Source: Marinilabiliales bacterium
GTDB lineage: Bacteria; Bacteroidota; Bacteroidia; Bacteroidales; F082
DNA: 64,000 nucleotides
Assembly: GCA_002869365.1 (NCBI GenBank)
Contig: PKTA01000152.1
Coordinates: 1-64,000, forward strand
Direction: 5' to 3'
The notes beneath the pieces are model-generated. The model saw nothing but the letters and a program-made list of their open reading frames with translations, was not told the DNA's origin and made no database searches. Below, one piece after another: positions 1 to 64,000 of this stretch; the stretch's first letter is position 1; the number at the start of each line of letters is the position of its first letter. The position numbers and the translations under genes were made by a program.

Positions 1-1911
1 GAGAACATCTTTTAATCCTTTGGTGTTTTCAACCAGTCGGTTTTGATATTTGATTGCTGTAGGAAGTATGTGATTAATGGCTACATCACCCATAACACGG
101 GCTTCAATTTGTATTTTCTTTATATACTTTTCCATTTTAATCTCATATCGGGCCTCCAGTTCGGTTCTACTCATTACATCGAGTTCTTCAAACATGGCAA
201 TAGTTTTATCCGAAATAAAGGCTTTAAGTGCTTCAGGAGTTGCTTTATAGTTAGACAATCCTCGCTTCGCAGCTTCTTTAACCCATTCATCACTATAAGA
301 GTTTCCTTCAAACCTTATGTTCTTTGATTCAATAATATATCTTTTAACAACATCAAAAATTGCGTCGTCTTTCCTCTGTCCTGCTTTAATCAGTTCGTCA
401 ACTTCCGTTTTAAATCTTCTCATTTGCTGTGCTACAATTGAGTTTAGCACAAACATTGGTTTTGCAGTATTTGCAGATGAGCCCACTGCTCTAAATTCAA
501 ATTTATTTCCTGTAAAAGCAAAAGGAGAAGTACGGTTACGATCGGTATTATCAAGAAGAATTTCAGGAATTTTAGGAAAGCCAAGTGAGCCAGAATTACC
601 ATTTGAAGAACCCATGGCTTCTCTGGATGTTAACTTTTCAATACTATTCAAAGTACTTGTAATCTGTTCTCCAACGAAAACGGAAATAATTGCAGGAGGA
701 GCTTCATTTGCTCCTAATCGCAAGTCATTACCTGCAGAGGCTATACTTGCTCTAAGCAATTCTTCATTTTGATGAACAGCCTTTAATATATTCGCCAATA
801 TGGCAATAAATCTGAAATTATCTTTCTTGGTTTTCCCCGGTGAAAGCAGGTTTAAACCGTTATCTGTAGCCAGCGACCAGTTGTTATGTTTACCCGAACC
901 ATTTACTCCTGCATATGGTTTTTCGTGCAATAACACTTTAAAATCATGGCGTTTTGCAACAGTATCAAGCAAGTGCATTAGTAACTGATTATGATCGACG
1001 GCGATATTTGCTTCTTCATAAACAGGAGCACACTCAAACTGACTTGGAGCAACCTCATTATGTCTTGTTTTAATTGGAATTCCCAATTTATGTGATTCTA
1101 TTTCCAACTCCTGCATAAAAGCAAGTGCACGTCGGTTAATAGTTCCAAAGTAGTGGTCGGATAACTGCTGATCTTTAGCAGAGGAATGACCAAATACTGT
1201 TTTTCCGGTAAGGACTAGGTCTGCACGAGCACTATATAAAGCATTATCCACAAGGAAATATTCCTGTTCCCATCCAAGTGTAGGATAAACTTTCCCAACC
1301 CCTTTATCAAACATTTTTAAAACCGGGGTTGCAATTTCATCAAGTGCTTTTATAGATCTTAAAAGAGGTGTTTTATAATCCAGAGATTCTCCGGTATATG
1401 AAACAAATATAGTTGGTATACAGAGAGTTTCATCAATAATAAAAGCAGGTGATGTGGGATCCCATGCAGTGTATCCTCTTGCCTCAAATGTACTTCTGAT
1501 TCCACCACTAGGGAAACTTGAAGCGTCAGGTTCTTGTTGTATTAGTGAGCCTCCCTGAAATTCCTCTATTGCTGTACCATTAGGATTTGGATTAATAAAT
1601 GCATCATGTTTCTCTGCAGTTGATCCAGTTAAAGGATGAAACCAGTGAGTGTAATGAGTAGCACCTTTCGTTGTTGCCCATGCTCTCATTGCAGATGCAA
1701 TCTGGTCAGTAATTTTACGATCAATTCTAACTCCATTTTCAATGGCATCCATAACTGCCTTGAAAGCCTCGGAAGTGAGGTATTCTTTCATTGTTGATTG
1801 ATTGAAGACCATGGAACCATAGTAGTCGGAAATTTTGTTTGAGGGATAATCAACCTTCTTAACCTGACGGTCGATAGTTTGCTCTAATGCTACAAACCTG
1901 AAATTAGCCAT
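1..1911 (-). CDS. glnN: Glutamine synthetase type III (C-terminus beyond left edge)
   Basis: Makes glutamine from glutamate, ammonia and ATP in the cytoplasm; type III enzymes are large homododecamers of about 700-730 residues, common in Bacteroidetes. 637 residues are in the window and the frame is still open at base 1, so the last part is missing. The start ATG (1909-1911) gives MANFRFVALEQ. Recognisable motifs are the GSGKHNNW substrate loop and, further on, NRTSPFAFTGNKFEFRAVGS, which holds the catalytic Arg/Glu region of the glutamine synthetase fold. The symporter gene upstream ends only 6 bases before this start, so the two are probably co-transcribed. No promoter of its own was seen. 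Family assignment is very secure; the symbol follows Bacteroides usage. Confidence 0.96.
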   Translation of the reverse strand, partial: MANFRFVALEQTIDRQVKKVDYPSNKISDYYGSMVFNQSTMKEYLTSEAFKAVMDAIENGVRIDRKITDQIASAMRAWATTKGATHYTHWFHPLTGSTAEKHDAFINPNPNGTAIEEFQGGSLIQQEPDASSFPSGGIRSTFEARGYTAWDPTSPAFIIDETLCIPTIFVSYTGESLDYKTPLLRSIKALDEIATPVLKMFDKGVGKVYPTLGWEQEYFLVDNALYSARADLVLTGKTVFGHSSAKDQQLSDHYFGTINRRALAFMQELEIESHKLGIPIKTRHNEVAPSQFECAPVYEEANIAVDHNQLLMHLLDTVAKRHDFKVLLHEKPYAGVNGSGKHNNWSLATDNGLNLLSPGKTKKDNFRFIAILANILKAVHQNEELLRASIASAGNDLRLGANEAPPAIISVFVGEQITSTLNSIEKLTSREAMGSSNGNSGSLGFPKIPEILLDNTDRNRTSPFAFTGNKFEFRAVGSSANTAKPMFVLNSIVAQQMRRFKTEVDELIKAGQRKDDAIFDVVKRYIIESKNIRFEGNSYSDEWVKEAAKRGLSNYKATPEALKAFISDKTIAMFEELDVMSRTELEARYEIKMEKYIKKIQIEARVMGDVAINHILPTAIKYQNRLVENTKGLKDVL

Positions 1912-1917
1912 AATTTA

Positions 1918-3366
1918 TTAGTTTTTGTTTTTAATAAGTAATAATCCTATAAATGTTATTAATCCGTTAATAATCAACAATTCAAATCCTATTTGGTATC
2001 CGTTAAATAATATCTCCGAATATTTACTAATAAAATATGATATAATCGGTGACAATATTGCAATGTACGGTATCATTCGATCGTTTACCTTTATTTTAGT
2101 AAATAAACCAAATGCATACAAACCTAATAACGGTCCATATGTATACCCTGCAAATGTAAATAATTGATCGATTATGGCCCTATTATTAATAAGTCCAAAT
2201 AAAATCACGACAAAAATAATAAGTAGAGTAACCAGTGCATGAACCCTCATTCTGTTTTTTTTCAACAACTTATCATCATTGGGGAATTTCTTATCTAACT
2301 TAAGTATATCAAGGCTTACAGAAGTTGTTAATGATGTGAGAGCACTATCGGCACTTGAATATGCAGCCGAAATTAGGCCAATAATAAAAACTGTCCCTGC
2401 CACAACCCCCAAATATCCGAATGCAATCGTTGGAAATAAATGATCCGAGTACTCCGGAATGGGAATATTAAATTTTTCTGAATAAATATATAAAACGGCA
2501 CCCAAAAACAAAAAAATCAGGTTTACAGGTACTAAAATTAAACTCAGAGAGGTCATATTTTTTTGAGCATCTCCAATATTTTTACAACTCAGGTTTTTTT
2601 GCATCATATCCTGATCGAGTCCTGTCATTACAATTGTAATAAACATCCCGCTAAGGAATAGTTTAATAAAGTTTTGCTTAGAATCGATATCTGTTATTAC
2701 AATATTGGAATAATCGCTTGCCCAAACCTGAGAAATCATATCACCCAAACCCATTTCCAGTCTGTTGAGTATCATTGCAATGGATATAACAACTGCACCT
2801 ATCATGAATGTAGTTTGAAGTGTATCTGTCCATACAATAGTTTTAATTCCTCCCTTAACTGTATAAAGGTTTATCAATAGCATAAAAAGCACTACCGTAA
2901 TCCAAAAGGGAACCCCATAATGGTCGAAAACAAATACCTGCAATACACTAATTACCAAATACATCCTGAAACTAGCGCCTATTACTCTTGATAAAATAAA
3001 AAAGTATGCGCCGGTTTTATAAGCATAATTACCAAATCTTTGTTGTAGATATGAATATATGGAAACCAAGTTAAGTTTATAGTATACAGGTAGCAATACG
3101 AGTGAAATAACAGCATATCCGAATACATAACCAATCACAATTACGAAATAACTAAACCATGTATCACCCACCCAGCCCGGAATAGAGATAAAAGTAACAC
3201 CTGATAATGAGGCTCCTATCATGCCATAAGCTACAACAAACCATGGTGATTTTTTATTTCCTATAAAAAAACTTGCATTATCGGCCTTGTAAGAACTAAT
3301 CCATGAAATACCAAAAATGATAAATGTATATACAACGAAAACCAATAATATTATCTGTGGGTTCAT
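1918..3366 (-). CDS. Sodium:solute symporter family protein
   Basis: A 482-residue integral membrane protein with about 13 hydrophobic segments spread over its full length, as expected for the sodium/solute symporter (SSS) family that drives uptake of sugars, amino acids or sialic acid with Na+. The segment SAAYSSADSALTSLTTSVS near residues 330-350 matches the conserved sodium-site region of the family, and GASLSGVTFISIPGWVG near residue 50 matches the first core helix. The substrate cannot be read from sequence. The ATG start is at 3364-3366. It lies directly upstream of glutamine synthetase with 6 bases between them, which suggests a shared transcript but does not prove a nitrogen-related substrate. 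Confidence 0.9.
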   Translation of the reverse strand: MNPQIILLVFVVYTFIIFGISWISSYKADNASFFIGNKKSPWFVVAYGMIGASLSGVTFISIPGWVGDTWFSYFVIVIGYVFGYAVISLVLLPVYYKLNLVSIYSYLQQRFGNYAYKTGAYFFILSRVIGASFRMYLVISVLQVFVFDHYGVPFWITVVLFMLLINLYTVKGGIKTIVWTDTLQTTFMIGAVVISIAMILNRLEMGLGDMISQVWASDYSNIVITDIDSKQNFIKLFLSGMFITIVMTGLDQDMMQKNLSCKNIGDAQKNMTSLSLILVPVNLIFLFLGAVLYIYSEKFNIPIPEYSDHLFPTIAFGYLGVVAGTVFIIGLISAAYSSADSALTSLTTSVSLDILKLDKKFPNDDKLLKKNRMRVHALVTLLIIFVVILFGLINNRAIIDQLFTFAGYTYGPLLGLYAFGLFTKIKVNDRMIPYIAILSPIISYFISKYSEILFNGYQIGFELLIINGLITFIGLLLIKNKN

Positions 3367-3438
3367 AAAATATTTGTTAGAAAATTGTTATTCCTTTTAT
3401 TGATTGACAGTGCAAATTTTGAGCGCGAAAATCCAATA

Positions 3439-3993
3439 TTAAACATTGACATTCAGCATTTTAGCAAATTCAAGAAGATTATTAATTTTCATATTAGCAG
3501 TAATATTAACATCTTCAGAAGTTTTTTGCAGAACGGTATACATATTTGAATTCTTGCCGAATAAAATATCACTTTTGGAATCGCCAATCATAATCGATTT
3601 TTGAAAATCAATGACCGGGAAATCTACCTTTGCTTTTTGTGCCATAAATGGCGATGGTTTCCTGCAATTGTCAGGCTTTTGAGCCAAATCAGGACAATGA
3701 TAAATTTTCGTGATTCTTCCCCCGGCCAGTTCAATTTCAGAAATCATATTCGAATGAATTTGAGCAAGATTTGTTTCACTCATCAATCCTTTGCCTATCC
3801 CCTGCTGGTTAGTTATAATGAAGATATATTTAAAAACTCCTGAGAATATTCTCAATGCATTTTTTACTTCAGGTAAAAACTCAAATTCCTTCCAACTACT
3901 AACATATCCACCATAAATCCTTCGGTTAATTACACCATCTCTATCAAGAAAAAGGCACCAGGAACTATCTATATCTTTTAAAAAATCATTCAT
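3439..3993 (-). CDS. gmhB: D-glycero-D-manno-heptose 1,7-bisphosphate 7-phosphatase (HAD family, HisB-N/GmhB-like)
   Basis: A HAD-type phosphatase of 184 residues that would remove the 7-phosphate from heptose bisphosphate during ADP- or GDP-heptose synthesis. The nucleophile motif is LFLDRDGVINRR near residue 15; TNQQGIGKGLMSE and the late acidic motif MIGDSKSDILFG follow. The usual zinc loop is incomplete: family members typically have C-x-H and C-x-C before RKP, whereas here the loop reads CPDLAQKPDNCRKPSPF with only two cysteines and no His. Zinc binding is therefore doubtful. gmhA follows upstream with 2 bases between the genes, which supports the heptose assignment over histidinol phosphatase. 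Confidence 0.85.
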   Translation of the reverse strand: MNDFLKDIDSSWCLFLDRDGVINRRIYGGYVSSWKEFEFLPEVKNALRIFSGVFKYIFIITNQQGIGKGLMSETNLAQIHSNMISEIELAGGRITKIYHCPDLAQKPDNCRKPSPFMAQKAKVDFPVIDFQKSIMIGDSKSDILFGKNSNMYTVLQKTSEDVNITANMKINNLLEFAKMLNVNV

Positions 3994-3995
3994 TA

Positions 3996-4568
3996 TTAAT
4001 TTGCAAATAATTCATTTTCAATAATTTGGCATATTATATGCCCAATTAAAATATGTGATTCCTGAATACGGGCTGTATTATCAGATGGTACAATAATATT
4101 AATATCGCATACCTCCTGCATTTTACCGCCATCTCTGCCACTTAATCCAAAACAGTGCATCCCGATATCTCTTCCTTTTTCAAAGGCTTTCACTACATTT
4201 TTTGAATTGCCGGAAGTGCTAAGTCCTATTAGAATATCATCTTTTCTACCTGCGGCTTCTATCATCCGGCTGTAAACAAGGTCAAATGAATAATCATTAG
4301 CAACAGCAGTTAAATAGGATGTGTTTACATGCAAAGCTTCTGCGTATAATGGGGGTCTGTCAATCTCAAATCTTCCTGAGAGTTCTGCTGCAATATGCTG
4401 AGCATCAGAGGCTGAACCTCCATTTCCACACAAAAGTATTTTTCCTCCACTTTTTAGTGTTTTAATACATCGACTAGCAATGTTTTGAATTTCTGATAAA
4501 ATATTTTCATCGGCCAATAGCCTCTCCTTAGTACTGATGGAACTCTTTATTATTTCAGATATGTTCAT
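3996..4568 (-). CDS. gmhA: Phosphoheptose isomerase (SIS domain)
   Basis: Converts sedoheptulose 7-phosphate to D-glycero-D-manno-heptose 7-phosphate, the first step of heptose synthesis for LPS core or S-layer sugars. A single SIS domain covers the protein: LLCGNGGSASDAQHIAAEL carries the conserved His and Glu, GLSTSGNSKNV is the sugar-phosphate loop, and RIQESHILIGH carries the later Gln and His that complete the metal/active site. A longer frame begins at a TTG (4598), but the ATG at 4566-4568 gives MNISEIIKSS, a normal GmhA N-terminus of about 190 residues, and keeps the start clear of the preceding gene's stop at 4605. Forms an operon with gmhB. Confidence 0.93.
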   Translation of the reverse strand: MNISEIIKSSISTKERLLADENILSEIQNIASRCIKTLKSGGKILLCGNGGSASDAQHIAAELSGRFEIDRPPLYAEALHVNTSYLTAVANDYSFDLVYSRMIEAAGRKDDILIGLSTSGNSKNVVKAFEKGRDIGMHCFGLSGRDGGKMQEVCDINIIVPSDNTARIQESHILIGHIICQIIENELFAN

Positions 4569-4604
4569 CTTAATATTTCTTTTCTTAAAATTTAGCAAAA
4601 TATA

Positions 4605-6389
4605 TCATCCTTTATCGTCAGTTTCTTCCTGAAGTAAATTTTCGCGATAAGCTTTTAATGTATTTGCTCTTGAAATTAAACCTATATATTTTTTACCGTC
4701 AACAACAATAAGGTTGTAATTCCCTGTATTATTGAATTTATTCATCACATCTGATAAATCGGTACCCAATTCAACCTTTTCATCTTCAAGCATTTGATAG
4801 AGATAGTTTGTAATTGGCTCATCATATTTATCCTTGTCAAACATAACACTTCTTATCTCTTGCAACGAAATTACTCCAATGAAAGTATCATCATTATCAA
4901 TTACCGCAAAAATATTCCTTTCTGCTGTTTTAACAAGTTCTATTAAACTTCCTAAATTCTCATCCACATTTATTGTTTGCACATTCTTTTCCACAAGATT
5001 TTCAAGTTTCATTTCCTTTAAAACCGACTTATCGCGATAGTGAACAAATAATCCTTGCGCAATGAGTTGCCTATGAAATATAGAATGTTTGTTAAAAGTA
5101 CGGGCAATCATAAATGCTATTGAAGTGGATAGCATTAGGGGAACTATTAATTCGTAACCATTGGCCATTTCAGCAATTAGAAATATTCCTGTTAAAGGGG
5201 CCTGAAGTACACCACCTAAAACCGATCCCATTCCTATTAAAGTAAAATTACCTTCATGAAGGCCAAGGTCCGGGAAAAAACCATTTAATAATCTGGCAAT
5301 AGAGAATCCACCAAAGCCACCCATAACTGCAGCAGGAGCAAAAATACCACCTATGCCTCCAGCTTCACTGGTAAAACTGGCAGCCAGCACTTTTGTAAGC
5401 ATTAAAAATACCGTAAACCCAACTAAAACAAATACATTATCACTATCGTTAAAAAAAGTGTAATCCAGCAGATCTGAGGCATTTCCACTAATTATCATAC
5501 GTATTGAATCGTAGCCCTCAGAATAAAGTGGAGGGAAAATGAAGATCAAAAAGCCAAGTAGAGAGCCTCCAATTAATGCCTTTACCCAAACATTTTTAAA
5601 TTTTGAGAAAACCTTAATTACTTTAAAGTGTGCCCAATGAAAATATACTGCAATAAAACCAGTTACTATGCCAAGTATTATGAAGAAAGGAATATCGCTA
5701 ATGATAAATTCCTGAGTTACATTAAAGTGCACTAAAAACTGTTCTGATAAAAGCATTTTGGTAGTAACAGCACCTGTAACTGAGGCTATTAACAATGGGA
5801 TAAGTGAGGCTGTACTCAAGTCAAGAAGCAAAACTTCGAAGCCAAAAACCACTGCTGCAATAGGCGTTGTAAATATCGATGCCATTGCTCCCGCAACTCC
5901 ACAACCGATAAGCAATGTTTTATGCTTGTAACTGAGTCTGAATATCTGTCCCAACCAACTACCTATGGAAGCACCCGTTGAAATAATTGGCGACTCCAAA
6001 CCTATCGACCCTCCAAATCCAGCAGTTAACGACCCACCAATTATTGATGAAAACACCTTATGCCGTTTCATACTACCATCAAGCTTCGAAATTGAGTATA
6101 AAATTCTAGGCACACCATGTTTTACATTATCTCGAATAATGTAACGTAAAAACATGATAGTCAATATGATACCAATTAAAGGTAGAAACAGGAACACGTA
6201 AATTTGTTCCTGTGGATGGAAATAACTAAACAGAGCATCTTCTATACTATATACCGTTTCTTTTAAGATAAAAGCTGCCAAACCTGATACAAATCCAATT
6301 ATTATACTTAATAAAGTAAGAAAAAATTTATCGGAGATATTGCTAACTCGCCATTTAATAAATTTTATCAGGATATTATTTTTTATCAT
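4605..6389 (-). CDS. ClC-type chloride channel/antiporter with CBS domain pair
   Basis: A 594-residue membrane protein. Residues 1 to about 440 contain the ClC core: SIGLESPIISTGASIGSW holds the G-x-E-x-P motif with the gating glutamate retained, and EAGGIGGIFAPAAVMGG matches the GxFxP anion-binding segment. Residues from about 450 to 585 form two CBS domains (VQTINVDENLGSLIELV and onward), which in this family bind adenosine nucleotides and regulate transport. Retention of the gating Glu fits either H+/Cl- exchange or a channel. Start ATG is 6387-6389; a TAnnTTTG element on the minus strand at 6407-6414 lies just upstream, so the transcript probably begins here and runs into gmhA-gmhB. Confidence 0.93.
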   Translation of the reverse strand: MIKNNILIKFIKWRVSNISDKFFLTLLSIIIGFVSGLAAFILKETVYSIEDALFSYFHPQEQIYVFLFLPLIGIILTIMFLRYIIRDNVKHGVPRILYSISKLDGSMKRHKVFSSIIGGSLTAGFGGSIGLESPIISTGASIGSWLGQIFRLSYKHKTLLIGCGVAGAMASIFTTPIAAVVFGFEVLLLDLSTASLIPLLIASVTGAVTTKMLLSEQFLVHFNVTQEFIISDIPFFIILGIVTGFIAVYFHWAHFKVIKVFSKFKNVWVKALIGGSLLGFLIFIFPPLYSEGYDSIRMIISGNASDLLDYTFFNDSDNVFVLVGFTVFLMLTKVLAASFTSEAGGIGGIFAPAAVMGGFGGFSIARLLNGFFPDLGLHEGNFTLIGMGSVLGGVLQAPLTGIFLIAEMANGYELIVPLMLSTSIAFMIARTFNKHSIFHRQLIAQGLFVHYRDKSVLKEMKLENLVEKNVQTINVDENLGSLIELVKTAERNIFAVIDNDDTFIGVISLQEIRSVMFDKDKYDEPITNYLYQMLEDEKVELGTDLSDVMNKFNNTGNYNLIVVDGKKYIGLISRANTLKAYRENLLQEETDDKG

Positions 6390-6406
6390 TTGATCCAGTT
6401 ACAGCA

Positions 6407-6441
6407 CAAATCTAAAAATAATTTGATAAGAAACGAACAAA
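6407..6441 (-). promoter_or_regulatory. Probable Bacteroidetes promoter for the ClC gene
   Basis: On the minus strand the -7 element TAGATTTG (6407-6414) matches TAnnTTTG, with a TTTG (6438-6441) 23 bases upstream. The ClC start codon is 18 bases downstream. The spacer is at the long end of the normal range. Confidence 0.5.
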
Positions 6442-6446
6442 TATTT

Positions 6447-7718
6447 CTAACGAAGTATTTCAGTGGCATAGTTTTTCCAACTCATTTTGGAAGATGTTTC
6501 TGCCACATTATCACGATTAATAGGTTCTTCAATAGATTTTATCATTGCCTTTCCCATAGAAACTATATCTTCAGATTCAGCAAGGTATCCATTATATCCA
6601 TCCTTAACAGTTTCGGGGAAATGGCCTACTTTTGTTGCAAGCATTGGCATTTTAAAATTATATCCTATAGACTCAACCCCCGAGGGAGTGGCATATGAAT
6701 AAAATAGCATAATAGAATCGCTAACCTGGAAGTATTTTGCAACTTCTTCATTGGGAACAAATTCATTATCGATATAAACTTTATCTTTTAGTTCGAGTTC
6801 GTCAACCAATGCCAAAGGATTATAGTTGCGCTCGTCATCTTGCTTTTTCAGAAAAACCGACTTAGCCAATCCGAACACCGAATTCTTAATTTTTGTACTT
6901 AACTTTTTGTTATCCAATGTATTCCAAAACGACTCCCCTACTATTAGCAAACTCACATCATCCCTTTGCTTACTAACCAAATGAAAAGCCTTTATAACAT
7001 TATGCAAGCCTTTATATTTACGAATAAATCCAAAATAAAGGAAAACGTGTTTTTTGAGGTTTAGGTCCTTCTTTGTTTTCTCAATATCAAAATTTTCATT
7101 GGGAGAAAACATATCATAAACAGGATGAAAAAGTTTGTGAACTCTTTTGCCATTCCCTTTAATATCTGTTCCCATTTCAACTACTTCAAACTGTTTTTTA
7201 GGAAATAGAGTTTTTAGTTCATCGGCTGTTTTAAAAGCGTGAACTATGTATGAATCAGCACTTTTTATTCCAAATTTTGTAAACTTATTATCCAAAGCAC
7301 TACCTTCTTTTTGGATTACAAAGTGCAAATCGAAATATATTTTAGCCGAAGATTTCTTCTTTAACTTTGCAGCAATTCTCCCCAGGGGTATCCCCTGAAT
7401 GGCTATCGCCCATTGAAAAATAACTTTATCAGGATTTAATGATGCAATAAGTTTTACTGTTTGCGACCAACTGACGGGATTATTATAGTTTGTAATATAA
7501 TGAACTTTAATTCCTGTTCCTTCAAGTTGATCAACTTTACTTTTTCTGTCGATAAAGTCGCGTGGAATAATTGCAGGATATTGCTGAGTCCAGGAAACTA
7601 TGTGAACATCAATATCTTCCATTTTATCGAAAGCCTTTGCCAATGAGGTATTATAATTTGCTATACCTCCTTTAAACATTGGCCCCGGGCCGAAACAAAC
7701 TATTGTTTTTTTGCTCAT
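6447..7718 (-). CDS. Glycosyltransferase family 4 (GT-B fold)
   Basis: A 423-residue cytoplasmic GT-B enzyme that would transfer a nucleotide-activated sugar with retention of configuration. The N-terminal half begins CFGPGPMFKGGIANYNTSLA, the glycine-rich acceptor-side loop typical of GT4. The C-terminal half has FLYFGFIRKYKGLHNVIKAF followed by a donor-site region around SGVESIGYNFKMPMLATKVG, where the E-x7-E pattern is replaced by a shorter acidic arrangement. Start ATG is 7716-7718. It stands between the ClC gene and an epimerase/GT2 set on the same strand; all are plausible envelope-glycan genes, but the acceptor is unknown. Confidence 0.85.
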   Translation of the reverse strand: MSKKTIVCFGPGPMFKGGIANYNTSLAKAFDKMEDIDVHIVSWTQQYPAIIPRDFIDRKSKVDQLEGTGIKVHYITNYNNPVSWSQTVKLIASLNPDKVIFQWAIAIQGIPLGRIAAKLKKKSSAKIYFDLHFVIQKEGSALDNKFTKFGIKSADSYIVHAFKTADELKTLFPKKQFEVVEMGTDIKGNGKRVHKLFHPVYDMFSPNENFDIEKTKKDLNLKKHVFLYFGFIRKYKGLHNVIKAFHLVSKQRDDVSLLIVGESFWNTLDNKKLSTKIKNSVFGLAKSVFLKKQDDERNYNPLALVDELELKDKVYIDNEFVPNEEVAKYFQVSDSIMLFYSYATPSGVESIGYNFKMPMLATKVGHFPETVKDGYNGYLAESEDIVSMGKAMIKSIEEPINRDNVAETSSKMSWKNYATEILR

Positions 7719-7790
7719 TCAGATTTGATTTAACTGAATATTAAACTATTGATATAAAGAATCTAAATATAAGTTTTTTGAGTTTGTTTT

Positions 7791-7829
7791 GAGATTCCTC
7801 GCTCGGCCAAGCCGAGATCGTAATGACGT
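7791..7829. repeat. REP-like palindromic intergenic element
   Basis: A locally GC-rich stretch in AT-rich surroundings. It contains CTCGGC (7802-7807) and its inverted copy GCCGAG (7811-7816) separated by CAA, flanked by GATTCCTCG and CGTAATGACG. This layout resembles dispersed short palindromic elements seen between genes in many bacteria. Only one copy is in the window, so dispersal is not shown here. Confidence 0.45.
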
Positions 7830-7874
7830 TAAGTATAATTATAAATATGGATGAACTAAACCAACTTGCTACTT

Positions 7875-7937
7875 ATAACTCAAAACTCAAAACTCGTAAC
7901 TAATAACTCATAACTCGTAACTCAAAACTCACAACTC
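7875..7937. repeat. Heptanucleotide tandem repeat, nine units
   Basis: Nine consecutive 7-base units with consensus RTAACTC/AAAACTC run without interruption from 7875 to 7937 (ATAACTC, AAAACTC twice, GTAACTA, ATAACTC twice, GTAACTC, AAAACTC, ACAACTC). The last unit ends exactly at the base before the stop codon (7938-7940, minus strand) of the epimerase gene, so the array forms the beginning of that gene's 3' untranslated region. Confidence 0.85.
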
Positions 7938-8981
7938 CTATATCCTACTCTTCGCCTTATCATAAACTCTTTTCATGCCCTCTTCAAGAGATATTTTTGC
8001 TTTCCAACCAAATTTTTTCTCCACCAAACTCATATCGCAATATCGGGAATGAACGCCTACTGGTTTATCAAGAAGTGGTTTGATATCAGGGGAATAACCA
8101 GCAAATTTTGTGAATACCTGAATTAGATCCAAGAATGAAGTTAATTTACCAGAACCAATATTGTAGGCTGAGCCATCGCTTACATTATCCATTAATATTT
8201 GGATAAAATCGATGATATCGTCAATATGAACGAAATCGCGACCTTGTTTTCCTGAGCCCCATACTTCGAAAGGATTTTCCTTATTAGCAGCACGAGCAGC
8301 AATTGCAGGTACAGGATAATCAGTTTCCTGATCTTCACCATATCCAGAGAAAGGACGAATACAAACTATTGAAATGCCGTAATGTTTAGCAGCAATTTGT
8401 GCTAGAAACTCACCTGTAAGTTTTGTCCAACCATAAGTCATATCCGGTGTGCCAAGATTCTTTTTAAAGTCAATATCTCCTTCCGAGAGAGCAATTGCAC
8501 CTTCGGTAGTTTGCAAACTAGTAGGATAAGCAGCGCTGGAACTAGGGTATAATACTCTTTCCGGCTTATGGCGAGTTATCCAGTAGAAGAATTCTGAGTC
8601 GATACTGAGGTCTAAAGCAACCATTAATGGGTCACCATCAATTTTCAAACGACCACCCACAATAGCAGCAAAATGGAAGACATCACTAAAATTATTGAAG
8701 TCCAGGCCATAGGTATCCTGAATATATCGAGGATTTTGGCGCATATAGAATAACAGATTTCTGAAATCGCCTTTCCAGAAGTAGAGCCTCTCATCATCTC
8801 CAATTATTTCGAGATCTCCGCTCATTTTGGATACAAATTCACCTTCATACCATTGTTTTGGATGACGTCCTATTGAAAGATCATCAACCATAAATATTTT
8901 ATCTTCAGTGGTTTTCAAAAGTCTCTTTACCACATTTCTACCAACAAATCCGCAACCACCGGACACTAAATGTATTTTCAT
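7938..8981 (-). CDS. NAD-dependent epimerase/dehydratase (nucleotide-sugar SDR)
   Basis: An extended short-chain dehydrogenase of 347 residues acting on nucleotide sugars. The NAD-binding loop is GGCGFVGRNV at residues 8-17, and the catalytic Tyr-x3-Lys is in TYGWTKLTGE near residue 186, preceded by the Ser-rich YPSSSAAYP. Family members include UDP-glucose 4-epimerase, GDP-fucose synthase and dTDP-glucose dehydratase; I cannot choose between them from the motifs. It is followed upstream by a GT2 gene on the same strand with 33 bases between, suggesting one unit that makes and attaches a sugar. Its stop codon abuts the 7-base tandem repeat. Confidence 0.88.
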   Translation of the reverse strand: MKIHLVSGGCGFVGRNVVKRLLKTTEDKIFMVDDLSIGRHPKQWYEGEFVSKMSGDLEIIGDDERLYFWKGDFRNLLFYMRQNPRYIQDTYGLDFNNFSDVFHFAAIVGGRLKIDGDPLMVALDLSIDSEFFYWITRHKPERVLYPSSSAAYPTSLQTTEGAIALSEGDIDFKKNLGTPDMTYGWTKLTGEFLAQIAAKHYGISIVCIRPFSGYGEDQETDYPVPAIAARAANKENPFEVWGSGKQGRDFVHIDDIIDFIQILMDNVSDGSAYNIGSGKLTSFLDLIQVFTKFAGYSPDIKPLLDKPVGVHSRYCDMSLVEKKFGWKAKISLEEGMKRVYDKAKSRI

Positions 8982-9014
8982 CTATTAATATTTTTTGGCG
9001 TTATTAATACCATG

Positions 9015-9971
9015 CTATTTGGTATCATTCTTAAAATTTACTTTTCTTTTTATATGATATATATTTTTATTTGCAGCATTCCTGGAAATCATTTCACCTA
9101 TAAACCCAGCCATAAATAACTGAGTTCCAATAACCATTGCTAATAATCCAAAATAGAACAAAGGTCTCTCTGTCATTTTATAAGCTGCCTCAAAGAACTT
9201 AGTATAAGCCAGATATGAAGCAATAGCAAAACCAATTAAGAAAATAAAAGTTCCCATTGCTCCAAAAAAATGCATTGGTCGTTGTCCGAATTTTGAAATA
9301 AAATACAATGATAATAAATCCAGATAACCTTTTAGGAAACGATCGAGACCGAATTTTGTTATACCGTATTTTCTTTTTTGGTGAACTACTACTTTTTCAC
9401 CAATCTTATAATATCCTTCTTTACGTGCTATTATTGGAATATAGCGGTGCATTTCACTATAAAGTTCTATGCTTTTAACAACTTCATTTTTATAGGCTTT
9501 CAGCCCACAGTTCATATCGTGAAGTTTGGTTTTAAAAAGCCTGCGGGTTGTCCAATTAAAAAAACGAGATGGAACATTTTTCATTAGTTTCGAGTCGTAA
9601 CGTTTTTTCTTCCATCCTGACACTATATCAAAATCCTCTTCTTTAATCATTTTATAAAGTCCGGGGATTTCATCAGGGCTATCCTGTAAATCGGCGTCCA
9701 TTGTTATTACTACATCGCCTTGTACAATTTTAAAAGCCTCGTTAAGAGCAGCCGATTTGCCGTAATTTCTTCTGAACGACAAGCCTTTAACATTCTCATT
9801 ATCTTTCGATAATTTTTCAATAACTTTCCATGAGGTATCACCGGATCCATCGTCAACATAAACGATTTCAAATGAAAAATGATTGGATTTCATTATGCGT
9901 AAAATCCAATCATTAAGTTCTTTTAGCGATTCCTCTTCATTGTATAAAGGAACTACTACTGAAATATCCAT
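9015..9971 (-). CDS. GT2 polyprenyl-phosphate sugar synthase-like (DPM1/GtrB type)
   Basis: A 318-residue membrane-associated GT2. The N-terminal GT-A domain shows VVPLYNEEESL, VYVDDGSGDTSW and the DxD region TMDADLQDSPDEIP; NCGLKAYK near residue 156 is characteristic of the dolichyl-phosphate mannose synthase/GtrB branch. Two hydrophobic segments between about 235 and 295 are the usual C-terminal membrane anchors. The likely reaction is transfer of a sugar to undecaprenyl phosphate for later use outside the membrane. Start ATG is 9969-9971. The DUF4199 gene ends 12 bases upstream, so the two may be co-transcribed. Confidence 0.9.
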   Translation of the reverse strand: MDISVVVPLYNEEESLKELNDWILRIMKSNHFSFEIVYVDDGSGDTSWKVIEKLSKDNENVKGLSFRRNYGKSAALNEAFKIVQGDVVITMDADLQDSPDEIPGLYKMIKEEDFDIVSGWKKKRYDSKLMKNVPSRFFNWTTRRLFKTKLHDMNCGLKAYKNEVVKSIELYSEMHRYIPIIARKEGYYKIGEKVVVHQKRKYGITKFGLDRFLKGYLDLLSLYFISKFGQRPMHFFGAMGTFIFLIGFAIASYLAYTKFFEAAYKMTERPLFYFGLLAMVIGTQLFMAGFIGEMISRNAANKNIYHIKRKVNFKNDTK

Positions 9972-9983
9972 CTTATTTTTTTT

Positions 9984-10511
9984 CTAAGCAATATTAATAT
10001 CTTCTCGCTTGGCAAAGATAGAAATTAATAAGGAGAAAATTAAAGAAACTAAAGTGTACCAAAAAATGGTCGTAGCAGTCATACCCGCAGGGGAAGTAAA
10101 GATTTCAACAAAACCCATTGCCCTATCTAAATCTTCATCACTCATATTAGGATTACTTTGCAGCACACTTTCTTCAGCTTGAACCATGGCTTGTTCCAAT
10201 ATACTTGGATCAATATACGTAAGGTATATATATGTAAAAATTGCAAATATAACAGAGGCAAATAAGCCTGTTAACAAACCAACTGTTACGCCTTTACCAT
10301 ACGACAAGAATCCGTTTTGGTGTTTATCTCTAAAATTAATAATAACAAAGTAGAGCACTATTGCTGTTATTACATAAGAAACAGCAGCCAGCCACTGGTT
10401 TTCGTTAAGCCCTACTAAATAAAGAATTAGCGAGTACACAACTAATATTATACCCAGTAAAATTCCTGCTGTAAGCGATGGCATAAATGCCGGTTTACTA
10501 TTATTATCCAT
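9984..10511 (-). CDS. DUF4199 family membrane protein
   Basis: A 175-residue protein with four hydrophobic helices (about 12-34, 40-60, 75-100 and 150-170). The pattern, with a conserved glycine-rich YGKGVTVGLLTGLFASVIFA segment and an acidic stretch between helices 3 and 4, matches DUF4199, a Bacteroidetes-specific inner-membrane family without known function. In many genomes of this phylum it precedes a DPM1-like GT2, as it does here. Start ATG is 10509-10511. Confidence 0.85.
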   Translation of the reverse strand: MDNNSKPAFMPSLTAGILLGIILVVYSLILYLVGLNENQWLAAVSYVITAIVLYFVIINFRDKHQNGFLSYGKGVTVGLLTGLFASVIFAIFTYIYLTYIDPSILEQAMVQAEESVLQSNPNMSDEDLDRAMGFVEIFTSPAGMTATTIFWYTLVSLIFSLLISIFAKREDINIA

Positions 10512-10559
10512 ATCGTTAGTTTTAAATTTATGTAAAAGTAAAAAAAACTTATAATAAAT

Positions 10560-10590
10560 GTTGCAGTTTTAGAAACAATATTTACTTTTG
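10560..10590 (+). promoter_or_regulatory. Promoter of the SRP RNA gene
   Basis: The -7 element TACTTTTG (10583-10590) fits TAnnTTTG, with GTTG (10560-10563) 19 bases upstream as the -33 element. The RNA begins about six bases downstream. Confidence 0.75.
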
Positions 10591-10595
10591 CCGAC

Positions 10596-10699
10596 GGGTA
10601 AGTCTCATACGACCAGCTCCTGCTGAATTCCCCCAGGTCCGGAAGGAAGCAAGGGTAGGCGGTTGTAGCGGTGCGATGTGAGTAGCTTACCCTTTTTTT
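10596..10699 (+). ncRNA. ffs: Small signal recognition particle RNA (4.5S type) with terminator tail
   Basis: The RNA component of the bacterial SRP, which binds Ffh and targets membrane proteins. The universally conserved domain IV apex is present as CAGGTCCGGAAGGAAGCA (10634-10651). The ends pair: GGGTAAG at 10596-10602 with CTTACCC at 10686-10692. A T run follows immediately (10693-10699), giving a built-in terminator. The length of about 97 nt suits the short Gram-negative form. Confidence 0.95.
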
Positions 10700-10841
10700 G
10701 TGCCCATTTCCTAAATTTCTATCTACTATATTACTGATATACTTAAAGTTACAGATTTGCTTTACTCAAAGTAATGAAATAATTAATTACGTTTCCTTTT
10801 TTAATAAATTATAAGTATAGATGATTATTCACAAATCCGAT

Positions 10842-10849
10842 TAAATTTG
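10842..10849 (+). promoter_or_regulatory. Probable -7 element upstream of the Sua5/YciO gene
   Basis: TAAATTTG matches TAnnTTTG and lies 29 bases before the ATG at 10879. No clear -33 element was found at the right spacing. Confidence 0.4.
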
Positions 10850-10878
10850 CAATGTAATGAATAATAAAAAAATTAAAA

Positions 10879-11493
10879 ATGTTGTTGAAGATACATCCGG
10901 AAAATCCTGAGCAAAGGCATATACGTCAGGTTGTTGAATGCCTGAATAAGGGAGGTACAGTTATTTTTCCTACAGATACAGTATACGGGGTTGGAGTGAG
11001 TGTTTATAAACCTGCGGCTTTCGAAAGATTGATAAGTTTAAAGGGGATAAAGAAAAAAGATGCTCAGTTTTCATTTATTTTCAACAATATGAGCATGATT
11101 GCAGGTTTTACAAAGCCATTTTCAACAGATATTTACAGACTAATAAAAAGAAATTTACCCGGGCCATTCACTTTTATTCTAAACGCAAACAGTAATGTTC
11201 CAAAAATATTCCAAACCAAAAAGAAAACAATTGGAATTCGTATACCCGACAATCCAATATTAGTTGATATTGTTACTCAATTGGAACGACCATTATTAAG
11301 CACCTCCATATACGACAGTGACAAGGTGGTTGAGTATACTAGTGATCCTATGTTAATAGAATTGAGTTTCGGCAACAAAGTTGATATAGTTATAGACGGT
11401 GGTTTTGGGGGCAATATTCCCTCTACTGTGGTAGACTGCACCAGTGATATTCCGGAAATTATACGTCAAGGAAAAGGGGAGTTAATGGAGTAA
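10879..11493 (+). CDS. Sua5/YciO/YrdC family protein (threonylcarbamoyl-AMP synthase-like)
   Basis: A 204-residue single-domain protein of the family that makes threonylcarbamoyl-AMP from Thr, bicarbonate and ATP for t6A modification of ANN-decoding tRNAs. The substrate-binding entrance FPTDTVYGVGVSVYK (residues about 30-45) and GPFTFILNA, TIGIRIPDNPI and LLSTSIYDSD are recognisable. The short length without the Sua5 C-terminal domain, and the ending IIRQGKGELME, point to the YciO/TsaC-type branch. YciO proteins are less active in tRNA modification, so the exact role is open. It stands alone between the SRP RNA and tRNA-Lys. Confidence 0.88.
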   Translation: MLLKIHPENPEQRHIRQVVECLNKGGTVIFPTDTVYGVGVSVYKPAAFERLISLKGIKKKDAQFSFIFNNMSMIAGFTKPFSTDIYRLIKRNLPGPFTFILNANSNVPKIFQTKKKTIGIRIPDNPILVDIVTQLERPLLSTSIYDSDKVVEYTSDPMLIELSFGNKVDIVIDGGFGGNIPSTVVDCTSDIPEIIRQGKGELME

Positions 11494-11579
11494 AAGTCTG
11501 GTTTATAAATATTTACCAAACTCCAATATCACATAAAAAAAATTAATTCAAAAAAAAATTAATTTTTTACCCAAAAAAG

Positions 11580-11609
11580 TTTGTCTTCCTAAAAAAAGTA
11601 CTATTTTTG
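11580..11609 (+). promoter_or_regulatory. Promoter of tRNA-Lys, near-consensus
   Basis: TTTG (11580-11583) and TATTTTTG (11602-11609) are separated by 18 bases, close to the ideal Bacteroidetes arrangement. The tRNA starts 20 bases downstream. Confidence 0.85.
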
Positions 11610-11628
11610 CACCTCCTTTTTAGGGAAT

Positions 11629-11701
11629 GATTCCCTAGCTCAGTCGGTAGAGCAACGGCCTTTTAAGCCGTGGGTCCTGGGTTCGAGCCCCAGGGGGATC
11701 A
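11629..11701 (+). tRNA. tRNA-Lys, anticodon TTT
   Basis: A 73-nt cloverleaf. The acceptor strands GATTCCC (11629-11635) and GGGGATC (11694-11700) pair with one G-T. The D arm begins AGCTCAGTCGGTAGAGC, the anticodon arm is ACGGC / GCCGT around loop CTTTTAA with anticodon TTT, and the T arm holds GGTTCGAGCCCC. The discriminator is A and CCA is not encoded in full. Confidence 0.97.
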
Positions 11702-11715
11702 CATAACATTTTTTA

Positions 11716-11747
11716 CCCCTCAACGTATATCGTTGAGGGGTTTTTTT
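11716..11747 (+). terminator. Rho-independent terminator after tRNA-Lys
   Basis: A perfect 10-bp stem, CCCCTCAACG (11716-11725) with CGTTGAGGGG (11731-11740), closes a TATAT loop and is followed by seven T. Confidence 0.95.
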
Positions 11748-11827
11748 ATGCCCAATTTCAGGGGCGAAGAAGTTTATCCCGAAAGGCGGAATTAATTCAG
11801 GATGCCAATATTGGAACCAAATAAAAA

Positions 11828-12604
11828 CTACCCAAACAAGCCCTCCACTAATCCGCCATCATGAGAAATCGTTTGTCCTGTAACATATCTTGACAAAGGA
11901 GAAAGCAGCCACAATGCAAGACTTGCCATTTCATCAGGGTTTCCCATAGGTTTAATAGGTAAGTTTTTCTCAAAAACCAACTTTGCTTCATCTTCTGTAA
12001 TTTTTAGATTGGAAGCAGTATTTTTATAAAGTCGCTTCATGGCTGAGGTTTCATGATAGCCGGGAGCTAAAATATTAATTGTAATTCCTTTATCGGCAAC
12101 TTCCCTTGAAAGAGTTTTGGCCATTCCAACTATGGCAGGTCTCAGGGCGTTACTTAAAATTAGATTTGGCACTTGCTGCTTAACAGAAACACTTTCTATA
12201 TATACAATTCTGCCATAATTATTTTTCTCCATAATTGGAATAAGCTTTTTTGTAAATGAAATTTTCCATTTTACAACCGTATTCCATGCCGATTCCCAGG
12301 CATCCATATCAATATCGAAAAATCCTCCGGCAGGAGGTCCTCCGGCATTAATAAGCACTCCCGACAAATGATTGTCACCCAGCATATTAATAACTTTATT
12401 TTGTATTTCCTCACTGGTAATATCGCCAGCAACAATTTTTATCTTTTCAGGGAATTTTAATTGAAGTGAATTCAATTTTTCTTCAGTCCTGCTGATAGCA
12501 ATTACACTGGCTCCTTCTTCAGCTAATGCAGATGCTATTGATCTACCAAAGCCTGCTCCGGCGCCACCTACTATAAATAATTTGTTCAATATGCTGAGTT
12601 CCAT
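11828..12604 (-). CDS. SDR family oxidoreductase with altered catalytic Tyr/Lys
   Basis: A classical-size SDR of 258 residues. The cofactor loop is GGAGAGFGRS at residues 13-22 and NAG appears as LINAGGPPAGG. The segment that normally holds Ser-x12-Tyr-x3-Lys reads SVSVKQQVPNLILSNALRPA: the Ser is present, but Ser and Arg stand where Tyr and Lys are expected. A subgroup of bacterial SDRs shows this same LSNALR-type substitution, so the enzyme may use a different mechanism or bind without reduction. C-terminal VTGQTISHDGGLVEGLFG is normal. Start ATG is 12602-12604. Confidence 0.85.
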   Translation of the reverse strand: MELSILNKLFIVGGAGAGFGRSIASALAEEGASVIAISRTEEKLNSLQLKFPEKIKIVAGDITSEEIQNKVINMLGDNHLSGVLINAGGPPAGGFFDIDMDAWESAWNTVVKWKISFTKKLIPIMEKNNYGRIVYIESVSVKQQVPNLILSNALRPAIVGMAKTLSREVADKGITINILAPGYHETSAMKRLYKNTASNLKITEDEAKLVFEKNLPIKPMGNPDEMASLALWLLSPLSRYVTGQTISHDGGLVEGLFG

Positions 12605-12641
12605 ATATTTTGATTTTTAATTTTATTAAAAAATACCTTAG

Positions 12642-12649
12642 CAAAATTA
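12642..12649 (-). promoter_or_regulatory. Probable -7 element for the SDR gene
   Basis: The minus strand reads TAATTTTG, matching TAnnTTTG, 38 bases before the SDR start codon. No convincing -33 element was seen. Confidence 0.4.
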
Positions 12650-12728
12650 TATTAAAAATATTAGAAGTTAGGAATACTGTTCTAATACATTTCAAAAATA
12701 ATATTTTAGTTTATGCTTTAAAAATACA

Positions 12729-12736
12729 TACTTTTG
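12729..12736 (+). promoter_or_regulatory. -7 element for the EamA transporter gene
   Basis: TACTTTTG matches TAnnTTTG and lies 17 bases before the ATG at 12753, implying a leader of only about ten bases. A TTTA at 12710-12713 is a possible weak -33 element. Confidence 0.6.
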
Positions 12737-12752
12737 CAGGCGATTTTAAAAA

Positions 12753-13664
12753 ATGGAATTGAAGCAAAGTCATATTATAACGGGAACAATAGCCATTAGC
12801 ATTTCAGCTATACTTTGGGGCTTCGATGGTGTTGTTTTAACTCCACGACTTTACAATCTGAACGTATCATATGTAGTACTAATCCTCCATCTCCTGCCCT
12901 TCTTATTGATGAACTTGTTTTTGTTCAATCAATATAAACAACTAAAGAATTTTGTAAGACAGGATTTTATCCTTTTTGCTATGGTGGCCATTTTTGGTGG
13001 TAGCATAGGCACCATGACCATAGTAAAAGCATTATTTCTGGTAAATTTCGAACAGTTATCAGTAGTAGTTCTCCTTCAGAAACTGCAACCTATATTTGCT
13101 ATCATACTAGCCAGAATACTATTAAAAGAGAGAATAAGAAAACATTTTGCACTATGGGCCAGCATTGCCATTGCTGCCAGTTACTTTTTAACTTTTGGTT
13201 TAAATTTACCTAATTTAAATACAGATTCAAGAACTATAGAAGCTGCTATGTATGCACTCCTTGCAGCATTTGCCTTTGGTAGTTCAACAGTTTTCTCAAA
13301 GAAGATTTTACTAAATCATAATTTTATAACGGCTACCTTTTTCAGGTATATGTTTACAACTATTTTTATGTTGATTTTTGTTTTGATAACGGGCTATTAT
13401 ACAGAAATTAACAATACTACCACTTCAAATTGGCTTTACTTTATATTAATTGGTGTTACTACAGGATCGGGAGCAATTTTCATCTATTATTATGGTTTGA
13501 GGAGAGTGAAAGCCATAGTTGCCACTATGAGTGAATTATTATTTCCAATATCAGCAATAATTTTTGATTATCTTATTAACGATAGTATGCTTTCACCGGT
13601 TCAACTTATTAGTGCCGGAGTAATGGTATTCGCACTTATAAAGTTAAATTCCAAGAAAAATTAA
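12753..13664 (+). CDS. EamA/DMT superfamily transporter
   Basis: A 303-residue inner-membrane protein with ten hydrophobic helices arranged as two EamA repeats (about 10-145 and 160-300), the standard 5+5 design of drug/metabolite exporters. The first repeat contains GSIGTMTIVKALFLVNFEQ and LLQKLQPIFAIILARILLKE; the second ends LLFPISAIIFDYLINDSM, matching the family's helix 9 pattern. Members export amino acids, nucleotides or small metabolites; nothing here reveals the substrate. The gene is monocistronic and divergent from the SDR gene. Confidence 0.9.
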   Translation: MELKQSHIITGTIAISISAILWGFDGVVLTPRLYNLNVSYVVLILHLLPFLLMNLFLFNQYKQLKNFVRQDFILFAMVAIFGGSIGTMTIVKALFLVNFEQLSVVVLLQKLQPIFAIILARILLKERIRKHFALWASIAIAASYFLTFGLNLPNLNTDSRTIEAAMYALLAAFAFGSSTVFSKKILLNHNFITATFFRYMFTTIFMLIFVLITGYYTEINNTTTSNWLYFILIGVTTGSGAIFIYYYGLRRVKAIVATMSELLFPISAIIFDYLINDSMLSPVQLISAGVMVFALIKLNSKKN

Positions 13665-13785
13665 ATTCTATTAGGTTTAATAATTACTAAATCACAGTGT
13701 TAAAAATTTAAACCTGAAATTTATTAATTGGGTAAAATTGATATTATCTATTTACTATCTTTATGCAAACTTTAAAAATGAAAAT

Positions 13786-14031
13786 ATGAATAGTGATATA
13801 AAATTAGTATTTACCGGAAGTAGAGTTGAAGGTTTATTTCTAAAAGACTTACTTTATGAAAACAATATTGGAAGCATAGTAAAAGATGTATTTCAATCTA
13901 GCGTACAAGCCGGATGGGCTGATGGCCTACCTGAAGATACTATAAGGATTTTCGTTGAAGATGAATATTTTGACGAGGCAAAATCAATTCTAGAAGAGTA
14001 TTTCACTAACAGAGATAAAAAACAGGATTAA
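13786..14031 (+). CDS. DUF2007 domain protein (putative signal-transducing)
   Basis: A small soluble protein of 81 residues. Its core, LVFTGSRVEGLFLKDLLYEN, then GSIVKDVFQ and a late IRIFVEDEYFDEAKSILEEY, matches the DUF2007 ferredoxin-like fold. The reading frame extends upstream to a TTG at 13738, but the ATG at 13786 places the conserved beta strand near the N-terminus as in the family. Its TAA overlaps the next gene's ATG by one base (TAATG), which suggests translational coupling with the aminotransferase. Confidence 0.75.
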   Translation: MNSDIKLVFTGSRVEGLFLKDLLYENNIGSIVKDVFQSSVQAGWADGLPEDTIRIFVEDEYFDEAKSILEEYFTNRDKKQD

Positions 14032-14861
14032 TGGAAACTTGCCTTCTTTCTTATTATTTGCATAACAAAGAAGTTAAAAGTAGTTGCGATTTCAATTTAA
14101 CAATTAACTCAATTACCATAGGAGTATATGAAGTTATCAGGGTTATTGATGGAAAACCATTATACCTTGAAAGTCACATAGATAGATTCTACAACTCATG
14201 TAAAATTTCTAACATAAATACTAGTATTACATTTCATGAAATAAAAAAAAGAATACAAATATTAATAGAACTAAATTCAATTTCAACTGGCAATATAAAA
14301 TGGGCCTTAATTGTTGAGAATAACCAGCAGAATTTTTATTTATGGCTATCTCCATATTTCTACCCCTCAGACGAATTAGTTGAAAGTGGCATAAGTTGTG
14401 AATTATATAAAGCAACAAGGGACAATCCTAATTCGAAAAACTTCAAAGAACTTTTACAAAATAAAATACGTAAGTATATTATTGATAAGGAACTTTATGA
14501 ACTTATTCTTATTGATGAGAACAACAAGATTTATGAAGGCAGTAGAACAAATTTATTTTTTTCAAAAGACAATAAATTATTTACCAGCAAGGATAGTGAT
14601 GTGTTGCAAGGTATTAGCAGAGATAAAGTAATTGAAATATGTAATAAAAATGAAATCATCATTACTAAAAGGGATATTTATGCCTCTGAAATTAATACTT
14701 TTGACTTTGCCTTTTTAAGCGGAACCTCGATTAATATTTTACCAATTAAAAATATTGGTGAATTGGTATTCAGAACAGATAGTGAACTATTTATCAGAAT
14801 ACTTGAACTTTATAAGTTAAAAGTTAAATCCTATATCAATGAGTTTGAATGGAATTTGTAA
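14031..14861 (+). CDS. Aminotransferase class IV (ADC lyase/branched-chain aminotransferase fold)
   Basis: A 276-residue PLP enzyme of fold type IV. Residues 29-50 show GVYEVIRVIDGKPLYLESHI, the entry motif of the family; ELILIDENNKIYEGSRTNLF near 155-175 matches the PLP-phosphate region, and FLSGTSINILPIKNIG matches the late S/T-T motif. The catalytic Lys is likely the one in NPNSKNFKE. It could be a 4-amino-4-deoxychorismate lyase for folate synthesis, a branched-chain aminotransferase or a D-amino acid transaminase; the moderate length favours the lyase-like group, without certainty. Coupled to the DUF2007 gene. Confidence 0.82.
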   Translation: METCLLSYYLHNKEVKSSCDFNLTINSITIGVYEVIRVIDGKPLYLESHIDRFYNSCKISNINTSITFHEIKKRIQILIELNSISTGNIKWALIVENNQQNFYLWLSPYFYPSDELVESGISCELYKATRDNPNSKNFKELLQNKIRKYIIDKELYELILIDENNKIYEGSRTNLFFSKDNKLFTSKDSDVLQGISRDKVIEICNKNEIIITKRDIYASEINTFDFAFLSGTSINILPIKNIGELVFRTDSELFIRILELYKLKVKSYINEFEWNL

Positions 14862-14877
14862 TTTTACATAAAAAAAA

Positions 14878-15717
14878 TTGAGATATTTAAATATATACAT
14901 AGCACTGATATTTTCTTTTTTGATATTGTCAAATACTAAGGGTCAAAACAAAACAGTCCCCGATAAATTTTGTATATCAGTCACTGAAGATCAATTGTTT
15001 AAAAGAATCAATCTGTTTAGAGTAGAAAATGGAAAAACAAGTATTGAAAACTCGGTTTCACTTAGTTACGTTGCAAAACTTCATGTAGATGATTTACAGG
15101 AAAACCATCCTGACACAAGTATTTGTAACCTATCAAGTTGGTCGGATAAAGGTGAGTGGTCGGCATGTTGTTATAACTCTTATGTGCCTAATCCCGATTG
15201 TATGTGGGATAAACCAAAAGAAATAACATCATTCAAATACAGAGGCTATGAACTTGCTCTTTATTTTGAAGATGACTTTGATGTTGATACTGTAATGCAA
15301 CTCATACAGTCGTCGAAAGAAGCCAGAGATATGATATTAACCAATGGAAATTACAAACAAAAAAAATGGATTTGCGGAGGCTTTGGTATTAATGATCATT
15401 ATGTTTCAATATGGTTTGCACAAAGACCTGACAAAGAGGGAAGCCCGGGTATATGCAAAGGTGAAAAATTGCAAGTTGACAGTTTGGAAATAAAACAAGT
15501 GAGTTTCTACTTGATAGTAGCAAGTTTCCAATCGGTTAAAGATGCCAGAGAGGCTCTTAAAAGACTTAAACAAAATGGTTACAAAGAATCGGGAATATTA
15601 AGGTCGGATAGCAATATTAGATTGTATATTAATAAATTCGAGGGCTTAAAGGAGGCTATGTACTTTAAACAGAACTTACCATACACATATAATGATTCAT
15701 GGATTTATAAACAATAA
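14878..15717 (+). CDS. Secreted CAP-like protein with C-terminal SPOR domain, TTG start
   Basis: A 279-residue exported protein. Residues 1-22 are a signal peptide (MRYLNIYIALIFSFLILSNT, then KGQ). Residues about 35-195 resemble a CAP/SCP-like domain: a helix LFKRINLFRVENGK, a later His-containing region, CNLSSWSDKGEWSACCY and a terminal YVSIWFAQRPD. Residues about 208-279 look like a SPOR domain (SFYLIVASFQSVKDAREALK), which binds denuded peptidoglycan. The TTG at 14878 is the only reasonable start: an in-frame TAA lies nine bases upstream and the signal peptide begins at once. The role is probably at the cell wall. Confidence 0.75.
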   Translation: MRYLNIYIALIFSFLILSNTKGQNKTVPDKFCISVTEDQLFKRINLFRVENGKTSIENSVSLSYVAKLHVDDLQENHPDTSICNLSSWSDKGEWSACCYNSYVPNPDCMWDKPKEITSFKYRGYELALYFEDDFDVDTVMQLIQSSKEARDMILTNGNYKQKKWICGGFGINDHYVSIWFAQRPDKEGSPGICKGEKLQVDSLEIKQVSFYLIVASFQSVKDAREALKRLKQNGYKESGILRSDSNIRLYINKFEGLKEAMYFKQNLPYTYNDSWIYKQ

Positions 15718-15820
15718 AGCAGTTTTTTTGATTTATTCAAAAAAGATAAAATACAAGATTTTTTAAATATTATATTATTTAAATTAAATATTAAAAGGGA
15801 AATAAACTAAATAAAAACTA

Positions 15821-16867
15821 ATGGAATTCTATGAAAAATTTTGGAATAGTTACAGAGGCTTAAAGTTCTGGGTTATTGCAGCCTCATTTGTAATTATCGT
15901 AGCAGGTTTAAAAACAGCCTCTAATTTAGTTACAATAGTACTTATTGCTCTGTTTCTAACTTCAATTTCAATGTCGCCGTTTCTTTGGCTCAGAAAGAAA
16001 AAAATACCAGACATCTTTGCATTAATAATAGTAATCCTGGGCATATTTATAATTCTTTACCTGTTTGGGTTTCTGCTTACTTCTTCCTTAAGTGGCTTCA
16101 ATGAAAAACTCCCATTTTATGAGCAAAAGTTATTAGCTTCCTGGGATACTCTTTACACATTTTTATTCAGCAAAGGTTTAATCGACAAGACTTTCGATAT
16201 CAGAAATTTAATTAATAGCCTCGACTTAATTTCATCTTCTAAATCATTTGTATCATCATTACCCAGAATAGTTGGTGATCCATTTTTAGTATTTTTTATT
16301 TTTATTTTTATGATGTTAGAAGTAAAAAGTTTTGGAAAGAAAATGGCTATTATGTCAACTAACTCTCTTAAAGGATTCGAAAAAGTTATAAAAAACATTA
16401 GGGTATATTTCGGTATTAAAACATTAACAAGTTTGGCTACGGGTATCATTGTATATGTAGCATTGCTTATTATTGGTGTCGACTTTGCACTACTATGGGG
16501 ACTTTTGGCATTTATGCTTAATTTTATTCCAAGTATTGGATCAATAATTGCCGCCATACCTGCTATAATACTAGCATTCATTCAATTAGGAATTTTTGAA
16601 GGAATTGCAACCTCTATAGTTTATCTCATAGTAAATTCACTTATTGGGAGCATAATAGAACCTCCACTAATGGGCAGAAACCTGGGTCTGTCGCCATTAA
16701 TTGTTTTTGTTTCATTACTGTTTTGGGGATATATTCTTGGTCCGGTTGGAATGCTAATTGCTGCACCCCTGACAATGATTTTAAAAATAATTTTTGACAA
16801 TAGGGAACAGACAAAAGATATCGGAATGTTGTTGGGAGATGAGGCTTCAATTAATGAAAAAGTATAA
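15821..16867 (+). CDS. AI-2E family transporter (PerM/YdiK-like)
   Basis: A 348-residue polytopic membrane protein with about eight hydrophobic segments. The order (two N-terminal helices, a helical amphipathic stretch at about 90-150, then a C-terminal block containing LLWGLLAFMLNFIPSIGSII and NSLIGSIIEPPLMGRNLGL) is the signature of the AI-2E/PerM family. Proteins of this family have been linked to autoinducer-2 export, ion antiport or general efflux, so naming the substrate would be guesswork. It sits 6 bases before a small membrane-anchored gene and probably shares its transcript. Confidence 0.92.
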   Translation: MEFYEKFWNSYRGLKFWVIAASFVIIVAGLKTASNLVTIVLIALFLTSISMSPFLWLRKKKIPDIFALIIVILGIFIILYLFGFLLTSSLSGFNEKLPFYEQKLLASWDTLYTFLFSKGLIDKTFDIRNLINSLDLISSSKSFVSSLPRIVGDPFLVFFIFIFMMLEVKSFGKKMAIMSTNSLKGFEKVIKNIRVYFGIKTLTSLATGIIVYVALLIIGVDFALLWGLLAFMLNFIPSIGSIIAAIPAIILAFIQLGIFEGIATSIVYLIVNSLIGSIIEPPLMGRNLGLSPLIVFVSLLFWGYILGPVGMLIAAPLTMILKIIFDNREQTKDIGMLLGDEASINEKV

Positions 16868-16873
16868 TAAGTA

Positions 16874-17305
16874 ATGACAGATATAGTAACATATGTAGTG
16901 GTGTTTGGGCTGCTTATTGCAGGCGTAATAGTATATCAGGTACGTTATGGAAAACCACGCCCACACTGGCTTTCACATCAAGTATTTCCTGATTTGAAAC
17001 TCTGGATTTTAGTGGAAAAAAAAGATGGAAAACATAAATTCTTAATTATAAGAACTCAACAGGATAATAATATTAAAACTTATACTCCTTTTGTGGAGTT
17101 AATAAATACCTCCAGAGAAAAATTAAAAGTTGAAATTCCGAATATAAATCCTCAAATTTCTAAAACTCCGGAGAACAAAACAACTTTCGAATATAAGTAT
17201 GATTTCGCAACTTTTTCTAAAGTATTAAAAAACAACTACTTCAAATTCTCCACCTTTAAAATATCCGTTGAAAATAACAAAGGACAAATGTATAAATCAC
17301 ATTAA
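16874..17305 (+). CDS. Hypothetical membrane-anchored protein
   Basis: I do not recognise this 143-residue protein. It has one N-terminal hydrophobic helix (residues 4-22, VTYVVVFGLLIAGVIVYQV), then a soluble lysine-rich part of beta-strand character with no cysteines and no motif I can name. Six bases separate it from the AI-2E transporter stop, so the pair is probably one operon. The composition matches the neighbours, which argues against recent transfer. Confidence 0.6.
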   Translation: MTDIVTYVVVFGLLIAGVIVYQVRYGKPRPHWLSHQVFPDLKLWILVEKKDGKHKFLIIRTQQDNNIKTYTPFVELINTSREKLKVEIPNINPQISKTPENKTTFEYKYDFATFSKVLKNNYFKFSTFKISVENNKGQMYKSH

Positions 17306-17314
17306 CTTGCCTTT

Positions 17315-17382
17315 GACAAACGTTGGACAATTTTCCGCCCCGATAGCGGCAAGTATAACTAAAAAAATTTTTTTTATTTTTT
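17315..17382 (+). terminator. Possible terminator or structured RNA after the small membrane protein gene
   Basis: ACTTGCC (17315-17321) and GGCAAGT (17348-17354) form an inverted repeat enclosing a small CCGC/GCGG pair (17335-17338 with 17346-17349 overlapping). A T-rich stretch follows (17368-17382). The long loop and distance to the T run make this a weak terminator call. Confidence 0.35.
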
Positions 17383-17475
17383 ATCCGATTATTAAAACTT
17401 AGAATTCAGAATACTTATTAACTATTCCTTGTAAATAAAATAAAATGTGCTGGTAAAACTATACCCATATTTTAA

Positions 17476-17483
17476 TATATTTG
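17476..17483 (+). promoter_or_regulatory. -7 element upstream of the exopolysaccharide locus
   Basis: TATATTTG matches TAnnTTTG, 29 bases before the ATG of the first receiver gene. An AGGAG at 17505-17509, unusually close to a classical ribosome-binding site for this phylum, stands two bases before that ATG. No clear -33 element. Confidence 0.5.
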
Positions 17484-17511
17484 TTACAATTATTGTAATT
17501 AAACAGGAGAA

Positions 17512-17877
17512 ATGAAAAAAACAGTACATATCATCGATGATGAATTAAGTATCAGAATGTTACTTGAGAATTTTTTAGGAAAAACATATAACGTTAACAC
17601 TTCCAATGATGGCATAGAGGCAATAAAATCGCTTGAAGAAGGCAACATGCCCGACTTAATAGTTGCTGATATTCAGATGCCTAATATGGATGGATATGAA
17701 TTTTTACAAAAAGTTAAGGAAAGTGGATTTTTCAAGCATATTCCTGTAATTATGCTTTCAGGCATTGAGAGTAGTGTTGAAAGGGTTAAATGTTTAAAAT
17801 TGGGAGCAAACGATTATATTGTAAAACCGTTCAACCCAGAAGAATTAGCAATAAGAATAGAAAATCTAATAAGTTAA
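17512..17877 (+). CDS. Single-domain response regulator (CheY-like)
   Basis: A 121-residue stand-alone receiver. All functional residues are present: acidic pair in HIIDDE (D9, D10), phospho-acceptor D53 in VADIQMP, Ser in MLSGIES and K105 in IVKPFNP. It has no output domain, so it must act through a partner or as a phosphate relay. It is the first gene of the polysaccharide locus, 16 bases before the pseudo-receiver/sugar-transferase fusion, and is preceded by a promoter-like element. A natural hypothesis is that it controls polymer synthesis at the protein level rather than transcription. Confidence 0.93.
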   Translation: MKKTVHIIDDELSIRMLLENFLGKTYNVNTSNDGIEAIKSLEEGNMPDLIVADIQMPNMDGYEFLQKVKESGFFKHIPVIMLSGIESSVERVKCLKLGANDYIVKPFNPEELAIRIENLIS

Positions 17878-17893
17878 ATTTTAATTCTTTTCC

Positions 17894-19099
17894 ATGGAGA
17901 ATTCTAATCATTCACCATTACAATTACTATATATTGGAACTAATGAAGGCTTAATTAACGAATTGAGAGACAAAACTGACAAGTTTAACATTACTCAGTT
18001 CGATAATGGACTAAAAGCCCACAAATACCTTAATTCCAATGAAATAATTGATGCAATAATTTGTGAGGTACAGATTGGTGGCATGAATGTATTAGAATAT
18101 GTAACTCTCATAAGAGGAAATCAAAACTTTACAAAAACTCCGATTATTTTAGTAGCGTTTGAAAAAAATAATGAATTCCTGAAAAAAGCACTTGCTGCAA
18201 AAGGAACTATTGATGATTTATACTTCCCTCCAATTAAAACCGATCAATTATACTCCCGGATTCTTTCAATAAAAAAATATTACACTGAAATAATAGACAA
18301 GAAGATTACGAAGAAGGAGAAGTATGAGTATAAAATTCCATTTCTAAAAAGAACTTTCGATATAATTGTCTCATCCATAGTGATTTTACTAATTTCACCT
18401 ATTCTGATAATCGTTGCCCTAGCAATACGTCTTGAATCGAAAGGACCGATAGTTTACAAAAGCAAAAGAGTAGGTACAGGCTACAAAATTTTCGATTTTC
18501 TAAAATTCAGATCGATGTATACTGGTGCAGATGCCAAATTAGCAGAATTGAAGCATCTGAATCAATATTCAAATAATAAAACTGAAAAAGATGAAAACAA
18601 CAATATAGATAATAATTGTCAGGATTGTGCTAAATTACCCGAAGGTCAATACTGTTCACCTCTATTGTATATAAAAGGACAAAAGATTTGTGAGAGTTAT
18701 TATTTTAAGTTGAAGAAGGAAAAAGGAGATTCTGCTTTTATTAAAATCTCTAACGATCCCAGGATAACTAAAGTAGGTAACTTTATTAGAAATACTTCCA
18801 TCGATGAACTACCGCAATTGATAAATGTGCTTAAGGGAGATATGTCGATAGTTGGTAACAGACCTTTACCAATGTACGAAGCGGAGTTATTAACATCCGA
18901 CGACTGGAGTTTACGTTTTATGGGCCCTGCAGGTATAACCGGTTTGTGGCAGGTTGAGTTACGAGGAAAGAAAGGTGTAATGTCGGAAGAGGAAAGGAAA
19001 ATGCTTGATAATCAATACGCTAAGAATTATTCTTTTTGGGGTGATATAAAGTTGATATTACGTACAATACCTGCCTTATTTCAGAAGGATAATGTTTAA
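17894..19099 (+). CDS. Pseudo-receiver/bacterial sugar transferase fusion (initiating phosphoglycosyltransferase)
   Basis: A 401-residue fusion. Residues 9-125 have a receiver fold, but the phospho-acceptor is Glu58 (ICEVQIG), the conserved Lys is Phe111, the Thr/Ser switch is Ala and the acidic pair is lost, so it cannot work as a normal receiver. Residues about 150-400 are a bacterial sugar transferase (PF02397): KRTFDIIVSSIVILLISPIL is the membrane hairpin, then KFRSMYTGADAKL, ITKVGNFIRNTSIDELPQL and SIVGNRPLP. This class loads the first sugar phosphate on undecaprenyl phosphate. An insertion of about 70 residues between these motifs holds C242, C245, C254 and C266. It follows the CheY-like gene. 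Confidence 0.9.
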   Translation: MENSNHSPLQLLYIGTNEGLINELRDKTDKFNITQFDNGLKAHKYLNSNEIIDAIICEVQIGGMNVLEYVTLIRGNQNFTKTPIILVAFEKNNEFLKKALAAKGTIDDLYFPPIKTDQLYSRILSIKKYYTEIIDKKITKKEKYEYKIPFLKRTFDIIVSSIVILLISPILIIVALAIRLESKGPIVYKSKRVGTGYKIFDFLKFRSMYTGADAKLAELKHLNQYSNNKTEKDENNNIDNNCQDCAKLPEGQYCSPLLYIKGQKICESYYFKLKKEKGDSAFIKISNDPRITKVGNFIRNTSIDELPQLINVLKGDMSIVGNRPLPMYEAELLTSDDWSLRFMGPAGITGLWQVELRGKKGVMSEEERKMLDNQYAKNYSFWGDIKLILRTIPALFQKDNV

Positions 19100-19206
19100 A
19101 ATTTATGTGTTAAAAAATTATTAATAAAATATTGAGTATCACAGTTTATTATAAGTTATATATTAGTAGTTTGGACAATTATTTAATTAGAAGACAGACC
19201 AAAAAA

Positions 19207-19989
19207 ATGATTAAATCAGCATCAGGAACCATATTAACCAACACAATGTTGCTAATTATTATACTGTTTACTAGTGTGAATTTGTTTGGTCAGATAGCGA
19301 ATACTGGCAGAGACCAATTATTCAACCCTCTTACAGATGATATTACCGAAAGGCTTCCTGCTCTAAATGTGCTTATCGATTCTGCAGCACATAACTCTCC
19401 AGATATGCTTTATGAAGAATTAAAGGCTGATTACTACAGATATGAACAAATTTCTGCAGCGAATGAATGGCTTGATATGTTAAGTTGGAATGTAGATTTA
19501 AACTTTGGAAAATGGGATTATTGGGACTATCAGGAACAAACAAAAGATCCTTATTTCTATAACAGCCAATCATGGAGAACTAATTTTGCTTTTGCTTTTT
19601 ATGTTAGAATGCCACTAAGAGTTTTTATTGACAGAAGAAACAGAATAAATAAGCAAAAGAAATGGATCGAGATATCATTAACTCAAAAGGAAATAAATCG
19701 AAGGTTTTTAGCTGACCGGGTAATAACTATATATAATGATTTAGTTAATTATCAAAATCAAATCAGAATATATAATGAATATCAGGGCTTTACAATGTCG
19801 CAAATGCAAATGGCAAAAAATGAATTTCTAAATGGAGAAATAACAACGGCCGAATATACAAGGCTCAAAGAGATTCAAATTAGGGGCTCTATTGACTATA
19901 CTAAGGTTATTGCAGAATTCAAGAAAAATTATGATGCCCTGGAGATTATTACAGGAATGCACTTTAATCTGATTACGATAATAAGATAA
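19207..19989 (+). CDS. Short TolC-like outer-membrane protein
   Basis: A 260-residue exported protein. The frame opens at a TTG (19132), but the ATG at 19207 directly precedes a signal peptide (TMLLIIILFTSVNLFGQ). The mature part begins LPALNVLIDSAAHNSPDMLY, the typical entry of the outer membrane efflux family; a strand-like region (SWNVDLNFGKWDYWDY) and long helices follow, including QMQMAKNEFLNGEITTAEYTRLK. Only about one of the two repeats of a full TolC (about 430 residues) is present. Its place between the initiating transferase and the co-polymerase suggests an outer-membrane part of polymer export. Function is inferred. Confidence 0.7.
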   Translation: MIKSASGTILTNTMLLIIILFTSVNLFGQIANTGRDQLFNPLTDDITERLPALNVLIDSAAHNSPDMLYEELKADYYRYEQISAANEWLDMLSWNVDLNFGKWDYWDYQEQTKDPYFYNSQSWRTNFAFAFYVRMPLRVFIDRRNRINKQKKWIEISLTQKEINRRFLADRVITIYNDLVNYQNQIRIYNEYQGFTMSQMQMAKNEFLNGEITTAEYTRLKEIQIRGSIDYTKVIAEFKKNYDALEIITGMHFNLITIIR

Positions 19990-19995
19990 GATAAT

Positions 19996-22953
19996 ATGGA
20001 TATTGGTCAGTTTATAAAACTATTTAAACGCAACTTGGTAATACTAATAGCCATTCCACTATTACTGGCAGCTGTTGTATATGTTTTTACCAGAAATCAA
20101 ACTCTGATATATGAATCAGAAGTATTGATATATACTGGTATTACAACAGGATATTCCATTGAATCGGAAACACAACAAACAACCAACTTCTTTACTACCA
20201 GTGCACAGTTCGATAACATTATAGCAATGTTAAATTCGAGACAAACCATTGTTTCAACCTCAATATGGCTTCTTGCTCAGGATTTATCACTCGATCAATA
20301 TAATAATCAATACATTTCTCAGGATCATTTTAATAAACTACAATCATTTATACCAAAAAGAGTTAAAGATTTAGTTGTTAAACACAATAAGTCAGGAATT
20401 GAAAGAGAAAAAGAGGAGCAAATAAAAAATCTGGAAAAGGAAATTACATCTCTCGAGAGAGAAATTACCAAAAAGAAAAATATAGCAGCTCAAAATAAAA
20501 CACGACAAGATGGCTATGTTGATCCTGCTTATGAATCAGCAGCTGGTGTTGGTAAACAAGAACCAGTTACAGAAAATAATAATGATAATTATATCTTTCA
20601 TGAGGTTCAGCAGGGAGAATCAATATCAGAATTAGCTAGCAGGTACGGAGTTTCCAGAGGTCAGTTAATGCAAATGAACAATTTGACTTCCGATGATCTT
20701 TCTAGTGGGCAATCGCTGATGATTAAGAAAAATACTCCTTCCACAATAACATCAAAATATCACACGGTTAAAAGAGGTGAAACACTATACTCCATAGCAA
20801 AGAGATATGGCATAAATATCAGTAAGTTAAGAGAACTTAATAATTTGAACAACAGAGCATTAAGTCCGGGACAAAAAATAATTATTGAACAAGGATATAA
20901 TACAAGTTCTGATGGTGATAATACATATGATTATGCTGTTAAACAAGTTTCTCCGGATGTTGTTATTTCTACAACACCTCCTGTTTTAAACAATGTTGAT
21001 AAAAATGATGAAAATTATACAGGAAATAAAGTAGTTACAGCATTTGGAGAAGGAAAAGGAATATTCTCAAAAGATCCAATTACTCCACCTGGCGTTAGCC
21101 CTGAAGATTTTCAAAAAACCTTTAATAATTTATTATCTTTTTATAGTGCTAATGACAGTAATTTTATATATGGATTATTACATTATGGACAACACCCGCA
21201 CTATAGTATAGCAAAGATATCTGAACTTCAGGTATATAGGGAGAAGAATAGTGACATGGTGAAGATTATCTATTCTGCAGATGACCCTGGTATTTGCCAG
21301 CAAACACTTAAAATAATTTCGAAAGTATTTATGAAAAATTATAAAATGCTTCGCGAAAATGAAACTAATTTAGTTATCAAATATTTTGAAGAACAGGTTA
21401 CATTGGCAGATAAAAAATTACAGGAAGCTGAAGATCGACTGCTTAAATTCAACATGAAAAATAATATTATTAACTATTACGAACAAAGTAAATATATTGC
21501 TTCGCAAAAGGAAGATTTGGACTTATATTATCAAAATGAGCAAGTTAGAATGGCATCTTCTTCATCTGCATTAAGGGAACTTGAAACCAATTTAACAGCC
21601 CGAGATAGTATATATCTGAAGAGTGACGGAATAAACCAAATGAGAAAGGAATTGGCCGAAATTTCCGAAGCCATAGTTATAAATGAATTATCTGAAAGTT
21701 ATGACGAAAGGACAAAAAATAAGATAAACTCTTTAAGATTACGACAAAAGGAGTTGAAAGATAATATCAAATTATATGTTGATCAACTATATTTATATAG
21801 TCATTCAACACAAGGTATGCCAATTAAAACTCTTCTCGAAAGCTGGTTAACAAATACGCTTAGTTATGAAGAAGCGAAGGCAGCATTAGTTGTTCTGGCA
21901 AGGCGTAAAATGGACTTTGTAAGGACATACCAAAAGTTTGCCCCTCTGGGAGCTATGTTAAAGCGTATTGAACGTGAGATTAAAGTTGCAGAACAATCCT
22001 ACCTGGAATTATTGAAAAGTTTAAATGCTGCAAAAATGAAACAACAACGCCTTGATATGTCTACTAATATCAAAGTTGTGGATCCCGCCTTTTTCCCAAT
22101 TTCTCCAAAAGCTTCAAAAACTAAAATTTTAATTGCTGCAGCATTTCTATTTGGATTACTACTTGTAGCATTTACTATTTTAATTCTCGAATATTTTGAC
22201 TCCTCTGTTAAAAGTCCAAATAAAGTAAAATACGAAACAAAACTTCAACTTGCGGGAGCTTATCCGCGCATAGGTTCAAAAGCACAAGCCAATGAACTTG
22301 CTATGATTACCAATCGACTGATTGACATGATCATACAAAATATTAAACTTGGTTTTACTAAAGAAAAACCAGAAGATAATAAACCAAAAATAATACTCCT
22401 CATTTCAACTCAGGATAAAACCGGCAAGACGTTAATAGGTCAGAAAATTGTGAATCGTCTAAGGGATATGGGTCAAAATATACTTTTCGCCAATTATAGT
22501 AAAGTTAACGACACTTCAAAAATTGACGAAGATTATAATTATTCATATACTTATAAAATTGATAGCAATTTTATCGATTTAGAAACAATTCCTCAACTAC
22601 TTGATGGCAAAAATATCCGTAAGGAAAATTATGAGTATGATTATATATTTATTGAATTACCATCAATAGTATATAATAATTATCCGTTGAAGTTAATAAG
22701 CAAAGCAGACAGTATACTTTTTGTGATCTCTGCGGCAAATAGTATACAATCGGCGGATAAGAATGCTTTAGAAACATTTAAGACTTCGTCAAACATAGAA
22801 CCTGTAGTAATTCTTAATGAGGTTGAATTATACAATCTTGAAGACTTACTTACGTCTGTTCCAAAAACAAGACGTCAGGCTGCAATTAAGGGTATTAAAA
22901 ATATTCTTAACTATCCCTTGAAATACAAAATTAAAATTAAAAAAGAGGATTAA
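19996..22953 (+). CDS. Wzz/GNVR polysaccharide co-polymerase with two LysM domains and degenerate tyrosine-kinase-like domain
   Basis: A 985-residue inner-membrane protein. TM1 is at about 12-32 and TM2 at about 709-733 (TKILIAAAFLFGLLLVAFTI), preceded by the Pro-rich PAFFPISPKAS motif of chain-length regulators. The periplasmic loop carries two LysM domains at about 198-245 (HEVQQGESISELASRYGVS) and 255-300 (HTVKRGETLYSIAKRYGIN), then long coiled coils. The cytoplasmic C-terminus has a P-loop (STQDKTGKT, about residue 804), but the Walker B aspartate is Glu (FIELPSI), Walker A' lacks its Asp and no Tyr-rich tail is seen. It probably controls chain length and may bind peptidoglycan. The next gene starts 6 bases later. 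Confidence 0.88.
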   Translation: MDIGQFIKLFKRNLVILIAIPLLLAAVVYVFTRNQTLIYESEVLIYTGITTGYSIESETQQTTNFFTTSAQFDNIIAMLNSRQTIVSTSIWLLAQDLSLDQYNNQYISQDHFNKLQSFIPKRVKDLVVKHNKSGIEREKEEQIKNLEKEITSLEREITKKKNIAAQNKTRQDGYVDPAYESAAGVGKQEPVTENNNDNYIFHEVQQGESISELASRYGVSRGQLMQMNNLTSDDLSSGQSLMIKKNTPSTITSKYHTVKRGETLYSIAKRYGINISKLRELNNLNNRALSPGQKIIIEQGYNTSSDGDNTYDYAVKQVSPDVVISTTPPVLNNVDKNDENYTGNKVVTAFGEGKGIFSKDPITPPGVSPEDFQKTFNNLLSFYSANDSNFIYGLLHYGQHPHYSIAKISELQVYREKNSDMVKIIYSADDPGICQQTLKIISKVFMKNYKMLRENETNLVIKYFEEQVTLADKKLQEAEDRLLKFNMKNNIINYYEQSKYIASQKEDLDLYYQNEQVRMASSSSALRELETNLTARDSIYLKSDGINQMRKELAEISEAIVINELSESYDERTKNKINSLRLRQKELKDNIKLYVDQLYLYSHSTQGMPIKTLLESWLTNTLSYEEAKAALVVLARRKMDFVRTYQKFAPLGAMLKRIEREIKVAEQSYLELLKSLNAAKMKQQRLDMSTNIKVVDPAFFPISPKASKTKILIAAAFLFGLLLVAFTILILEYFDSSVKSPNKVKYETKLQLAGAYPRIGSKAQANELAMITNRLIDMIIQNIKLGFTKEKPEDNKPKIILLISTQDKTGKTLIGQKIVNRLRDMGQNILFANYSKVNDTSKIDEDYNYSYTYKIDSNFIDLETIPQLLDGKNIRKENYEYDYIFIELPSIVYNNYPLKLISKADSILFVISAANSIQSADKNALETFKTSSNIEPVVILNEVELYNLEDLLTSVPKTRRQAAIKGIKNILNYPLKYKIKIKKED

Positions 22954-22958
22954 ATAAG

Positions 22959-24398
22959 GTGGCAAATTTAGCAACTAAAATACTAAAGAATAACAATTTC
23001 CTTTCTTTAGCCAATAATGGTTTGGTTGCTGTCCTTGCTTTTTTTAGTTTTATGATTTTAGTGCGTAGTTTACCTACTGACGATTTCGGTAAATGGGTTC
23101 TGTTTTTAACTACCGCTAACTTTCTCGACATGCTCCGATTTGGAATTACAAGTACGGCAATGGTTCGTTTCTTATCTGGTGCAAATAAAGAAAAAGGTAA
23201 AGAGTTAATTGGCTCTAACTATCTTATAAATTTTGTTAGTTCAATAATTCTCATATCGATTACATTAATAGTAAGTTTCTATTTTAAGGAAACTGTTTCT
23301 GATTCAGGTTTCTCATTGTTTTTTGAATGGTTTCCATTGTTTGCAATAGTTAATCTGCCTTTTAATAATGCCCTATCTGTACTTCAGGCCAGACTCCGTT
23401 TCGACCTTATACTTTTAATAAGAATTATAAATGTAGGGATTTTCATGCTATTTCTTTTGGTAAACTATTTCTTTCTTAAATTAGGTTTATTGGAAATAAC
23501 CTGGGTATTTATCGCTACAGCATTATTTACATCAATAGTAACAATGATTTTCAATTGGGATGGAATTCGATATATATTCCATGCAAAAAATTCTGCCAAC
23601 AAAATAATATTAAATTTCGGAAAGTATACTACAGGTACATTAATTGGAAGTAACCTATTAAAAAGTGCCGACACCTTTATTATTGGTTTGAGTCCATTTT
23701 TGGGAACTACCGCAGTTGCACTATATAGTATTCCTCTAAAGTTAACAGAAATTATTGAAATACCCGTAAGAAGCTATGCTATGACAGCATTTCCAGGAAT
23801 GTCTAAAGCAAGTATTGAAGGGAAAAAGGAAGAAGTAAAACGCTTATATTATCAAAACGCTGGTGGTTTGCTTTATATGTTAATTCCTGTCATGATATTT
23901 TGTTTCATTTTTGCAGAAGAGTTTGTTACTATTCTAGGTGGGGCAGAATACACTCAAACTGCAGGTATTTTTAGAATATTCTGTTTCTATGGCCTTTTGT
24001 TGCCTATTGACAGACTAACTGGTGTAGCACTTGATAGTGTTAATTTACCAAAACAAAATTTTATTAAAGTAATCTATATGACCTCAGCAAATATCATTGG
24101 TGACGGTATTATGGTATTTGGAATTTATTATTTAGTTTTGTTAATATCGGGAATTACTCTGTTATTCTCTGGTATTGATAATATTGATACTTTGATAGCA
24201 CTTATAGCAAATTACACAAATATTACAATACTTGAATTAGTAGCTGTAGTAACACTTTTATTTTCAATAATAGGTATATTAGTGGGGTTCAACTACTTAA
24301 ATAAAGAACTTGACTTAAAATTCAGAAATATTTTCACAGGAGGTATTTCGTTTTTTAGCGTATTTATTAATAAAGTATTAGCAAGAAAAAATATTTAA
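22959..24398 (+). CDS. Wzx-like oligosaccharide flippase, GTG start
   Basis: A 479-residue protein with about 12-14 membrane helices, of the MATE/MVF/PST superfamily that flips lipid-linked repeat units to the periplasm. The N-terminus (FLSLANNGLVAVLAFFSFMILVRSLPTDDFGKWV, given here only as a landmark region at residues 14-47) has the family's conserved first-helix pattern ending in a DFG-like turn. The start is GTG at 22959-22961, 5 bases after the previous stop; no ATG is available near it. It follows the co-polymerase and precedes the polymerase, the usual Wzx/Wzy order. Confidence 0.88.
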   Translation: MANLATKILKNNNFLSLANNGLVAVLAFFSFMILVRSLPTDDFGKWVLFLTTANFLDMLRFGITSTAMVRFLSGANKEKGKELIGSNYLINFVSSIILISITLIVSFYFKETVSDSGFSLFFEWFPLFAIVNLPFNNALSVLQARLRFDLILLIRIINVGIFMLFLLVNYFFLKLGLLEITWVFIATALFTSIVTMIFNWDGIRYIFHAKNSANKIILNFGKYTTGTLIGSNLLKSADTFIIGLSPFLGTTAVALYSIPLKLTEIIEIPVRSYAMTAFPGMSKASIEGKKEEVKRLYYQNAGGLLYMLIPVMIFCFIFAEEFVTILGGAEYTQTAGIFRIFCFYGLLLPIDRLTGVALDSVNLPKQNFIKVIYMTSANIIGDGIMVFGIYYLVLLISGITLLFSGIDNIDTLIALIANYTNITILELVAVVTLLFSIIGILVGFNYLNKELDLKFRNIFTGGISFFSVFINKVLARKNI

Positions 24399-24433
24399 AA
24401 AAAATTATTTTTAAAGCAAAAAAACAATAAAGA

Positions 24434-25927
24434 ATGCTTGAATCATTAAAGCGAAAACGTGGTGCACACAAACTAGAACATCCTTTAGTTATTGCCATAT
24501 TGTTTATGGTGGCAGTAGTTGCAGGAGTTTTAATTGCAAAAGGTGGCGTTAAAATTGCTGTAATGATTGTAGCTATGCTACCTGTTCTGTTTTTCCTTAA
24601 CAGAGTGTTTAATAACCCACCGGTTGGGATTTATACACTTTTAGTTTTTGCATTTATTGCCATTGGATTAACTCGCTATATTCAGAATGTTCCTTTGGGA
24701 CTAACAATAGATGGCTTTTTAGTGTTAACGATATTAGGTTTTTTCTTTAAATATTTCAATATTAAAATAGATTTCCAACAAATAAACCGAGATATTGTTT
24801 ACCTATTATTCTTTTGGTTCATATACATAGTAATGGAACTAGGTAATCCACAGGCATTAAGCCGTACAGCCTGGTTTTATGCAATGCGAGGAGTGGCTCT
24901 TTATCCACTTCTACTAATACCTATTGCTTTTTTTACTTTTAACCGACTTCGTTATGTGATGGGGTTCCTGTATTTATGGGGGGTATTTACAATATTAGCT
25001 ACCATTGTTGGTTTAAAACAACAATATATAGGACTTGATTACGCTGAACAATTTTGGATAGATACTATAGGAGGAGTTACTCACATAATCCTTGGAAAAT
25101 TAAGAATATTTTCATTTTTCTCTGATGCCGGTCAGTTTGGTGCAGCCCAGGCCGCAGCAGGGGTTGTTGGAATTCTTGTTGCCTCAACTATTAAAGGTTT
25201 AAGGAATAAAATTTTCTTCATTATCATGGGAATTATGGGTATTTGGGGAATGTTCCTGTCGGGTACTCGTGGTGCAATGATTGTGCCTATGATTGGAGGA
25301 GTAGTTTATATTATTCTTCGGAAAAATCTTAAAGTAATACTAGTAGGTGGTTTTTTAATGACTGTAATATATGTGTTTTTCGCTCATACTTATATAGGAG
25401 AAAGTAACTATAACATAGCCAGGATGCGTACAGCATTCCGGCCATCAAATGATGCTTCTTACCAGGTTAGGTTGGAGAATCGCGCAATTCTAAAAGATTA
25501 TCTTGCAAACAAACCTATTGGAGGAGGTGTAGGAAGTGCAGGAAACTGGGGACAAAGATTTTCTCCACAAGGCTTTCTTGCTAATGTTGCCACTGATAGT
25601 TGGTATGTACAAATTTGGGCAGAAACTGGAATTATAGGTTTACTTATACATGTATTCATACTTACTTATATTATTGTGAAAGGTTTTTATCTGATTTTGT
25701 TTAGAATTAGAAATCCTGAATTAGCTGGAATATTAGGGGCCTTACATGCTGGTTTTGCCGGAATTATGGGGGCGAGTTATGGCAATGGTGTACTTGGACA
25801 AATACCTACCGGACCTATAGTTTATTTAAGTTGGGCTTTTGTATTTATGGCGCTCCAATTCGACAGAGAATACGATTATCTTAAAGAGAAAGATATTACC
25901 CCAACCTCATTATTCACCAAAACTTAA
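24434..25927 (+). CDS. Wzy-like O-antigen polymerase/ligase family protein
   Basis: A 497-residue polytopic membrane protein with about 11-12 helices. The region LSGTRGAMIVPMIGGVVYII is the conserved R-containing helix end of O-antigen ligase/polymerase proteins, and GGGVGSAGNWGQRFSP followed by ATDSWYVQIWAETGIIGLL is the periplasmic loop with the HxxxxxxxxE-like boundary seen in this superfamily. It is expected to polymerise flipped repeat units in the periplasm. A WaaL-type ligase role cannot be excluded from sequence, but the position next to Wzx and Wzz favours Wzy. Confidence 0.88.
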   Translation: MLESLKRKRGAHKLEHPLVIAILFMVAVVAGVLIAKGGVKIAVMIVAMLPVLFFLNRVFNNPPVGIYTLLVFAFIAIGLTRYIQNVPLGLTIDGFLVLTILGFFFKYFNIKIDFQQINRDIVYLLFFWFIYIVMELGNPQALSRTAWFYAMRGVALYPLLLIPIAFFTFNRLRYVMGFLYLWGVFTILATIVGLKQQYIGLDYAEQFWIDTIGGVTHIILGKLRIFSFFSDAGQFGAAQAAAGVVGILVASTIKGLRNKIFFIIMGIMGIWGMFLSGTRGAMIVPMIGGVVYIILRKNLKVILVGGFLMTVIYVFFAHTYIGESNYNIARMRTAFRPSNDASYQVRLENRAILKDYLANKPIGGGVGSAGNWGQRFSPQGFLANVATDSWYVQIWAETGIIGLLIHVFILTYIIVKGFYLILFRIRNPELAGILGALHAGFAGIMGASYGNGVLGQIPTGPIVYLSWAFVFMALQFDREYDYLKEKDITPTSLFTKT

Positions 25928-25937
25928 ATATATTGTC

Positions 25938-26873
25938 ATGGAGAAAAAATCAAATAACTTGCCTTTAGTATCTGTTGTTACAGTTAACTACAATCAAACA
26001 AAGGTAACAGCAGAATTTCTAACCTCCATGAGTAAAATCACTTATCCTAATACAGAGATATTCGTTGTTGATAATGCCTCCCCTATTGATGATTCTGATA
26101 GTTTAAAAGCTGAATTCCCTGATATAAATTTATTAAAAAGTGATAAAAACCTTGGATTTGCAGGTGGAAACAATCTTGCTTTACCCCACTGCAAAGGGAA
26201 ATATGTATTATTTATTAATAATGATACAGAAGTTGAAAAAGATTTTCTCGAACCATTAGTTGAAGTTTTGGAAAACGATCTAACTATCGGGATGGTAAGC
26301 CCAAAAATCCAGTACTTTCATACAAAAGACACTTTGCAATTTGCCGGTTTCACAAGGTTCAATATGCTGACAATCAGAAATTTTGCCATTGGATATGGAG
26401 AAGTTGATAAAGGGCAATATGATGTAACATGTGAAACAGGTTCTATTTTTGGCGCAGCAATGCTTATACCAATGAAAGTAATTGAGAAAGTTGGAATGAT
26501 GACAGAAATATTTTTCCTGTATTACGAGGAACATGACTGGGCAGCACATATAGAAAAAGCAGGATATAAAATATACTATCAGGGAAAATCTTTGGTATTA
26601 CACAAAGAGTCGATATCTACAGTAAAAGATAGCCCTTTTCAAATCTATTATTTAAATAGAGGACGAATTTTGTTCGCCAGAAGAAATACAAAAGGGTTTT
26701 ACCGATTCTTAACTTTAGTATATTTATACTTTGTTTCAGGACCAAGAATAAGCATCGGGTTCATTTCAAGAGGTCGTTTCGATTTATTTTTTGCTTATTG
26801 GAAGTCCGTTTGGTGGAATATTACTCACCGAAAAAACATCATCTTTGGATTACCAAAACTAAAAAGAGTATAA
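25938..26873 (+). CDS. GT2 glycosyltransferase, rhamnosyltransferase-like (copy A1)
   Basis: A 311-residue GT-A glycosyltransferase. It begins LPLVSVVTVNYNQTKVTAEF and shows VVDNASPIDDSD, LGFAGGNNLAL and the DxD-like NNDTEV, a set typical of the WcaE/RfbN-like GT2 group; LYYEEHDWAAHIEKAGYKIY holds the ED-W acceptor motif. The frame extends upstream into the polymerase gene, but the ATG at 25938, 10 bases after the polymerase stop, gives the normal N-terminus. It is closely similar to the gene at 28109 (both contain FGAAMLIPM/HGAAMIVPM and FLYYEE), forming half of a duplicated two-gene unit. Confidence 0.92.
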   Translation: MEKKSNNLPLVSVVTVNYNQTKVTAEFLTSMSKITYPNTEIFVVDNASPIDDSDSLKAEFPDINLLKSDKNLGFAGGNNLALPHCKGKYVLFINNDTEVEKDFLEPLVEVLENDLTIGMVSPKIQYFHTKDTLQFAGFTRFNMLTIRNFAIGYGEVDKGQYDVTCETGSIFGAAMLIPMKVIEKVGMMTEIFFLYYEEHDWAAHIEKAGYKIYYQGKSLVLHKESISTVKDSPFQIYYLNRGRILFARRNTKGFYRFLTLVYLYFVSGPRISIGFISRGRFDLFFAYWKSVWWNITHRKNIIFGLPKLKRV

Positions 26874-26874
26874 A

Positions 26875-28098
26875 ATGGGTATAGTTAAACTTATTGTCAA
26901 TATTGCTGAAATTGCTATTTATGTTTATTTCAGTTTTGCTACTCTGTATATTTTAATCTATTCAATCTTCGGTTTATTTTATAAAAACAGAAAAGACGTA
27001 AAAGTTAGTAAGCATAGAAAATTTGCTGTATTAATTCCAGGATATAAAGAAGATGCAGTTATTGTAAGCGTTGCTGAACAGGCAGTTAAACAGGATTATC
27101 CAAATGATAAATATGAAGTTATTGTAATTGCAGATTCTTTCACGCAAAGCACTCTGGATAAATTAAAACAACTGCCAATTAGATTGGAAGTTGTTGAATT
27201 TGAGGTAAGTAAAAAATCGAAAGCCCTTAATTTATGTATGGATAGAATTGGTGATGATTATGATATAGCAATGATACTCGATGCCGATAACGTAATGAAG
27301 CCTGATGTGCTCACCAAAATGAATATGGCTTTCGAAAGAGGATTTACTGCTGTTCAAGGGCACCGAACAGCGAAAAATCTAAATGCAAACTTTGCCATAT
27401 TGGATGCTATGAGTGAAGAGATAAATAATCATATTTTTAGAAAAGGTCACAGAGTATTAGGATTATCTTCAGCATTAATTGGTTCAGGAATGGCTTTAGA
27501 CTACCATCTGTTCAAATCCACTATGGCTACGGTTGACTCTGTTGGTGAAGACAAGGAAGTTGAATTAAAAATAATTAGAAACCGACATAAAATTGAATAT
27601 ATTCACAACGCCCTAATTTTTGATGAAAAAACTTCAAAATCAGATGTTTTTGTTAATCAAAGAAGAAGATGGATCGCTGCACAATTAGATTATTTTAGAA
27701 GTAATTTCTTCGATGGTGTATGGCAGTTAGTAACAAAAGCTAATGTTGATTATTTCGACAAAGTTCTACAAATGATAATGCCTCCGCGTATTATCCTTGC
27801 CGGAGTATTATTCCTAGCATCACTAATTTCATTGATATTCAACTTTTTATCAATAAATTCGATTAGCAAGATTTTCTATAGCGATTATCAAATGTGGAGT
27901 TTATTATTTGGGCTAACAGCATTTTCCCTTTTTATTTCAATTCCACGTAAATTCTATAACAAACAAACATTTATTGCTCTTTTAAGGATACCGCATGGCT
28001 TTATATTAATGATAATAAGTTTGCTCAGAATAAAAGGAGCTAGCAAAAAATTTCTTCATACAACTCATGATCATGTTGAAGATTCAAAACATAATTAA
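26875..28098 (+). CDS. Membrane GT2 glycosyltransferase (copy B1)
   Basis: A 407-residue processive-type GT2. One N-terminal helix (about 5-33) and two or more C-terminal helices (about 300-395) flank the GT-A domain. Motifs are AVLIPGYKEDAVIVSVAEQ, MILDADNVMKPD, VQGHRTAKN and the QRRRWIAAQ motif (Q-x-x-R-W) of cellulose-synthase-like enzymes. It starts 1 base after copy A1 ends. Its paralogue at 29046 shares EEINNHIFRKGHRVLGLSSA exactly. The sugar is unknown. Confidence 0.9.
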   Translation: MGIVKLIVNIAEIAIYVYFSFATLYILIYSIFGLFYKNRKDVKVSKHRKFAVLIPGYKEDAVIVSVAEQAVKQDYPNDKYEVIVIADSFTQSTLDKLKQLPIRLEVVEFEVSKKSKALNLCMDRIGDDYDIAMILDADNVMKPDVLTKMNMAFERGFTAVQGHRTAKNLNANFAILDAMSEEINNHIFRKGHRVLGLSSALIGSGMALDYHLFKSTMATVDSVGEDKEVELKIIRNRHKIEYIHNALIFDEKTSKSDVFVNQRRRWIAAQLDYFRSNFFDGVWQLVTKANVDYFDKVLQMIMPPRIILAGVLFLASLISLIFNFLSINSISKIFYSDYQMWSLLFGLTAFSLFISIPRKFYNKQTFIALLRIPHGFILMIISLLRIKGASKKFLHTTHDHVEDSKHN

Positions 28099-28108
28099 AT
28101 AATTGATT

Positions 28109-29035
28109 ATGCCTCCGGTAAATAAATTCCCATTAGTTTCAATAGTTTCTGTTAATTTTAATCAGGCTGATGTTACTTGTGCTTTACTGGAATCATTGAA
28201 TAAAATTACATATCCAAATATTGAAGTAATAATTATTGATAATAACTCCACTGAGGATGACCCATCTGTTATAAAACAAAAATATCCAAACATCATTTTT
28301 ATTGAAAATCCAATAAATTATGGATTTGCCGCAGGAAATAATTTTGGGCTAATGCGTGCCCGCGGTGAATATGTGATGTTATTAAATAATGATGTTGAAG
28401 TACCACCAGGCTTTCTCGAACCTCTAGTAAATAAACTTGAAAAGAATAAGGATATAGGTGCTGCCAGTCCGCTAATTAAATTTTATTACCAACCCGACAC
28501 TATACAGTATGCCGGGTATACCCCAATTAATCCTATCACAATGAGAAATGCCTCTATCGGTTATTGGGAGAAGGATCGCGGTCAGTATAAAGAAGATCGG
28601 GAAACAGCATATTCTCATGGTGCAGCAATGATAGTACCTATGAGGGTTATAAAAGAAATAGGATTAATGTCTTATATTTTTTTCCTCTATTACGAGGAAG
28701 CCGACTGGTGTGCCAGAATTAAAAAAGCAGGATATAAAAACTATTATGTTGGAAGTACTTTTGTCTACCACAAAGAATCGGTTTCCACAGGAAGAATAAG
28801 TGCATTGAAAATTTACTATCAAAACAGAAATCGTATTGTTTTTATGAGAAGAAATATTGAAGGCAAAGACTTTTATTTGGGAATTATGTACCAGTTATTC
28901 ATAGCAATTCCGAAAAATGCATTTAAATTCCTTTTAAAAGCCAAATTCAAATTGTTCTTTGCTTATTACAAGGCAATTGGATGGAATTTGAAAAATATTT
29001 TTTCACCGGAAATTCATGAGAATCCAATGTTGTAA
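28109..29035 (+). CDS. GT2 glycosyltransferase, rhamnosyltransferase-like (copy A2)
   Basis: A 308-residue GT2 starting MPPVNKFPLVSIVSVNFNQ. A TTG lies two codons upstream in the same frame, but the ATG at 28109 is preferred. Motifs parallel copy A1: IIDNNSTEDD, YGFAAGNNFGLM, NNDVEVPPGF and FLYYEEADWCARIKKAGY. The overall length and the C-terminal FKLFFAYYKAIGWNLKN match A1's ending FDLFFAYWKSVWWNITH, so the two come from a duplication and may add different sugars of one repeat unit. The next gene overlaps or directly follows its end. Confidence 0.92.
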   Translation: MPPVNKFPLVSIVSVNFNQADVTCALLESLNKITYPNIEVIIIDNNSTEDDPSVIKQKYPNIIFIENPINYGFAAGNNFGLMRARGEYVMLLNNDVEVPPGFLEPLVNKLEKNKDIGAASPLIKFYYQPDTIQYAGYTPINPITMRNASIGYWEKDRGQYKEDRETAYSHGAAMIVPMRVIKEIGLMSYIFFLYYEEADWCARIKKAGYKNYYVGSTFVYHKESVSTGRISALKIYYQNRNRIVFMRRNIEGKDFYLGIMYQLFIAIPKNAFKFLLKAKFKLFFAYYKAIGWNLKNIFSPEIHENPML

Positions 29036-29045
29036 AACTAAATAT

Positions 29046-30251
29046 ATGATTATGAACTACTTAATTTATTTAAATTATATTATTTATGTAATCATAAGTT
29101 TCTCAACATTATACATTTTTGTATTTGCAGTTGCCGGACTTTTTAATTTCAGGCAGAAAAAACCAAAGGATGATTTGCAGAGAAAATTTGCAATTCTTAT
29201 TCCTGGCTATAAAGAGGATAGTGTTGTTGTAGAAGTAGCTAAAGAGGCACTCAAACAGGATTATCCCAAACACCTCTTCGATATAATTATTATAGCTGAC
29301 GGATTTCATCAACAAACTATCGAAAAACTTAGTGTTCTTGATTTAATATTAATAGAAGTTGAATTAGAATTTAGCACAAAATCGCGCGCATTAAACGCTG
29401 CTTTACGATCACTAGATAAAAAGTATGATATAGCTATAATACTTGATGCAGATAATTTAATGGAAAAAGATTTCCTTAAAAAAGTAAATACTTCATTTGC
29501 AGCAGGAAATAAAGTTGTACAAGGCCATAGAGTTGCAAAAAATATGGATACTTCCTACGCAATACTCGATGCTGCAAGTGAGGAAATAAATAATCATATT
29601 TTCAGAAAAGGTCATAGAGTATTAGGATTATCCTCAGCATTAATAGGTTCTGCCATGGCTTTTGATTATGAATATTTCTACAATATGATGAAAAAAGTTG
29701 AAGTTGTGGGAGGTTTCGACAAAGAAATAGAAATATTAACACTTGAAAAGAAAATTAAAATAGAATATCTTCCAAATGCTTTTGTCTACGATGAAAAAGT
29801 ACCTAATGCGAAAGTATTCTCAACACAGAGAAGAAGATGGCTTTCGGCACAAATACATTTTTTTGGAAAGAGTTTCATTCCTGCAACTAGAGATTTATTT
29901 TTAAAAGGAAATTTTGATTTGTTTAACAAAGCAATACAATTTATACTGATACCCAGAATTCTACTGCTTGGAATATTATTCTTATCGAGTATATTTTCTC
30001 TATTTTTTGCCACAACTATTATTACTATTCAGTGGTTGTTATTACTCACTCTATGTATATTAACATTTATTATTTCTACTCCATTGTATATGTATAATAT
30101 GAAAACAGTTGTGGCCTTATTGAAAATACCTTCTGGTTTTTACCATATGTTTATATCTTTACTTAAAATTAAAGGAGCAAATAAAAAGTTTATTAATACT
30201 AAACATACATATAATGCATTTCAAAAAAAGTCAAAGAAAAAAGTTAACTAG
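29046..30251 (+). CDS. Membrane GT2 glycosyltransferase (copy B2)
   Basis: A 401-residue membrane GT2, paralogue of copy B1. It shows AILIPGYKEDSVVVEVAKE, IILDADNLMEKD, VQGHRVAKN and QRRRWLSAQ. Its N-terminal helix begins NYLIYLNYIIYVIISFSTLY and the C-terminal helices end in KIKGANKKFINTKH, like KGASKKFLHTTH in B1. Three in-frame ATGs are possible (29016, overlapping the previous gene by 20 bases; 29046; 29052); the later ones fit the paralogue's N-terminus. After it there is a 190-base AT-rich gap before the next gene, the largest break inside the glycosyltransferase block. Confidence 0.88.
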   Translation: MIMNYLIYLNYIIYVIISFSTLYIFVFAVAGLFNFRQKKPKDDLQRKFAILIPGYKEDSVVVEVAKEALKQDYPKHLFDIIIIADGFHQQTIEKLSVLDLILIEVELEFSTKSRALNAALRSLDKKYDIAIILDADNLMEKDFLKKVNTSFAAGNKVVQGHRVAKNMDTSYAILDAASEEINNHIFRKGHRVLGLSSALIGSAMAFDYEYFYNMMKKVEVVGGFDKEIEILTLEKKIKIEYLPNAFVYDEKVPNAKVFSTQRRRWLSAQIHFFGKSFIPATRDLFLKGNFDLFNKAIQFILIPRILLLGILFLSSIFSLFFATTIITIQWLLLLTLCILTFIISTPLYMYNMKTVVALLKIPSGFYHMFISLLKIKGANKKFINTKHTYNAFQKKSKKKVN

Positions 30252-30442
30252 AATTGAATTTACATCATTTTAGAAATTACAATCATTATTTCTCAATTAT
30301 TTACTTAAACATATTAAGTATTAATGATTATTTTTTCTTAACATTAAGGAATAAATTATGTAAATTAGTTTTTTTAATATTTCGAAATATTAAATTGTGA
30401 ATTTAAAACTATAATCAAAGATTTTATAAATATAACTTACAA

Positions 30443-31597
30443 ATGAAAATAGCAATTGAAGGCCAGAGGCTTTTCCGCACAAAAAAACATGGTATGGACA
30501 TGGTTGCTCTGGAGTTAATAAACGAACTGCAGAAGTTGGATCATGAAAATGAATATGTTGTATTTGTAAAGCCGGATGAAGATACAGCAACACTTAAGGA
30601 AACAGCAAACTTTAAAATTGTTCAACTTGGTGGAGGCCCCTACCCTACATGGGAACAATTTGCACTACCTAAGGCTGCAAAAAAAGAAGGTTGCGATATA
30701 TTGCATTGTACCAGTAATACAGCTCCTGTAAACCCTGGTATGCCATTAATTGTTACTCTTCACGATATCATATACCTTGAAGGAATTAGTATTTTTAAAA
30801 AGGGAGGAACCTGGTATCAAAAATTTGGGAATATGTACCGCAGATATGTAGTTCCTGCTGTTGTTAAAAAAAGTGATAAGATAATTACTGTATCAAAATT
30901 TGAAAGAAACAGGATTAAAGACTTCTTTGGTTTTCCCGACACTGACAATCGTTTAGTTGCAGTGTATAATGGTGTAAGTGAACACTTTAAACCTGTTAAG
31001 GATAAGGAAGAATTAGATAGAGTAAAGAATAAATATAATCTTCCCGAAAGGTTCTTTTTCTTCCTAGGAAACACCGACCCCAAAAAAAACACTCCTGGTA
31101 CCTTAAAAGCATTTAGTGAATATTTGAAGAAAACAGGTGAGGATGTATATTTAGTAATGCTTGATTATGAAAAACAAGAACTTACAAAAATTTTGAGTTC
31201 GATAGGAGATCCGGGATTAATTGACAAAATTTTATTAACAGGATATGTGGTTAATACTGACTTGCCCTCCATTTATAACCTTTGTGAGATATTTTTATAT
31301 CCCTCTCTTAGAGAGAGTTTTGGAATCCCAATGCTTGAAGCAATGCGCTGTGGGGCACCGGTAATTACCTCAAACACCTCTTCTATGCCTGAGGTAAGCG
31401 GGAATGCTGCATATATTGTTGACCCTCATAAACCGGAGGAAATTACAAAGGCTATAATTGAAATTCAAAACGATAAAAACCTAAGGTCCGAGTTAATTGC
31501 TAAAGGACTAAAACAAGCTGAAAAATTCTCATGGAAAAATATGGCTAAAGAAGTTTTAGAACTCTATAAAGAGGTATATAATAATAATAAAAACTAA
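30443..31597 (+). CDS. Glycosyltransferase family 4
   Basis: A 384-residue GT-B enzyme. The N-terminal part has AIEGQRLFRTKKHGMDMVAL, an acceptor-side opening common in mannosyl-/rhamnosyltransferases of the WbaZ/MtfB type, and HDIIYLEG with GIS. The C-terminal donor site contains YPSLRESFGIPMLEAMRCG with the full E-x7-E motif, followed by SNTSSMPEVSGNAA. This is a retaining, soluble or peripheral enzyme that adds a sugar to the growing repeat unit. It opens a second run of plus-strand genes after a short gap; the next gene starts 5 bases after its stop. Confidence 0.93.
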   Translation: MKIAIEGQRLFRTKKHGMDMVALELINELQKLDHENEYVVFVKPDEDTATLKETANFKIVQLGGGPYPTWEQFALPKAAKKEGCDILHCTSNTAPVNPGMPLIVTLHDIIYLEGISIFKKGGTWYQKFGNMYRRYVVPAVVKKSDKIITVSKFERNRIKDFFGFPDTDNRLVAVYNGVSEHFKPVKDKEELDRVKNKYNLPERFFFFLGNTDPKKNTPGTLKAFSEYLKKTGEDVYLVMLDYEKQELTKILSSIGDPGLIDKILLTGYVVNTDLPSIYNLCEIFLYPSLRESFGIPMLEAMRCGAPVITSNTSSMPEVSGNAAYIVDPHKPEEITKAIIEIQNDKNLRSELIAKGLKQAEKFSWKNMAKEVLELYKEVYNNNKN

Positions 31598-31602
31598 TCA
31601 TT

Positions 31603-32808
31603 ATGATCAAAGGAAGGGATATAATAGTTTACGGTCTTCAGGCATGGGATTTTAATATCGCTAGTACTTGCAAGTATACCGCCATTGAAATGGCTAAAAA
31701 TAATAGAGTCCTATATGTAAACCCTCCAATGCAAAGAAGTTCTGCACTTTTCCAAAAAAACGATCCTGCGATTAAAAAGCGTTTAAGAATTAACAAAGGA
31801 TTAGAACCTGATTTAGTACAAGAGGATAATAACTTATGGGTTCTTTATCCTAGAACAGTAGTTGAATCAATAAATTGGATTAAATCGCCTGCAATATTTA
31901 ATTTTTTCAATAAGATTAATGATAAAAGATATGCCCGCGAAGTTAAAAAGAACATTGAAAAACTTAATTTCAAAAACTATATTCTTTTTAATGATAACTC
32001 AATGATTACCGGGTTCTATTTTAAGGAAATGCTCAAACCTACAGTTTTTGTATATCTCCTTCGCGATGCTGTTATTCTTGTCGATTATCATAAACGTCAC
32101 GGTAGCCGACTTCAACCTCTTATTATTGAAAAAGCTGATGTAGCAGTTGCAAATTCTGATTTCTTTGCCGACTATTGTCGTCAGACAAATCCAAACTCTC
32201 ACATGATCGGACAGGGTTGTGACTTAACATTATATAATGATGAGGATGGCACTTTATCAGTACCAGATGATTTAGCGTCAATAAAAAAGCCAATAATAGG
32301 GTATGTCGGTTTCCTTACAAGCATTCGACTTGATATTGATGTTCTCGTTCATATAGCTGAACAACGACCAGAATGGAGTCTTGTTTTGGTTGGACCTGAA
32401 GATGAAGATTTTGAAAACTCTAAACTTCATAACCTCAGCAATGCATATTTCCTTGGAAGAAAAAACCCTGAGGAACTTGCTGCTTATATAAAGGGCTTTG
32501 ATGTCGCATTAAACCCACAGAAAGTTAATGATATTACAGATATCAACTATCCACTGAAAATTGATGAATATCTGGCAATGGGTAAACCAACAGTTGCAAC
32601 AAAAACAACTTTCATGGAGTATTTCAAAGATCATACTTATCTTCCGGTAACCAAAGAAGATTATATAACTGAAATTGAAAAAGCGTTGAAAGAGGACAGC
32701 CCTGAACTTCAAAAAGACAGAATCGCTTGTGCAGGAGAACATACATGGGAAAACTTCGTAAATAAGATTTATAAATATATAGAAGAAATCGAATTAACAA
32801 TTAAATAA
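31603..32808 (+). CDS. Glycosyltransferase, TuaH-like GT-B (tandem copy 1)
   Basis: A 401-residue protein beginning GRDIIVYGLQAWDFNIASTC. The body fits GT-B glycosyltransferases of the TuaH/GT1-like group: RVLYVNPPMQRS, then YLLRDAVIL, NSDFFADY, the linker IGYVGFLTSIRLDIDVLVHI and a donor site NYPLKIDEYLAMGKPTVAT. It is followed after 2 bases by a close paralogue. Both share VLVGPEDE and the same arrangement along the full length. Assignment to a glycosyltransferase is firm; sugar and linkage are unknown. Confidence 0.87.
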   Translation: MIKGRDIIVYGLQAWDFNIASTCKYTAIEMAKNNRVLYVNPPMQRSSALFQKNDPAIKKRLRINKGLEPDLVQEDNNLWVLYPRTVVESINWIKSPAIFNFFNKINDKRYAREVKKNIEKLNFKNYILFNDNSMITGFYFKEMLKPTVFVYLLRDAVILVDYHKRHGSRLQPLIIEKADVAVANSDFFADYCRQTNPNSHMIGQGCDLTLYNDEDGTLSVPDDLASIKKPIIGYVGFLTSIRLDIDVLVHIAEQRPEWSLVLVGPEDEDFENSKLHNLSNAYFLGRKNPEELAAYIKGFDVALNPQKVNDITDINYPLKIDEYLAMGKPTVATKTTFMEYFKDHTYLPVTKEDYITEIEKALKEDSPELQKDRIACAGEHTWENFVNKIYKYIEEIELTIK

Positions 32809-32810
32809 TA

Positions 32811-34001
32811 ATGATTTCCGGAAGAGATATAATAGTGCATGGACTTCAGTCGCTCGATTCTACAATTGGAAGTAATTGTGTAAATATTGCAAATGAGTTT
32901 GCCAAGTCTAATAGAGTTCTATATGTAAACTACCCAATTGACAGAATTACTTCACTTAGATCTGGTAATAATCCTTTAGTTAAAAAACGTAAGGAGATAC
33001 TCTCAGGCAAACAACCTGATTTAGTAAATGTTACAGAAACGATGTGGAACCTTAATCCTAGAACTACTCTAGAGTCCATTAGTAAAATTAACTATCGTCC
33101 GTTATTTAATTTTTTAAATAAGATTAATAATAAACGTTATGCAAAAGAAATTCAAAAAGCGATAGACAAACTTGATTTTAAAGACTATATCATATTTAAT
33201 GACAGTGATTTCTATAGAGGCTTATACTTTAAAGAATTATTGAATCCAGCCATGTGTATTTATTACACTCGTGATAATATGCGTGCTACAGATTTTTTTA
33301 AGAAAAATGGAGGATACTATGAAGATAAATTAATGGCAAAATCTGATTTGGTAGTTTCAAATTCTGTATACCTAAACGATATAGCAAAAGCAAGTAACCC
33401 CAACTCGGTATATGTTGGACAAGGATGTGATGTCAGTCTTTTCAATAAAGATCTCATAAAGGATATTCCTGAAGATATTGGTAAAATTAATAAACCAGTC
33501 ATCGGATATATAGGAGCCTTAAAAAGTTCCAGACTTGATATTGAAGTTCTAGAATATATTGCCATTAGCAAACCTGAATGGAGTGTTGTACTTGTGGGCC
33601 CTGAAGATGAAAAATTTAAAGCAAGTAAGTTGCACAATATGAGTAATGTATATTTTCTTGGCTCAAAAAAAGAAACAGAATTACCAAGGTACTTAAATTC
33701 ATTTGATGTTGCTTTGAATCCACAATTATTGAATGAACTTACTATCGGCAATTATCCTCGCAAAATAGATGAGTATCTTGCAATGGGGAAGCCTGTTGTT
33801 GCTACTCTAACAAGGGCTATGGAAGTATTTAAGGAATATACTTATCTTGCAAAGGATAAAGAAGGGTATGTTGAACTAATATCAGAAGCACTTGAAAACA
33901 ATTCAACCGAGAAATCAACTTCAAGAATTAATTTCGCTCGAAAGCATACATGGGAAAATAATGTAAAGGCAATTTATAAATCTATCTCTGAAACTAAATA
34001 A
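32811..34001 (+). CDS. Glycosyltransferase, TuaH-like GT-B (tandem copy 2)
   Basis: A 396-residue paralogue of the preceding gene, with GRDIIVHGLQSLDSTIGSNC at the start, RVLYVNYPIDR, YYTRDNMRATD, IGYIGALKSSRLDIEVLEYI and NYPRKIDEYLAMGKPVVAT. The two copies have clearly diverged but keep the same length and motif order, so the duplication is old and both are probably active. It starts 2 bases after copy 1 and ends 2 bases before the acyltransferase gene, so translation of the three is likely coupled. Confidence 0.87.
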   Translation: MISGRDIIVHGLQSLDSTIGSNCVNIANEFAKSNRVLYVNYPIDRITSLRSGNNPLVKKRKEILSGKQPDLVNVTETMWNLNPRTTLESISKINYRPLFNFLNKINNKRYAKEIQKAIDKLDFKDYIIFNDSDFYRGLYFKELLNPAMCIYYTRDNMRATDFFKKNGGYYEDKLMAKSDLVVSNSVYLNDIAKASNPNSVYVGQGCDVSLFNKDLIKDIPEDIGKINKPVIGYIGALKSSRLDIEVLEYIAISKPEWSVVLVGPEDEKFKASKLHNMSNVYFLGSKKETELPRYLNSFDVALNPQLLNELTIGNYPRKIDEYLAMGKPVVATLTRAMEVFKEYTYLAKDKEGYVELISEALENNSTEKSTSRINFARKHTWENNVKAIYKSISETK

Positions 34002-34003
34002 CT

Positions 34004-34624
34004 ATGGGATTAAAAGAAAAAATAAAATCTAATCCTAAATTGCAAAAGTTAGCTATTTGGGCACTATCTCCAAAAAATCAGGCAAGACCACGATTGTGGG
34101 TTAGAATGTTTGTAAATCCCATACTAAATAAACGTGGAAAGGGTTCAATAATTCGGCGCAGAGTAAGGATGGATATTTTTCCTTATAATAAGTTCAGTCT
34201 AGGTAAATATTCCACGATTGAAGATTTTTCAACAGTTAATAATGGAGTTGGCGATGTTTTTATAGGAGATAGAACAAGACTTGGAATGAGTAATGTAATA
34301 ATCGGCCCTATTAAAATAGGAAACGATATAATGTTTGCGCAAAATATTGTTTGTTCAGGTTTAAATCATATATACGAAGATATAAATACTCCCATTGCAG
34401 ATCAGAATGTAACCACCAACCTTATTACAATTGAAGACGAAGTTTGGATTGGTGCAAATGCTGTTATAACTGCAGGAGTAACTGTTGGTAAGCACTCTGT
34501 TGTTGCTGCAGGTTGTGTTGTTGTAAAGGACGTCCCTCCGTATTCAATTGTTGGAGGTAATCCGGGCAAAATACTTAAAACATATAATCCCGACAGTAAA
34601 CAGTGGGAACGTACAGTTAAATAA
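34004..34624 (+). CDS. Left-handed beta-helix acyltransferase (hexapeptide transferase)
   Basis: A 206-residue acyltransferase, probably O-acetylating or N-acylating a sugar of the polymer. The hexapeptide repeats run from about residue 65 to 190 (VFIGDRTRLGMSNVIIGPIK, then ITIEDEVWIGANAVITAGVT and VGKHSVVAAGCVVVKDVPPY). The loop CSGLNHIYED holds the conserved catalytic His, and IVGGNPGKILKTY is the usual C-terminal seal. The N-terminal 60 residues are basic and helical, as in WcaF/VatD-like proteins. It lies inside the glycosyltransferase operon. Confidence 0.92.
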   Translation: MGLKEKIKSNPKLQKLAIWALSPKNQARPRLWVRMFVNPILNKRGKGSIIRRRVRMDIFPYNKFSLGKYSTIEDFSTVNNGVGDVFIGDRTRLGMSNVIIGPIKIGNDIMFAQNIVCSGLNHIYEDINTPIADQNVTTNLITIEDEVWIGANAVITAGVTVGKHSVVAAGCVVVKDVPPYSIVGGNPGKILKTYNPDSKQWERTVK

Positions 34625-34684
34625 CATTGTTAATTATAAGCAAGTAACTATGAATAAAAGCTTTATAACTAATAAAACAATCGC

Positions 34685-35476
34685 ATGGTAAAAATAATAA
34701 CATTTTTAAGATACTCCATCGACTTTATCAAACATGGTGAATTCAGGTATATTCTGTCTTCAATTAGATATATACTAACTGGAAAAACCACACGAAAAAC
34801 AAGATATTACAAAAGTAGTTTAGGAACTTTCATAGTAAGAAAAGGTACATTAGACTTTCAATTTGCTAATTATGCCTACGAATGGAACGTTAAAAAGTTT
34901 GTTTACAAGCATTTAAAAGATTACGATGTATTTCTGGATATTGGATCACATATAGGTACTTATAGCATTATATCAGCTTTGGAAGGACTTAGAGTTTATG
35001 GATTTGAACCTGTTAAATCTAACTATGAAGCATTAGTTACAAATATCAAACTTAATAATTTTGAAAACTTGATTTCAACATATCCCATTGCTTTGGGAAA
35101 AACAAATTCTAGTGCTAATTTTACTTTAGACACTGTAAATACTGGCGCATCCCACTTGACAGAGTATAATGATAAAGCAGAATACATTGCTAACCCTGAG
35201 TTTGAGGATATTAAGATAGTTAAGTTTGATGATTTTGTAGATAATCTTAATATTGATCCTATTGCAAGTATAATGATAAAAATTGATGTTGAAGGTATGG
35301 AAGCCGATGTGCTTTTAGGAGCCACTAATTTTATAAAGATGCATCCTAATCTACTTATCATAATTGAAACTGTTCACAGTGGTAAGGAAAACATTCAAGA
35401 ATTATTGTCAAGTTTAGCGAACTTTGAATTTATTGAAATTGATGACCTCAACATTGGAGCACGTAAATTAAACTAA
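34685..35476 (+). CDS. FkbM family methyltransferase
   Basis: A 263-residue SAM-dependent methyltransferase. Motif I is FLDIGSHIGTYSIISALEG (about residues 80-98), motif II VYGFEPVKSNYEALVTNI, and the FkbM signature MIKIDVEGMEADVLLGA near residue 200. FkbM proteins in polysaccharide loci usually O-methylate sugars. The N-terminal 60 residues are rich in aromatic and basic residues and may contact the membrane or substrate. It begins 60 bases after the acyltransferase and ends 6 bases before the next GT2 start. Confidence 0.92.
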   Translation: MVKIITFLRYSIDFIKHGEFRYILSSIRYILTGKTTRKTRYYKSSLGTFIVRKGTLDFQFANYAYEWNVKKFVYKHLKDYDVFLDIGSHIGTYSIISALEGLRVYGFEPVKSNYEALVTNIKLNNFENLISTYPIALGKTNSSANFTLDTVNTGASHLTEYNDKAEYIANPEFEDIKIVKFDDFVDNLNIDPIASIMIKIDVEGMEADVLLGATNFIKMHPNLLIIIETVHSGKENIQELLSSLANFEFIEIDDLNIGARKLN

Positions 35477-35482
35477 TTGTAT

Positions 35483-36676
35483 ATGAATTATATTGAGATT
35501 ATTTTTTGGGTATTACTTTTCATTGTTTTTTACGCCTATATTGGTTATGGAATTCTTCTTTTTATACTCGTAAAATTCAAAAGATTATTCTACGGTAAGA
35601 CAAAAGAAGTTAATGAAAACTACGAGCCCGAAGTTACTCTTTTTGTTGCGGCGTATAATGAGAAAGATTACGTTAATGCTAAAGTGGAAAATTCGTTTAG
35701 CTTAGAATATAACCAGAAAAAAGTACGTCAGGTATGGGTAACCGATGGCTCAGATGATGGCACACCTGAAATATTAAAAAAATATTCTGACAAAGGTGTT
35801 GAAGTATATCATGAAGATGCTCGTGGTGGAAAAATTGGAGCCATGAACAGAGGTATGAAGTTTGTCAAATCTCCAATCGTTATTTTTTCCGACGGAAATA
35901 CAATGCTTGGAAAAGAATCCATCCAAAGAATTGTAAATTTGTTTAAGGATCCTAAAGTAGGGTGTGTTTCAGGGGAGAAACGTATTTTTAAGAAAGATGC
36001 CGATAGTGCCGTGGGAAGCGAGGGTATTTACTGGAAATATGAATCTAAACTAAAAAAGTGGGATGCCGAGTTGTACTCGGTAGTTGGTGCAGCCGGTGAA
36101 TTATTTGCCATAAGGACTGAATTATTCAGAGAGGTAGAAAAGGATACTCTTCTGGATGATTTTATTATTTCTTTACGTGTTGCAATGGATGGCTATACAA
36201 TTCAATATGATCCTGAAGCTTATGCAATAGAAAGTTCATCTGCTAATGTAAAAGAAGAATTAAAACGTAAAATCAGAATAGCTGCAGGAGGAATACAGTC
36301 GATAATCAGGCTTAGTCCTTTACTTAATATTTTCAAATATAAAACACTTAGCTTCCAATATATTTCTCACCGAGTGCTACGTTGGACAATTGCTCCTATA
36401 GCACTTCCATTTATCTTTATATTCAATTTATTTCTAGCTCTTGATGCAGGAATAACTTCGTTTACAAATATTTATACTTTACTTTGCTATGCTCAAATTG
36501 TTTTTTACATTTTTGCAATGTTAGGATGGATACTGGAAAACAAAAAAATTAGTATAAAAATATTATTCATACCCTATTACTTTTTTGTAATGAACTATGC
36601 TGTTTACCTGGGGTTTCAGCGATTCTTAAAAGGTCAACAATCGGTTAACTGGGAAAGAGCAAAACGTGGATCATGA
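35483..36676 (+). CDS. Membrane GT2 glycosyltransferase (third processive-like copy)
   Basis: A 397-residue GT2 with one N-terminal helix (about 3-30) and three C-terminal helices (about 300-385). It shows VTLFVAAYNEKDYVNAKVEN, VTDGSDDGTPEIL, IFSDGNTMLG and LLDDFIISLRVAMDGYTI, a set found in bacterial GT2s related to hyaluronan/NodC-type synthases. A TTG two codons upstream is in frame; the ATG at 35483 is preferred. Its TGA overlaps the ATG of the beta-helix gene, so these two are translationally coupled. Confidence 0.9.
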   Translation: MNYIEIIFWVLLFIVFYAYIGYGILLFILVKFKRLFYGKTKEVNENYEPEVTLFVAAYNEKDYVNAKVENSFSLEYNQKKVRQVWVTDGSDDGTPEILKKYSDKGVEVYHEDARGGKIGAMNRGMKFVKSPIVIFSDGNTMLGKESIQRIVNLFKDPKVGCVSGEKRIFKKDADSAVGSEGIYWKYESKLKKWDAELYSVVGAAGELFAIRTELFREVEKDTLLDDFIISLRVAMDGYTIQYDPEAYAIESSSANVKEELKRKIRIAAGGIQSIIRLSPLLNIFKYKTLSFQYISHRVLRWTIAPIALPFIFIFNLFLALDAGITSFTNIYTLLCYAQIVFYIFAMLGWILENKKISIKILFIPYYFFVMNYAVYLGFQRFLKGQQSVNWERAKRGS

Positions 36677-38316
36677 GGAAATTAGTCATTTCAATAATAA
36701 TTATTCTTTTTTGCCCTGCTGCATATATTATGGCACAGCAATGCGATATTACTATTGAGGCTAATGAATTTGTTGTTGATGGAGATAATTTGAGTATCAG
36801 CCCAGGTAATACAATATGTATAACAGAATCTCAAAAAGATTTTTTGCTAATAAAAAATATTCATGGTACAGAAACTAACCCAATAACAATAAAAAACAAT
36901 GGCGGTCAAGTGGTTTTCGATACTGATCATTTCTACGGTATCAAACTTGCAAATTGTTCGTACATAAAGTTTATGGGTAATGGCTCTGAGGAGTTTACTT
37001 ATGGTTTTAAAATAAAACGTGTTGGGCAGGGAGCAGGATTTTCAATAGATGAGTTAAGTACAAATGTTGAAGTTTCTAATGTTGAAATAAGCAATACTTT
37101 AATTGCTGGTCTCTATGCTAAAACCGACCCCGATTGTTCTTTTACTTCCAGCCGTGATAATTTTACAATGTATTCTCTGCATATCCACGATTGCTACTTA
37201 CACGATATTGGTGATGAAGGAATGTATATCGGGCATTCAAAATATGGACCGGGAGTGCATCTTGAATGTGATGGTAATGATACAATCATATTTCCACATG
37301 TTATTAAAGATGTTAAAATATATAATAATGTTTTGGAGCATTTAGGATGGGATGGGATTCAGGTTTCCTCAGCAGATGAAGATTGTAGTATTTATGATAA
37401 TATAATCCGCTACGATTCTGAGAAAGAAACTACTTATCAAATGTCGGGAATACTTATTGGTGGAGGTTCTAAATGCGATTGTTACAATAATCAAATTATT
37501 GATGGCAAAGGTGACGGAATAGATGTGTTGGGCCTTGGTAACTTTAAAGTTTTTAACAACTTAATTGTACGAGCAGGAAAAAATTTTGAACCCGGCGACC
37601 CGAATGCATCAAAACATGGTATTTATGTTGGAGATGTATTTACTTTACCGAACTCGGAATATAAATTGTATAATAATACTATCGTTAGTCCCAAATCATA
37701 CGGTATTACATATAATAACGATGTTGCGCAAAAGGGAATTTTATATAATAACCTAATTGTTGATCCCGGCCAAAAAAGTCAGGGGGAAGTAGCCTTTATA
37801 AATAACCAGGTTTCCGCTTCTAAACTGGTGGTTGGAAATAATTTAAACGCTTATGAAATTGATGAAGCCGGTTTTGAAAATGCATCCTCCGATAATTATC
37901 AGTTAAGTGAGCAATCAGCAGCCGTTGATCTAGGAAAAAACCTAAGTAGTGAAGGCATAACATTCGATATCCTTAATAATTCGAGACCGTACAATACTTT
38001 TTTCGATATAGGGGCTTACGAGTTCCGTCCCATTGGAATAGGTGAAGAATTTGGTAGTAAAATAATAGTTAGTGATGTCTTTCCAAATCCTTCACAAAAT
38101 ACTGCATGGGTATCTGTATTTCCCACAAATGCCGACATCTACAGTTTTGTATTATTCAGCATGGAAGGTAAAAGACTAATGTCATTCTCCCGGTTTTGTT
38201 ATGCAAACACTGATAATAAAATTAAAATTAATCTGGAAACTATTAAGTCTCAGGCATGTATATTACAAATTAAAACTACCAATACAACTATAAATCGCAA
38301 AATTATAATCGAATAA
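36673..38316 (+). CDS. Secreted right-handed beta-helix protein with T9SS sorting domain
   Basis: A 547-residue exported protein. Residues 1-21 are a signal peptide (MRKLVISIIIILFCPAAYIM). The central part, about 90-400, is a right-handed parallel beta-helix of the kind in pectate lyases, epimerases and PL6-like enzymes, with repeated strands such as YNNVLEHLGWDGIQVSSADE and NNTIVSPKSYGITYNN. The last 80 residues (VSDVFPNPSQNTAWVSVFPT to RKIIIE) form a type A T9SS sorting domain, so it reaches the surface. Encoded inside the polymer locus and coupled to a GT2, it may cut, modify or bind the exported polysaccharide. No catalytic set was identified. Confidence 0.85.
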   Translation: MRKLVISIIIILFCPAAYIMAQQCDITIEANEFVVDGDNLSISPGNTICITESQKDFLLIKNIHGTETNPITIKNNGGQVVFDTDHFYGIKLANCSYIKFMGNGSEEFTYGFKIKRVGQGAGFSIDELSTNVEVSNVEISNTLIAGLYAKTDPDCSFTSSRDNFTMYSLHIHDCYLHDIGDEGMYIGHSKYGPGVHLECDGNDTIIFPHVIKDVKIYNNVLEHLGWDGIQVSSADEDCSIYDNIIRYDSEKETTYQMSGILIGGGSKCDCYNNQIIDGKGDGIDVLGLGNFKVFNNLIVRAGKNFEPGDPNASKHGIYVGDVFTLPNSEYKLYNNTIVSPKSYGITYNNDVAQKGILYNNLIVDPGQKSQGEVAFINNQVSASKLVVGNNLNAYEIDEAGFENASSDNYQLSEQSAAVDLGKNLSSEGITFDILNNSRPYNTFFDIGAYEFRPIGIGEEFGSKIIVSDVFPNPSQNTAWVSVFPTNADIYSFVLFSMEGKRLMSFSRFCYANTDNKIKINLETIKSQACILQIKTTNTTINRKIIIE

Positions 38317-38324
38317 ACTGTGAC

Positions 38325-39128
38325 ATGAACTCATTTATAAAAAATAATTTGTCGGATTCCAATGCGCGATTAATAAAACAAATTTTCTTGCGACTTAGGG
38401 GATTATTCTACTATGGAAATAAATATTATTGCAATATTTGTAATAAATCGTTTAGAAAGTTTTTGGATGGTGGTTTTGACTTGAAGGTGATAAAGGAAAG
38501 GGAGATAATAGGAGCCGGAAGACGAACACATATATGCCCAAACTGTCAAAGCACCGATCGCGACCGGCTTATTAAAACGTTCTTCGATAACAATAAAAAT
38601 CTGATTAATAACAATATAAAACTTCTGCATATTGCTCCTGAACCATCTCTAAACAATTATCTTAGGAAATTATCAAATATCGATTACATTACTGCAGCAA
38701 AATATCATGAGGGTATATACTATCCTGAAGATATGGTACTTGTTGATCTTACTGATATGCATTTTTCGGATTCTGAATTCGACTTTATCATATGTAATCA
38801 TGTTTTAGAACATATTGATAATGATAAACTTGCATTAAGTGAATTATACAGAGTCCTGAGAAAAGGAGGAACAGCAATACTTCAGGTTCCATTTTCAAAT
38901 AAATTAAGTGAAACCTATGAAAACTCTGATATTAAAACTGAAAAGGAAAGAGAAGAGCATTTTGGTCAATTTGATCATGTTAGGCTGTATGGTAAAGATT
39001 TTCCCAATATTTTATCCAATGCAGGTTTTATTTTAAATGTTTATGAGGCTGAAAACAAACTTGATAAAACTGAAATTGAAAGATTGAAACTATTTAAAGA
39101 TGAACCCCTGTTTGTTGTAAACAAATAA
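38325..39128 (+). CDS. SAM-dependent methyltransferase with N-terminal zinc ribbon
   Basis: A 267-residue class I methyltransferase. Residues about 37-80 carry two Cys pairs (YYCNICNKSF and HICPNCQSTDRDR), most simply a zinc ribbon. The Rossmann part starts LLHIAPEPSLNNYL, with DMVLVDLTDMHFSDSEFDFI as the acidic motif and CNHVLEHIDNDKLALSELYR, then LRKGGTAILQVPF. The fused ribbon resembles the zinc-finger sugar methyltransferases seen in polysaccharide loci. It begins 8 bases after the beta-helix stop and is the last biosynthetic gene before the sensor kinase. Confidence 0.88.
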   Translation: MNSFIKNNLSDSNARLIKQIFLRLRGLFYYGNKYYCNICNKSFRKFLDGGFDLKVIKEREIIGAGRRTHICPNCQSTDRDRLIKTFFDNNKNLINNNIKLLHIAPEPSLNNYLRKLSNIDYITAAKYHEGIYYPEDMVLVDLTDMHFSDSEFDFIICNHVLEHIDNDKLALSELYRVLRKGGTAILQVPFSNKLSETYENSDIKTEKEREEHFGQFDHVRLYGKDFPNILSNAGFILNVYEAENKLDKTEIERLKLFKDEPLFVVNK

Positions 39129-39145
39129 AATAATAATTTTACCCT

Positions 39146-40543
39146 ATGGCTACATTGTACTACGTAAGTATAATTATATTTAGTTTCTCAATACTGGGAT
39201 TCTTCTTTATCATGCGTAAGAAATCGCATTGGAATAATCTGCTCCAAATAGAACAGAAAAGTGTAGATGAAAATATTAAAGAACTTAATTCCCCTGACAA
39301 CAACTTTGAGAGAAGGTATCAATCTGAATATGTAGCTATTAAGTCGGATATAAAGCAAACAGAAAGCAATATTTTAAATCTTAAAACAGCAAATAAGAAG
39401 GAAGAGGAAGCAAATTATATGAAAAATGTTTTCCTCACTAATGTAAGTAATGAAATAAGGAACCCTCTTAATGGAATTTTAGGTTTTGCAAATTTACTTA
39501 AGACTGAGATGGCCCAGTTAAACAGAGATGACTTATATGAGTTTAGCGATAATATTTCTCAAAGTGGAGAAAGTTTACTAAAAATTTTAAACGATATAAT
39601 TGATATAAGCAGCATAGAGGCCGAGGATATAAGTTTTAATTTAGTACCGTGTAATTTAAAAGAAATAATAAACACATCAATTGAAAATTACAAAAAAGTT
39701 GCCCATGACAAAGGCATTGAAATAATTAGCGATAATGACTTCAATTACAGTGTTTTATCAGACAAAGAAACCCTTTATAGGATACTGAATTCAGTAATTG
39801 ATAATTCAGTTCGCTTCACGGATAGAGGATATGTTAGAATATCGATAAGTAATGACAATGGTAATATTACAATAAAAATTAAAGATACAGGTGTCGGAAT
39901 AGATACTTCTTACATACCTATGGTTTTTGAGCCATATAGACGCGAAAATCTGGGATATTCAACTAAATATCAGGGTGCCGGTTTAAGTTTACCATTGGCC
40001 AAAAAGGCGCTTAATGTAATGAAAAATGATATTAATATTGAATCTCAAAAAGGTTTAGGAACAACAGTAATTATTAATTTAATTGAAACTGCTGATCAAA
40101 ATATTGAAAAACCAAAAGATGAAAAACCAAAATCCAAATCCAGTAATAGTCCCTGGTATAAAAAAAATATTTTACTTGTTGAAGATGATAAGATAAATCA
40201 AATACTGTTTACTAAACTTTTAGTGGGTTGTAATAATCTTATTATTTGTGCTTCAGGAGAAGAAACTCTCGATAAACTTACCGAACTGGTAATTGATCAA
40301 TTCAATATCGATTTCGTTCTTATGGATATCAATTTACCAGGAAAATACGATGGTATAAAATTGATGCATAAAATTAAAAAAGAATGGAGTATATTTAAAA
40401 ACAAACCCTTTATTGCCCAAACAGCCTATGCAATGTCGAATGAGAGAGAGAAATTTATAGATGAAGGCTTTGACGAATACCTCTCTAAACCTATTAAAAA
40501 AACTGAACTGGAAAATGTAGTGGAAAAAGTTTTAAATTTGTAA
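39146..40543 (+). CDS. Hybrid sensor kinase-receiver lacking the phospho-accepting His
   Basis: A 465-residue membrane-anchored protein: TM at about 3-21, coiled coil to about 90, HisKA at about 92-160, HATPase at about 200-320, receiver at about 340-463. The H-box reads TNVSNEIRNPLNGILGF; Asn102 (codon 39449-39451, AAT) replaces the His. The ATP-binding N box (NSVIDNSVRFT), IKDTGVGI and GAGLSLPLAKK look usable. The receiver keeps D394 (LMDINLPG) and SKPIKK. It cannot autophosphorylate in the usual way and may act as an ATP-sensing scaffold or phosphatase. It lies 17 bases after the methyltransferase. Confidence 0.9.
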   Translation: MATLYYVSIIIFSFSILGFFFIMRKKSHWNNLLQIEQKSVDENIKELNSPDNNFERRYQSEYVAIKSDIKQTESNILNLKTANKKEEEANYMKNVFLTNVSNEIRNPLNGILGFANLLKTEMAQLNRDDLYEFSDNISQSGESLLKILNDIIDISSIEAEDISFNLVPCNLKEIINTSIENYKKVAHDKGIEIISDNDFNYSVLSDKETLYRILNSVIDNSVRFTDRGYVRISISNDNGNITIKIKDTGVGIDTSYIPMVFEPYRRENLGYSTKYQGAGLSLPLAKKALNVMKNDINIESQKGLGTTVIINLIETADQNIEKPKDEKPKSKSSNSPWYKKNILLVEDDKINQILFTKLLVGCNNLIICASGEETLDKLTELVIDQFNIDFVLMDINLPGKYDGIKLMHKIKKEWSIFKNKPFIAQTAYAMSNEREKFIDEGFDEYLSKPIKKTELENVVEKVLNL

Positions 40544-40731
40544 TCGTTTTACATTTGTTCATCAATTTACCTGGATTCTTAAATTAAAACTTATTTTCCC
40601 AAAATGGAACAAAAAATATAAGAGCAATATATGGATAAAATTAATAATCAATAATTTATGATGAAAATAATAAACGGCATATATATTGAATAAAAACTAG
40701 AAGTACTATTGAAAATTAATTAAATGAAATT

Positions 40732-41157
40732 ATGAAAGTAAAAGGTCTAAAAATATTACTAATCGAAAATGATGAACTAAATATTAAATTTGTTAAAATT
40801 GTATTAGACAGACTGGGTCATAGAAGCGACATTGCAATCAACGGGCAAGTTGGTCTTGATTTATATAAGAAAAATAAATATGATTTAGTACTTATGGATC
40901 TTGAAATGCCTGAAATGAATGGTATTGATTCTGCAGTTGAAATAAGAGAATACGAAAAAAAGAATAATCTTAATCCGGTTAAAATTATTGCTGTAACAGC
41001 TTATGCTATGGATACCGACCGTCAGAGTTGTTTTAATGCCGGAATGAATGATTTTCTTGCAAAACCATTTTTAGTTGAAGAATTAGTTGAACTTATTAAT
41101 AAGCACTTTTCAGAAGATAACGAACTGATATCAAATTTGATGATAAATAAAAATTAG
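40732..41157 (+). CDS. Single-domain response regulator (second CheY-like protein)
   Basis: A 141-residue receiver with a short 15-residue tail and no output domain. D56 in LMDLEMPEMNG is the phospho-acceptor, T89 in AVTAYAM and K111 in LAKPFLVEEL complete the site. The acidic pair reads IENDELN, a swapped order from the usual EDN. Sequences of this class (AMDTDRQSCFNAGMNDFLAKP) normally receive phosphate from hybrid kinases through a phosphotransfer step. It ends the polysaccharide locus, 188 bases after the His-less hybrid kinase. Confidence 0.92.
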   Translation: MKVKGLKILLIENDELNIKFVKIVLDRLGHRSDIAINGQVGLDLYKKNKYDLVLMDLEMPEMNGIDSAVEIREYEKKNNLNPVKIIAVTAYAMDTDRQSCFNAGMNDFLAKPFLVEELVELINKHFSEDNELISNLMINKN

Positions 41158-41208
41158 ATTAATTAAATTGAATTCCTAGAAATACCCTGTTTTAGAAAGA
41201 ATTATATA

Positions 41209-42096
41209 CTACTTATCGCTCTTTTGTTTAATATCTTCCAAGGATACTTTATATATTAAAGTTGTAAAACCTTCAACCCCTTGCATACCTAGTTTACCAA
41301 CACCAATAGGAGAAGGTACAATTAATTTGGATTTACCACCTTTTCTCATCATGCCCATACCCTGCATAAAACCTTTTGTATCAAACTCTTCACCATAAGT
41401 AACTTCCAATGTTGGTATTTCTGTATCCATATTTGAATACAAAAGTCTACCACTTAAATCGGAAACCTCGAGTCGAATCGTACAAACATCTCCGGTATCA
41501 GGTTTAATTCCTCTTCCCTCTTTGGTTTCAATGTAATAAAGTCCTGATGCCTGTGGCAGTGTTGTTATTTCATTTTGTCTTATATACTCGAGTAATTTAC
41601 TGCGCTCTAACTTATATTTTTCTTGTTGACGCATTAAAACTGATTGTTGATATTCTTCTTTATTTTCTATCTTTTTTACTGCCACATCATAATATAATAG
41701 TTCTCCTGGCTCAACAAAATCAGGTATTTTAGGCATTCTGCCTGTTTGTAAATAAAATGAATCAGCAACTACTACAAACGACATAGAATCTCCTACCGAC
41801 ATCATTTGCAATGCATCATATAAATCACCTTTAAAAGTATGATTACTTATCGGAAACGATAATTCTTCATTCATCATTTCACTGTCAAAGATTACTGTAT
41901 CCGATAAACCGAACTTCATGTTAACAGTAACATAGTCACCTATTTCTGCTTTAACAGTATCATCCGATTGATTATAGAACCTATAGTTTACACCACTATC
42001 TGATAATTCGTAACCCGGATATTTTGAGTCAGAACACGATGTAATAAAAAATATACTTGTACTTAATATTATAAGCAACAAAATATGTCTTTTCAT
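41209..42096 (-). CDS. FKBP-type peptidyl-prolyl isomerase lipoprotein (degenerate, two-domain)
   Basis: A 295-residue lipoprotein. The signal peptide MKRHILLLIILSTSIFFITSC ends in a lipobox with Cys21. Two FKBP-like regions follow, about 45-130 (IGDYVTVNMKFGLSDTVIFD) and 190-290 (KPDTGDVCTIRLEVSDLSGR to MQGVEGFTTLIYKVSLEDI). Many active-site aromatic residues of true FKBPs are not recognisable, so it may be a chaperone rather than an isomerase. The frame reaches a TTG at 42105 but ATG 42096 is the right start. Same design as the neighbour at 42204, from which a terminator separates it. Confidence 0.82.
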   Translation of the reverse strand: MKRHILLLIILSTSIFFITSCSDSKYPGYELSDSGVNYRFYNQSDDTVKAEIGDYVTVNMKFGLSDTVIFDSEMMNEELSFPISNHTFKGDLYDALQMMSVGDSMSFVVVADSFYLQTGRMPKIPDFVEPGELLYYDVAVKKIENKEEYQQSVLMRQQEKYKLERSKLLEYIRQNEITTLPQASGLYYIETKEGRGIKPDTGDVCTIRLEVSDLSGRLLYSNMDTEIPTLEVTYGEEFDTKGFMQGMGMMRKGGKSKLIVPSPIGVGKLGMQGVEGFTTLIYKVSLEDIKQKSDK

Positions 42097-42145
42097 AAAA
42101 TTCAATAATTAATTATTAATAAATCGCTAATAATATGATATTTAG

Positions 42146-42194
42146 ACAAAAAAAGGTCGCTAATTACTATTAAAATAATCAATCAGCGACCTTT
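42146..42194 (-). terminator. Rho-independent terminator for the FKBP lipoprotein gene at 42204
   Basis: AAAGGTCGCT (42152-42161) and AGCGACCTTT (42185-42194) form a perfect 10-bp stem. Read on the minus strand a run of T follows the stem. The loop is 23 bases. Confidence 0.8.
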
Positions 42195-42203
42195 AAATTT
42201 TAT

Positions 42204-43082
42204 TTATTTGCCTTTTTCTATTCCTAAAAGTTCAACATCGAATTTTAAAGTAGCATAAGCAGGTATCATACCTCCGGCACCTCTGGCGCCATAAGCTATT
42301 TTTGAAGGTATAATTAAAGTTGCTTTACCTCCTACATTCAACATTGCTATTCCTTCATCCCATCCTGGAATAACGCGACCAGCTCCTAATGGAAATTCAA
42401 ATGGCTGCCCTCTATCTACAGAACTATCAAATTTTGTTCCATCAAGTAAATAACCTGTATAATGTACTTTTACTACATCACCTTTTTGGGGTTTTTCACC
42501 ACTTCCTTTTTCAGTTAAAATAAAAATTAGTCCTGACTCGGTAGGCTTTTCGGTTATATTATTAGTGGCCAGATATTCATCCAGTATTTTCTGTTCTTCA
42601 TCTCTTGCTAATTGAGAAGCAGCTTCTATTTCAGCAGCATCTTCTTCTTGCGATTTAACACTAAGTAATCTTATGTTAAACATAATGTTCTCAATGCTAT
42701 CAAATTCTGCCGGAGTAGCCTTTTGACGGAATAATTTTGTAAATACAGAATCCGTATTGCACGCAAATGTTGCACTATCTCCTTCATGCATTAAATAAAT
42801 GCCTTCGTACAAATCACCCTTAAATACAGGCTCATCGAGTCGCATTTTAAGAGGCTGAGGTAGTTCATCACTGTTAAATAATACTGTATCAGGTGTTTGA
42901 TACGTCATTTTCACCTCAATAATATCTCCTTTTACAGGAACTCTACCATCGGGATTTTTTTCATGGAATTTGTACTTCAGTCCATTTTCTGTAGTTTGAT
43001 ATTCGCCATTTCCACTTTCACATGAGGAAATTACAACAGCAAAAACCAATAATACCATTAATCCTAAAAATGTTTTTTTCAT
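42204..43082 (-). CDS. FKBP-type peptidyl-prolyl cis-trans isomerase lipoprotein
   Basis: A 292-residue lipoprotein with signal peptide MKKTFLGLMVLLVFAVVISS and lipid-anchor Cys21. The C-terminal FKBP domain (about 190-290) is complete: VKVHYTGYLLDGTKFDSS, GAGRVIPGWDEGIAML, SKIAYGARGAGGMIPAYATL and FDVELLGIE, so real isomerase activity is likely. The N-terminal region (about 30-130) resembles a second, degraded FKBP domain (IIEVKMTYQTPDTVLFNSDE). It would help fold outer-membrane or secreted proteins in the periplasm. Located between two related genes on the same strand. Confidence 0.93.
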   Translation of the reverse strand: MKKTFLGLMVLLVFAVVISSCESGNGEYQTTENGLKYKFHEKNPDGRVPVKGDIIEVKMTYQTPDTVLFNSDELPQPLKMRLDEPVFKGDLYEGIYLMHEGDSATFACNTDSVFTKLFRQKATPAEFDSIENIMFNIRLLSVKSQEEDAAEIEAASQLARDEEQKILDEYLATNNITEKPTESGLIFILTEKGSGEKPQKGDVVKVHYTGYLLDGTKFDSSVDRGQPFEFPLGAGRVIPGWDEGIAMLNVGGKATLIIPSKIAYGARGAGGMIPAYATLKFDVELLGIEKGK

Positions 43083-43156
43083 CGTTTTTAATTTTAATAT
43101 CCAACTGTAAACTACTTATTTAATGATGTTTACAGCATTTCACATTATTATTTTTA

Positions 43157-43687
43157 TTATTTATTTATTACTTTTATTTTATAAATCAATGTTGAGCGCG
43201 AAGGTATTCTTTTTTGGTCACCTAACAAACCAAAAGCCAGATGAGAAGGTAAAATAATATTTGCCTCACTACCTTTTTTTAACAATAATACAGCCTCTTC
43301 AATCCCCGACTCAACTCCTCCATGTCCTACTATAAAAGATTTTACTCCATCCTTTTTGGAGGAATAGACTAAATCACCTGTTATTAAGCGAGTTTCATAT
43401 TCTAAACTTATATAATCTCCCTTTTTAATAAAGGACCCATTGCCCTCTTTAGTAATTTCGATTCTCAAACCGGAACCTGTTTCTGTCATATTCCAGTTAT
43501 GCCTTCTAATATAGTTTTCTATATCTTCATTTTCTGTCCTTACCAAATACTTATTTACCTTTTCAAGAGATTTATTTCGTTCATTAACATCTATTTCTTT
43601 ACTTTTTTTATTGTCAGAAGAACTTTCTGTACAAGAAGCGAAAACAACTATTAGGGCAATAACAGATAATAATTTAAGAAAATTCAT
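43157..43687 (-). CDS. FKBP-type lipoprotein, GldI-like
   Basis: A 176-residue lipoprotein with signal peptide MNFLKLLSVIALIVVFAS and Cys19. An N-terminal helical part with YIRRHNWNMTETGSGLRIEI is followed by one FKBP domain (KGDYISLEYETRLITGDLVY, GVESGIEEAVLLLKKGSEAN, HLAFGLLGD). The size, the WNM-ET-G-GL motif and its position next to the DHH phosphoesterase gene match GldI, the peptidyl-prolyl isomerase linked to gliding/T9SS in flavobacteria. I leave the symbol blank because motility cannot be judged here. Its ATG is 2 bases after the end of the DHH gene. Confidence 0.85.
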   Translation of the reverse strand: MNFLKLLSVIALIVVFASCTESSSDNKKSKEIDVNERNKSLEKVNKYLVRTENEDIENYIRRHNWNMTETGSGLRIEITKEGNGSFIKKGDYISLEYETRLITGDLVYSSKKDGVKSFIVGHGGVESGIEEAVLLLKKGSEANIILPSHLAFGLLGDQKRIPSRSTLIYKIKVINK

Positions 43688-43689
43688 TT

Positions 43690-44709
43690 TTAGTAGGATA
43701 ATTTCTCTTTATAATCATTAAGAACACTTTTAATCTTCTTTATAACGTCTTCAATTGGCAAATTCATATTTCCCCCTGCAGCATTCCTGTGACCTCCTCC
43801 ATTAAAATGCTTTCGGGCTAGATCATTAACCGAAAACTCTCCTTTCGAACGAAAACTTAATCGTATTTTGTTATCTTTTTCAGTAACAAGTATTGCAATA
43901 TTAACTTTATCCATACTAAGAGCAAAATTTACAATACCTTCTGTATCACCTACCTGGTATTTAAATTTTTGTAAATCTTCCTTAGTTAAATAAATCAATG
44001 CAGTTTTTAGATTCTTCCAAACAAGCATTCTTTCATTAATAGAATGGCCCAATAAACGAAGTCTGTTCTCTGAAAAAGTATTGTAAATTAAACCATGTAA
44101 GTGTCGGGCATCTATTCCTGTTTTTATCAACTTAGCCATTACTTCATAAGTTTTTGAATTATTACAGGAATGGCTGAAGGAACCGGTATCAGTTATGATA
44201 CAAGTGTATAAGCATTGTGCGATGATTTCATTAATTAATTTCTCATCACCCATTGATACTATAAAATCATAAATTAATTCTCCAGTAGAAGAAGTATTAA
44301 CATCTGAGATAATATATTCAAAGTTCTCTACTTCAGGATCGATATGATGATCAATAAGCAACTTTTTAGCTTTCGTAGCCTTTAATACATCAGTTACAGA
44401 TCCAACTCTGGATAATGCATTATAATCAAGGCAGAAAATTAAATCGGCATCAAATAATTTCTGCTTAGCAATCTTAGAATTTTTTTCATAAATAATGAGT
44501 TCATCAGAAGAGGGAAGCCAACTCAAAAATTCCGGATATTTATTTGGAACTATAGCATCAACAATTGCCCCTTTTGCCTTTAAATAGTGATATATAGCAA
44601 GTGAAGAGCCAATAGCATCTCCATCAGGATTAGTGTGGGTTGTAATAACAATTTTACGATTATCTGAAATAAATTCTTGAATTTCTTTCCTTTGTTGTTT
44701 ATTCAACAT
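43690..44709 (-). CDS. DHH family phosphoesterase (NrnA-like nanoRNase/pAp phosphatase)
   Basis: A 339-residue cytoplasmic enzyme degrading short RNAs and/or 3'-phosphoadenosine 5'-phosphate. The metal motifs are THTNPDGDAIGSSLAIYHY, the DHH triad in LLIDHHIDPEV, an Asp in ITDTGSFSHS and the DHHA1 substrate motif HFNGGGHRNAAGG. Start ATG is 44707-44709. A promoter-like TATCTTTG lies just upstream on the minus strand and ndk diverges on the other side. It is the first gene of a unit with the GldI-like lipoprotein. Confidence 0.93.
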   Translation of the reverse strand: MLNKQQRKEIQEFISDNRKIVITTHTNPDGDAIGSSLAIYHYLKAKGAIVDAIVPNKYPEFLSWLPSSDELIIYEKNSKIAKQKLFDADLIFCLDYNALSRVGSVTDVLKATKAKKLLIDHHIDPEVENFEYIISDVNTSSTGELIYDFIVSMGDEKLINEIIAQCLYTCIITDTGSFSHSCNNSKTYEVMAKLIKTGIDARHLHGLIYNTFSENRLRLLGHSINERMLVWKNLKTALIYLTKEDLQKFKYQVGDTEGIVNFALSMDKVNIAILVTEKDNKIRLSFRSKGEFSVNDLARKHFNGGGHRNAAGGNMNLPIEDVIKKIKSVLNDYKEKLSY

Positions 44710-44732
44710 TGCATTTATTTGATTTAGACTGG

Positions 44733-44764
44733 CAAAGATAAAAATATCGTGTATTTTTGCGAAA
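44733..44764 (-). promoter_or_regulatory. Promoter of the DHH phosphoesterase gene (divergent with ndk)
   Basis: Minus-strand -7 element TATCTTTG (44733-44740) with TTTC about 20 bases upstream (44761-44764). The start codon is 24 bases downstream. It interlaces with the ndk -7 element on the other strand. Confidence 0.6.
44752..44759 (+). promoter_or_regulatory. -7 element of ndk
   Basis: TATTTTTG matches TAnnTTTG, 24 bases before the ndk ATG. No clear -33 element; it lies inside the divergent promoter region of the DHH gene. Confidence 0.6.
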
Positions 44765-44783
44765 ATTTTAATTAAACTTAACT

Positions 44784-45203
44784 ATGTCAGGAAATATCAC
44801 TTTTACAATGATTAAGCCTAAAGCTATTGCCGATGGCCATATGGGTAATATCATTAAGAAAATTATCGAAGGTGGTTTCAACATTAAGGCGTTGAAATAC
44901 ACTCGTTTAACAAAAAACGACGCAAGAAAATTCTACGAAGTACATAAGGAAAGACCATTTTATAACGATTTGGTTGAATTTATGTCATCAGGACCAATTA
45001 TTGCAGCTGTTCTTGAAAAAGACAATGCAGTAGAAGACTATAGAACATATATAGGATCTACTAATCCTGCTGAAGCAGCCGAGGGTACCATTCGCAAACT
45101 TTATGCTACTTCTATCGAAGCAAACGCAGTTCATGGCTCTGATAGTGATGAAAATGCTCTTATCGAATCAGGATTCTTCTTTTCCCAAAGAGAAATGTTT
45201 TAG
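44784..45203 (+). CDS. ndk: Nucleoside diphosphate kinase
   Basis: Transfers the gamma phosphate of ATP to nucleoside diphosphates through a phosphohistidine. The 139-residue length is normal. [20 protein letters not shown] is the N-terminal Lys-containing motif; the active-site His is in [16 protein letters not shown] near residue 115. Monocistronic, with its own promoter element and a strong terminator downstream. It diverges from the DHH gene, an arrangement I recall from other Bacteroidetes. Confidence 0.98.
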
Positions 45204-45230
45204 CAGAAACAAAATAATGTTTTTAATGGA

Positions 45231-45262
45231 TGCCTCTTTTATTTAAAGGAGGCATTTTTTTT
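45231..45262 (+). terminator. Rho-independent terminator after ndk
   Basis: TGCCTCTTTT (from 45231) pairs with AAAGGAGGCA (45245-45254) around a short loop, followed by eight T (45255-45262). The T run touches the stop codon of the convergent XRE gene. Confidence 0.9.
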
Positions 45263-45737
45263 ATTTTGTAGGATTAAATTCCTCAAAACTACCATCCTGA
45301 TATAGTAGGATAACCTTTTTTAAATCCTTTTTACTATTTCCAACCTCATATTCTGTCATTTTGTCATCATTACTATTCGGTAAAACCTCTATTGGAGTTT
45401 GATTTTTTTCTACTTTTTGATCTCCAACAGTATATGGTTTTTTTGATGACTCAGGATTTTTTTTCATAACAGACTTATCAAATTCTATTTCATTTTGTAC
45501 ATGCCTGTTTTCCTTTTCATAATTTTTACTCATTAAAATAGGACCGGTTCCAAACAATAACCAATCTAAATTTAGATCAGGATAATGTTCTTTAAGTTTT
45601 AAAACGAAATCTAAACTCGGCTTATTTCTGCCTGATAAAATATGTGAGACAGAGGAGCGCTGCACTCCAATTATATTTGCAAAACCTGATGCAGTCATAT
45701 TTTGAGTTTCAATAAAACGTTTTATCCTGTCTAACAT
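45261..45737 (-). CDS. XRE/Cro-CI family transcriptional regulator
   Basis: A 158-residue DNA-binding protein. Residues 1-65 form a helix-turn-helix of the XRE type: IKRFIETQNMTASGFANIIG, then QRSSVSHILSGRNKPSLDFV and LNLDWLLFGTGPI. The remaining 90 residues are charged and low in structure, without a peptidase or ligand domain I can recognise. The start is ATG 45735-45737. A minus-strand TAAATTTG sits 19 bases upstream, and inverted repeats overlap it, so autoregulation is likely. Its targets are unknown; a large palindrome-rich, gene-free region lies upstream. Confidence 0.88.
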   Translation of the reverse strand: MLDRIKRFIETQNMTASGFANIIGVQRSSVSHILSGRNKPSLDFVLKLKEHYPDLNLDWLLFGTGPILMSKNYEKENRHVQNEIEFDKSVMKKNPESSKKPYTVGDQKVEKNQTPIEVLPNSNDDKMTEYEVGNSKKDLKKVILLYQDGSFEEFNPTK

Positions 45738-45787
45738 TTGTAACCTATTTAATTACAAATTTAAACAAATTTGTCCTCATATGTAAA
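45736..45787 (-). promoter_or_regulatory. Promoter and operator-like sites of the XRE gene
   Basis: The -7 element TAAATTTG (45756-45763, minus strand) is overlapped by the inverted repeat ATTTGTAA (45736-45743) / TTACAAAT (45753-45760), which also covers the start codon. A 10-base palindrome ACAAATTTGT (45765-45774) and a half site ATGTAAAC (45780-45787) follow. Confidence 0.55.
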
Positions 45788-46362
45788 CTAAACACGGGAA
45801 ATTTCTTTGGTTACATATGTAACATTCTTATTTTTTAAAGTATATTATAGTTATTTAACTATTATAACCTGTTTATCTACTATATACGTAGTATAAAATT
45901 TTATTGATTTCCATAATCATTTTATTTCATTTATTTAAAGTAATATCTATATAAATGATTTTATATATCTGGTTATCTGTATTTTAACATCATGTTTTTA
46001 TATTTTATACTGTTGTTTACAAATGTATTCACATTTGTAAACATAATTATAAGTTCTGTATTCTTTTACACACCACGCTTAAATACCTCTATTGCAGTTT
46101 GTTATATCGCATAACGTTACATATGTATCATCTAGTAAAAGTATTCTTATAAAAGGTAAACAATCCTTAGGTATGGCTTAGATTAAATTATTTGCCGACT
46201 CATTTTGACGTTAAAATGCATGCTTTTATTAGAATAAGTAAGATAAGGTTTCATTTTGAGCATGCACCCCTCCTACTCTATTATAATATTAAAATTGCTG
46301 CTAACACTATTATGAATTGAGCATTAATTTTTCAACTAACAAAAATTATGTGCATAAAAAAA
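45788..46362. other. Gene-free, palindrome-rich intergenic region
   Basis: About 575 bases with no plausible reading frame and very high AT. Three palindromic sites share the core GTTwACATATGTAAC: a perfect 14-base palindrome GTTACATATGTAAC (45810-45823), a perfect 12-base inverted repeat GTTTACAAATGT (46015-46026) with its copy at 46031-46042, and GTTACATATGTATC (46116-46129) with one mismatch. They resemble operators for the adjacent XRE protein. No tRNA or recognised ncRNA was found; a small RNA driven from here is possible. Confidence 0.6.
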
Positions 46363-46389
46363 AGCCCTCTTGCATTTTGCAAGAGGGCT
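46355..46389 (-). terminator. Rho-independent terminator of the 46442 lipoprotein gene
   Basis: A perfect 12-bp stem, AGCCCTCTTGCA (46363-46374) with TGCAAGAGGGCT (46378-46389), loop of three. On the minus strand it is followed by eight T. Confidence 0.95.
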
Positions 46390-46441
46390 GTAAATAATTA
46401 TTCAAACAGTTCAAAAATTCTGAATGTGTTTAATAAATTTT

Positions 46442-46852
46442 CTACTTGGCACTAACCGAAACACTAGCCGATGCATCAAATCCTTCTGCATTATGTGTTC
46501 CTCCGGAAACAGAGCCTGAAATTGTAAATGACCAGGTTCCTGACAATTTGACAAAAGTGTCTGGAATAATCATTTGTTGGTTTTGAACAAATAGTCCACC
46601 TGTATAGGTATAACTATTTCCATCAGGTGCTCTTACAACAATTTTTGTAACATTTACGTCATTGGAGGTACAAACCACAGCAAATTCTATTACTTCAACA
46701 CCACCTACATTACCTGAAATGGATGTTGCATTAAAACTTGGAACATAAGCAGTAGGCTCAACTTTTTCATCATCTTTGTTACACGAGCCATAAATCATAG
46801 TCATACTAACAACTGTGATTGCAATTAATTTTAAAATGCTATTTACTTTCAT
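46442..46852 (-). CDS. Hypothetical lipoprotein with Ig-like beta domain
   Basis: A 136-residue lipoprotein. The signal peptide MKVNSILKLIAITVVSMTMI ends in YGSC with Cys24 as the lipid-attachment residue, followed by an acidic linker NKDDEKVEPT. The rest is predicted beta sandwich (GVEVIEFAVVCTSNDVNVTK, VKLSGTWSFTISGSVSGGTH), of Ig-like character. I do not recognise a family. The gene is monocistronic with its own promoter element and a strong terminator. Probably surface- or periplasm-exposed, with unknown role. Confidence 0.75.
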   Translation of the reverse strand: MKVNSILKLIAITVVSMTMIYGSCNKDDEKVEPTAYVPSFNATSISGNVGGVEVIEFAVVCTSNDVNVTKIVVRAPDGNSYTYTGGLFVQNQQMIIPDTFVKLSGTWSFTISGSVSGGTHNAEGFDASASVSVSAK

Positions 46853-46903
46853 ATTAATACATTTTGTGTTTGAATAATATCAAACTGGTTAAAATTCTTT
46901 ATT

Positions 46904-46911
46904 CAAATGTA
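46904..46911 (-). promoter_or_regulatory. -7 element of the 46442 lipoprotein gene
   Basis: TACATTTG on the minus strand matches TAnnTTTG, 51 bases before the start codon. No clear -33 element. Confidence 0.45.
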
Positions 46912-47003
46912 TTACACTAAAATAGTGTTATGAAATTATTATTGTAAAGTGTAGGGGTTTAATTACTATTTGGCACTAAATACTTAAAATCTGTAAAAGT
47001 TTT

Positions 47004-47756
47004 CTACATCTTTTCCAGATACTTTAGGAGTCCTTCTCTTTTTCTGGAGGATACAGGAATCATAGTTCCATCTTCTAATATCACGTTTCCTCCAAGTCCC
47101 ATTTTAGCAAATCGGTTAACATACTTCATATTAACTAAATAAGATTGGTGTACGCGATAAAAACCATATTCCGACAATAATGTTTCAAACTCTTTTAAAG
47201 TTTTAGAAATTAATAGTTTACTCTTATTATACAGAAATAGTTCCGTATAATTTTTATCTGATTTACAGTAAGTTATATCCTTTATTTTTATACTATATAC
47301 TGAGTCAGTTGTATTAATACTAATTCTCTTATCGGGGTTTGATCGGTTTATATTTGTTTGGTAGTTATCGAGTTTTGTATTAATATCCTCATTTTTTGGT
47401 GGGTTTAATTCAGCCTTTTCAATGGCATCGATAAGTTCATTGGCATTAATAGGTTTTAGAACATAATCGAGTGCACTTAATTTTATTGCTTTTATTGCAT
47501 ATTGCTCATGGGCTGTAATAAAAATAAAGTTAAAATCGATATTATCAATTTGTTTGAGCAAATCAAAACCACTTCCATCAGGCATTTGAATATCCAGCAA
47601 AACCAAATCAGGCTTAAGTTTCCTTATAATACTAATACCTGTTTTTACATTTTCGGCCTGCCCTATTACTTCAACATTATCGCAATACAATTCCAAAATG
47701 TTGGCAATAACTTGTCTTGCATTTGGTTCATCATCTATAATAATTGTTCTAAGCAT
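47004..47756 (-). CDS. LytTR family response regulator
   Basis: A 250-residue DNA-binding response regulator. Receiver at 1-120 with D55 (LVLLDIQMPDGSGF) and a conserved Lys in YVLKPINANEL. LytTR domain at about 145-248: ISINTTDSVYSIKIKDITYC, then YNKSKLLISKTLKEFETLL, FYRVHQSYLVNMKYVNRF and IPVSSRKREGL. It is 14 bases downstream of the histidine kinase part (47771), so the two form a two-component pair, as is usual for LytS/YehU-type kinases. Confidence 0.95.
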   Translation of the reverse strand: MLRTIIIDDEPNARQVIANILELYCDNVEVIGQAENVKTGISIIRKLKPDLVLLDIQMPDGSGFDLLKQIDNIDFNFIFITAHEQYAIKAIKLSALDYVLKPINANELIDAIEKAELNPPKNEDINTKLDNYQTNINRSNPDKRISINTTDSVYSIKIKDITYCKSDKNYTELFLYNKSKLLISKTLKEFETLLSEYGFYRVHQSYLVNMKYVNRFAKMGLGGNVILEDGTMIPVSSRKREGLLKYLEKM

Positions 47757-47770
47757 AATATAAATTATTA

Positions 47771-48490
47771 TTATATTCTATATTTAAATGGCAGATAAAA
47801 ACCTACTCTTGTACCATTAACACCTTCATTTTCAGCAATTTCACTTATAGAAAACTTAACTATAAATTTATGTTTCTTTGCCAGTACTTTTAATCTTTCC
47901 CTGGTTATTTCCAGCGCCGAAGATTTATGGTCGGAAAAACTTTCACTGTGTTTTGTTGCAGTTAAGCCTACTCCATCATCAACTACTTCAAAATAAATCT
48001 TATCAGGAAAAAGTTTATAGTTAATTTCGATACTTCCCTTACCGTCTTTTTTAAATATTCCGTGTTCTATTGCGTTTTCAATAATAGGCTGCGCCAACAT
48101 AGGTGGTATCATCATGGTATTCAGGTCAATACCTTCATCAACAAAAATTTTATAAGTAAACTTATCATTATACCTTAGCGATTGAAGTTTAAGATAAAGT
48201 TTAAGTGTTTCTATTTCCTTTTCAAACAAAACGAATTCACTCCTACTGTTATCGAGAATCAGGCGAAACAATCTGGCAAAATCAGCAATATACATGCCTG
48301 CTTCTTTTACATCCTTTTTAAATACAAAGTTTTGAATTGCCAGCAATGAATTAAACATAAAATGAGGATTCATCTGCAAACGGAATAAGCGTTGTTGAAG
48401 TTCTAGATTTTTATTTTTACTGTCTAAATCAAAAATGCGTTGACGTACAACTGCAATTATTATCAGGAAAGTAAAAATAATCACCAGCAA
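47771..48490 (-). CDS. Histidine kinase part of a propeller sensor, separated by an amber codon
   Basis: A 239-residue membrane-anchored kinase fragment of the LytS/YehU (His_kinase) type. It starts at a TTG within a transmembrane helix (LVIIFTFLIIIAVV), followed by RLFRLQMNPHFMFNSLLAIQ with the phospho-accepting His, AQPIIENAIEHGIFKKDGKG (N box) and VVDDGVGLTATKHSE. It is in the same frame as the propeller gene (48554-50872) and only the TAG at 48554-48556 separates them: 21 sense codons between are open (LYTAESVLSFREAFYNTLWF and on). A full sensor of about 1034 residues is implied if the stop is read through. Pseudogene, split genes or a sequencing error are the alternatives. Confidence 0.8.
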   Translation of the reverse strand: MLVIIFTFLIIIAVVRQRIFDLDSKNKNLELQQRLFRLQMNPHFMFNSLLAIQNFVFKKDVKEAGMYIADFARLFRLILDNSRSEFVLFEKEIETLKLYLKLQSLRYNDKFTYKIFVDEGIDLNTMMIPPMLAQPIIENAIEHGIFKKDGKGSIEINYKLFPDKIYFEVVDDGVGLTATKHSESFSDHKSSALEITRERLKVLAKKHKFIVKFSISEIAENEGVNGTRVGFYLPFKYRI

Positions 48491-48553
48491 CTTAAACCAT
48501 AGTGTATTGTAAAATGCTTCCCGGAAACTTAATACACTTTCAGCAGTATAAAG

Positions 48554-50872
48554 CTACCACCTTTCACCATCTCCAATTCTATACTTAAAAGTATAAGTAC
48601 CTGCAGGCACAAACGAATAACTTATTTCTCGGTATTTACTATCAACATTTACCCAATCTTCATCATATCCTTCCAAAATACACTGATAATAATATCTTTC
48701 AGGATTTACTGCATCAGTTGAGCTTAATTCTATTTTAATATTAGTAATATCAGGCGAAAATAATCTGTTGGGTGAAGTATTTAGGTTTGGAAATACTTTT
48801 TCATAATTTAGATATAAATTACCAAAAAACGGTTTTGGTATTGATGATCTTTTAATTATATATCCCGGAGAAAAGAGATTAAACCCATTTGTGCCACCAA
48901 AAAATAGTTCGCCGGTCGATAATTTTAATCTGCCTTTTGAGAATTTATTCGACTGCAGGCCGCTATGTGACGTATACTGAGTGAATAATTCTTCCACTAC
49001 ATTAAATTTAAATAGTCCTTTATCAGATGTTGCAACCCAAATATTTCCCAGGTTATCTGCCAACAAGGATACTAAACTATAACTTGTTAGTCCGTCTTGT
49101 TTTCCATAAGACAAAAAACTATCATTTTCAGGAATATATTTCTGAAGAGTATTGCTAATTATCCAAACATTATCTTCATTATCGATACACAAATCATTAA
49201 TTGAATTAGAAGTCAGCCCTCTATTGTCTTCAATATCAGAGAAATATGCTTTTGAAGTATCTTCCCTGGGATAATAAATATATAGCCCCCCACTGGTTGT
49301 TCCGAACCAAATATTGCCCGAATTGTCTTTTAAAAACCTGGTAATAAGCCTTGAAAGATTTAATCTTGGAAATTTTTCTTTTAATGATTTTAAAAACTTT
49401 CCCTTTTCTTTATCAAAAGTAAACAGACCTTGTCCACCCCAAAAACCAATATAAAAATTTCCAAAATCATCCTCAATAAAATCATTATACCAATCCTCTC
49501 TTGTGTTAGCGGTATTAAGGCTGAATAATTCAAAATTCATGGTATTTATATTTAGAGAATTAAAACCAATACCTCTCCATAATCCAATCCAAAGTTTATT
49601 ATTTTCTTCATCCAGGTTAAGGCTTGAAACTTCATTTGCCGACAATCCAGAATTAGATTTATTATAGTGTTGAAAATGCTCATGTCTTGGTGTGAAATAA
49701 TCGAGTCCATTTTCCTCATACCCAATCCAAAGACCACCTTTTTCATCTTCAGCCACAGCTGTAACATTAACACCTTGCGGACTATTATCGATCCCTGGAA
49801 TATGAGAGTAAGATCCAAATGGAAATAATTCAGGACTATAAATGCTTAGGCCATTATTTGTTGCAAACCACAAATTCCCATGATAGTCTTCATAAACTTT
49901 GTAAACGCTATTGGATGATAAGGAAGCAGGATTATCTTTGTCTTTAGAAAACCAAATAATTTGATCAGCATCAGGGAGATATTTAAATACACCACTCCCA
50001 CCCGTAAACCACATATTATCATTATTATCTTCAAAAATATACCAGGTTGAAGTTTTAAAGAACTTTTTATAAATCTCTGTTTTCCGGTCCAATATATAAA
50101 TACCGTCCAAAGCGCTAACCCAAAAAGTGCCTCTGCTGTCCTCATAATAACTAGCAACATCATTCTCTCGCTTTTTATTTATATCCTCCGGATTACTTTT
50201 AATAAACTTCAGTTCAGAACTTCCTTTTTTTAAGTATCCCGGATTTAGACCTCTTCCTCCTATCCAAAGTGTAGAATCTCTATCGTAATAAATTGGATGA
50301 TATCTATAATAAGGTTGATGAGTGGGGGCATGCTTATAGAATCTATCAACTGAATCAGTAAGTATGTTATAATGAAGCAATCCACCTTCCAAAATTTCTA
50401 CCCACAACCCATTATTACCATAATATTTTATTTGCCTTATATAAACATCATCTTTATTAAAGTCGTTACCTTTTAAATTTATTCTCTTAAATTTATCATT
50501 ATCAGGTATATAAACGCATATTCCTTTTTTTGTACCAAAATACAAATCCCCCTTTCCATCAATTTCTATACAATATACCTCATCCGATTGAGGCGAAAGA
50601 CTGTCGTTTTTATCATTATGGTATACAATAAACTCTCTACCATCATAAGAATTAATACCATCCATAGTACAAATCCACATCAGGCCTTTTTTATCTTGAA
50701 TTATATCGTTAACAACATCATTACTTAATCCGTCAGAAATATTTAAATTGATGAATTTTGTTTGTACGTCCTTAACAACAGGCTTTGTATACATTATCTT
50801 TCGTTGAGAGAAAGAAATGTGTACAAATAAAGTGGATAATATTAAAATCAATATACACTTACGCAAACACAT
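48554..50872 (-). CDS. Two-component regulator propeller and Y_Y_Y domain protein (sensor part, truncated by amber)
   Basis: A 772-residue exported sensor. Signal peptide MCLRKCILILILSTLFVHIS. Repeats of the regulator-propeller type follow, each with a pattern such as LSNDVVNDIIQDKKGLMWIC, GNLWFATNNGLSIYS and NIWVATSDKGLFKF, making two beta propellers (about 35-620). A Y_Y_Y domain ends the protein (ERYYYQCILEGYDEDWVNVD to AGTYTFKYRIGDGERW). The stop at 48554-48556 is TAG and the frame stays open beyond it into the kinase. The ATG at 50872 overlaps the miaA stop (TGATG), so it is coupled to miaA. Confidence 0.88.
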   Translation of the reverse strand: MCLRKCILILILSTLFVHISFSQRKIMYTKPVVKDVQTKFINLNISDGLSNDVVNDIIQDKKGLMWICTMDGINSYDGREFIVYHNDKNDSLSPQSDEVYCIEIDGKGDLYFGTKKGICVYIPDNDKFKRINLKGNDFNKDDVYIRQIKYYGNNGLWVEILEGGLLHYNILTDSVDRFYKHAPTHQPYYRYHPIYYDRDSTLWIGGRGLNPGYLKKGSSELKFIKSNPEDINKKRENDVASYYEDSRGTFWVSALDGIYILDRKTEIYKKFFKTSTWYIFEDNNDNMWFTGGSGVFKYLPDADQIIWFSKDKDNPASLSSNSVYKVYEDYHGNLWFATNNGLSIYSPELFPFGSYSHIPGIDNSPQGVNVTAVAEDEKGGLWIGYEENGLDYFTPRHEHFQHYNKSNSGLSANEVSSLNLDEENNKLWIGLWRGIGFNSLNINTMNFELFSLNTANTREDWYNDFIEDDFGNFYIGFWGGQGLFTFDKEKGKFLKSLKEKFPRLNLSRLITRFLKDNSGNIWFGTTSGGLYIYYPREDTSKAYFSDIEDNRGLTSNSINDLCIDNEDNVWIISNTLQKYIPENDSFLSYGKQDGLTSYSLVSLLADNLGNIWVATSDKGLFKFNVVEELFTQYTSHSGLQSNKFSKGRLKLSTGELFFGGTNGFNLFSPGYIIKRSSIPKPFFGNLYLNYEKVFPNLNTSPNRLFSPDITNIKIELSSTDAVNPERYYYQCILEGYDEDWVNVDSKYREISYSFVPAGTYTFKYRIGDGERW

Positions 50873-51789
50873 CAATAAGTTTTTGATATAACATTCAGTA
50901 TTAAGGATAATTTATCAATCATTTCCAATTGCCCATCAATCCAGTGAATATGAACGCCTTTTTTCTCCATTCGCCTATACCAGGTCATTTGCCTTTTTGC
51001 AAACTGATGGATAGCAGTATTAAGTTGGTCAAACATTTCTGTGTAAGAAATATCACCTGTTACATGAAGTGTAAGATATTTATATTCCAAACCATAAAAC
51101 ATAAGTTCTTCTTTTTTGATTCCCTTGTTTAATAGTTGTTCAATTTCTTTTAACATACCATTATCTAACCTGGACTGTAATCGAGCCGAAATTCTTTCTC
51201 TCAAAACCTGACGTTCATATAAGAGGCCAAAGTTTACACTCTTTATATTCTGTAGAAATTTTAATTTCTTTGAATTACTTTCTTCGGCTTTCGAAATTTC
51301 CAATGCTCTTATAAGACGTTCCCGATTGCTAGTATCGCTAACATTATGCAGAGGAACTTCTTTTGCCAACATTTTAATGAGTTCATTATCATCTTTACTC
51401 TCAAGTTCCATTCTCAAGTCATGGTTAAAATTGGCTTTTTTCATTTCATAGGCCCTTAATATACTATCGAGGTACATTCCGCTACCACCACATAAAATTG
51501 GGATATTATTATTTTTAATGATTGTGTTAAATGCTCGAATAAAATCGTTTTGAAACTCATAAACATTATATTCATAACCCGGATCTGCTATGTCTATTAA
51601 ATGATAAGGTACCGAAACGTTTCCCAACTGATAATTATCAATATCCTTACCAGTACCTATGTCCATTCCTCTATAAACCTGACGTGAATCTGCACTAATT
51701 ACTTCACCATTAATTAATACGGCTAAACTGGCTGCAAGTTCTGTTTTTCCTGTTGCTGTAGGACCTAAAATACATATTAAACTATTCAT
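50872..51789 (-). CDS. miaA: tRNA dimethylallyltransferase
   Basis: Adds a dimethylallyl group to A37 of tRNAs reading UNN codons. The 305-residue length is normal. The P-loop is GPTATGKTELAAS (residues 8-20), then SADSRQVYRGMDIGTGK and the MiaA motif LCGGSGMYLDSIL, and FGLLYERQVLRERIS, MLKEIEQLLNKG, and the late QFAKRQMTWYRR motif. Start ATG is 51787-51789. Its stop codon overlaps the start of the propeller sensor gene, so the sensor may be translated from the same mRNA. Confidence 0.97.
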   Translation of the reverse strand: MNSLICILGPTATGKTELAASLAVLINGEVISADSRQVYRGMDIGTGKDIDNYQLGNVSVPYHLIDIADPGYEYNVYEFQNDFIRAFNTIIKNNNIPILCGGSGMYLDSILRAYEMKKANFNHDLRMELESKDDNELIKMLAKEVPLHNVSDTSNRERLIRALEISKAEESNSKKLKFLQNIKSVNFGLLYERQVLRERISARLQSRLDNGMLKEIEQLLNKGIKKEELMFYGLEYKYLTLHVTGDISYTEMFDQLNTAIHQFAKRQMTWYRRMEKKGVHIHWIDGQLEMIDKLSLILNVISKTY

Positions 51790-51815
51790 GATTGCAAGAT
51801 AATAGAATTTTTAAA

Positions 51816-53012
51816 TTAAAAAGAATGTAATATTCTGAAATTTTGTTCGAGATTGAAAAGAAAATCTCTGATATAACTTAAATCTTTAAGCGAAATTGTT
51901 TCAAAGTCGAAATTATAAAGCGTATCTGTCATACTTTTGTCCATTTCCGATGTGTGAAATTTCATCAAATAATTTTTCAGAACTTCTGAATCGGAACTAG
52001 GATTTAGTGTATATTCTGATTTTAGAAATTGTAATATTCTCAACGCATCTACTTTATTAACGCAGGCTTTAATGAAATTATCAATATCCTTGTAGTTTTT
52101 TCTAAGTGGCCCCCAAACATCTTCCACTTTAAATTGAAATTTTAAAAACTCATCCATAGTAGTTTCAATATCTGCCAAATACAATTCGCCAAATAGTGAA
52201 AAGGTTTGTTGAACTTTATCGAATAAAGTATAATCATATATAGGATATGATGACCAATCTCCCTTATTTCCTTTAATAAGTGCGGGTCCTGTTCCAAAAT
52301 CCACTCTGTTAGAAAACCGGGCGGAGGGATAAGCACATGTATCTACCCAATTGCAAACCTTTTCTGTTTTAGTTAATTTTTGAATGAAGTAAAAATCCTC
52401 CCCACTTTTTACCGGAGTTAAACCACCCACTTTTCGATATGCCCAAACAGGAAAAGCCATTGCCGACCCAACAGCAGTAAAAGCATATGGGTTTTCTATG
52501 CGGTACATATTAAGTAAATAATACCGCATATAAATTTCATAGCGAAGAATCAGTTTATCAGTTTCACTTCCTAACTTATGATAATATGGAATAGAAAGAC
52601 CGATACAAGAATTTTCATTGAAAAAATCATTAATTTTTTTCAGATAGTCTGGTGGATAATATGTGTCGGCATCAATACTAACTATTATATCGTCCTTCTG
52701 AGCAACCTCATTTATCGTGTCCATTAAATGTTTGCGGGCATGCCCTACTCCACCTTTTTTTGTTGACCATCCTCGGGATGGTGAACTTTTATCTATTATA
52801 GTTAGCTTAAAATCGGTAACTCCCTGTAAATATTCAATTGTTCTCTGATTGTCACGGCATTGAATTTTTAATTCCTCATCCTGCCACCAATGCTCATAAT
52901 TGTTTACACATATAAAAATTTCAAAATCAATAAATTGCTGATTTTTTAAACATTCCAGTAAATCAGGAATGTATTGCGATTCATTTAATACGGGCAAAGC
53001 GATGTAAATCAT
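51816..53012 (-). CDS. GT2 glycosyltransferase family protein
   Basis: A 398-residue GT-A protein. The opening is MIYIALPVLNESQYIPDLLE; VSIDADTYYPPDYL holds the DxD and KKGGVGHARKHLMDTI resembles the N-acetylgalactosaminyl/mannosyl group. GSAMAFPVWAYRKVGGLTPV and GEDFYFIQKL hold the ED acceptor motif. The C-terminal 150 residues are helical without membrane segments. It is set back from the polysaccharide locus and its product cannot be named. Start ATG is 53010-53012, divergent from the aromatic amino acid hydroxylase gene. Confidence 0.87.
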   Translation of the reverse strand: MIYIALPVLNESQYIPDLLECLKNQQFIDFEIFICVNNYEHWWQDEELKIQCRDNQRTIEYLQGVTDFKLTIIDKSSPSRGWSTKKGGVGHARKHLMDTINEVAQKDDIIVSIDADTYYPPDYLKKINDFFNENSCIGLSIPYYHKLGSETDKLILRYEIYMRYYLLNMYRIENPYAFTAVGSAMAFPVWAYRKVGGLTPVKSGEDFYFIQKLTKTEKVCNWVDTCAYPSARFSNRVDFGTGPALIKGNKGDWSSYPIYDYTLFDKVQQTFSLFGELYLADIETTMDEFLKFQFKVEDVWGPLRKNYKDIDNFIKACVNKVDALRILQFLKSEYTLNPSSDSEVLKNYLMKFHTSEMDKSMTDTLYNFDFETISLKDLSYIRDFLFNLEQNFRILHSF

Positions 53013-53062
53013 AAAAAAATTAAAAATACTGAATCATTTCTCTCCTTAATAGAAAAATTAAT

Positions 53063-53070
53063 TATTTTTG
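53063..53070 (+). promoter_or_regulatory. -7 element of the aromatic amino acid hydroxylase gene, deciding its start
   Basis: TATTTTTG matches TAnnTTTG and abuts the ATG at 53071. Transcription would start near 53076, after that ATG, so the next ATG (53101) is the likely start codon. A TTTC at 53037-53040 is a weak -33 candidate. Confidence 0.55.
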
Positions 53071-53100
53071 ATGTTATTTGAAACCAGTCTAAATAATATT

Positions 53101-54825
53101 ATGTTCAATAATCCCATCATACAAAAATTACCAAAACATCTTCTAGTATATATAGTGGATCAAAATTACAATAAATATACAGACCGTGACCAGGCAGTAT
53201 GGAGATATGTTATGAAGAGAAATCTGGATTATTTATCGAAAGTCGCTCATAGTTCGTATGTAAGTGGTTTAAAAAAAACCGGCATTTCTGTAGATCATAT
53301 TCCTTCAATTGATGAAATGAATGAAAGTTTAGGTAAAATTGGCTGGGCAGCGGCAACTGTTGATGGATTTATTCCACCTCTGGCATTTATGGAATTTCAA
53401 AAGCATAATGTTTTAGTTATTGCTGCGGATATAAGGTCGCTTAATCAAATTGAATACACTCCGGCTCCTGATATCATTCATGAGGCGGCCGGACATGCTC
53501 CAATTATAGCAGATCCTGAATATGCCGAATACTTAAGATATTTTGGTGAAGTTGGCTCCAAAGCATTTTCTTCTAAAAATGATCATCAGATATATGAAGC
53601 CATACGACATTTATCAATTTTGAAGGCAAATCCATATTCATTGGAAGAAGATATTGTTGAAGCGGAAAATCTAATTGAAGAGTTAAATAGTAATGGAGGA
53701 ATACCTTCTGAAATGACTCTCATACGAAATCTTCATTGGTGGACAGTGGAATACGGACTCGTTGGCAGCATGGACAAACCTGCCATTTATGGAGCAGGAT
53801 TATTGTCAAGTATAGGAGAAAGCAAAAATGCATTGAAATACGATGTCAAGAAAATACTCTATAGTCTGGATGCAATGGATTATGGTTTTGATATTACAAA
53901 GCAGCAACCTCAATTATTTGTAACGCCTGATTTTAAACATCTAACAACAGTTCTTGATGAGTTTGCAAACCAAATGGCTTTTAGAACAGGTGGCCTTGAC
54001 GGACTCATGAAGGCCATTGAATCAGGAAGCACTGCCACAATTGAATATTCTTCCGGTCTGCAAGTATCCGGAACACTTACAGATGTTTTAATATCAGAAG
54101 GACGACCTATATATATAAGCACTCTTGGGCCAACAACTCTTAATTACGAAAATAAATTAATAGAAGGAGAAGGTAAAGAAAGTCATCCTGATGGTTTCGG
54201 ATCACCAATTGGTAAGATTAAGGGTTCTCTAAAACCCACCAGATTTTTAACCGATGTAGAATTGGGAAATCTTGGAATAAAGAAAGGAAAGAATTGCAAT
54301 TTTGAATTCGAATCAGGAGTAATGGTTAAAGGTGTACTCAACAGAGTTGTAAGAAAAGATGACAAAATCATCCTTATGACATTTTACGATTGCCTTGTTA
54401 AACATAACAGAAAAACACTTTTCGAACCAACCTGGGGACATTATGATATGGCTGTTGGAGAAAGTATAGTTTCTGTTTTTGCCGGACCTGCTGATGCTGA
54501 TGCCTTTTGCCACACTCATGTTTCGCCAGCAGAGAAAACTATAAAAATAAATTATGATGAAAAAAGCCTTAAACTTTTTAAACTTTATAATAAAATTGAA
54601 GAGTTAAAAACTTCAAATAATTCATCTATAGGAGACTATGAGCAAATTTTGAATGATTATTCTTCTTTAGATATAATCGATTGGCTTCTTTTAAAAGAAT
54701 TATTGTGGGCTGTTGAGAATATTCCGGAAAATTCAGAACTTAAAGATAAAATATTAACTAAATTACTAAATATCAAGGAGAAAAACCCCAATCTTGAAAA
54801 TTTGATAGACTTCAGACTAAATTAA
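53101..54825 (+). CDS. Aromatic amino acid hydroxylase (phenylalanine 4-hydroxylase-like) with C-terminal extension
   Basis: A 574-residue iron- and pterin-dependent hydroxylase converting Phe (or Trp) to Tyr (or hydroxy-Trp). The 2-His-1-Glu iron site is H127 and H132 (IIHEAAGHAPII) and E217 (HWWTVEYGLVG). The core covers about 1-320; Phe hydroxylases are usually 260-300 residues in bacteria, so the remaining 250 residues are an extra region, which occurs in Bacteroidetes homologues and holds TWGHYDMAVGESIVSVFAGP. The first in-frame start (53068, TTG; 53071, ATG) sits on the promoter, so 53101 (MFNNPIIQKLPKHLL) is chosen. Confidence 0.9.
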   Translation: MFNNPIIQKLPKHLLVYIVDQNYNKYTDRDQAVWRYVMKRNLDYLSKVAHSSYVSGLKKTGISVDHIPSIDEMNESLGKIGWAAATVDGFIPPLAFMEFQKHNVLVIAADIRSLNQIEYTPAPDIIHEAAGHAPIIADPEYAEYLRYFGEVGSKAFSSKNDHQIYEAIRHLSILKANPYSLEEDIVEAENLIEELNSNGGIPSEMTLIRNLHWWTVEYGLVGSMDKPAIYGAGLLSSIGESKNALKYDVKKILYSLDAMDYGFDITKQQPQLFVTPDFKHLTTVLDEFANQMAFRTGGLDGLMKAIESGSTATIEYSSGLQVSGTLTDVLISEGRPIYISTLGPTTLNYENKLIEGEGKESHPDGFGSPIGKIKGSLKPTRFLTDVELGNLGIKKGKNCNFEFESGVMVKGVLNRVVRKDDKIILMTFYDCLVKHNRKTLFEPTWGHYDMAVGESIVSVFAGPADADAFCHTHVSPAEKTIKINYDEKSLKLFKLYNKIEELKTSNNSSIGDYEQILNDYSSLDIIDWLLLKELLWAVENIPENSELKDKILTKLLNIKEKNPNLENLIDFRLN

Positions 54826-55033
54826 ATGAATTTTATTTTGTTAGGATTTTAGAATTTTTTCTCAGAATACTCCATTATACAACTTACCACTACTATAGTA
54901 TTCATTTATTTCCTCCAACTTAATAATCACATATTATTTTCAACTAATATTTAATAAATATAATTCCATAAATCTGTTTATCATATACTTACATATTTAA
55001 ATATTTATATTTAATATATTTTCAATAAATTAT

Positions 55034-55041
55034 TACTTTTG
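55034..55041 (+). promoter_or_regulatory. -7 element of the DUF1858 gene
   Basis: TACTTTTG matches TAnnTTTG, 27 bases before the ATG at 55069. No clear -33 element in the AT-rich upstream sequence (54826-55033), where nothing else was recognised. Confidence 0.6.
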
Positions 55042-55068
55042 CTAACTATTAAATAAAACCTTATAGTA

Positions 55069-55266
55069 ATGATTGATAAAAACATATATATTGAAGATTT
55101 AGTGAACGACTATCCTTTTTCCGTTAAATACCTTATGCAGAAGGGAATTAAATGTATTATGTGTGGTGAGCCAATTTGGGGTACTCTGGAAGAAGCAGCA
55201 AAAGAAAAATCATTTAGTGATAAAGAAATTGATAATTTCGTAAAAGACTTAAATGAAATGGCCTGA
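55069..55266 (+). CDS. DUF1858 domain protein
   Basis: A 65-residue protein with the DUF1858 layout: a helix-forming VNDYPFSVKYLMQKGIKCIM, the Cys pair CIMCGEP, GTLEEAAKEKSFSDKEIDNF. Members occur alone or at the N-terminus of larger proteins and are thought to bind a metal or disulfide; the function is unknown. It is monocistronic, with its own promoter element. Start ATG 55069. Confidence 0.85.
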   Translation: MIDKNIYIEDLVNDYPFSVKYLMQKGIKCIMCGEPIWGTLEEAAKEKSFSDKEIDNFVKDLNEMA

Positions 55267-55317
55267 TTAACCAAAAATCTTGTTGTCAACAATTCGTTAT
55301 AAACAATTCTGCCCCAA

Positions 55318-55349
55318 TTTATATTAACATCTTTTTTTGTGTATTTTTG
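55318..55349 (+). promoter_or_regulatory. Promoter for the DUF218-DUF1684/REC-PAS-kinase/NtrC unit
   Basis: TATTTTTG (55342-55349) matches TAnnTTTG, with TTTA (55318-55321) 20 bases upstream. The predicted start of transcription is near 55355, right at the first of several hairpins. Confidence 0.65.
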
Positions 55350-55355
55350 AATGTG

Positions 55356-55450
55356 CTTATCGCTTTAAAGCGATTAATTCTTTGAATTAATAAGTAATAC
55401 AGAAACGATCTTTATGCAATCGTTATATTGAGTTTGTATACCAAGGTATT
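55356..55450 (+). promoter_or_regulatory. Structured 5' leader with several hairpins
   Basis: From the predicted transcription start there are, in order, a perfect 16-base palindrome ATCGCTTTAAAGCGAT (55359-55374), a hairpin TTAATTC / GAATTAA (55374-55380 with 55384-55390), an enclosing pair CTTAT (55356-55360) / ATAAG (55390-55394), and a hairpin AACGAT / ATCGTT (55404-55409 with 55419-55424). A short ATACC/GGTAT pair follows (55438-55449). The dyad structure is far more than AT-rich background gives. Confidence 0.5.
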
Positions 55451-55473
55451 AGAATTTTAGGAAGATACATAAA

Positions 55474-56697
55474 ATGAAAATCAGAATAATTAAAAAAACA
55501 CACTGCTACCGCCCTACTTTTTTAGGACTGATTATTTTTATAATATTACTATTAATTGTATTTCGTTTATCTCTACCGTGGTTTCATACTTTTTTACATA
55601 AGGAAAAACCCGTTGAATCGAAGAATATGGTACTTGAAGGATGGGTTTCGACCTATGCTCTGCCTGATTTTATAAATTTTTACAAAGAAAATGGATATAA
55701 AAACCTGATAGTCACAGGAATACCTATGACCCAATACGAATATGCCTCCGATTATAATTACACTTCACAAGCAACAATTCAGGCCTTAAAACATTATGGT
55801 TTTACCGATACTATTTATGAAGCAGCGATACCTCAAAATGTATATCAGGACAGGACTTACAGTACTGCTATAATAGCAAAAAGCATAATCGATCAACATC
55901 CTGACTGGGGCAATTCTTTCAATATTTATTCTATGGGAGTTCACTCTAGAAGAACGCTCTTATTATTTGAAAAAGCCTTTGGTAAAAAATATAATATTGG
56001 AATAATTTCGCATTCCGACAGGACTTATATTGGCAATATGTGGTGGAGAAGCAGCGTAGGTTTCAGAACTGTGAGTAACGAAATATTAGCCTTTTTTTAT
56101 GCGAAATTTGTTTTTACACCAAAAAAAACAGAATACCTAAACAGAATTGAAGAGGGACTTTTCTTTGATAAACATAGAATAGCAAGGGCAAAAAAAGAGT
56201 TTGAGTTTACTGATACTCTAAAGTCTCCTTTCACAAAAGAAGAGATATTGCATCATAAGGGTTTTAACTATTTTGATATTGATGAAAAATATAAACTAGC
56301 AGCCAAATTTACTGTGGACACTTCTAGTTTACCTTTTGAAATGCCTACTACTACTGAAAGAAAACCTGTTTATCGAATTTATGGGTACCTGGATTTTACT
56401 TTAAAAGATACTTTATTAAGATTAACTGCATACCAAAATATGGATTATATAAACAATTCAGAATATGGTAATTATTTGTTTGTCCCCTTTACCGATTTAA
56501 CAAATGGAATTAGTACTTATGGAGGTGGAAGATATCTCGATATTGATATTCCAAAAAATGATAAGTGCGAATTGGATTTCAATAGTGCATATAATCCTTA
56601 TTGCGCATATTCAAAACGCTGGTCTTGCCCTTTGGTACCATTCGAAAACCACCTGAATATTAGTTTATTAGCAGGTGAAAAGAAATATAAGAAATAA
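55474..56697 (+). CDS. DUF218 (YdcF/SanA-like) and DUF1684 fusion protein
   Basis: A 407-residue protein with one N-terminal TM helix (about 17-37, LGLIIFIILLLIVFRLSLPW). Residues about 45-200 fit DUF218/YdcF: MVLEGWVSTYALPDFINFYK, NGYKNLIVTGIPMTQ, AKSIIDQHPDWGN. The C-terminal 180 residues match DUF1684: FDKHRIARAKKEFEFTD, HHKGFNYFDIDEKYKLAAKF, LFVPFTDLTNGISTYGGGRY and DFNSAYNPYCAYSKRWSCPL. I know of no description of this fusion. It heads a transcript with the sensor kinase and NtrC-type regulator that follow 5 bases later. Confidence 0.75.
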   Translation: MKIRIIKKTHCYRPTFLGLIIFIILLLIVFRLSLPWFHTFLHKEKPVESKNMVLEGWVSTYALPDFINFYKENGYKNLIVTGIPMTQYEYASDYNYTSQATIQALKHYGFTDTIYEAAIPQNVYQDRTYSTAIIAKSIIDQHPDWGNSFNIYSMGVHSRRTLLLFEKAFGKKYNIGIISHSDRTYIGNMWWRSSVGFRTVSNEILAFFYAKFVFTPKKTEYLNRIEEGLFFDKHRIARAKKEFEFTDTLKSPFTKEEILHHKGFNYFDIDEKYKLAAKFTVDTSSLPFEMPTTTERKPVYRIYGYLDFTLKDTLLRLTAYQNMDYINNSEYGNYLFVPFTDLTNGISTYGGGRYLDIDIPKNDKCELDFNSAYNPYCAYSKRWSCPLVPFENHLNISLLAGEKKYKK

Positions 56698-56702
56698 TAA
56701 TT

Positions 56703-58403
56703 ATGTTTGACATTAAACTTTTAATAGTTGAAGATGATTCGATAATAAGGAATATTTTCGAGAGAGCACTTTCGAAATATGTTCCTAATATTTACACAGC
56801 AAAAAATGGTGAAGAAGGCTTAAATAAATATCTTGAAATTAAACCTGATCTTATTCTCACTGATATCAAAATGCCTATAATGAATGGGCTTGATATGATT
56901 AATGAAATCAGAGAATACGATACTGGTGTTCGAATTATTATAATGTCAGCATATGGAGAGTCAAGATATTTTCTAAATGCCATTGAATCAGGAGTTAAAG
57001 GTTTCCTGACCAAACCTATTAAAAACAGCGACCTAATTAAAACAGTAAGTGATCAGGCAAACGATATTTTACTTGAAAAGAAACTCAAAGAGGAAGAAGA
57101 CAAACGAAAACAAGCAGAAAAAGAATTAATTGATATAAATATAACTCTGGAAAACAGAGTAAAGCAACGTACAATCGACTTAGAAAAGCAAATAAGTGAG
57201 AGGAAAAAAGTAGAGCTTATGCTTCGCGAAAGCGAAGAGAAGTACCGACAAATTTACGAGAATGCTACTGATGGTATATTACTTATCCAAAAGGGAATTA
57301 TAGTACTTATTAATCCAACAATGGTTGATTTATTGGAACGATTGCCCAGAGAAGTAATAGGAAAACCTCTAAAAGAATTTATTAGCAGCGATAATGCTGA
57401 TCAGGTGCAATCATATTTTGAAAAAGACGGACAAATCAGTTCTGACACATCATTCGAAATAGTTATTACAACCAAAAGCAAGTCTAAAAAATGGTTGGAG
57501 TTAAAAATAAATACAATTAATTGGGATGAAGAACCTGGTTCATTGGTTTTTGCCTCAAATATTACCTTAAGAAAACTAGCACAACTTAACCTCACTGAAC
57601 TAAATAAAAACCTTAAAAAGCGAGTTGAAATTGAAGTAGAAAAAGCAAAATCGCAACAGCAACTACTTCTTCAAAAATCTAAACTGGAATCTCTGGGAGA
57701 ATTAAGTGCCGGTCTGGCACATGAGATTAATCAGCCTATGGGAGGCATTTCGATGGGACTGGAAAACATTATGTATAAAATTAGTAACAAAGAACTTACC
57801 AGTGATTATGTAGAGTCGAAAATAAAATTTCTCTTTAAAGATATTGAAAGAATCAGGAAGATAATTGAGCATGTAAGAACCTTTTCGCGCGACCAACAAA
57901 AAACTGATCAGGATATTTTTGATATCATTTCCGTAATAAACAATACTATTTCACTGATTAACAGGCAATATACAAATCACCAAGTAGATTTACAATTTGA
58001 TAAGCCAAATATTAAACTCACTACCCTTGGGAATCCTTTTAAGTTAGAACAAGTAATTTTAAACCTGCTCTCCAATGCAAAATCTGCGGTTGATAAGAGG
58101 GCCACACAAAACGATAAACCATTTACTAAACAGATAAAAATAAATTGCAATACTGACGATAATTTTATATTTATAAAGGTAAAAGACAACGGAATAGGTA
58201 TTCCAAAGGAAATTATTGATCGGATTTTTGATCCGTTTTTCACAACAAAAGATGAAGAAAGCGGAACCGGATTAGGCCTTTCTATTTCGTATGGTATTAT
58301 CAACGAAATGAAGGGTTCAATTGAAGTAATGAGTATTCCAAAAGAACATACAGAAATAACAATTAAATTACCATTAATAACAAGACCCAATGAAGAAACT
58401 TAA
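56703..58403 (+). CDS. Histidine kinase with N-terminal receiver and PAS domains
   Basis: A 566-residue soluble hybrid kinase. A receiver at 4-118 (D54 in LILTDIKMPIMNGLDM; Lys in FLTKPI), a coiled coil at about 120-175, PAS at about 178-300 (EKYRQIYENATDGILLIQKG), then the kinase. The H-box LSAGLAHEINQPMGGISMGL has phospho-accepting H340, NLLSNAKSAVDKRATQNDKP is the N box and KDNGIGIPKEIIDRIFDPFF completes the ATP site. Putting the receiver before the kinase suggests input from another kinase. No membrane segment. It overlaps the downstream regulator gene by 14 bases. Confidence 0.95.
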   Translation: MFDIKLLIVEDDSIIRNIFERALSKYVPNIYTAKNGEEGLNKYLEIKPDLILTDIKMPIMNGLDMINEIREYDTGVRIIIMSAYGESRYFLNAIESGVKGFLTKPIKNSDLIKTVSDQANDILLEKKLKEEEDKRKQAEKELIDINITLENRVKQRTIDLEKQISERKKVELMLRESEEKYRQIYENATDGILLIQKGIIVLINPTMVDLLERLPREVIGKPLKEFISSDNADQVQSYFEKDGQISSDTSFEIVITTKSKSKKWLELKINTINWDEEPGSLVFASNITLRKLAQLNLTELNKNLKKRVEIEVEKAKSQQQLLLQKSKLESLGELSAGLAHEINQPMGGISMGLENIMYKISNKELTSDYVESKIKFLFKDIERIRKIIEHVRTFSRDQQKTDQDIFDIISVINNTISLINRQYTNHQVDLQFDKPNIKLTTLGNPFKLEQVILNLLSNAKSAVDKRATQNDKPFTKQIKINCNTDDNFIFIKVKDNGIGIPKEIIDRIFDPFFTTKDEESGTGLGLSISYGIINEMKGSIEVMSIPKEHTEITIKLPLITRPNEET

Positions 58404-59772
58404 AATACTAATAGTTGACGATGAGGTAAGATTATTGCAAGAACTGGAAGAATTTCTTGGCAACAAAAAATTTACTGTTTTTAAGGCTCTAAAGCCTTCT
58501 ATTGCATTCGATATACTTGAAAAAAATGAAATAGATATCTTAATTCTGGATATCAAACTTCCGGAAATGAATGGAATTGATGTCCTTAAGAAGGTTAAAG
58601 AACAATATCCTGAAATTGAAGTTATTATGGTTTCCGGACATGGAGATATGACAACTGTTATTGAGGCAATGAGATTTGGCGCCACCGACTACTTCCCCAA
58701 GCCTTTTAGATTACTTGATATAAATAATGCTATTGCCAGAACAAAAAGATTTATTGAGTTAAACAATGAATTAAAAGACACAAAATCAACATTAAGTATT
58801 TTGTCAAAAAAACTGATGCAAAATATTGGTGTACAAATTTTGGGAAATAGTAAAGCTGTTGGTAACCTGATCGACTTGATGACCAAAGTTGCAAGAACAG
58901 AGAATACTTCTGTATTAGTACTTGGAGAAAGTGGTACTGGCAAGGAATTGGTTGCACATGGAATACATTATTTAAGTAGTAGAAGCAAGAACACCTTCTA
59001 CTCGGTTAACTGTTCTGCTGTACCAGAAAGTTTGTTTGAAAGTGAGTTTTTCGGACATAAAAAAGGTTCATTTACAGGTGCTACCGACGAAAAAGATGGA
59101 TGGTTCGAAAATGCCAATAATGGAACTTTATTCCTAGATGAGATTAGTGATATGCCCTTAATACAGCAGGCAAAACTATTAAGAGTTCTCGAAGAAAGAA
59201 AAGTTAACAAAATAGGTTCACGAAAAAGTGTAAATGTTGATGTAAGAGTTATTGCAGCATCCAATAAAAACCTTGAGGAAATGGCTCTTGAAAACAAATT
59301 CAGACTGGATTTGTTCCATAGGTTAAGTATATTTATTATTGAAATACCACCTCTTCGCGACAGAAAAGAAGACATTCCTATTTTGCTGGATTACTATGTG
59401 AAGTTTTATTCGCAACAGATGGGAAATCAAATCAGAACAATCGATGCGCAGGTTATTGATATGCTCATGAATTATGACTTTCCCGGCAATATTCGCGAAT
59501 TGAAAAACATGATTGAAAGAGCTGTTATTTTATGTGAAGATGAAATACTTAGTTGTAAACATTTCCGACTCAACAACAAAAATTCTATTAACAAGGTAAA
59601 ACCTGATGCAAATAAGATAGATGAAGACAATCTTGACTTAGAAGACAATATCAAAACGATAATAATCAAGGCCTTAGAAAAAACTAATAATAATAAGTCG
59701 AAGGCTGCTGAGTTGTTGAACATAACCTGGCAGGCTCTTGACAGGAGGATAAAAAAGTTGGGAATTGAGTAA
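58390..59772 (+). CDS. Sigma-54-dependent response regulator (NtrC family)
   Basis: A 460-residue activator. Receiver 1-120 with D54 (LILDIKLPEMNG). AAA+ domain about 145-375: Walker A GESGTGKELVA, the sigma-54 contact loop as GSFTGATDE (Ser in place of Ala), Walker B TLFLDEISD, arginine finger region. C-terminal Fis-type helix-turn-helix (NKSKAAELLNITWQALDRRI). It opens 14 bases before the kinase stop, so the pair is coupled and is a two-component system. Its target promoters (-24/-12) were not found in this window. Confidence 0.96.
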   Translation: MKKLKILIVDDEVRLLQELEEFLGNKKFTVFKALKPSIAFDILEKNEIDILILDIKLPEMNGIDVLKKVKEQYPEIEVIMVSGHGDMTTVIEAMRFGATDYFPKPFRLLDINNAIARTKRFIELNNELKDTKSTLSILSKKLMQNIGVQILGNSKAVGNLIDLMTKVARTENTSVLVLGESGTGKELVAHGIHYLSSRSKNTFYSVNCSAVPESLFESEFFGHKKGSFTGATDEKDGWFENANNGTLFLDEISDMPLIQQAKLLRVLEERKVNKIGSRKSVNVDVRVIAASNKNLEEMALENKFRLDLFHRLSIFIIEIPPLRDRKEDIPILLDYYVKFYSQQMGNQIRTIDAQVIDMLMNYDFPGNIRELKNMIERAVILCEDEILSCKHFRLNNKNSINKVKPDANKIDEDNLDLEDNIKTIIIKALEKTNNNKSKAAELLNITWQALDRRIKKLGIE

Positions 59773-59806
59773 ATAACCAATAAAACAAACAGTTTTTTAT
59801 CGTCTC

Positions 59807-62800
59807 TTACAACTTAATAAATTTTTTCTGATAAGTTTTGTTATCAAAATGCAGTTTTATTATGTATAAACCTTTAATAAGTTTCGAAATATCCACTTTA
59901 TATTGACTATTTGTTTTCATATAATCATTCAATACATTGTTCCCCATTGAATTATAAATAGAATACTCAACATCAACCGAGATTTCACTCACAATATTTA
60001 AATAAATTGATTTTCTGGATGGATTAGGGTATACTTGAATAATACTTTTCTGAGGTTTATTTTCAGCAACAGCAAGGCTCTCATTCGGAACTATTATTTC
60101 TCCTTCATCCATCCTGTTAAATAAGTCATTTAAGTTTTCAATTAACTGTTCATAACTCGAAGTATTTCCGTCACCCTGTCCTATTGCATATGCCAACTCT
60201 ATTTCCTGTATGTCTCCTGAATTAAAAGTAAAGGGGCCGGTAACTCCCAGGCCTCGTCTATCACCCGGTTCATTACCTACTGATTCTTCTGTCCAGTAGG
60301 GCCCATTAAGGTTGTATGCGCCATTTGGTAAATTAGCCTCTGTTCCCCAATCGCATGGGTCAGAATCTCCGGGAAACATAAAAAGACAATCTGGTCCATC
60401 AGGAAAAATTGGTGTACCATCTTTACTTAATCCTTTTAGATAATTATAATACTCAGGAGCAATATTTGGATCGCCTGTATTTCCGCTACTATTATTATTA
60501 TAAATAAATCTGGTCATACCAAAACGCTCATTATCAACAATACCATCCCCAAAATTTTGTCCATTCACACCGAAACTACAATTATCAACAGGGTTATCAA
60601 TATTATCACTATCCATTAACGAACCTGATAAAATTGTAACTGATTGTACAGGAGGATTTTCACCATAATTAGGATCTGTTTCATAACCATTATATCCAAA
60701 AAAGGAGCTTAAAACCACATCCGATCCCACATAATCATCAAAAGCATAACCTATGTCAAGATCAGTCCATGAGGCAAAATAAGTATCATGATAAGTATTT
60801 TGTGAACGATTATAAACATCATAATGTACAAATACTGTATTATTTAACAGATTGTCTTCTGGTTGATTGTAGGCATAGGCCATACCATGAATTTCAACTT
60901 TCATTGAGCCACCCTTTGTTTCAGTGTGTGTTCTGTCGTCATTAAAAATAAATAACACAGTTTGATCACCTCTTATTAATGGATGATCACCTTCCATAGG
61001 TTCATAAACGCCATTATTATTCTTATCATAAAACGGAGCAAGTTTTTCTGCCTGCCCATTATCAATATCACCGCTTCCGGGCCATGAAATAATTGCATCT
61101 ATCGGTACATAACCCTCTTTCCAGTAATTATTTCTATGATAATTGACATCAGTTTTATTCAATTTCCATAATCTATTCCATTTTGCAAAATAATCATCTC
61201 CTGAATAGTCACTTGAAACTGGCCCTGCCTGGAAATCATAACCAACTTGTTTATAGCGCTGTGCAGCTAAATGCAGACTATCATTTTCATCTAATCCACC
61301 AATCCAGATAGCACTGGAAAAAATAGTATGTAAACCCGAGCCTTTGGGAAACTCAAAATGAGGGCTAAAATCACTCGGGTTCTCATCAATTACTTCATTT
61401 AAATTACAAAACAGAAACCCGTCAGAGTGAATTCCGGCATTTATATTATTGATATCAAGCGAATCATAAGACTTATTTTGTGTAATATTAACTTCAATCT
61501 CTCCAAATGACATATATGTTACTTCATTATCTCTCAACATATAAACTAAATTTACGGTGGTGTTTTCCACCGACATATAAGGAGAAAATATCAAAGTATT
61601 ATTTTCTGATTTTTTTAGCAAACCATACTGATTTTCTTCAACAGGGAATACTTCCGGATTAAAACCATCGATTAAATCGTTCTGTAGTACGTCTATTTCA
61701 ATTGATTGACCAGCAACAACTGAAGCGTAATCTTTCTCTGCTATTGGATAATCAGAATTTTGTTCAAGTTCAAGTTTAACCTTGGCCCACTCAGAATATG
61801 AATCCGGATTATTAACTTCTCTTATTCTGTATCTAAATTCATCCGAATTAGTATTAATATTTATTATTTGAGAATAAACAACCTTATTATCAACCACTTC
61901 CAAAGTTGTAAAATATCCTCCTTCTATTTCCATTATTTCAATATCAGCTCCGTCAGGATCATAATCGTTTGCAAGTACGTCAACAACTACTTCCTCTCCA
62001 CAATTCCCATTTTCTATATCATTAACAGCAACTGGGCAAGATTCATTTTTTGCTACATCGATTGTATTTTGCGTTTTGCTATACAAACAAGGAAACTCCT
62101 CCAGAAAAATTTTATAAGTATAAAAATCATTTCCCTGATAAGAATAGTCAGGAGTATAAACAATATGATTACCCACTACTTCTGCCGCACCATGCTCAGG
62201 ATTACTTGTAATAATTATATTTAATGTTGCTTCGGATGGATTAATATCGTTCTCTAGTACATAACAATCAACAGGAATACCTCCTGCAGTTTCATATGCA
62301 TCCGCAACAGCTGTTGGAATATCCGGGTTTTCAATAGACTCTACAAAAACTGATACCCAATCAGAATAATATCCAGTTTCTGTATCCTTTTCAATTATCC
62401 TATATTCAAAATCAAAATCTTCTCTTTCTAATGGATAGTCAGACGTAAATAAAACACTTAATGAATCTTCTGAAATTTCAATATCATAACCTGAATATAA
62501 CTTTCTTACTTCAAAAATTTTTATTTCATCACCGTTAGGGTCAGTATCATTTTCAATAAGGTTTAAACCAGTGGGAACTAACTTTGTTACGCTAAATGTA
62601 TCATTCACTGCCACAGGGATGTTTGTATTTGTGTCAACAGTGATAAAAATCCAGGCATAGTCTGAAACATTACAATTAATATCTTTTATTTTATATTTCA
62701 ATGAGTCCTTACCTACATAGAAATCAGCAGTATAATAAACATAAGTTCCATCTTCATAAGCATCACCATGTTGTGGAGATAGTATATTTCTTACCTCAAT

Positions 62801-62965
62801 TTCATCACCGTCAGGGTCGTAATCATTTAATAGAACATCTATTATTACTTCAGACTCGCTTATGGTTGTAATTGTATCATTTTGAGCGATTGGTGAATTT
62901 TTGGTTTGGGATTTTATTGAACAATATAAAAATAAGATTGCAATAATTAGGTAAAACTTTTTCAT
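59807..62965 (-). CDS. Large secreted multidomain Ig/cadherin-like protein with T9SS sorting domain
   Basis: A 1052-residue exported protein. The frame runs to a TTG at 63037, but ATG 62963-62965 begins a signal peptide (MKKFYLIIAILFLYCSIKS). About five tandem Ig-like repeats (cadherin-like/VCBS, Big_9 type) fill residues 24 to about 500; each has a variant of IDVLLNDYDPDGDEIEV with Asp/Gly calcium-type loops. The rest to about 970 is a module of unknown fold with KNNNGVYEPMEGD, a dockerin-like calcium loop. The last 75 residues (VYPNPSRKSIYLNIVSEISV to QKKFIKL) form a T9SS type A sorting domain. Probably a surface adhesin or enzyme scaffold. Confidence 0.88.
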   Translation of the reverse strand: MKKFYLIIAILFLYCSIKSQTKNSPIAQNDTITTISESEVIIDVLLNDYDPDGDEIEVRNILSPQHGDAYEDGTYVYYTADFYVGKDSLKYKIKDINCNVSDYAWIFITVDTNTNIPVAVNDTFSVTKLVPTGLNLIENDTDPNGDEIKIFEVRKLYSGYDIEISEDSLSVLFTSDYPLEREDFDFEYRIIEKDTETGYYSDWVSVFVESIENPDIPTAVADAYETAGGIPVDCYVLENDINPSEATLNIIITSNPEHGAAEVVGNHIVYTPDYSYQGNDFYTYKIFLEEFPCLYSKTQNTIDVAKNESCPVAVNDIENGNCGEEVVVDVLANDYDPDGADIEIMEIEGGYFTTLEVVDNKVVYSQIININTNSDEFRYRIREVNNPDSYSEWAKVKLELEQNSDYPIAEKDYASVVAGQSIEIDVLQNDLIDGFNPEVFPVEENQYGLLKKSENNTLIFSPYMSVENTTVNLVYMLRDNEVTYMSFGEIEVNITQNKSYDSLDINNINAGIHSDGFLFCNLNEVIDENPSDFSPHFEFPKGSGLHTIFSSAIWIGGLDENDSLHLAAQRYKQVGYDFQAGPVSSDYSGDDYFAKWNRLWKLNKTDVNYHRNNYWKEGYVPIDAIISWPGSGDIDNGQAEKLAPFYDKNNNGVYEPMEGDHPLIRGDQTVLFIFNDDRTHTETKGGSMKVEIHGMAYAYNQPEDNLLNNTVFVHYDVYNRSQNTYHDTYFASWTDLDIGYAFDDYVGSDVVLSSFFGYNGYETDPNYGENPPVQSVTILSGSLMDSDNIDNPVDNCSFGVNGQNFGDGIVDNERFGMTRFIYNNNSSGNTGDPNIAPEYYNYLKGLSKDGTPIFPDGPDCLFMFPGDSDPCDWGTEANLPNGAYNLNGPYWTEESVGNEPGDRRGLGVTGPFTFNSGDIQEIELAYAIGQGDGNTSSYEQLIENLNDLFNRMDEGEIIVPNESLAVAENKPQKSIIQVYPNPSRKSIYLNIVSEISVDVEYSIYNSMGNNVLNDYMKTNSQYKVDISKLIKGLYIIKLHFDNKTYQKKFIKL

Positions 62966-63185
62966 AGTTTTGTTTTTTAAGATAATACGGACTAATCTAC
63001 AAAAAAGTTTACTGCAATTAAAAAAAGTTATATTCAATATTTCTATTAATTAAATCAAAAAAAGGATTAAATGAGATATGAATCATATTCTAGTTTAGGG
63101 TAAAATTAATAGAAGATTATTATCCTATCAATATGTTAATCTTCTAATTTATACTTGAATTTTTTTGACTTATTACTATAATAAC

Positions 63186-63226
63186 ATAAAAAAAACCGTC
63201 TAGCCAAAGGCCAGACGGTTTTTTTA
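63186..63226 (-). terminator. Rho-independent terminator of the infC-rpmI-rplT operon
   Basis: AACCGTC (63194-63200) and GACGGTT (63214-63220) form the base of a 12-bp stem with one mismatch and a three-base loop. On the minus strand T follows, so it ends rplT transcription. The A/T runs on both sides make it symmetrical. Confidence 0.85.
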
Positions 63227-63243
63227 TTTTATTAGTTCCGAAT

Positions 63244-63588
63244 TTATTTTACAGCATCCACTATTGCTTTAAATGCTTCCGGATTATTAACGGCAAGGTC
63301 AGCTAAAACCTTACGGCTAATTTCTATATCTTTAGCATGAAGTTTACCCATAAAAACTGAGTAAGACATGCCATGCAAGCGAGCTGCAGCATTGATCCTC
63401 TGGATCCACAACCCTCTAAACTGACGTTTTTTAACTCTTCTGTCCCGGTATGCGTACTGCATTCCTTTTTCGTACGCATTTTTAGCAACCGTCCAGACAT
63501 TTTTCCTGCGACCAAATTGTCCTTTGGTCTCCTTCATAAGCTTTTTCTTTCTTGCTTTTGAAGCTACTGAATTAACAGATCTTGGCAT
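63244..63588 (-). CDS. rplT: 50S ribosomal protein L20
   Basis: A 114-residue basic ribosomal protein that binds 23S rRNA early in large-subunit assembly. [20 protein letters not shown] at the N-terminus and [40 protein letters not shown] follow the L20 pattern. Start ATG 63586-63588. In many bacteria L20 represses its own operon, but no leader can be judged here. Confidence 0.99.
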
Positions 63589-63665
63589 TTTTTCTAATTT
63601 TTCTTCATTATAGCGTTCTTTTCAGAATCTTGTAAGGCTATAACAAAAGTTAAACATTAAACTAA

Positions 63666-63860
63666 TTAACTGCGAAGCAACATTCTTATATTCTTCTCAT
63701 CCGTTTTGTCGATAATTGCGCTATAAGTTAAATTACGCTTACGCTTAGTCGACTTTTTAGTAAGGATGTGGCTTTTATAAGCATGCTTCCTTTTAATTTT
63801 ACCAGTGCCCGTAAAGGTAAACCTTTTCTTAGCGCTGGATTTAGTTTTCATTTTTGGCAT
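63666..63860 (-). CDS. rpmI: 50S ribosomal protein L35
   Basis: A 64-residue basic protein of the large ribosomal subunit: [20 protein letters not shown], then [20 protein letters not shown]. Start ATG 63858-63860. It lies between infC and rplT, in the conserved infC-rpmI-rplT order. Slightly short, as in other Bacteroidetes. Confidence 0.99.
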
Positions 63861-63900
63861 TGCTCAAATGAATTTATTGATTAAAAATAATTATTAAAAT

Positions 63901-64000
63901 TTATTTTTTTGGAGTAATGATCATAATCATTCGCTTACCTTCAAGTTTTGGCAAACTTTCTACTTTACCAACTTCTTCAAGTTCCTGTGCGAATCTCAAT
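63901..64000 (-). CDS. infC: Translation initiation factor IF-3 (C-terminal end, partial)
   Basis: The last 32 codons of IF-3, cut by the right edge: FAQELEEVGKVESLPKLEGK and RMIMIITPKK with a TAA stop at 63901-63903. IF-3 separates ribosomal subunits and checks the start codon. It is the first gene of the ribosomal operon; its start lies beyond the window. Confidence 0.95.
   Translation of the reverse strand, partial: LRFAQELEEVGKVESLPKLEGKRMIMIITPKK

Follow-up and report, generated by a model that had tools for sequence, protein, structure and literature searches.

The window, a stretch of 64,000 nucleotides from a Marinilabiliales bacterium, contains a Wzx/Wzy polysaccharide cluster, the genes and protein features of which are given in Table 1. 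The gene for a Wzc-type polysaccharide co-polymerase (PCP) is preceded by genes for a response regulator, an initiating transferase and a half-size TolC-like protein (half-TolC), and is followed by those for Wzx and Wzy. This order is kept across dozens of loci, comprising nearly all of those not cut by a contig end, and its conservation makes it very likely that the genes form a functional unit. Unlike the E. coli Wzc system, the PCP module includes neither a Wza-type exporter nor Wzb.

Table 1. Genes of the polysaccharide cluster and features of the co-polymerase (positions in the window)
Feature	Position	Strand	Evidence
Single-domain response regulator, phospho-acceptor D53 and K105 conserved	17512..17877	+	PF00072 1.9e-28
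Initiating phosphoglycosyl transferase, N-terminal pseudo-receiver domain	17894..19099	+	PF02397 1e-57; PF00072 7e-7, just below cut-off
Half-size TolC-like outer-membrane protein, one OEP repeat, likely start 19207	19132..19989	+	PF02321 single repeat; model
PCP (Wzc-type polysaccharide co-polymerase), 985 aa, LysM cassette and pseudokinase P-loop domain	19996..22953	+	
PCP TM helix 1, residues ~14-32	20035..20091	+	AlphaFold helix, hydrophobic
PCP helix of 37 residues (134-170) ahead of LysM cassette	20395..20505	+	AlphaFold2 model
PCP LysM 1, residues ~201-243	20599..20724	+	PF01476 E=2.7e-11 per genome; predicted fold
PCP LysM 2, residues ~255-297	20761..20886	+	PF01476 E=7.8e-18 per genome; copy retained in nearly all relatives
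PCP disordered linker, residues 301-357, ~20% mean identity	20896..21066	+	Alignment and AlphaFold2 model
PCP periplasmic long-helix region, residues 431-689	21286..22062	+	AlphaFold2 model
PCP TM helix 2, residues ~709-733	22120..22194	+	AlphaFold2 model
PCP cytoplasmic P-loop (BY-pseudokinase) domain, residues 798-945	22387..22830	+	Fold match and motifs
PCP Walker A S-T-Q-D-K-T-G-K-T, residues 804-812	22405..22431	+	GK invariant
PCP Glu887 at Walker B Asp position	22654..22656	+	Alignment of LysM-bearing relatives
Wzx-type flippase	22959..24398	+	PF01943 5e-10
Wzy-type polymerase	24434..25927	+	PF04932 5.7e-13
Glycosyltransferases, hexapeptide transferase and FkbM methyltransferase of the cluster	25839..36676	+	
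Hybrid histidine kinase-response regulator and second single response regulator, 3' end of cluster	39146..41157	+	

Some variation was observed around the module. In two loci (L155 and L159) the response regulator and transferase pair is doubled in tandem upstream of the half-TolC gene, and genes of ~370 and ~676 codons lie upstream in relatives. The window's genome has a second Wzz-type gene (L161; G000:C176, contig positions 26141–27559), with two Wzz stretches in a 724-codon frame and the look of a tandem fusion; the part read contains no P-loop domain. In the window itself, a gene a short way upstream of the cluster (14878–15717) encodes a protein ending in a SPOR domain, which is also of a peptidoglycan-binding type, and a right-handed β-helix protein with a weak match to a Por secretion tail, possibly a secreted polysaccharide-modifying enzyme, is encoded within it (36673–38316).

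The initial annotation of PCP as a Wzz/Wzc-type protein with two LysM domains between its transmembrane (TM) segments is borne out by Pfam, by an AlphaFold2 model and by structural comparison. The LysM family (PF01476) matches with E=1.4e-29 (102 bits versus a cut-off of 20.9), and the two matches are far above chance. Both LysMs sit between the two TM helices and adopt a β-α-α-β fold in the predicted model, in which the pLDDT of the LysM block is mostly 73–85 and the linkers are disordered. The model as a whole has a mean pLDDT of 76 and a pTM of 0.44, because of which its domain arrangement is unreliable. It superimposes on the Wzc structure 7ni2 over 381 residues (Z 17.8, rmsd 3.4), and in structural comparison it comes closest to E. 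coli Wzc and to the kinase domains of CapAB, Wzc and Etk (Z 17–18). The GNVR match lies just above the Pfam cut-off (28.3 versus 27.7), and the N-terminal Wzz model (PF02706), which matches 29 of 51 PCP relatives at E≤0.01, lies below it in the window's protein (12.2 versus 25.5 bits); given the fold and the GNVR match, this score is not decisive against membership of the PCP-2/Wzc class. As in that class, a large periplasmic domain of long helices with a GNVR segment is flanked by two TM helices, and the gene is encoded together with Wzx and Wzy. PCP is a variant of the Wzc-type co-polymerases: it resembles E. coli Wzc in the fold of its membrane/periplasmic part, in its P-loop domain and in its gene context, but differs in having a LysM cassette in the slot of the jelly-roll, a glutamate in Walker B, and neither a Walker A' aspartate nor a tyrosine tail. 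A chance or frameshift origin of the reading frame is ruled out, as the frame and its domains are the same in close relatives of 82–83% identity.

LysM is present in one or two copies in 50 of the 51 proteins of our working alignment; a one-off insertion is thereby ruled out. The genome collection yielded 271 PCP relatives, almost all from metagenome-assembled genomes of Bacteroidales/Bacteroidota, with a few otherwise labelled; 80 of the 271 were kept. The search patterns were placed in the PCP core, outside LysM, and ranking was by the whole protein; a whole-protein search matched 143 of 149 relatives at some level, with many of the matches being to other LysM proteins. Full-length relatives are spread over many genera of the family and also occur in several further families of the order, and nearly all of the complete ones among the 80 have one or two LysMs at a single site. 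LysM2 is occupied in 98% of alignment rows with a mean identity of 59%, similar to the core (59–65%), and its V258, E262, N282 and G292 are invariant (50/50 relatives), whereas the flanking linkers (20%) drift, which implies that LysM is under selection. Elsewhere in the phylum, an even sample of 395 genomes (the window's own included) contained 27 with a co-polymerase of this class, and among these only the window's own has LysM.

On a tree of the co-polymerase core, at least four changes in LysM presence and at least eight in LysM number are required; this tree is a quick one with long branches, and the counts are slightly inflated by one row scored as having no LysM (L072), which reflects truncation at a contig end and not a loss. 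The tree is consistent with a gain of LysM inside the Bacteroidales followed by repeated loss of the first copy. No description of LysM with Wzz, Wzc or a co-polymerase was found in the open-licence literature, an absence that is itself weak evidence, and the pairing of a LysM-bearing PCP with half-TolC was likewise not found in the literature searched. The LysM-bearing PCP architecture is thus real and conserved across the lineage, and it is apparently undescribed.

The nearest solved LysM proteins to those of PCP are wall hydrolases, e.g. LytE, and the best NCBIfam match is to murein transglycosylase D (9.4e-22). Tandem LysMs of similar sequence are found in the MltD-type lytic transglycosylases and LytE-type hydrolases; however, these are wall enzymes, whereas the LysMs of PCP are inserted in an inner-membrane co-polymerase. 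In the same genome, LysM also occurs in proteins that, as read from their sequences, are an MltD-like transglycosylase and a glucosaminidase-like enzyme. The resemblance of the PCP LysMs to those of wall hydrolases leads us to favor a role in anchoring, and binding of peptidoglycan by a predicted LysM ring is plausible. The variable number of LysMs, one or two, is a point against this reading, and anchoring to the wall is not required by the machine, since relatives with the same half-TolC are LysM-free.

LysM domains generally recognize GlcNAc polymers. The ligand might instead be the exported polysaccharide itself, with LysM replacing the Wzc jelly-roll as the receptor for GlcNAc-containing repeat units, or for the nascent polymer, at the inner membrane; its role would then lie in loading the chain or controlling its length, not in wall anchoring. 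A MAFFT alignment including E. coli Wzc and intermediates equates PCP residues 1–124 with Wzc 18–137 and PCP 381–419 with Wzc 178–217, such that the LysM cassette would map approximately between Wzc ~138 and ~178, within the jelly-roll (112–204). This mapping rests on the alignment with intermediates and is approximate, because hhalign of the PCP profile against Wzc reached the C-terminal part alone (probability 48%). The isolated Wzc jelly-roll binds GlcNAc/Gal-rich glycans and its deletion nearly abolishes capsule (PMC12881504). The coincidence of the LysM slot with this glycan-binding domain makes binding of polymer or repeat units a serious alternative, and the placement of the LysMs in the model, on flexible linkers from a membrane-proximal base, would suit it. 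Contrary to this proposal, LysM-free relatives elsewhere in the phylum, which use the same pathway, have little or no insert at the cassette site, implying that a receptor is not generally needed there, and the best sequence neighbors of the PCP LysMs are peptidoglycan hydrolases. On balance we consider a glycan receptor, the chief competitor of the anchoring proposal, somewhat unlikely.

The loss of kinase motifs in the cytoplasmic domain described in the initial annotation is confirmed by motif alignment, with the register checked against MinD-type proteins. Walker A is intact (S804-x5-GKT812) and is the sole motif of an active BY-kinase that is kept: the Walker A' aspartate positions are occupied by N833 and S835, both aspartates thus being gone, E887 replaces the Walker B aspartate, and there is no tyrosine cluster in the last 20 residues. 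PCP thus combines a BY-kinase fold with the lack of catalytic residues and tyrosine tail seen in BY-pseudokinases. The term "degenerate" would imply decay, but the altered motif is strictly conserved among LysM-bearing relatives (GK 75/75, E887 75/75, N833 73/75); judged from the alignment, the P-loop domain is a maintained, conserved pseudokinase that is not decaying. No relative with LysM together with intact Walker A' and Walker B motifs and a tyrosine tail, the case named at the outset as one that would contradict the proposal, was found. A tie between LysM and kinase loss is, however, not supported: LysM-free relatives across the phylum mostly share the altered P-loop (Glu in 26/32) and have no tyrosine tail. 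LysM gain as the cause of kinase decay is accordingly ruled out, and kinase loss most likely preceded the gain of LysM. No BY-kinase above cut-off was found in the recovered genome; two sub-threshold matches were rejected, as one of them looks, from sequence reading, like a ParA gene with ParB as its neighbor and the other like an Mrp-type ATPase.

The premise that typical Wzz/Wzc proteins do not show such a loss was too strong, as PCP systems with BY-pseudokinases have already been described, i.e. EcpK/EpsV of M. xanthus and HfsA/HfsB of Caulobacter (PMC12004946). Like PCP, these are phosphotyrosine-independent and have a BY-pseudokinase with a C-terminal helix lacking a tyrosine cluster. In contrast, their pseudokinase is a separate protein and they have no LysM, and EcpK has lost its Walker residues, while in PCP the domain is fused and Walker A is kept. 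Whichever reading of LysM applies, the P-loop domain could also be an active ATPase instead of a scaffold, and drive or gate export; Glu887 would then substitute functionally for the Walker B aspartate. The conservation of GK, Glu and Asn833 among LysM-bearing relatives would be unusual in a dead domain, and EcpK is, by contrast, without conserved Walker motifs (PMC12004946); nevertheless, both Walker A' aspartates are gone and retention of Walker A can serve binding alone, and we regard an active ATPase as unlikely.

The neighboring half-TolC is predicted to comprise one helix, one β-hairpin and two long helices (mean pLDDT 86), equivalent to one TolC repeat. The model matches half of TolC/OprM with Z ~9, a score little higher than those of unrelated helical proteins; the Pfam match (PF02321) supports the OEP assignment independently of the model. 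Half-TolC differs from TolC/OprM in having one OEP repeat per chain (260 aa; a single match in the 291-codon frame) where they have two, as do nearly all other OEP genes of the window's genome. Its gene adjoins that of PCP in nearly all relatives, mostly with a length of 240–300 residues. Plasmids of Hymenobacter and Aureispira have a TolC-family gene at the same place, beside a co-polymerase annotated as hypothetical; a search of the plasmids with the OEP protein gave no match at E≤1e-3 despite these genes, indicating that half-TolC sequences are highly divergent. We hypothesize export through a half-TolC oligomer; as each chain would contribute two strands, six copies would build a barrel of 12 strands and eight copies one of 16. 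The recovered genome of the window, 88.8% complete, yielded no Poly_export (Wza) gene, and such a gene is present at some place in the genome of 133 of 149 relatives; for these two reasons an unlinked Wza may serve export instead. The module also differs from that of M. xanthus, where exopolysaccharide exits by a short OPX protein and a β-barrel.

The stand-alone response regulator of the module retains its phosphorylation residues in nearly all relatives (D53 102/104, K105 104/104). In the receiver domain of the transferase, on the other hand, the phosphosite is a glutamate in 90 of 108 rows; the acidic pair and lysine are mostly missing. In M. xanthus a single-domain regulator, EpsW, directly activates the initiating transferase EpsZ (PMC12802240). 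The PCP module is similar with respect to its single-domain response regulator and monotopic initiating phosphoglycosyl transferase, but its transferase itself bears a pseudo-receiver domain, with which the regulator may interact. By analogy, we infer that control in the PCP pathway may be exerted at chain initiation. Both steps of control have experimental precedents: EcpK for pseudokinase PCPs, and EpsW/EpsZ for an initiating transferase under a response regulator.

Starting from the architecture, conservation, synteny and predicted folds described above, we infer the following tentative scheme. PCP would serve as the co-polymerase in a pathway of the Wzx/Wzy type for exopolysaccharide or capsule, oligomerize around Wzy as Wzc does, and meet a half-TolC outer-membrane channel in place of Wza, through which the polymer may leave. 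It would be controlled without tyrosine phosphorylation, its pseudokinase domain probably still binding nucleotide and acting as a scaffold or switch for oligomerization, and control of chain initiation would be shifted to a two-component system by docking of the response regulator on the transferase pseudo-receiver. Pairs of LysMs, tethered flexibly to the membrane-proximal base, would form a ring, with 16 LysMs if PCP is octameric, that may bind the glycan strands of peptidoglycan and keep the conduit in place at its passage through the wall. This combination of a phosphotyrosine-independent PCP, a LysM ring holding the conduit in peptidoglycan, half-TolC export and regulator-controlled initiation is the explanation we favor, with a likelihood that we place slightly short of even.

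Septal or wall targeting via LysM is a known role in other proteins. A tag that targets the export machine to sites of septal or newly made peptidoglycan, with no mechanical anchoring, would fit the tandem LysMs of variable number as a means of avidity tuning, but no divisome gene was recognized in the module and we consider it very improbable.

How capsule conduits are held in, or pass, the peptidoglycan layer is not settled, and peptidoglycan is not mentioned in the Wza-Wzc structure paper. The LysM arrangement suggests an export machine that is either tied to the cell wall or reads the sugar chain, and a PCP with built-in LysMs offers a directly testable handle on the conduit-wall question, with the LysM-free relatives as a natural control. 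The pseudokinase, conserved and with Walker A intact, makes it possible to study how the cycle of a co-polymerase runs in the absence of phosphotyrosine, and the neighboring half-TolC hints at a route across the outer membrane that differs from Wza. More broadly, it is possible, if doubtful, that the Bacteroidota have a distinct Wzx/Wzy export route, in which a phosphotyrosine-free PCP fused to a nucleotide-binding pseudokinase would work with a half-TolC channel replacing Wza and with response-regulator control via a pseudo-receiver transferase, and in which, in the Bacteroidales, a LysM ring would fix the conduit in peptidoglycan.
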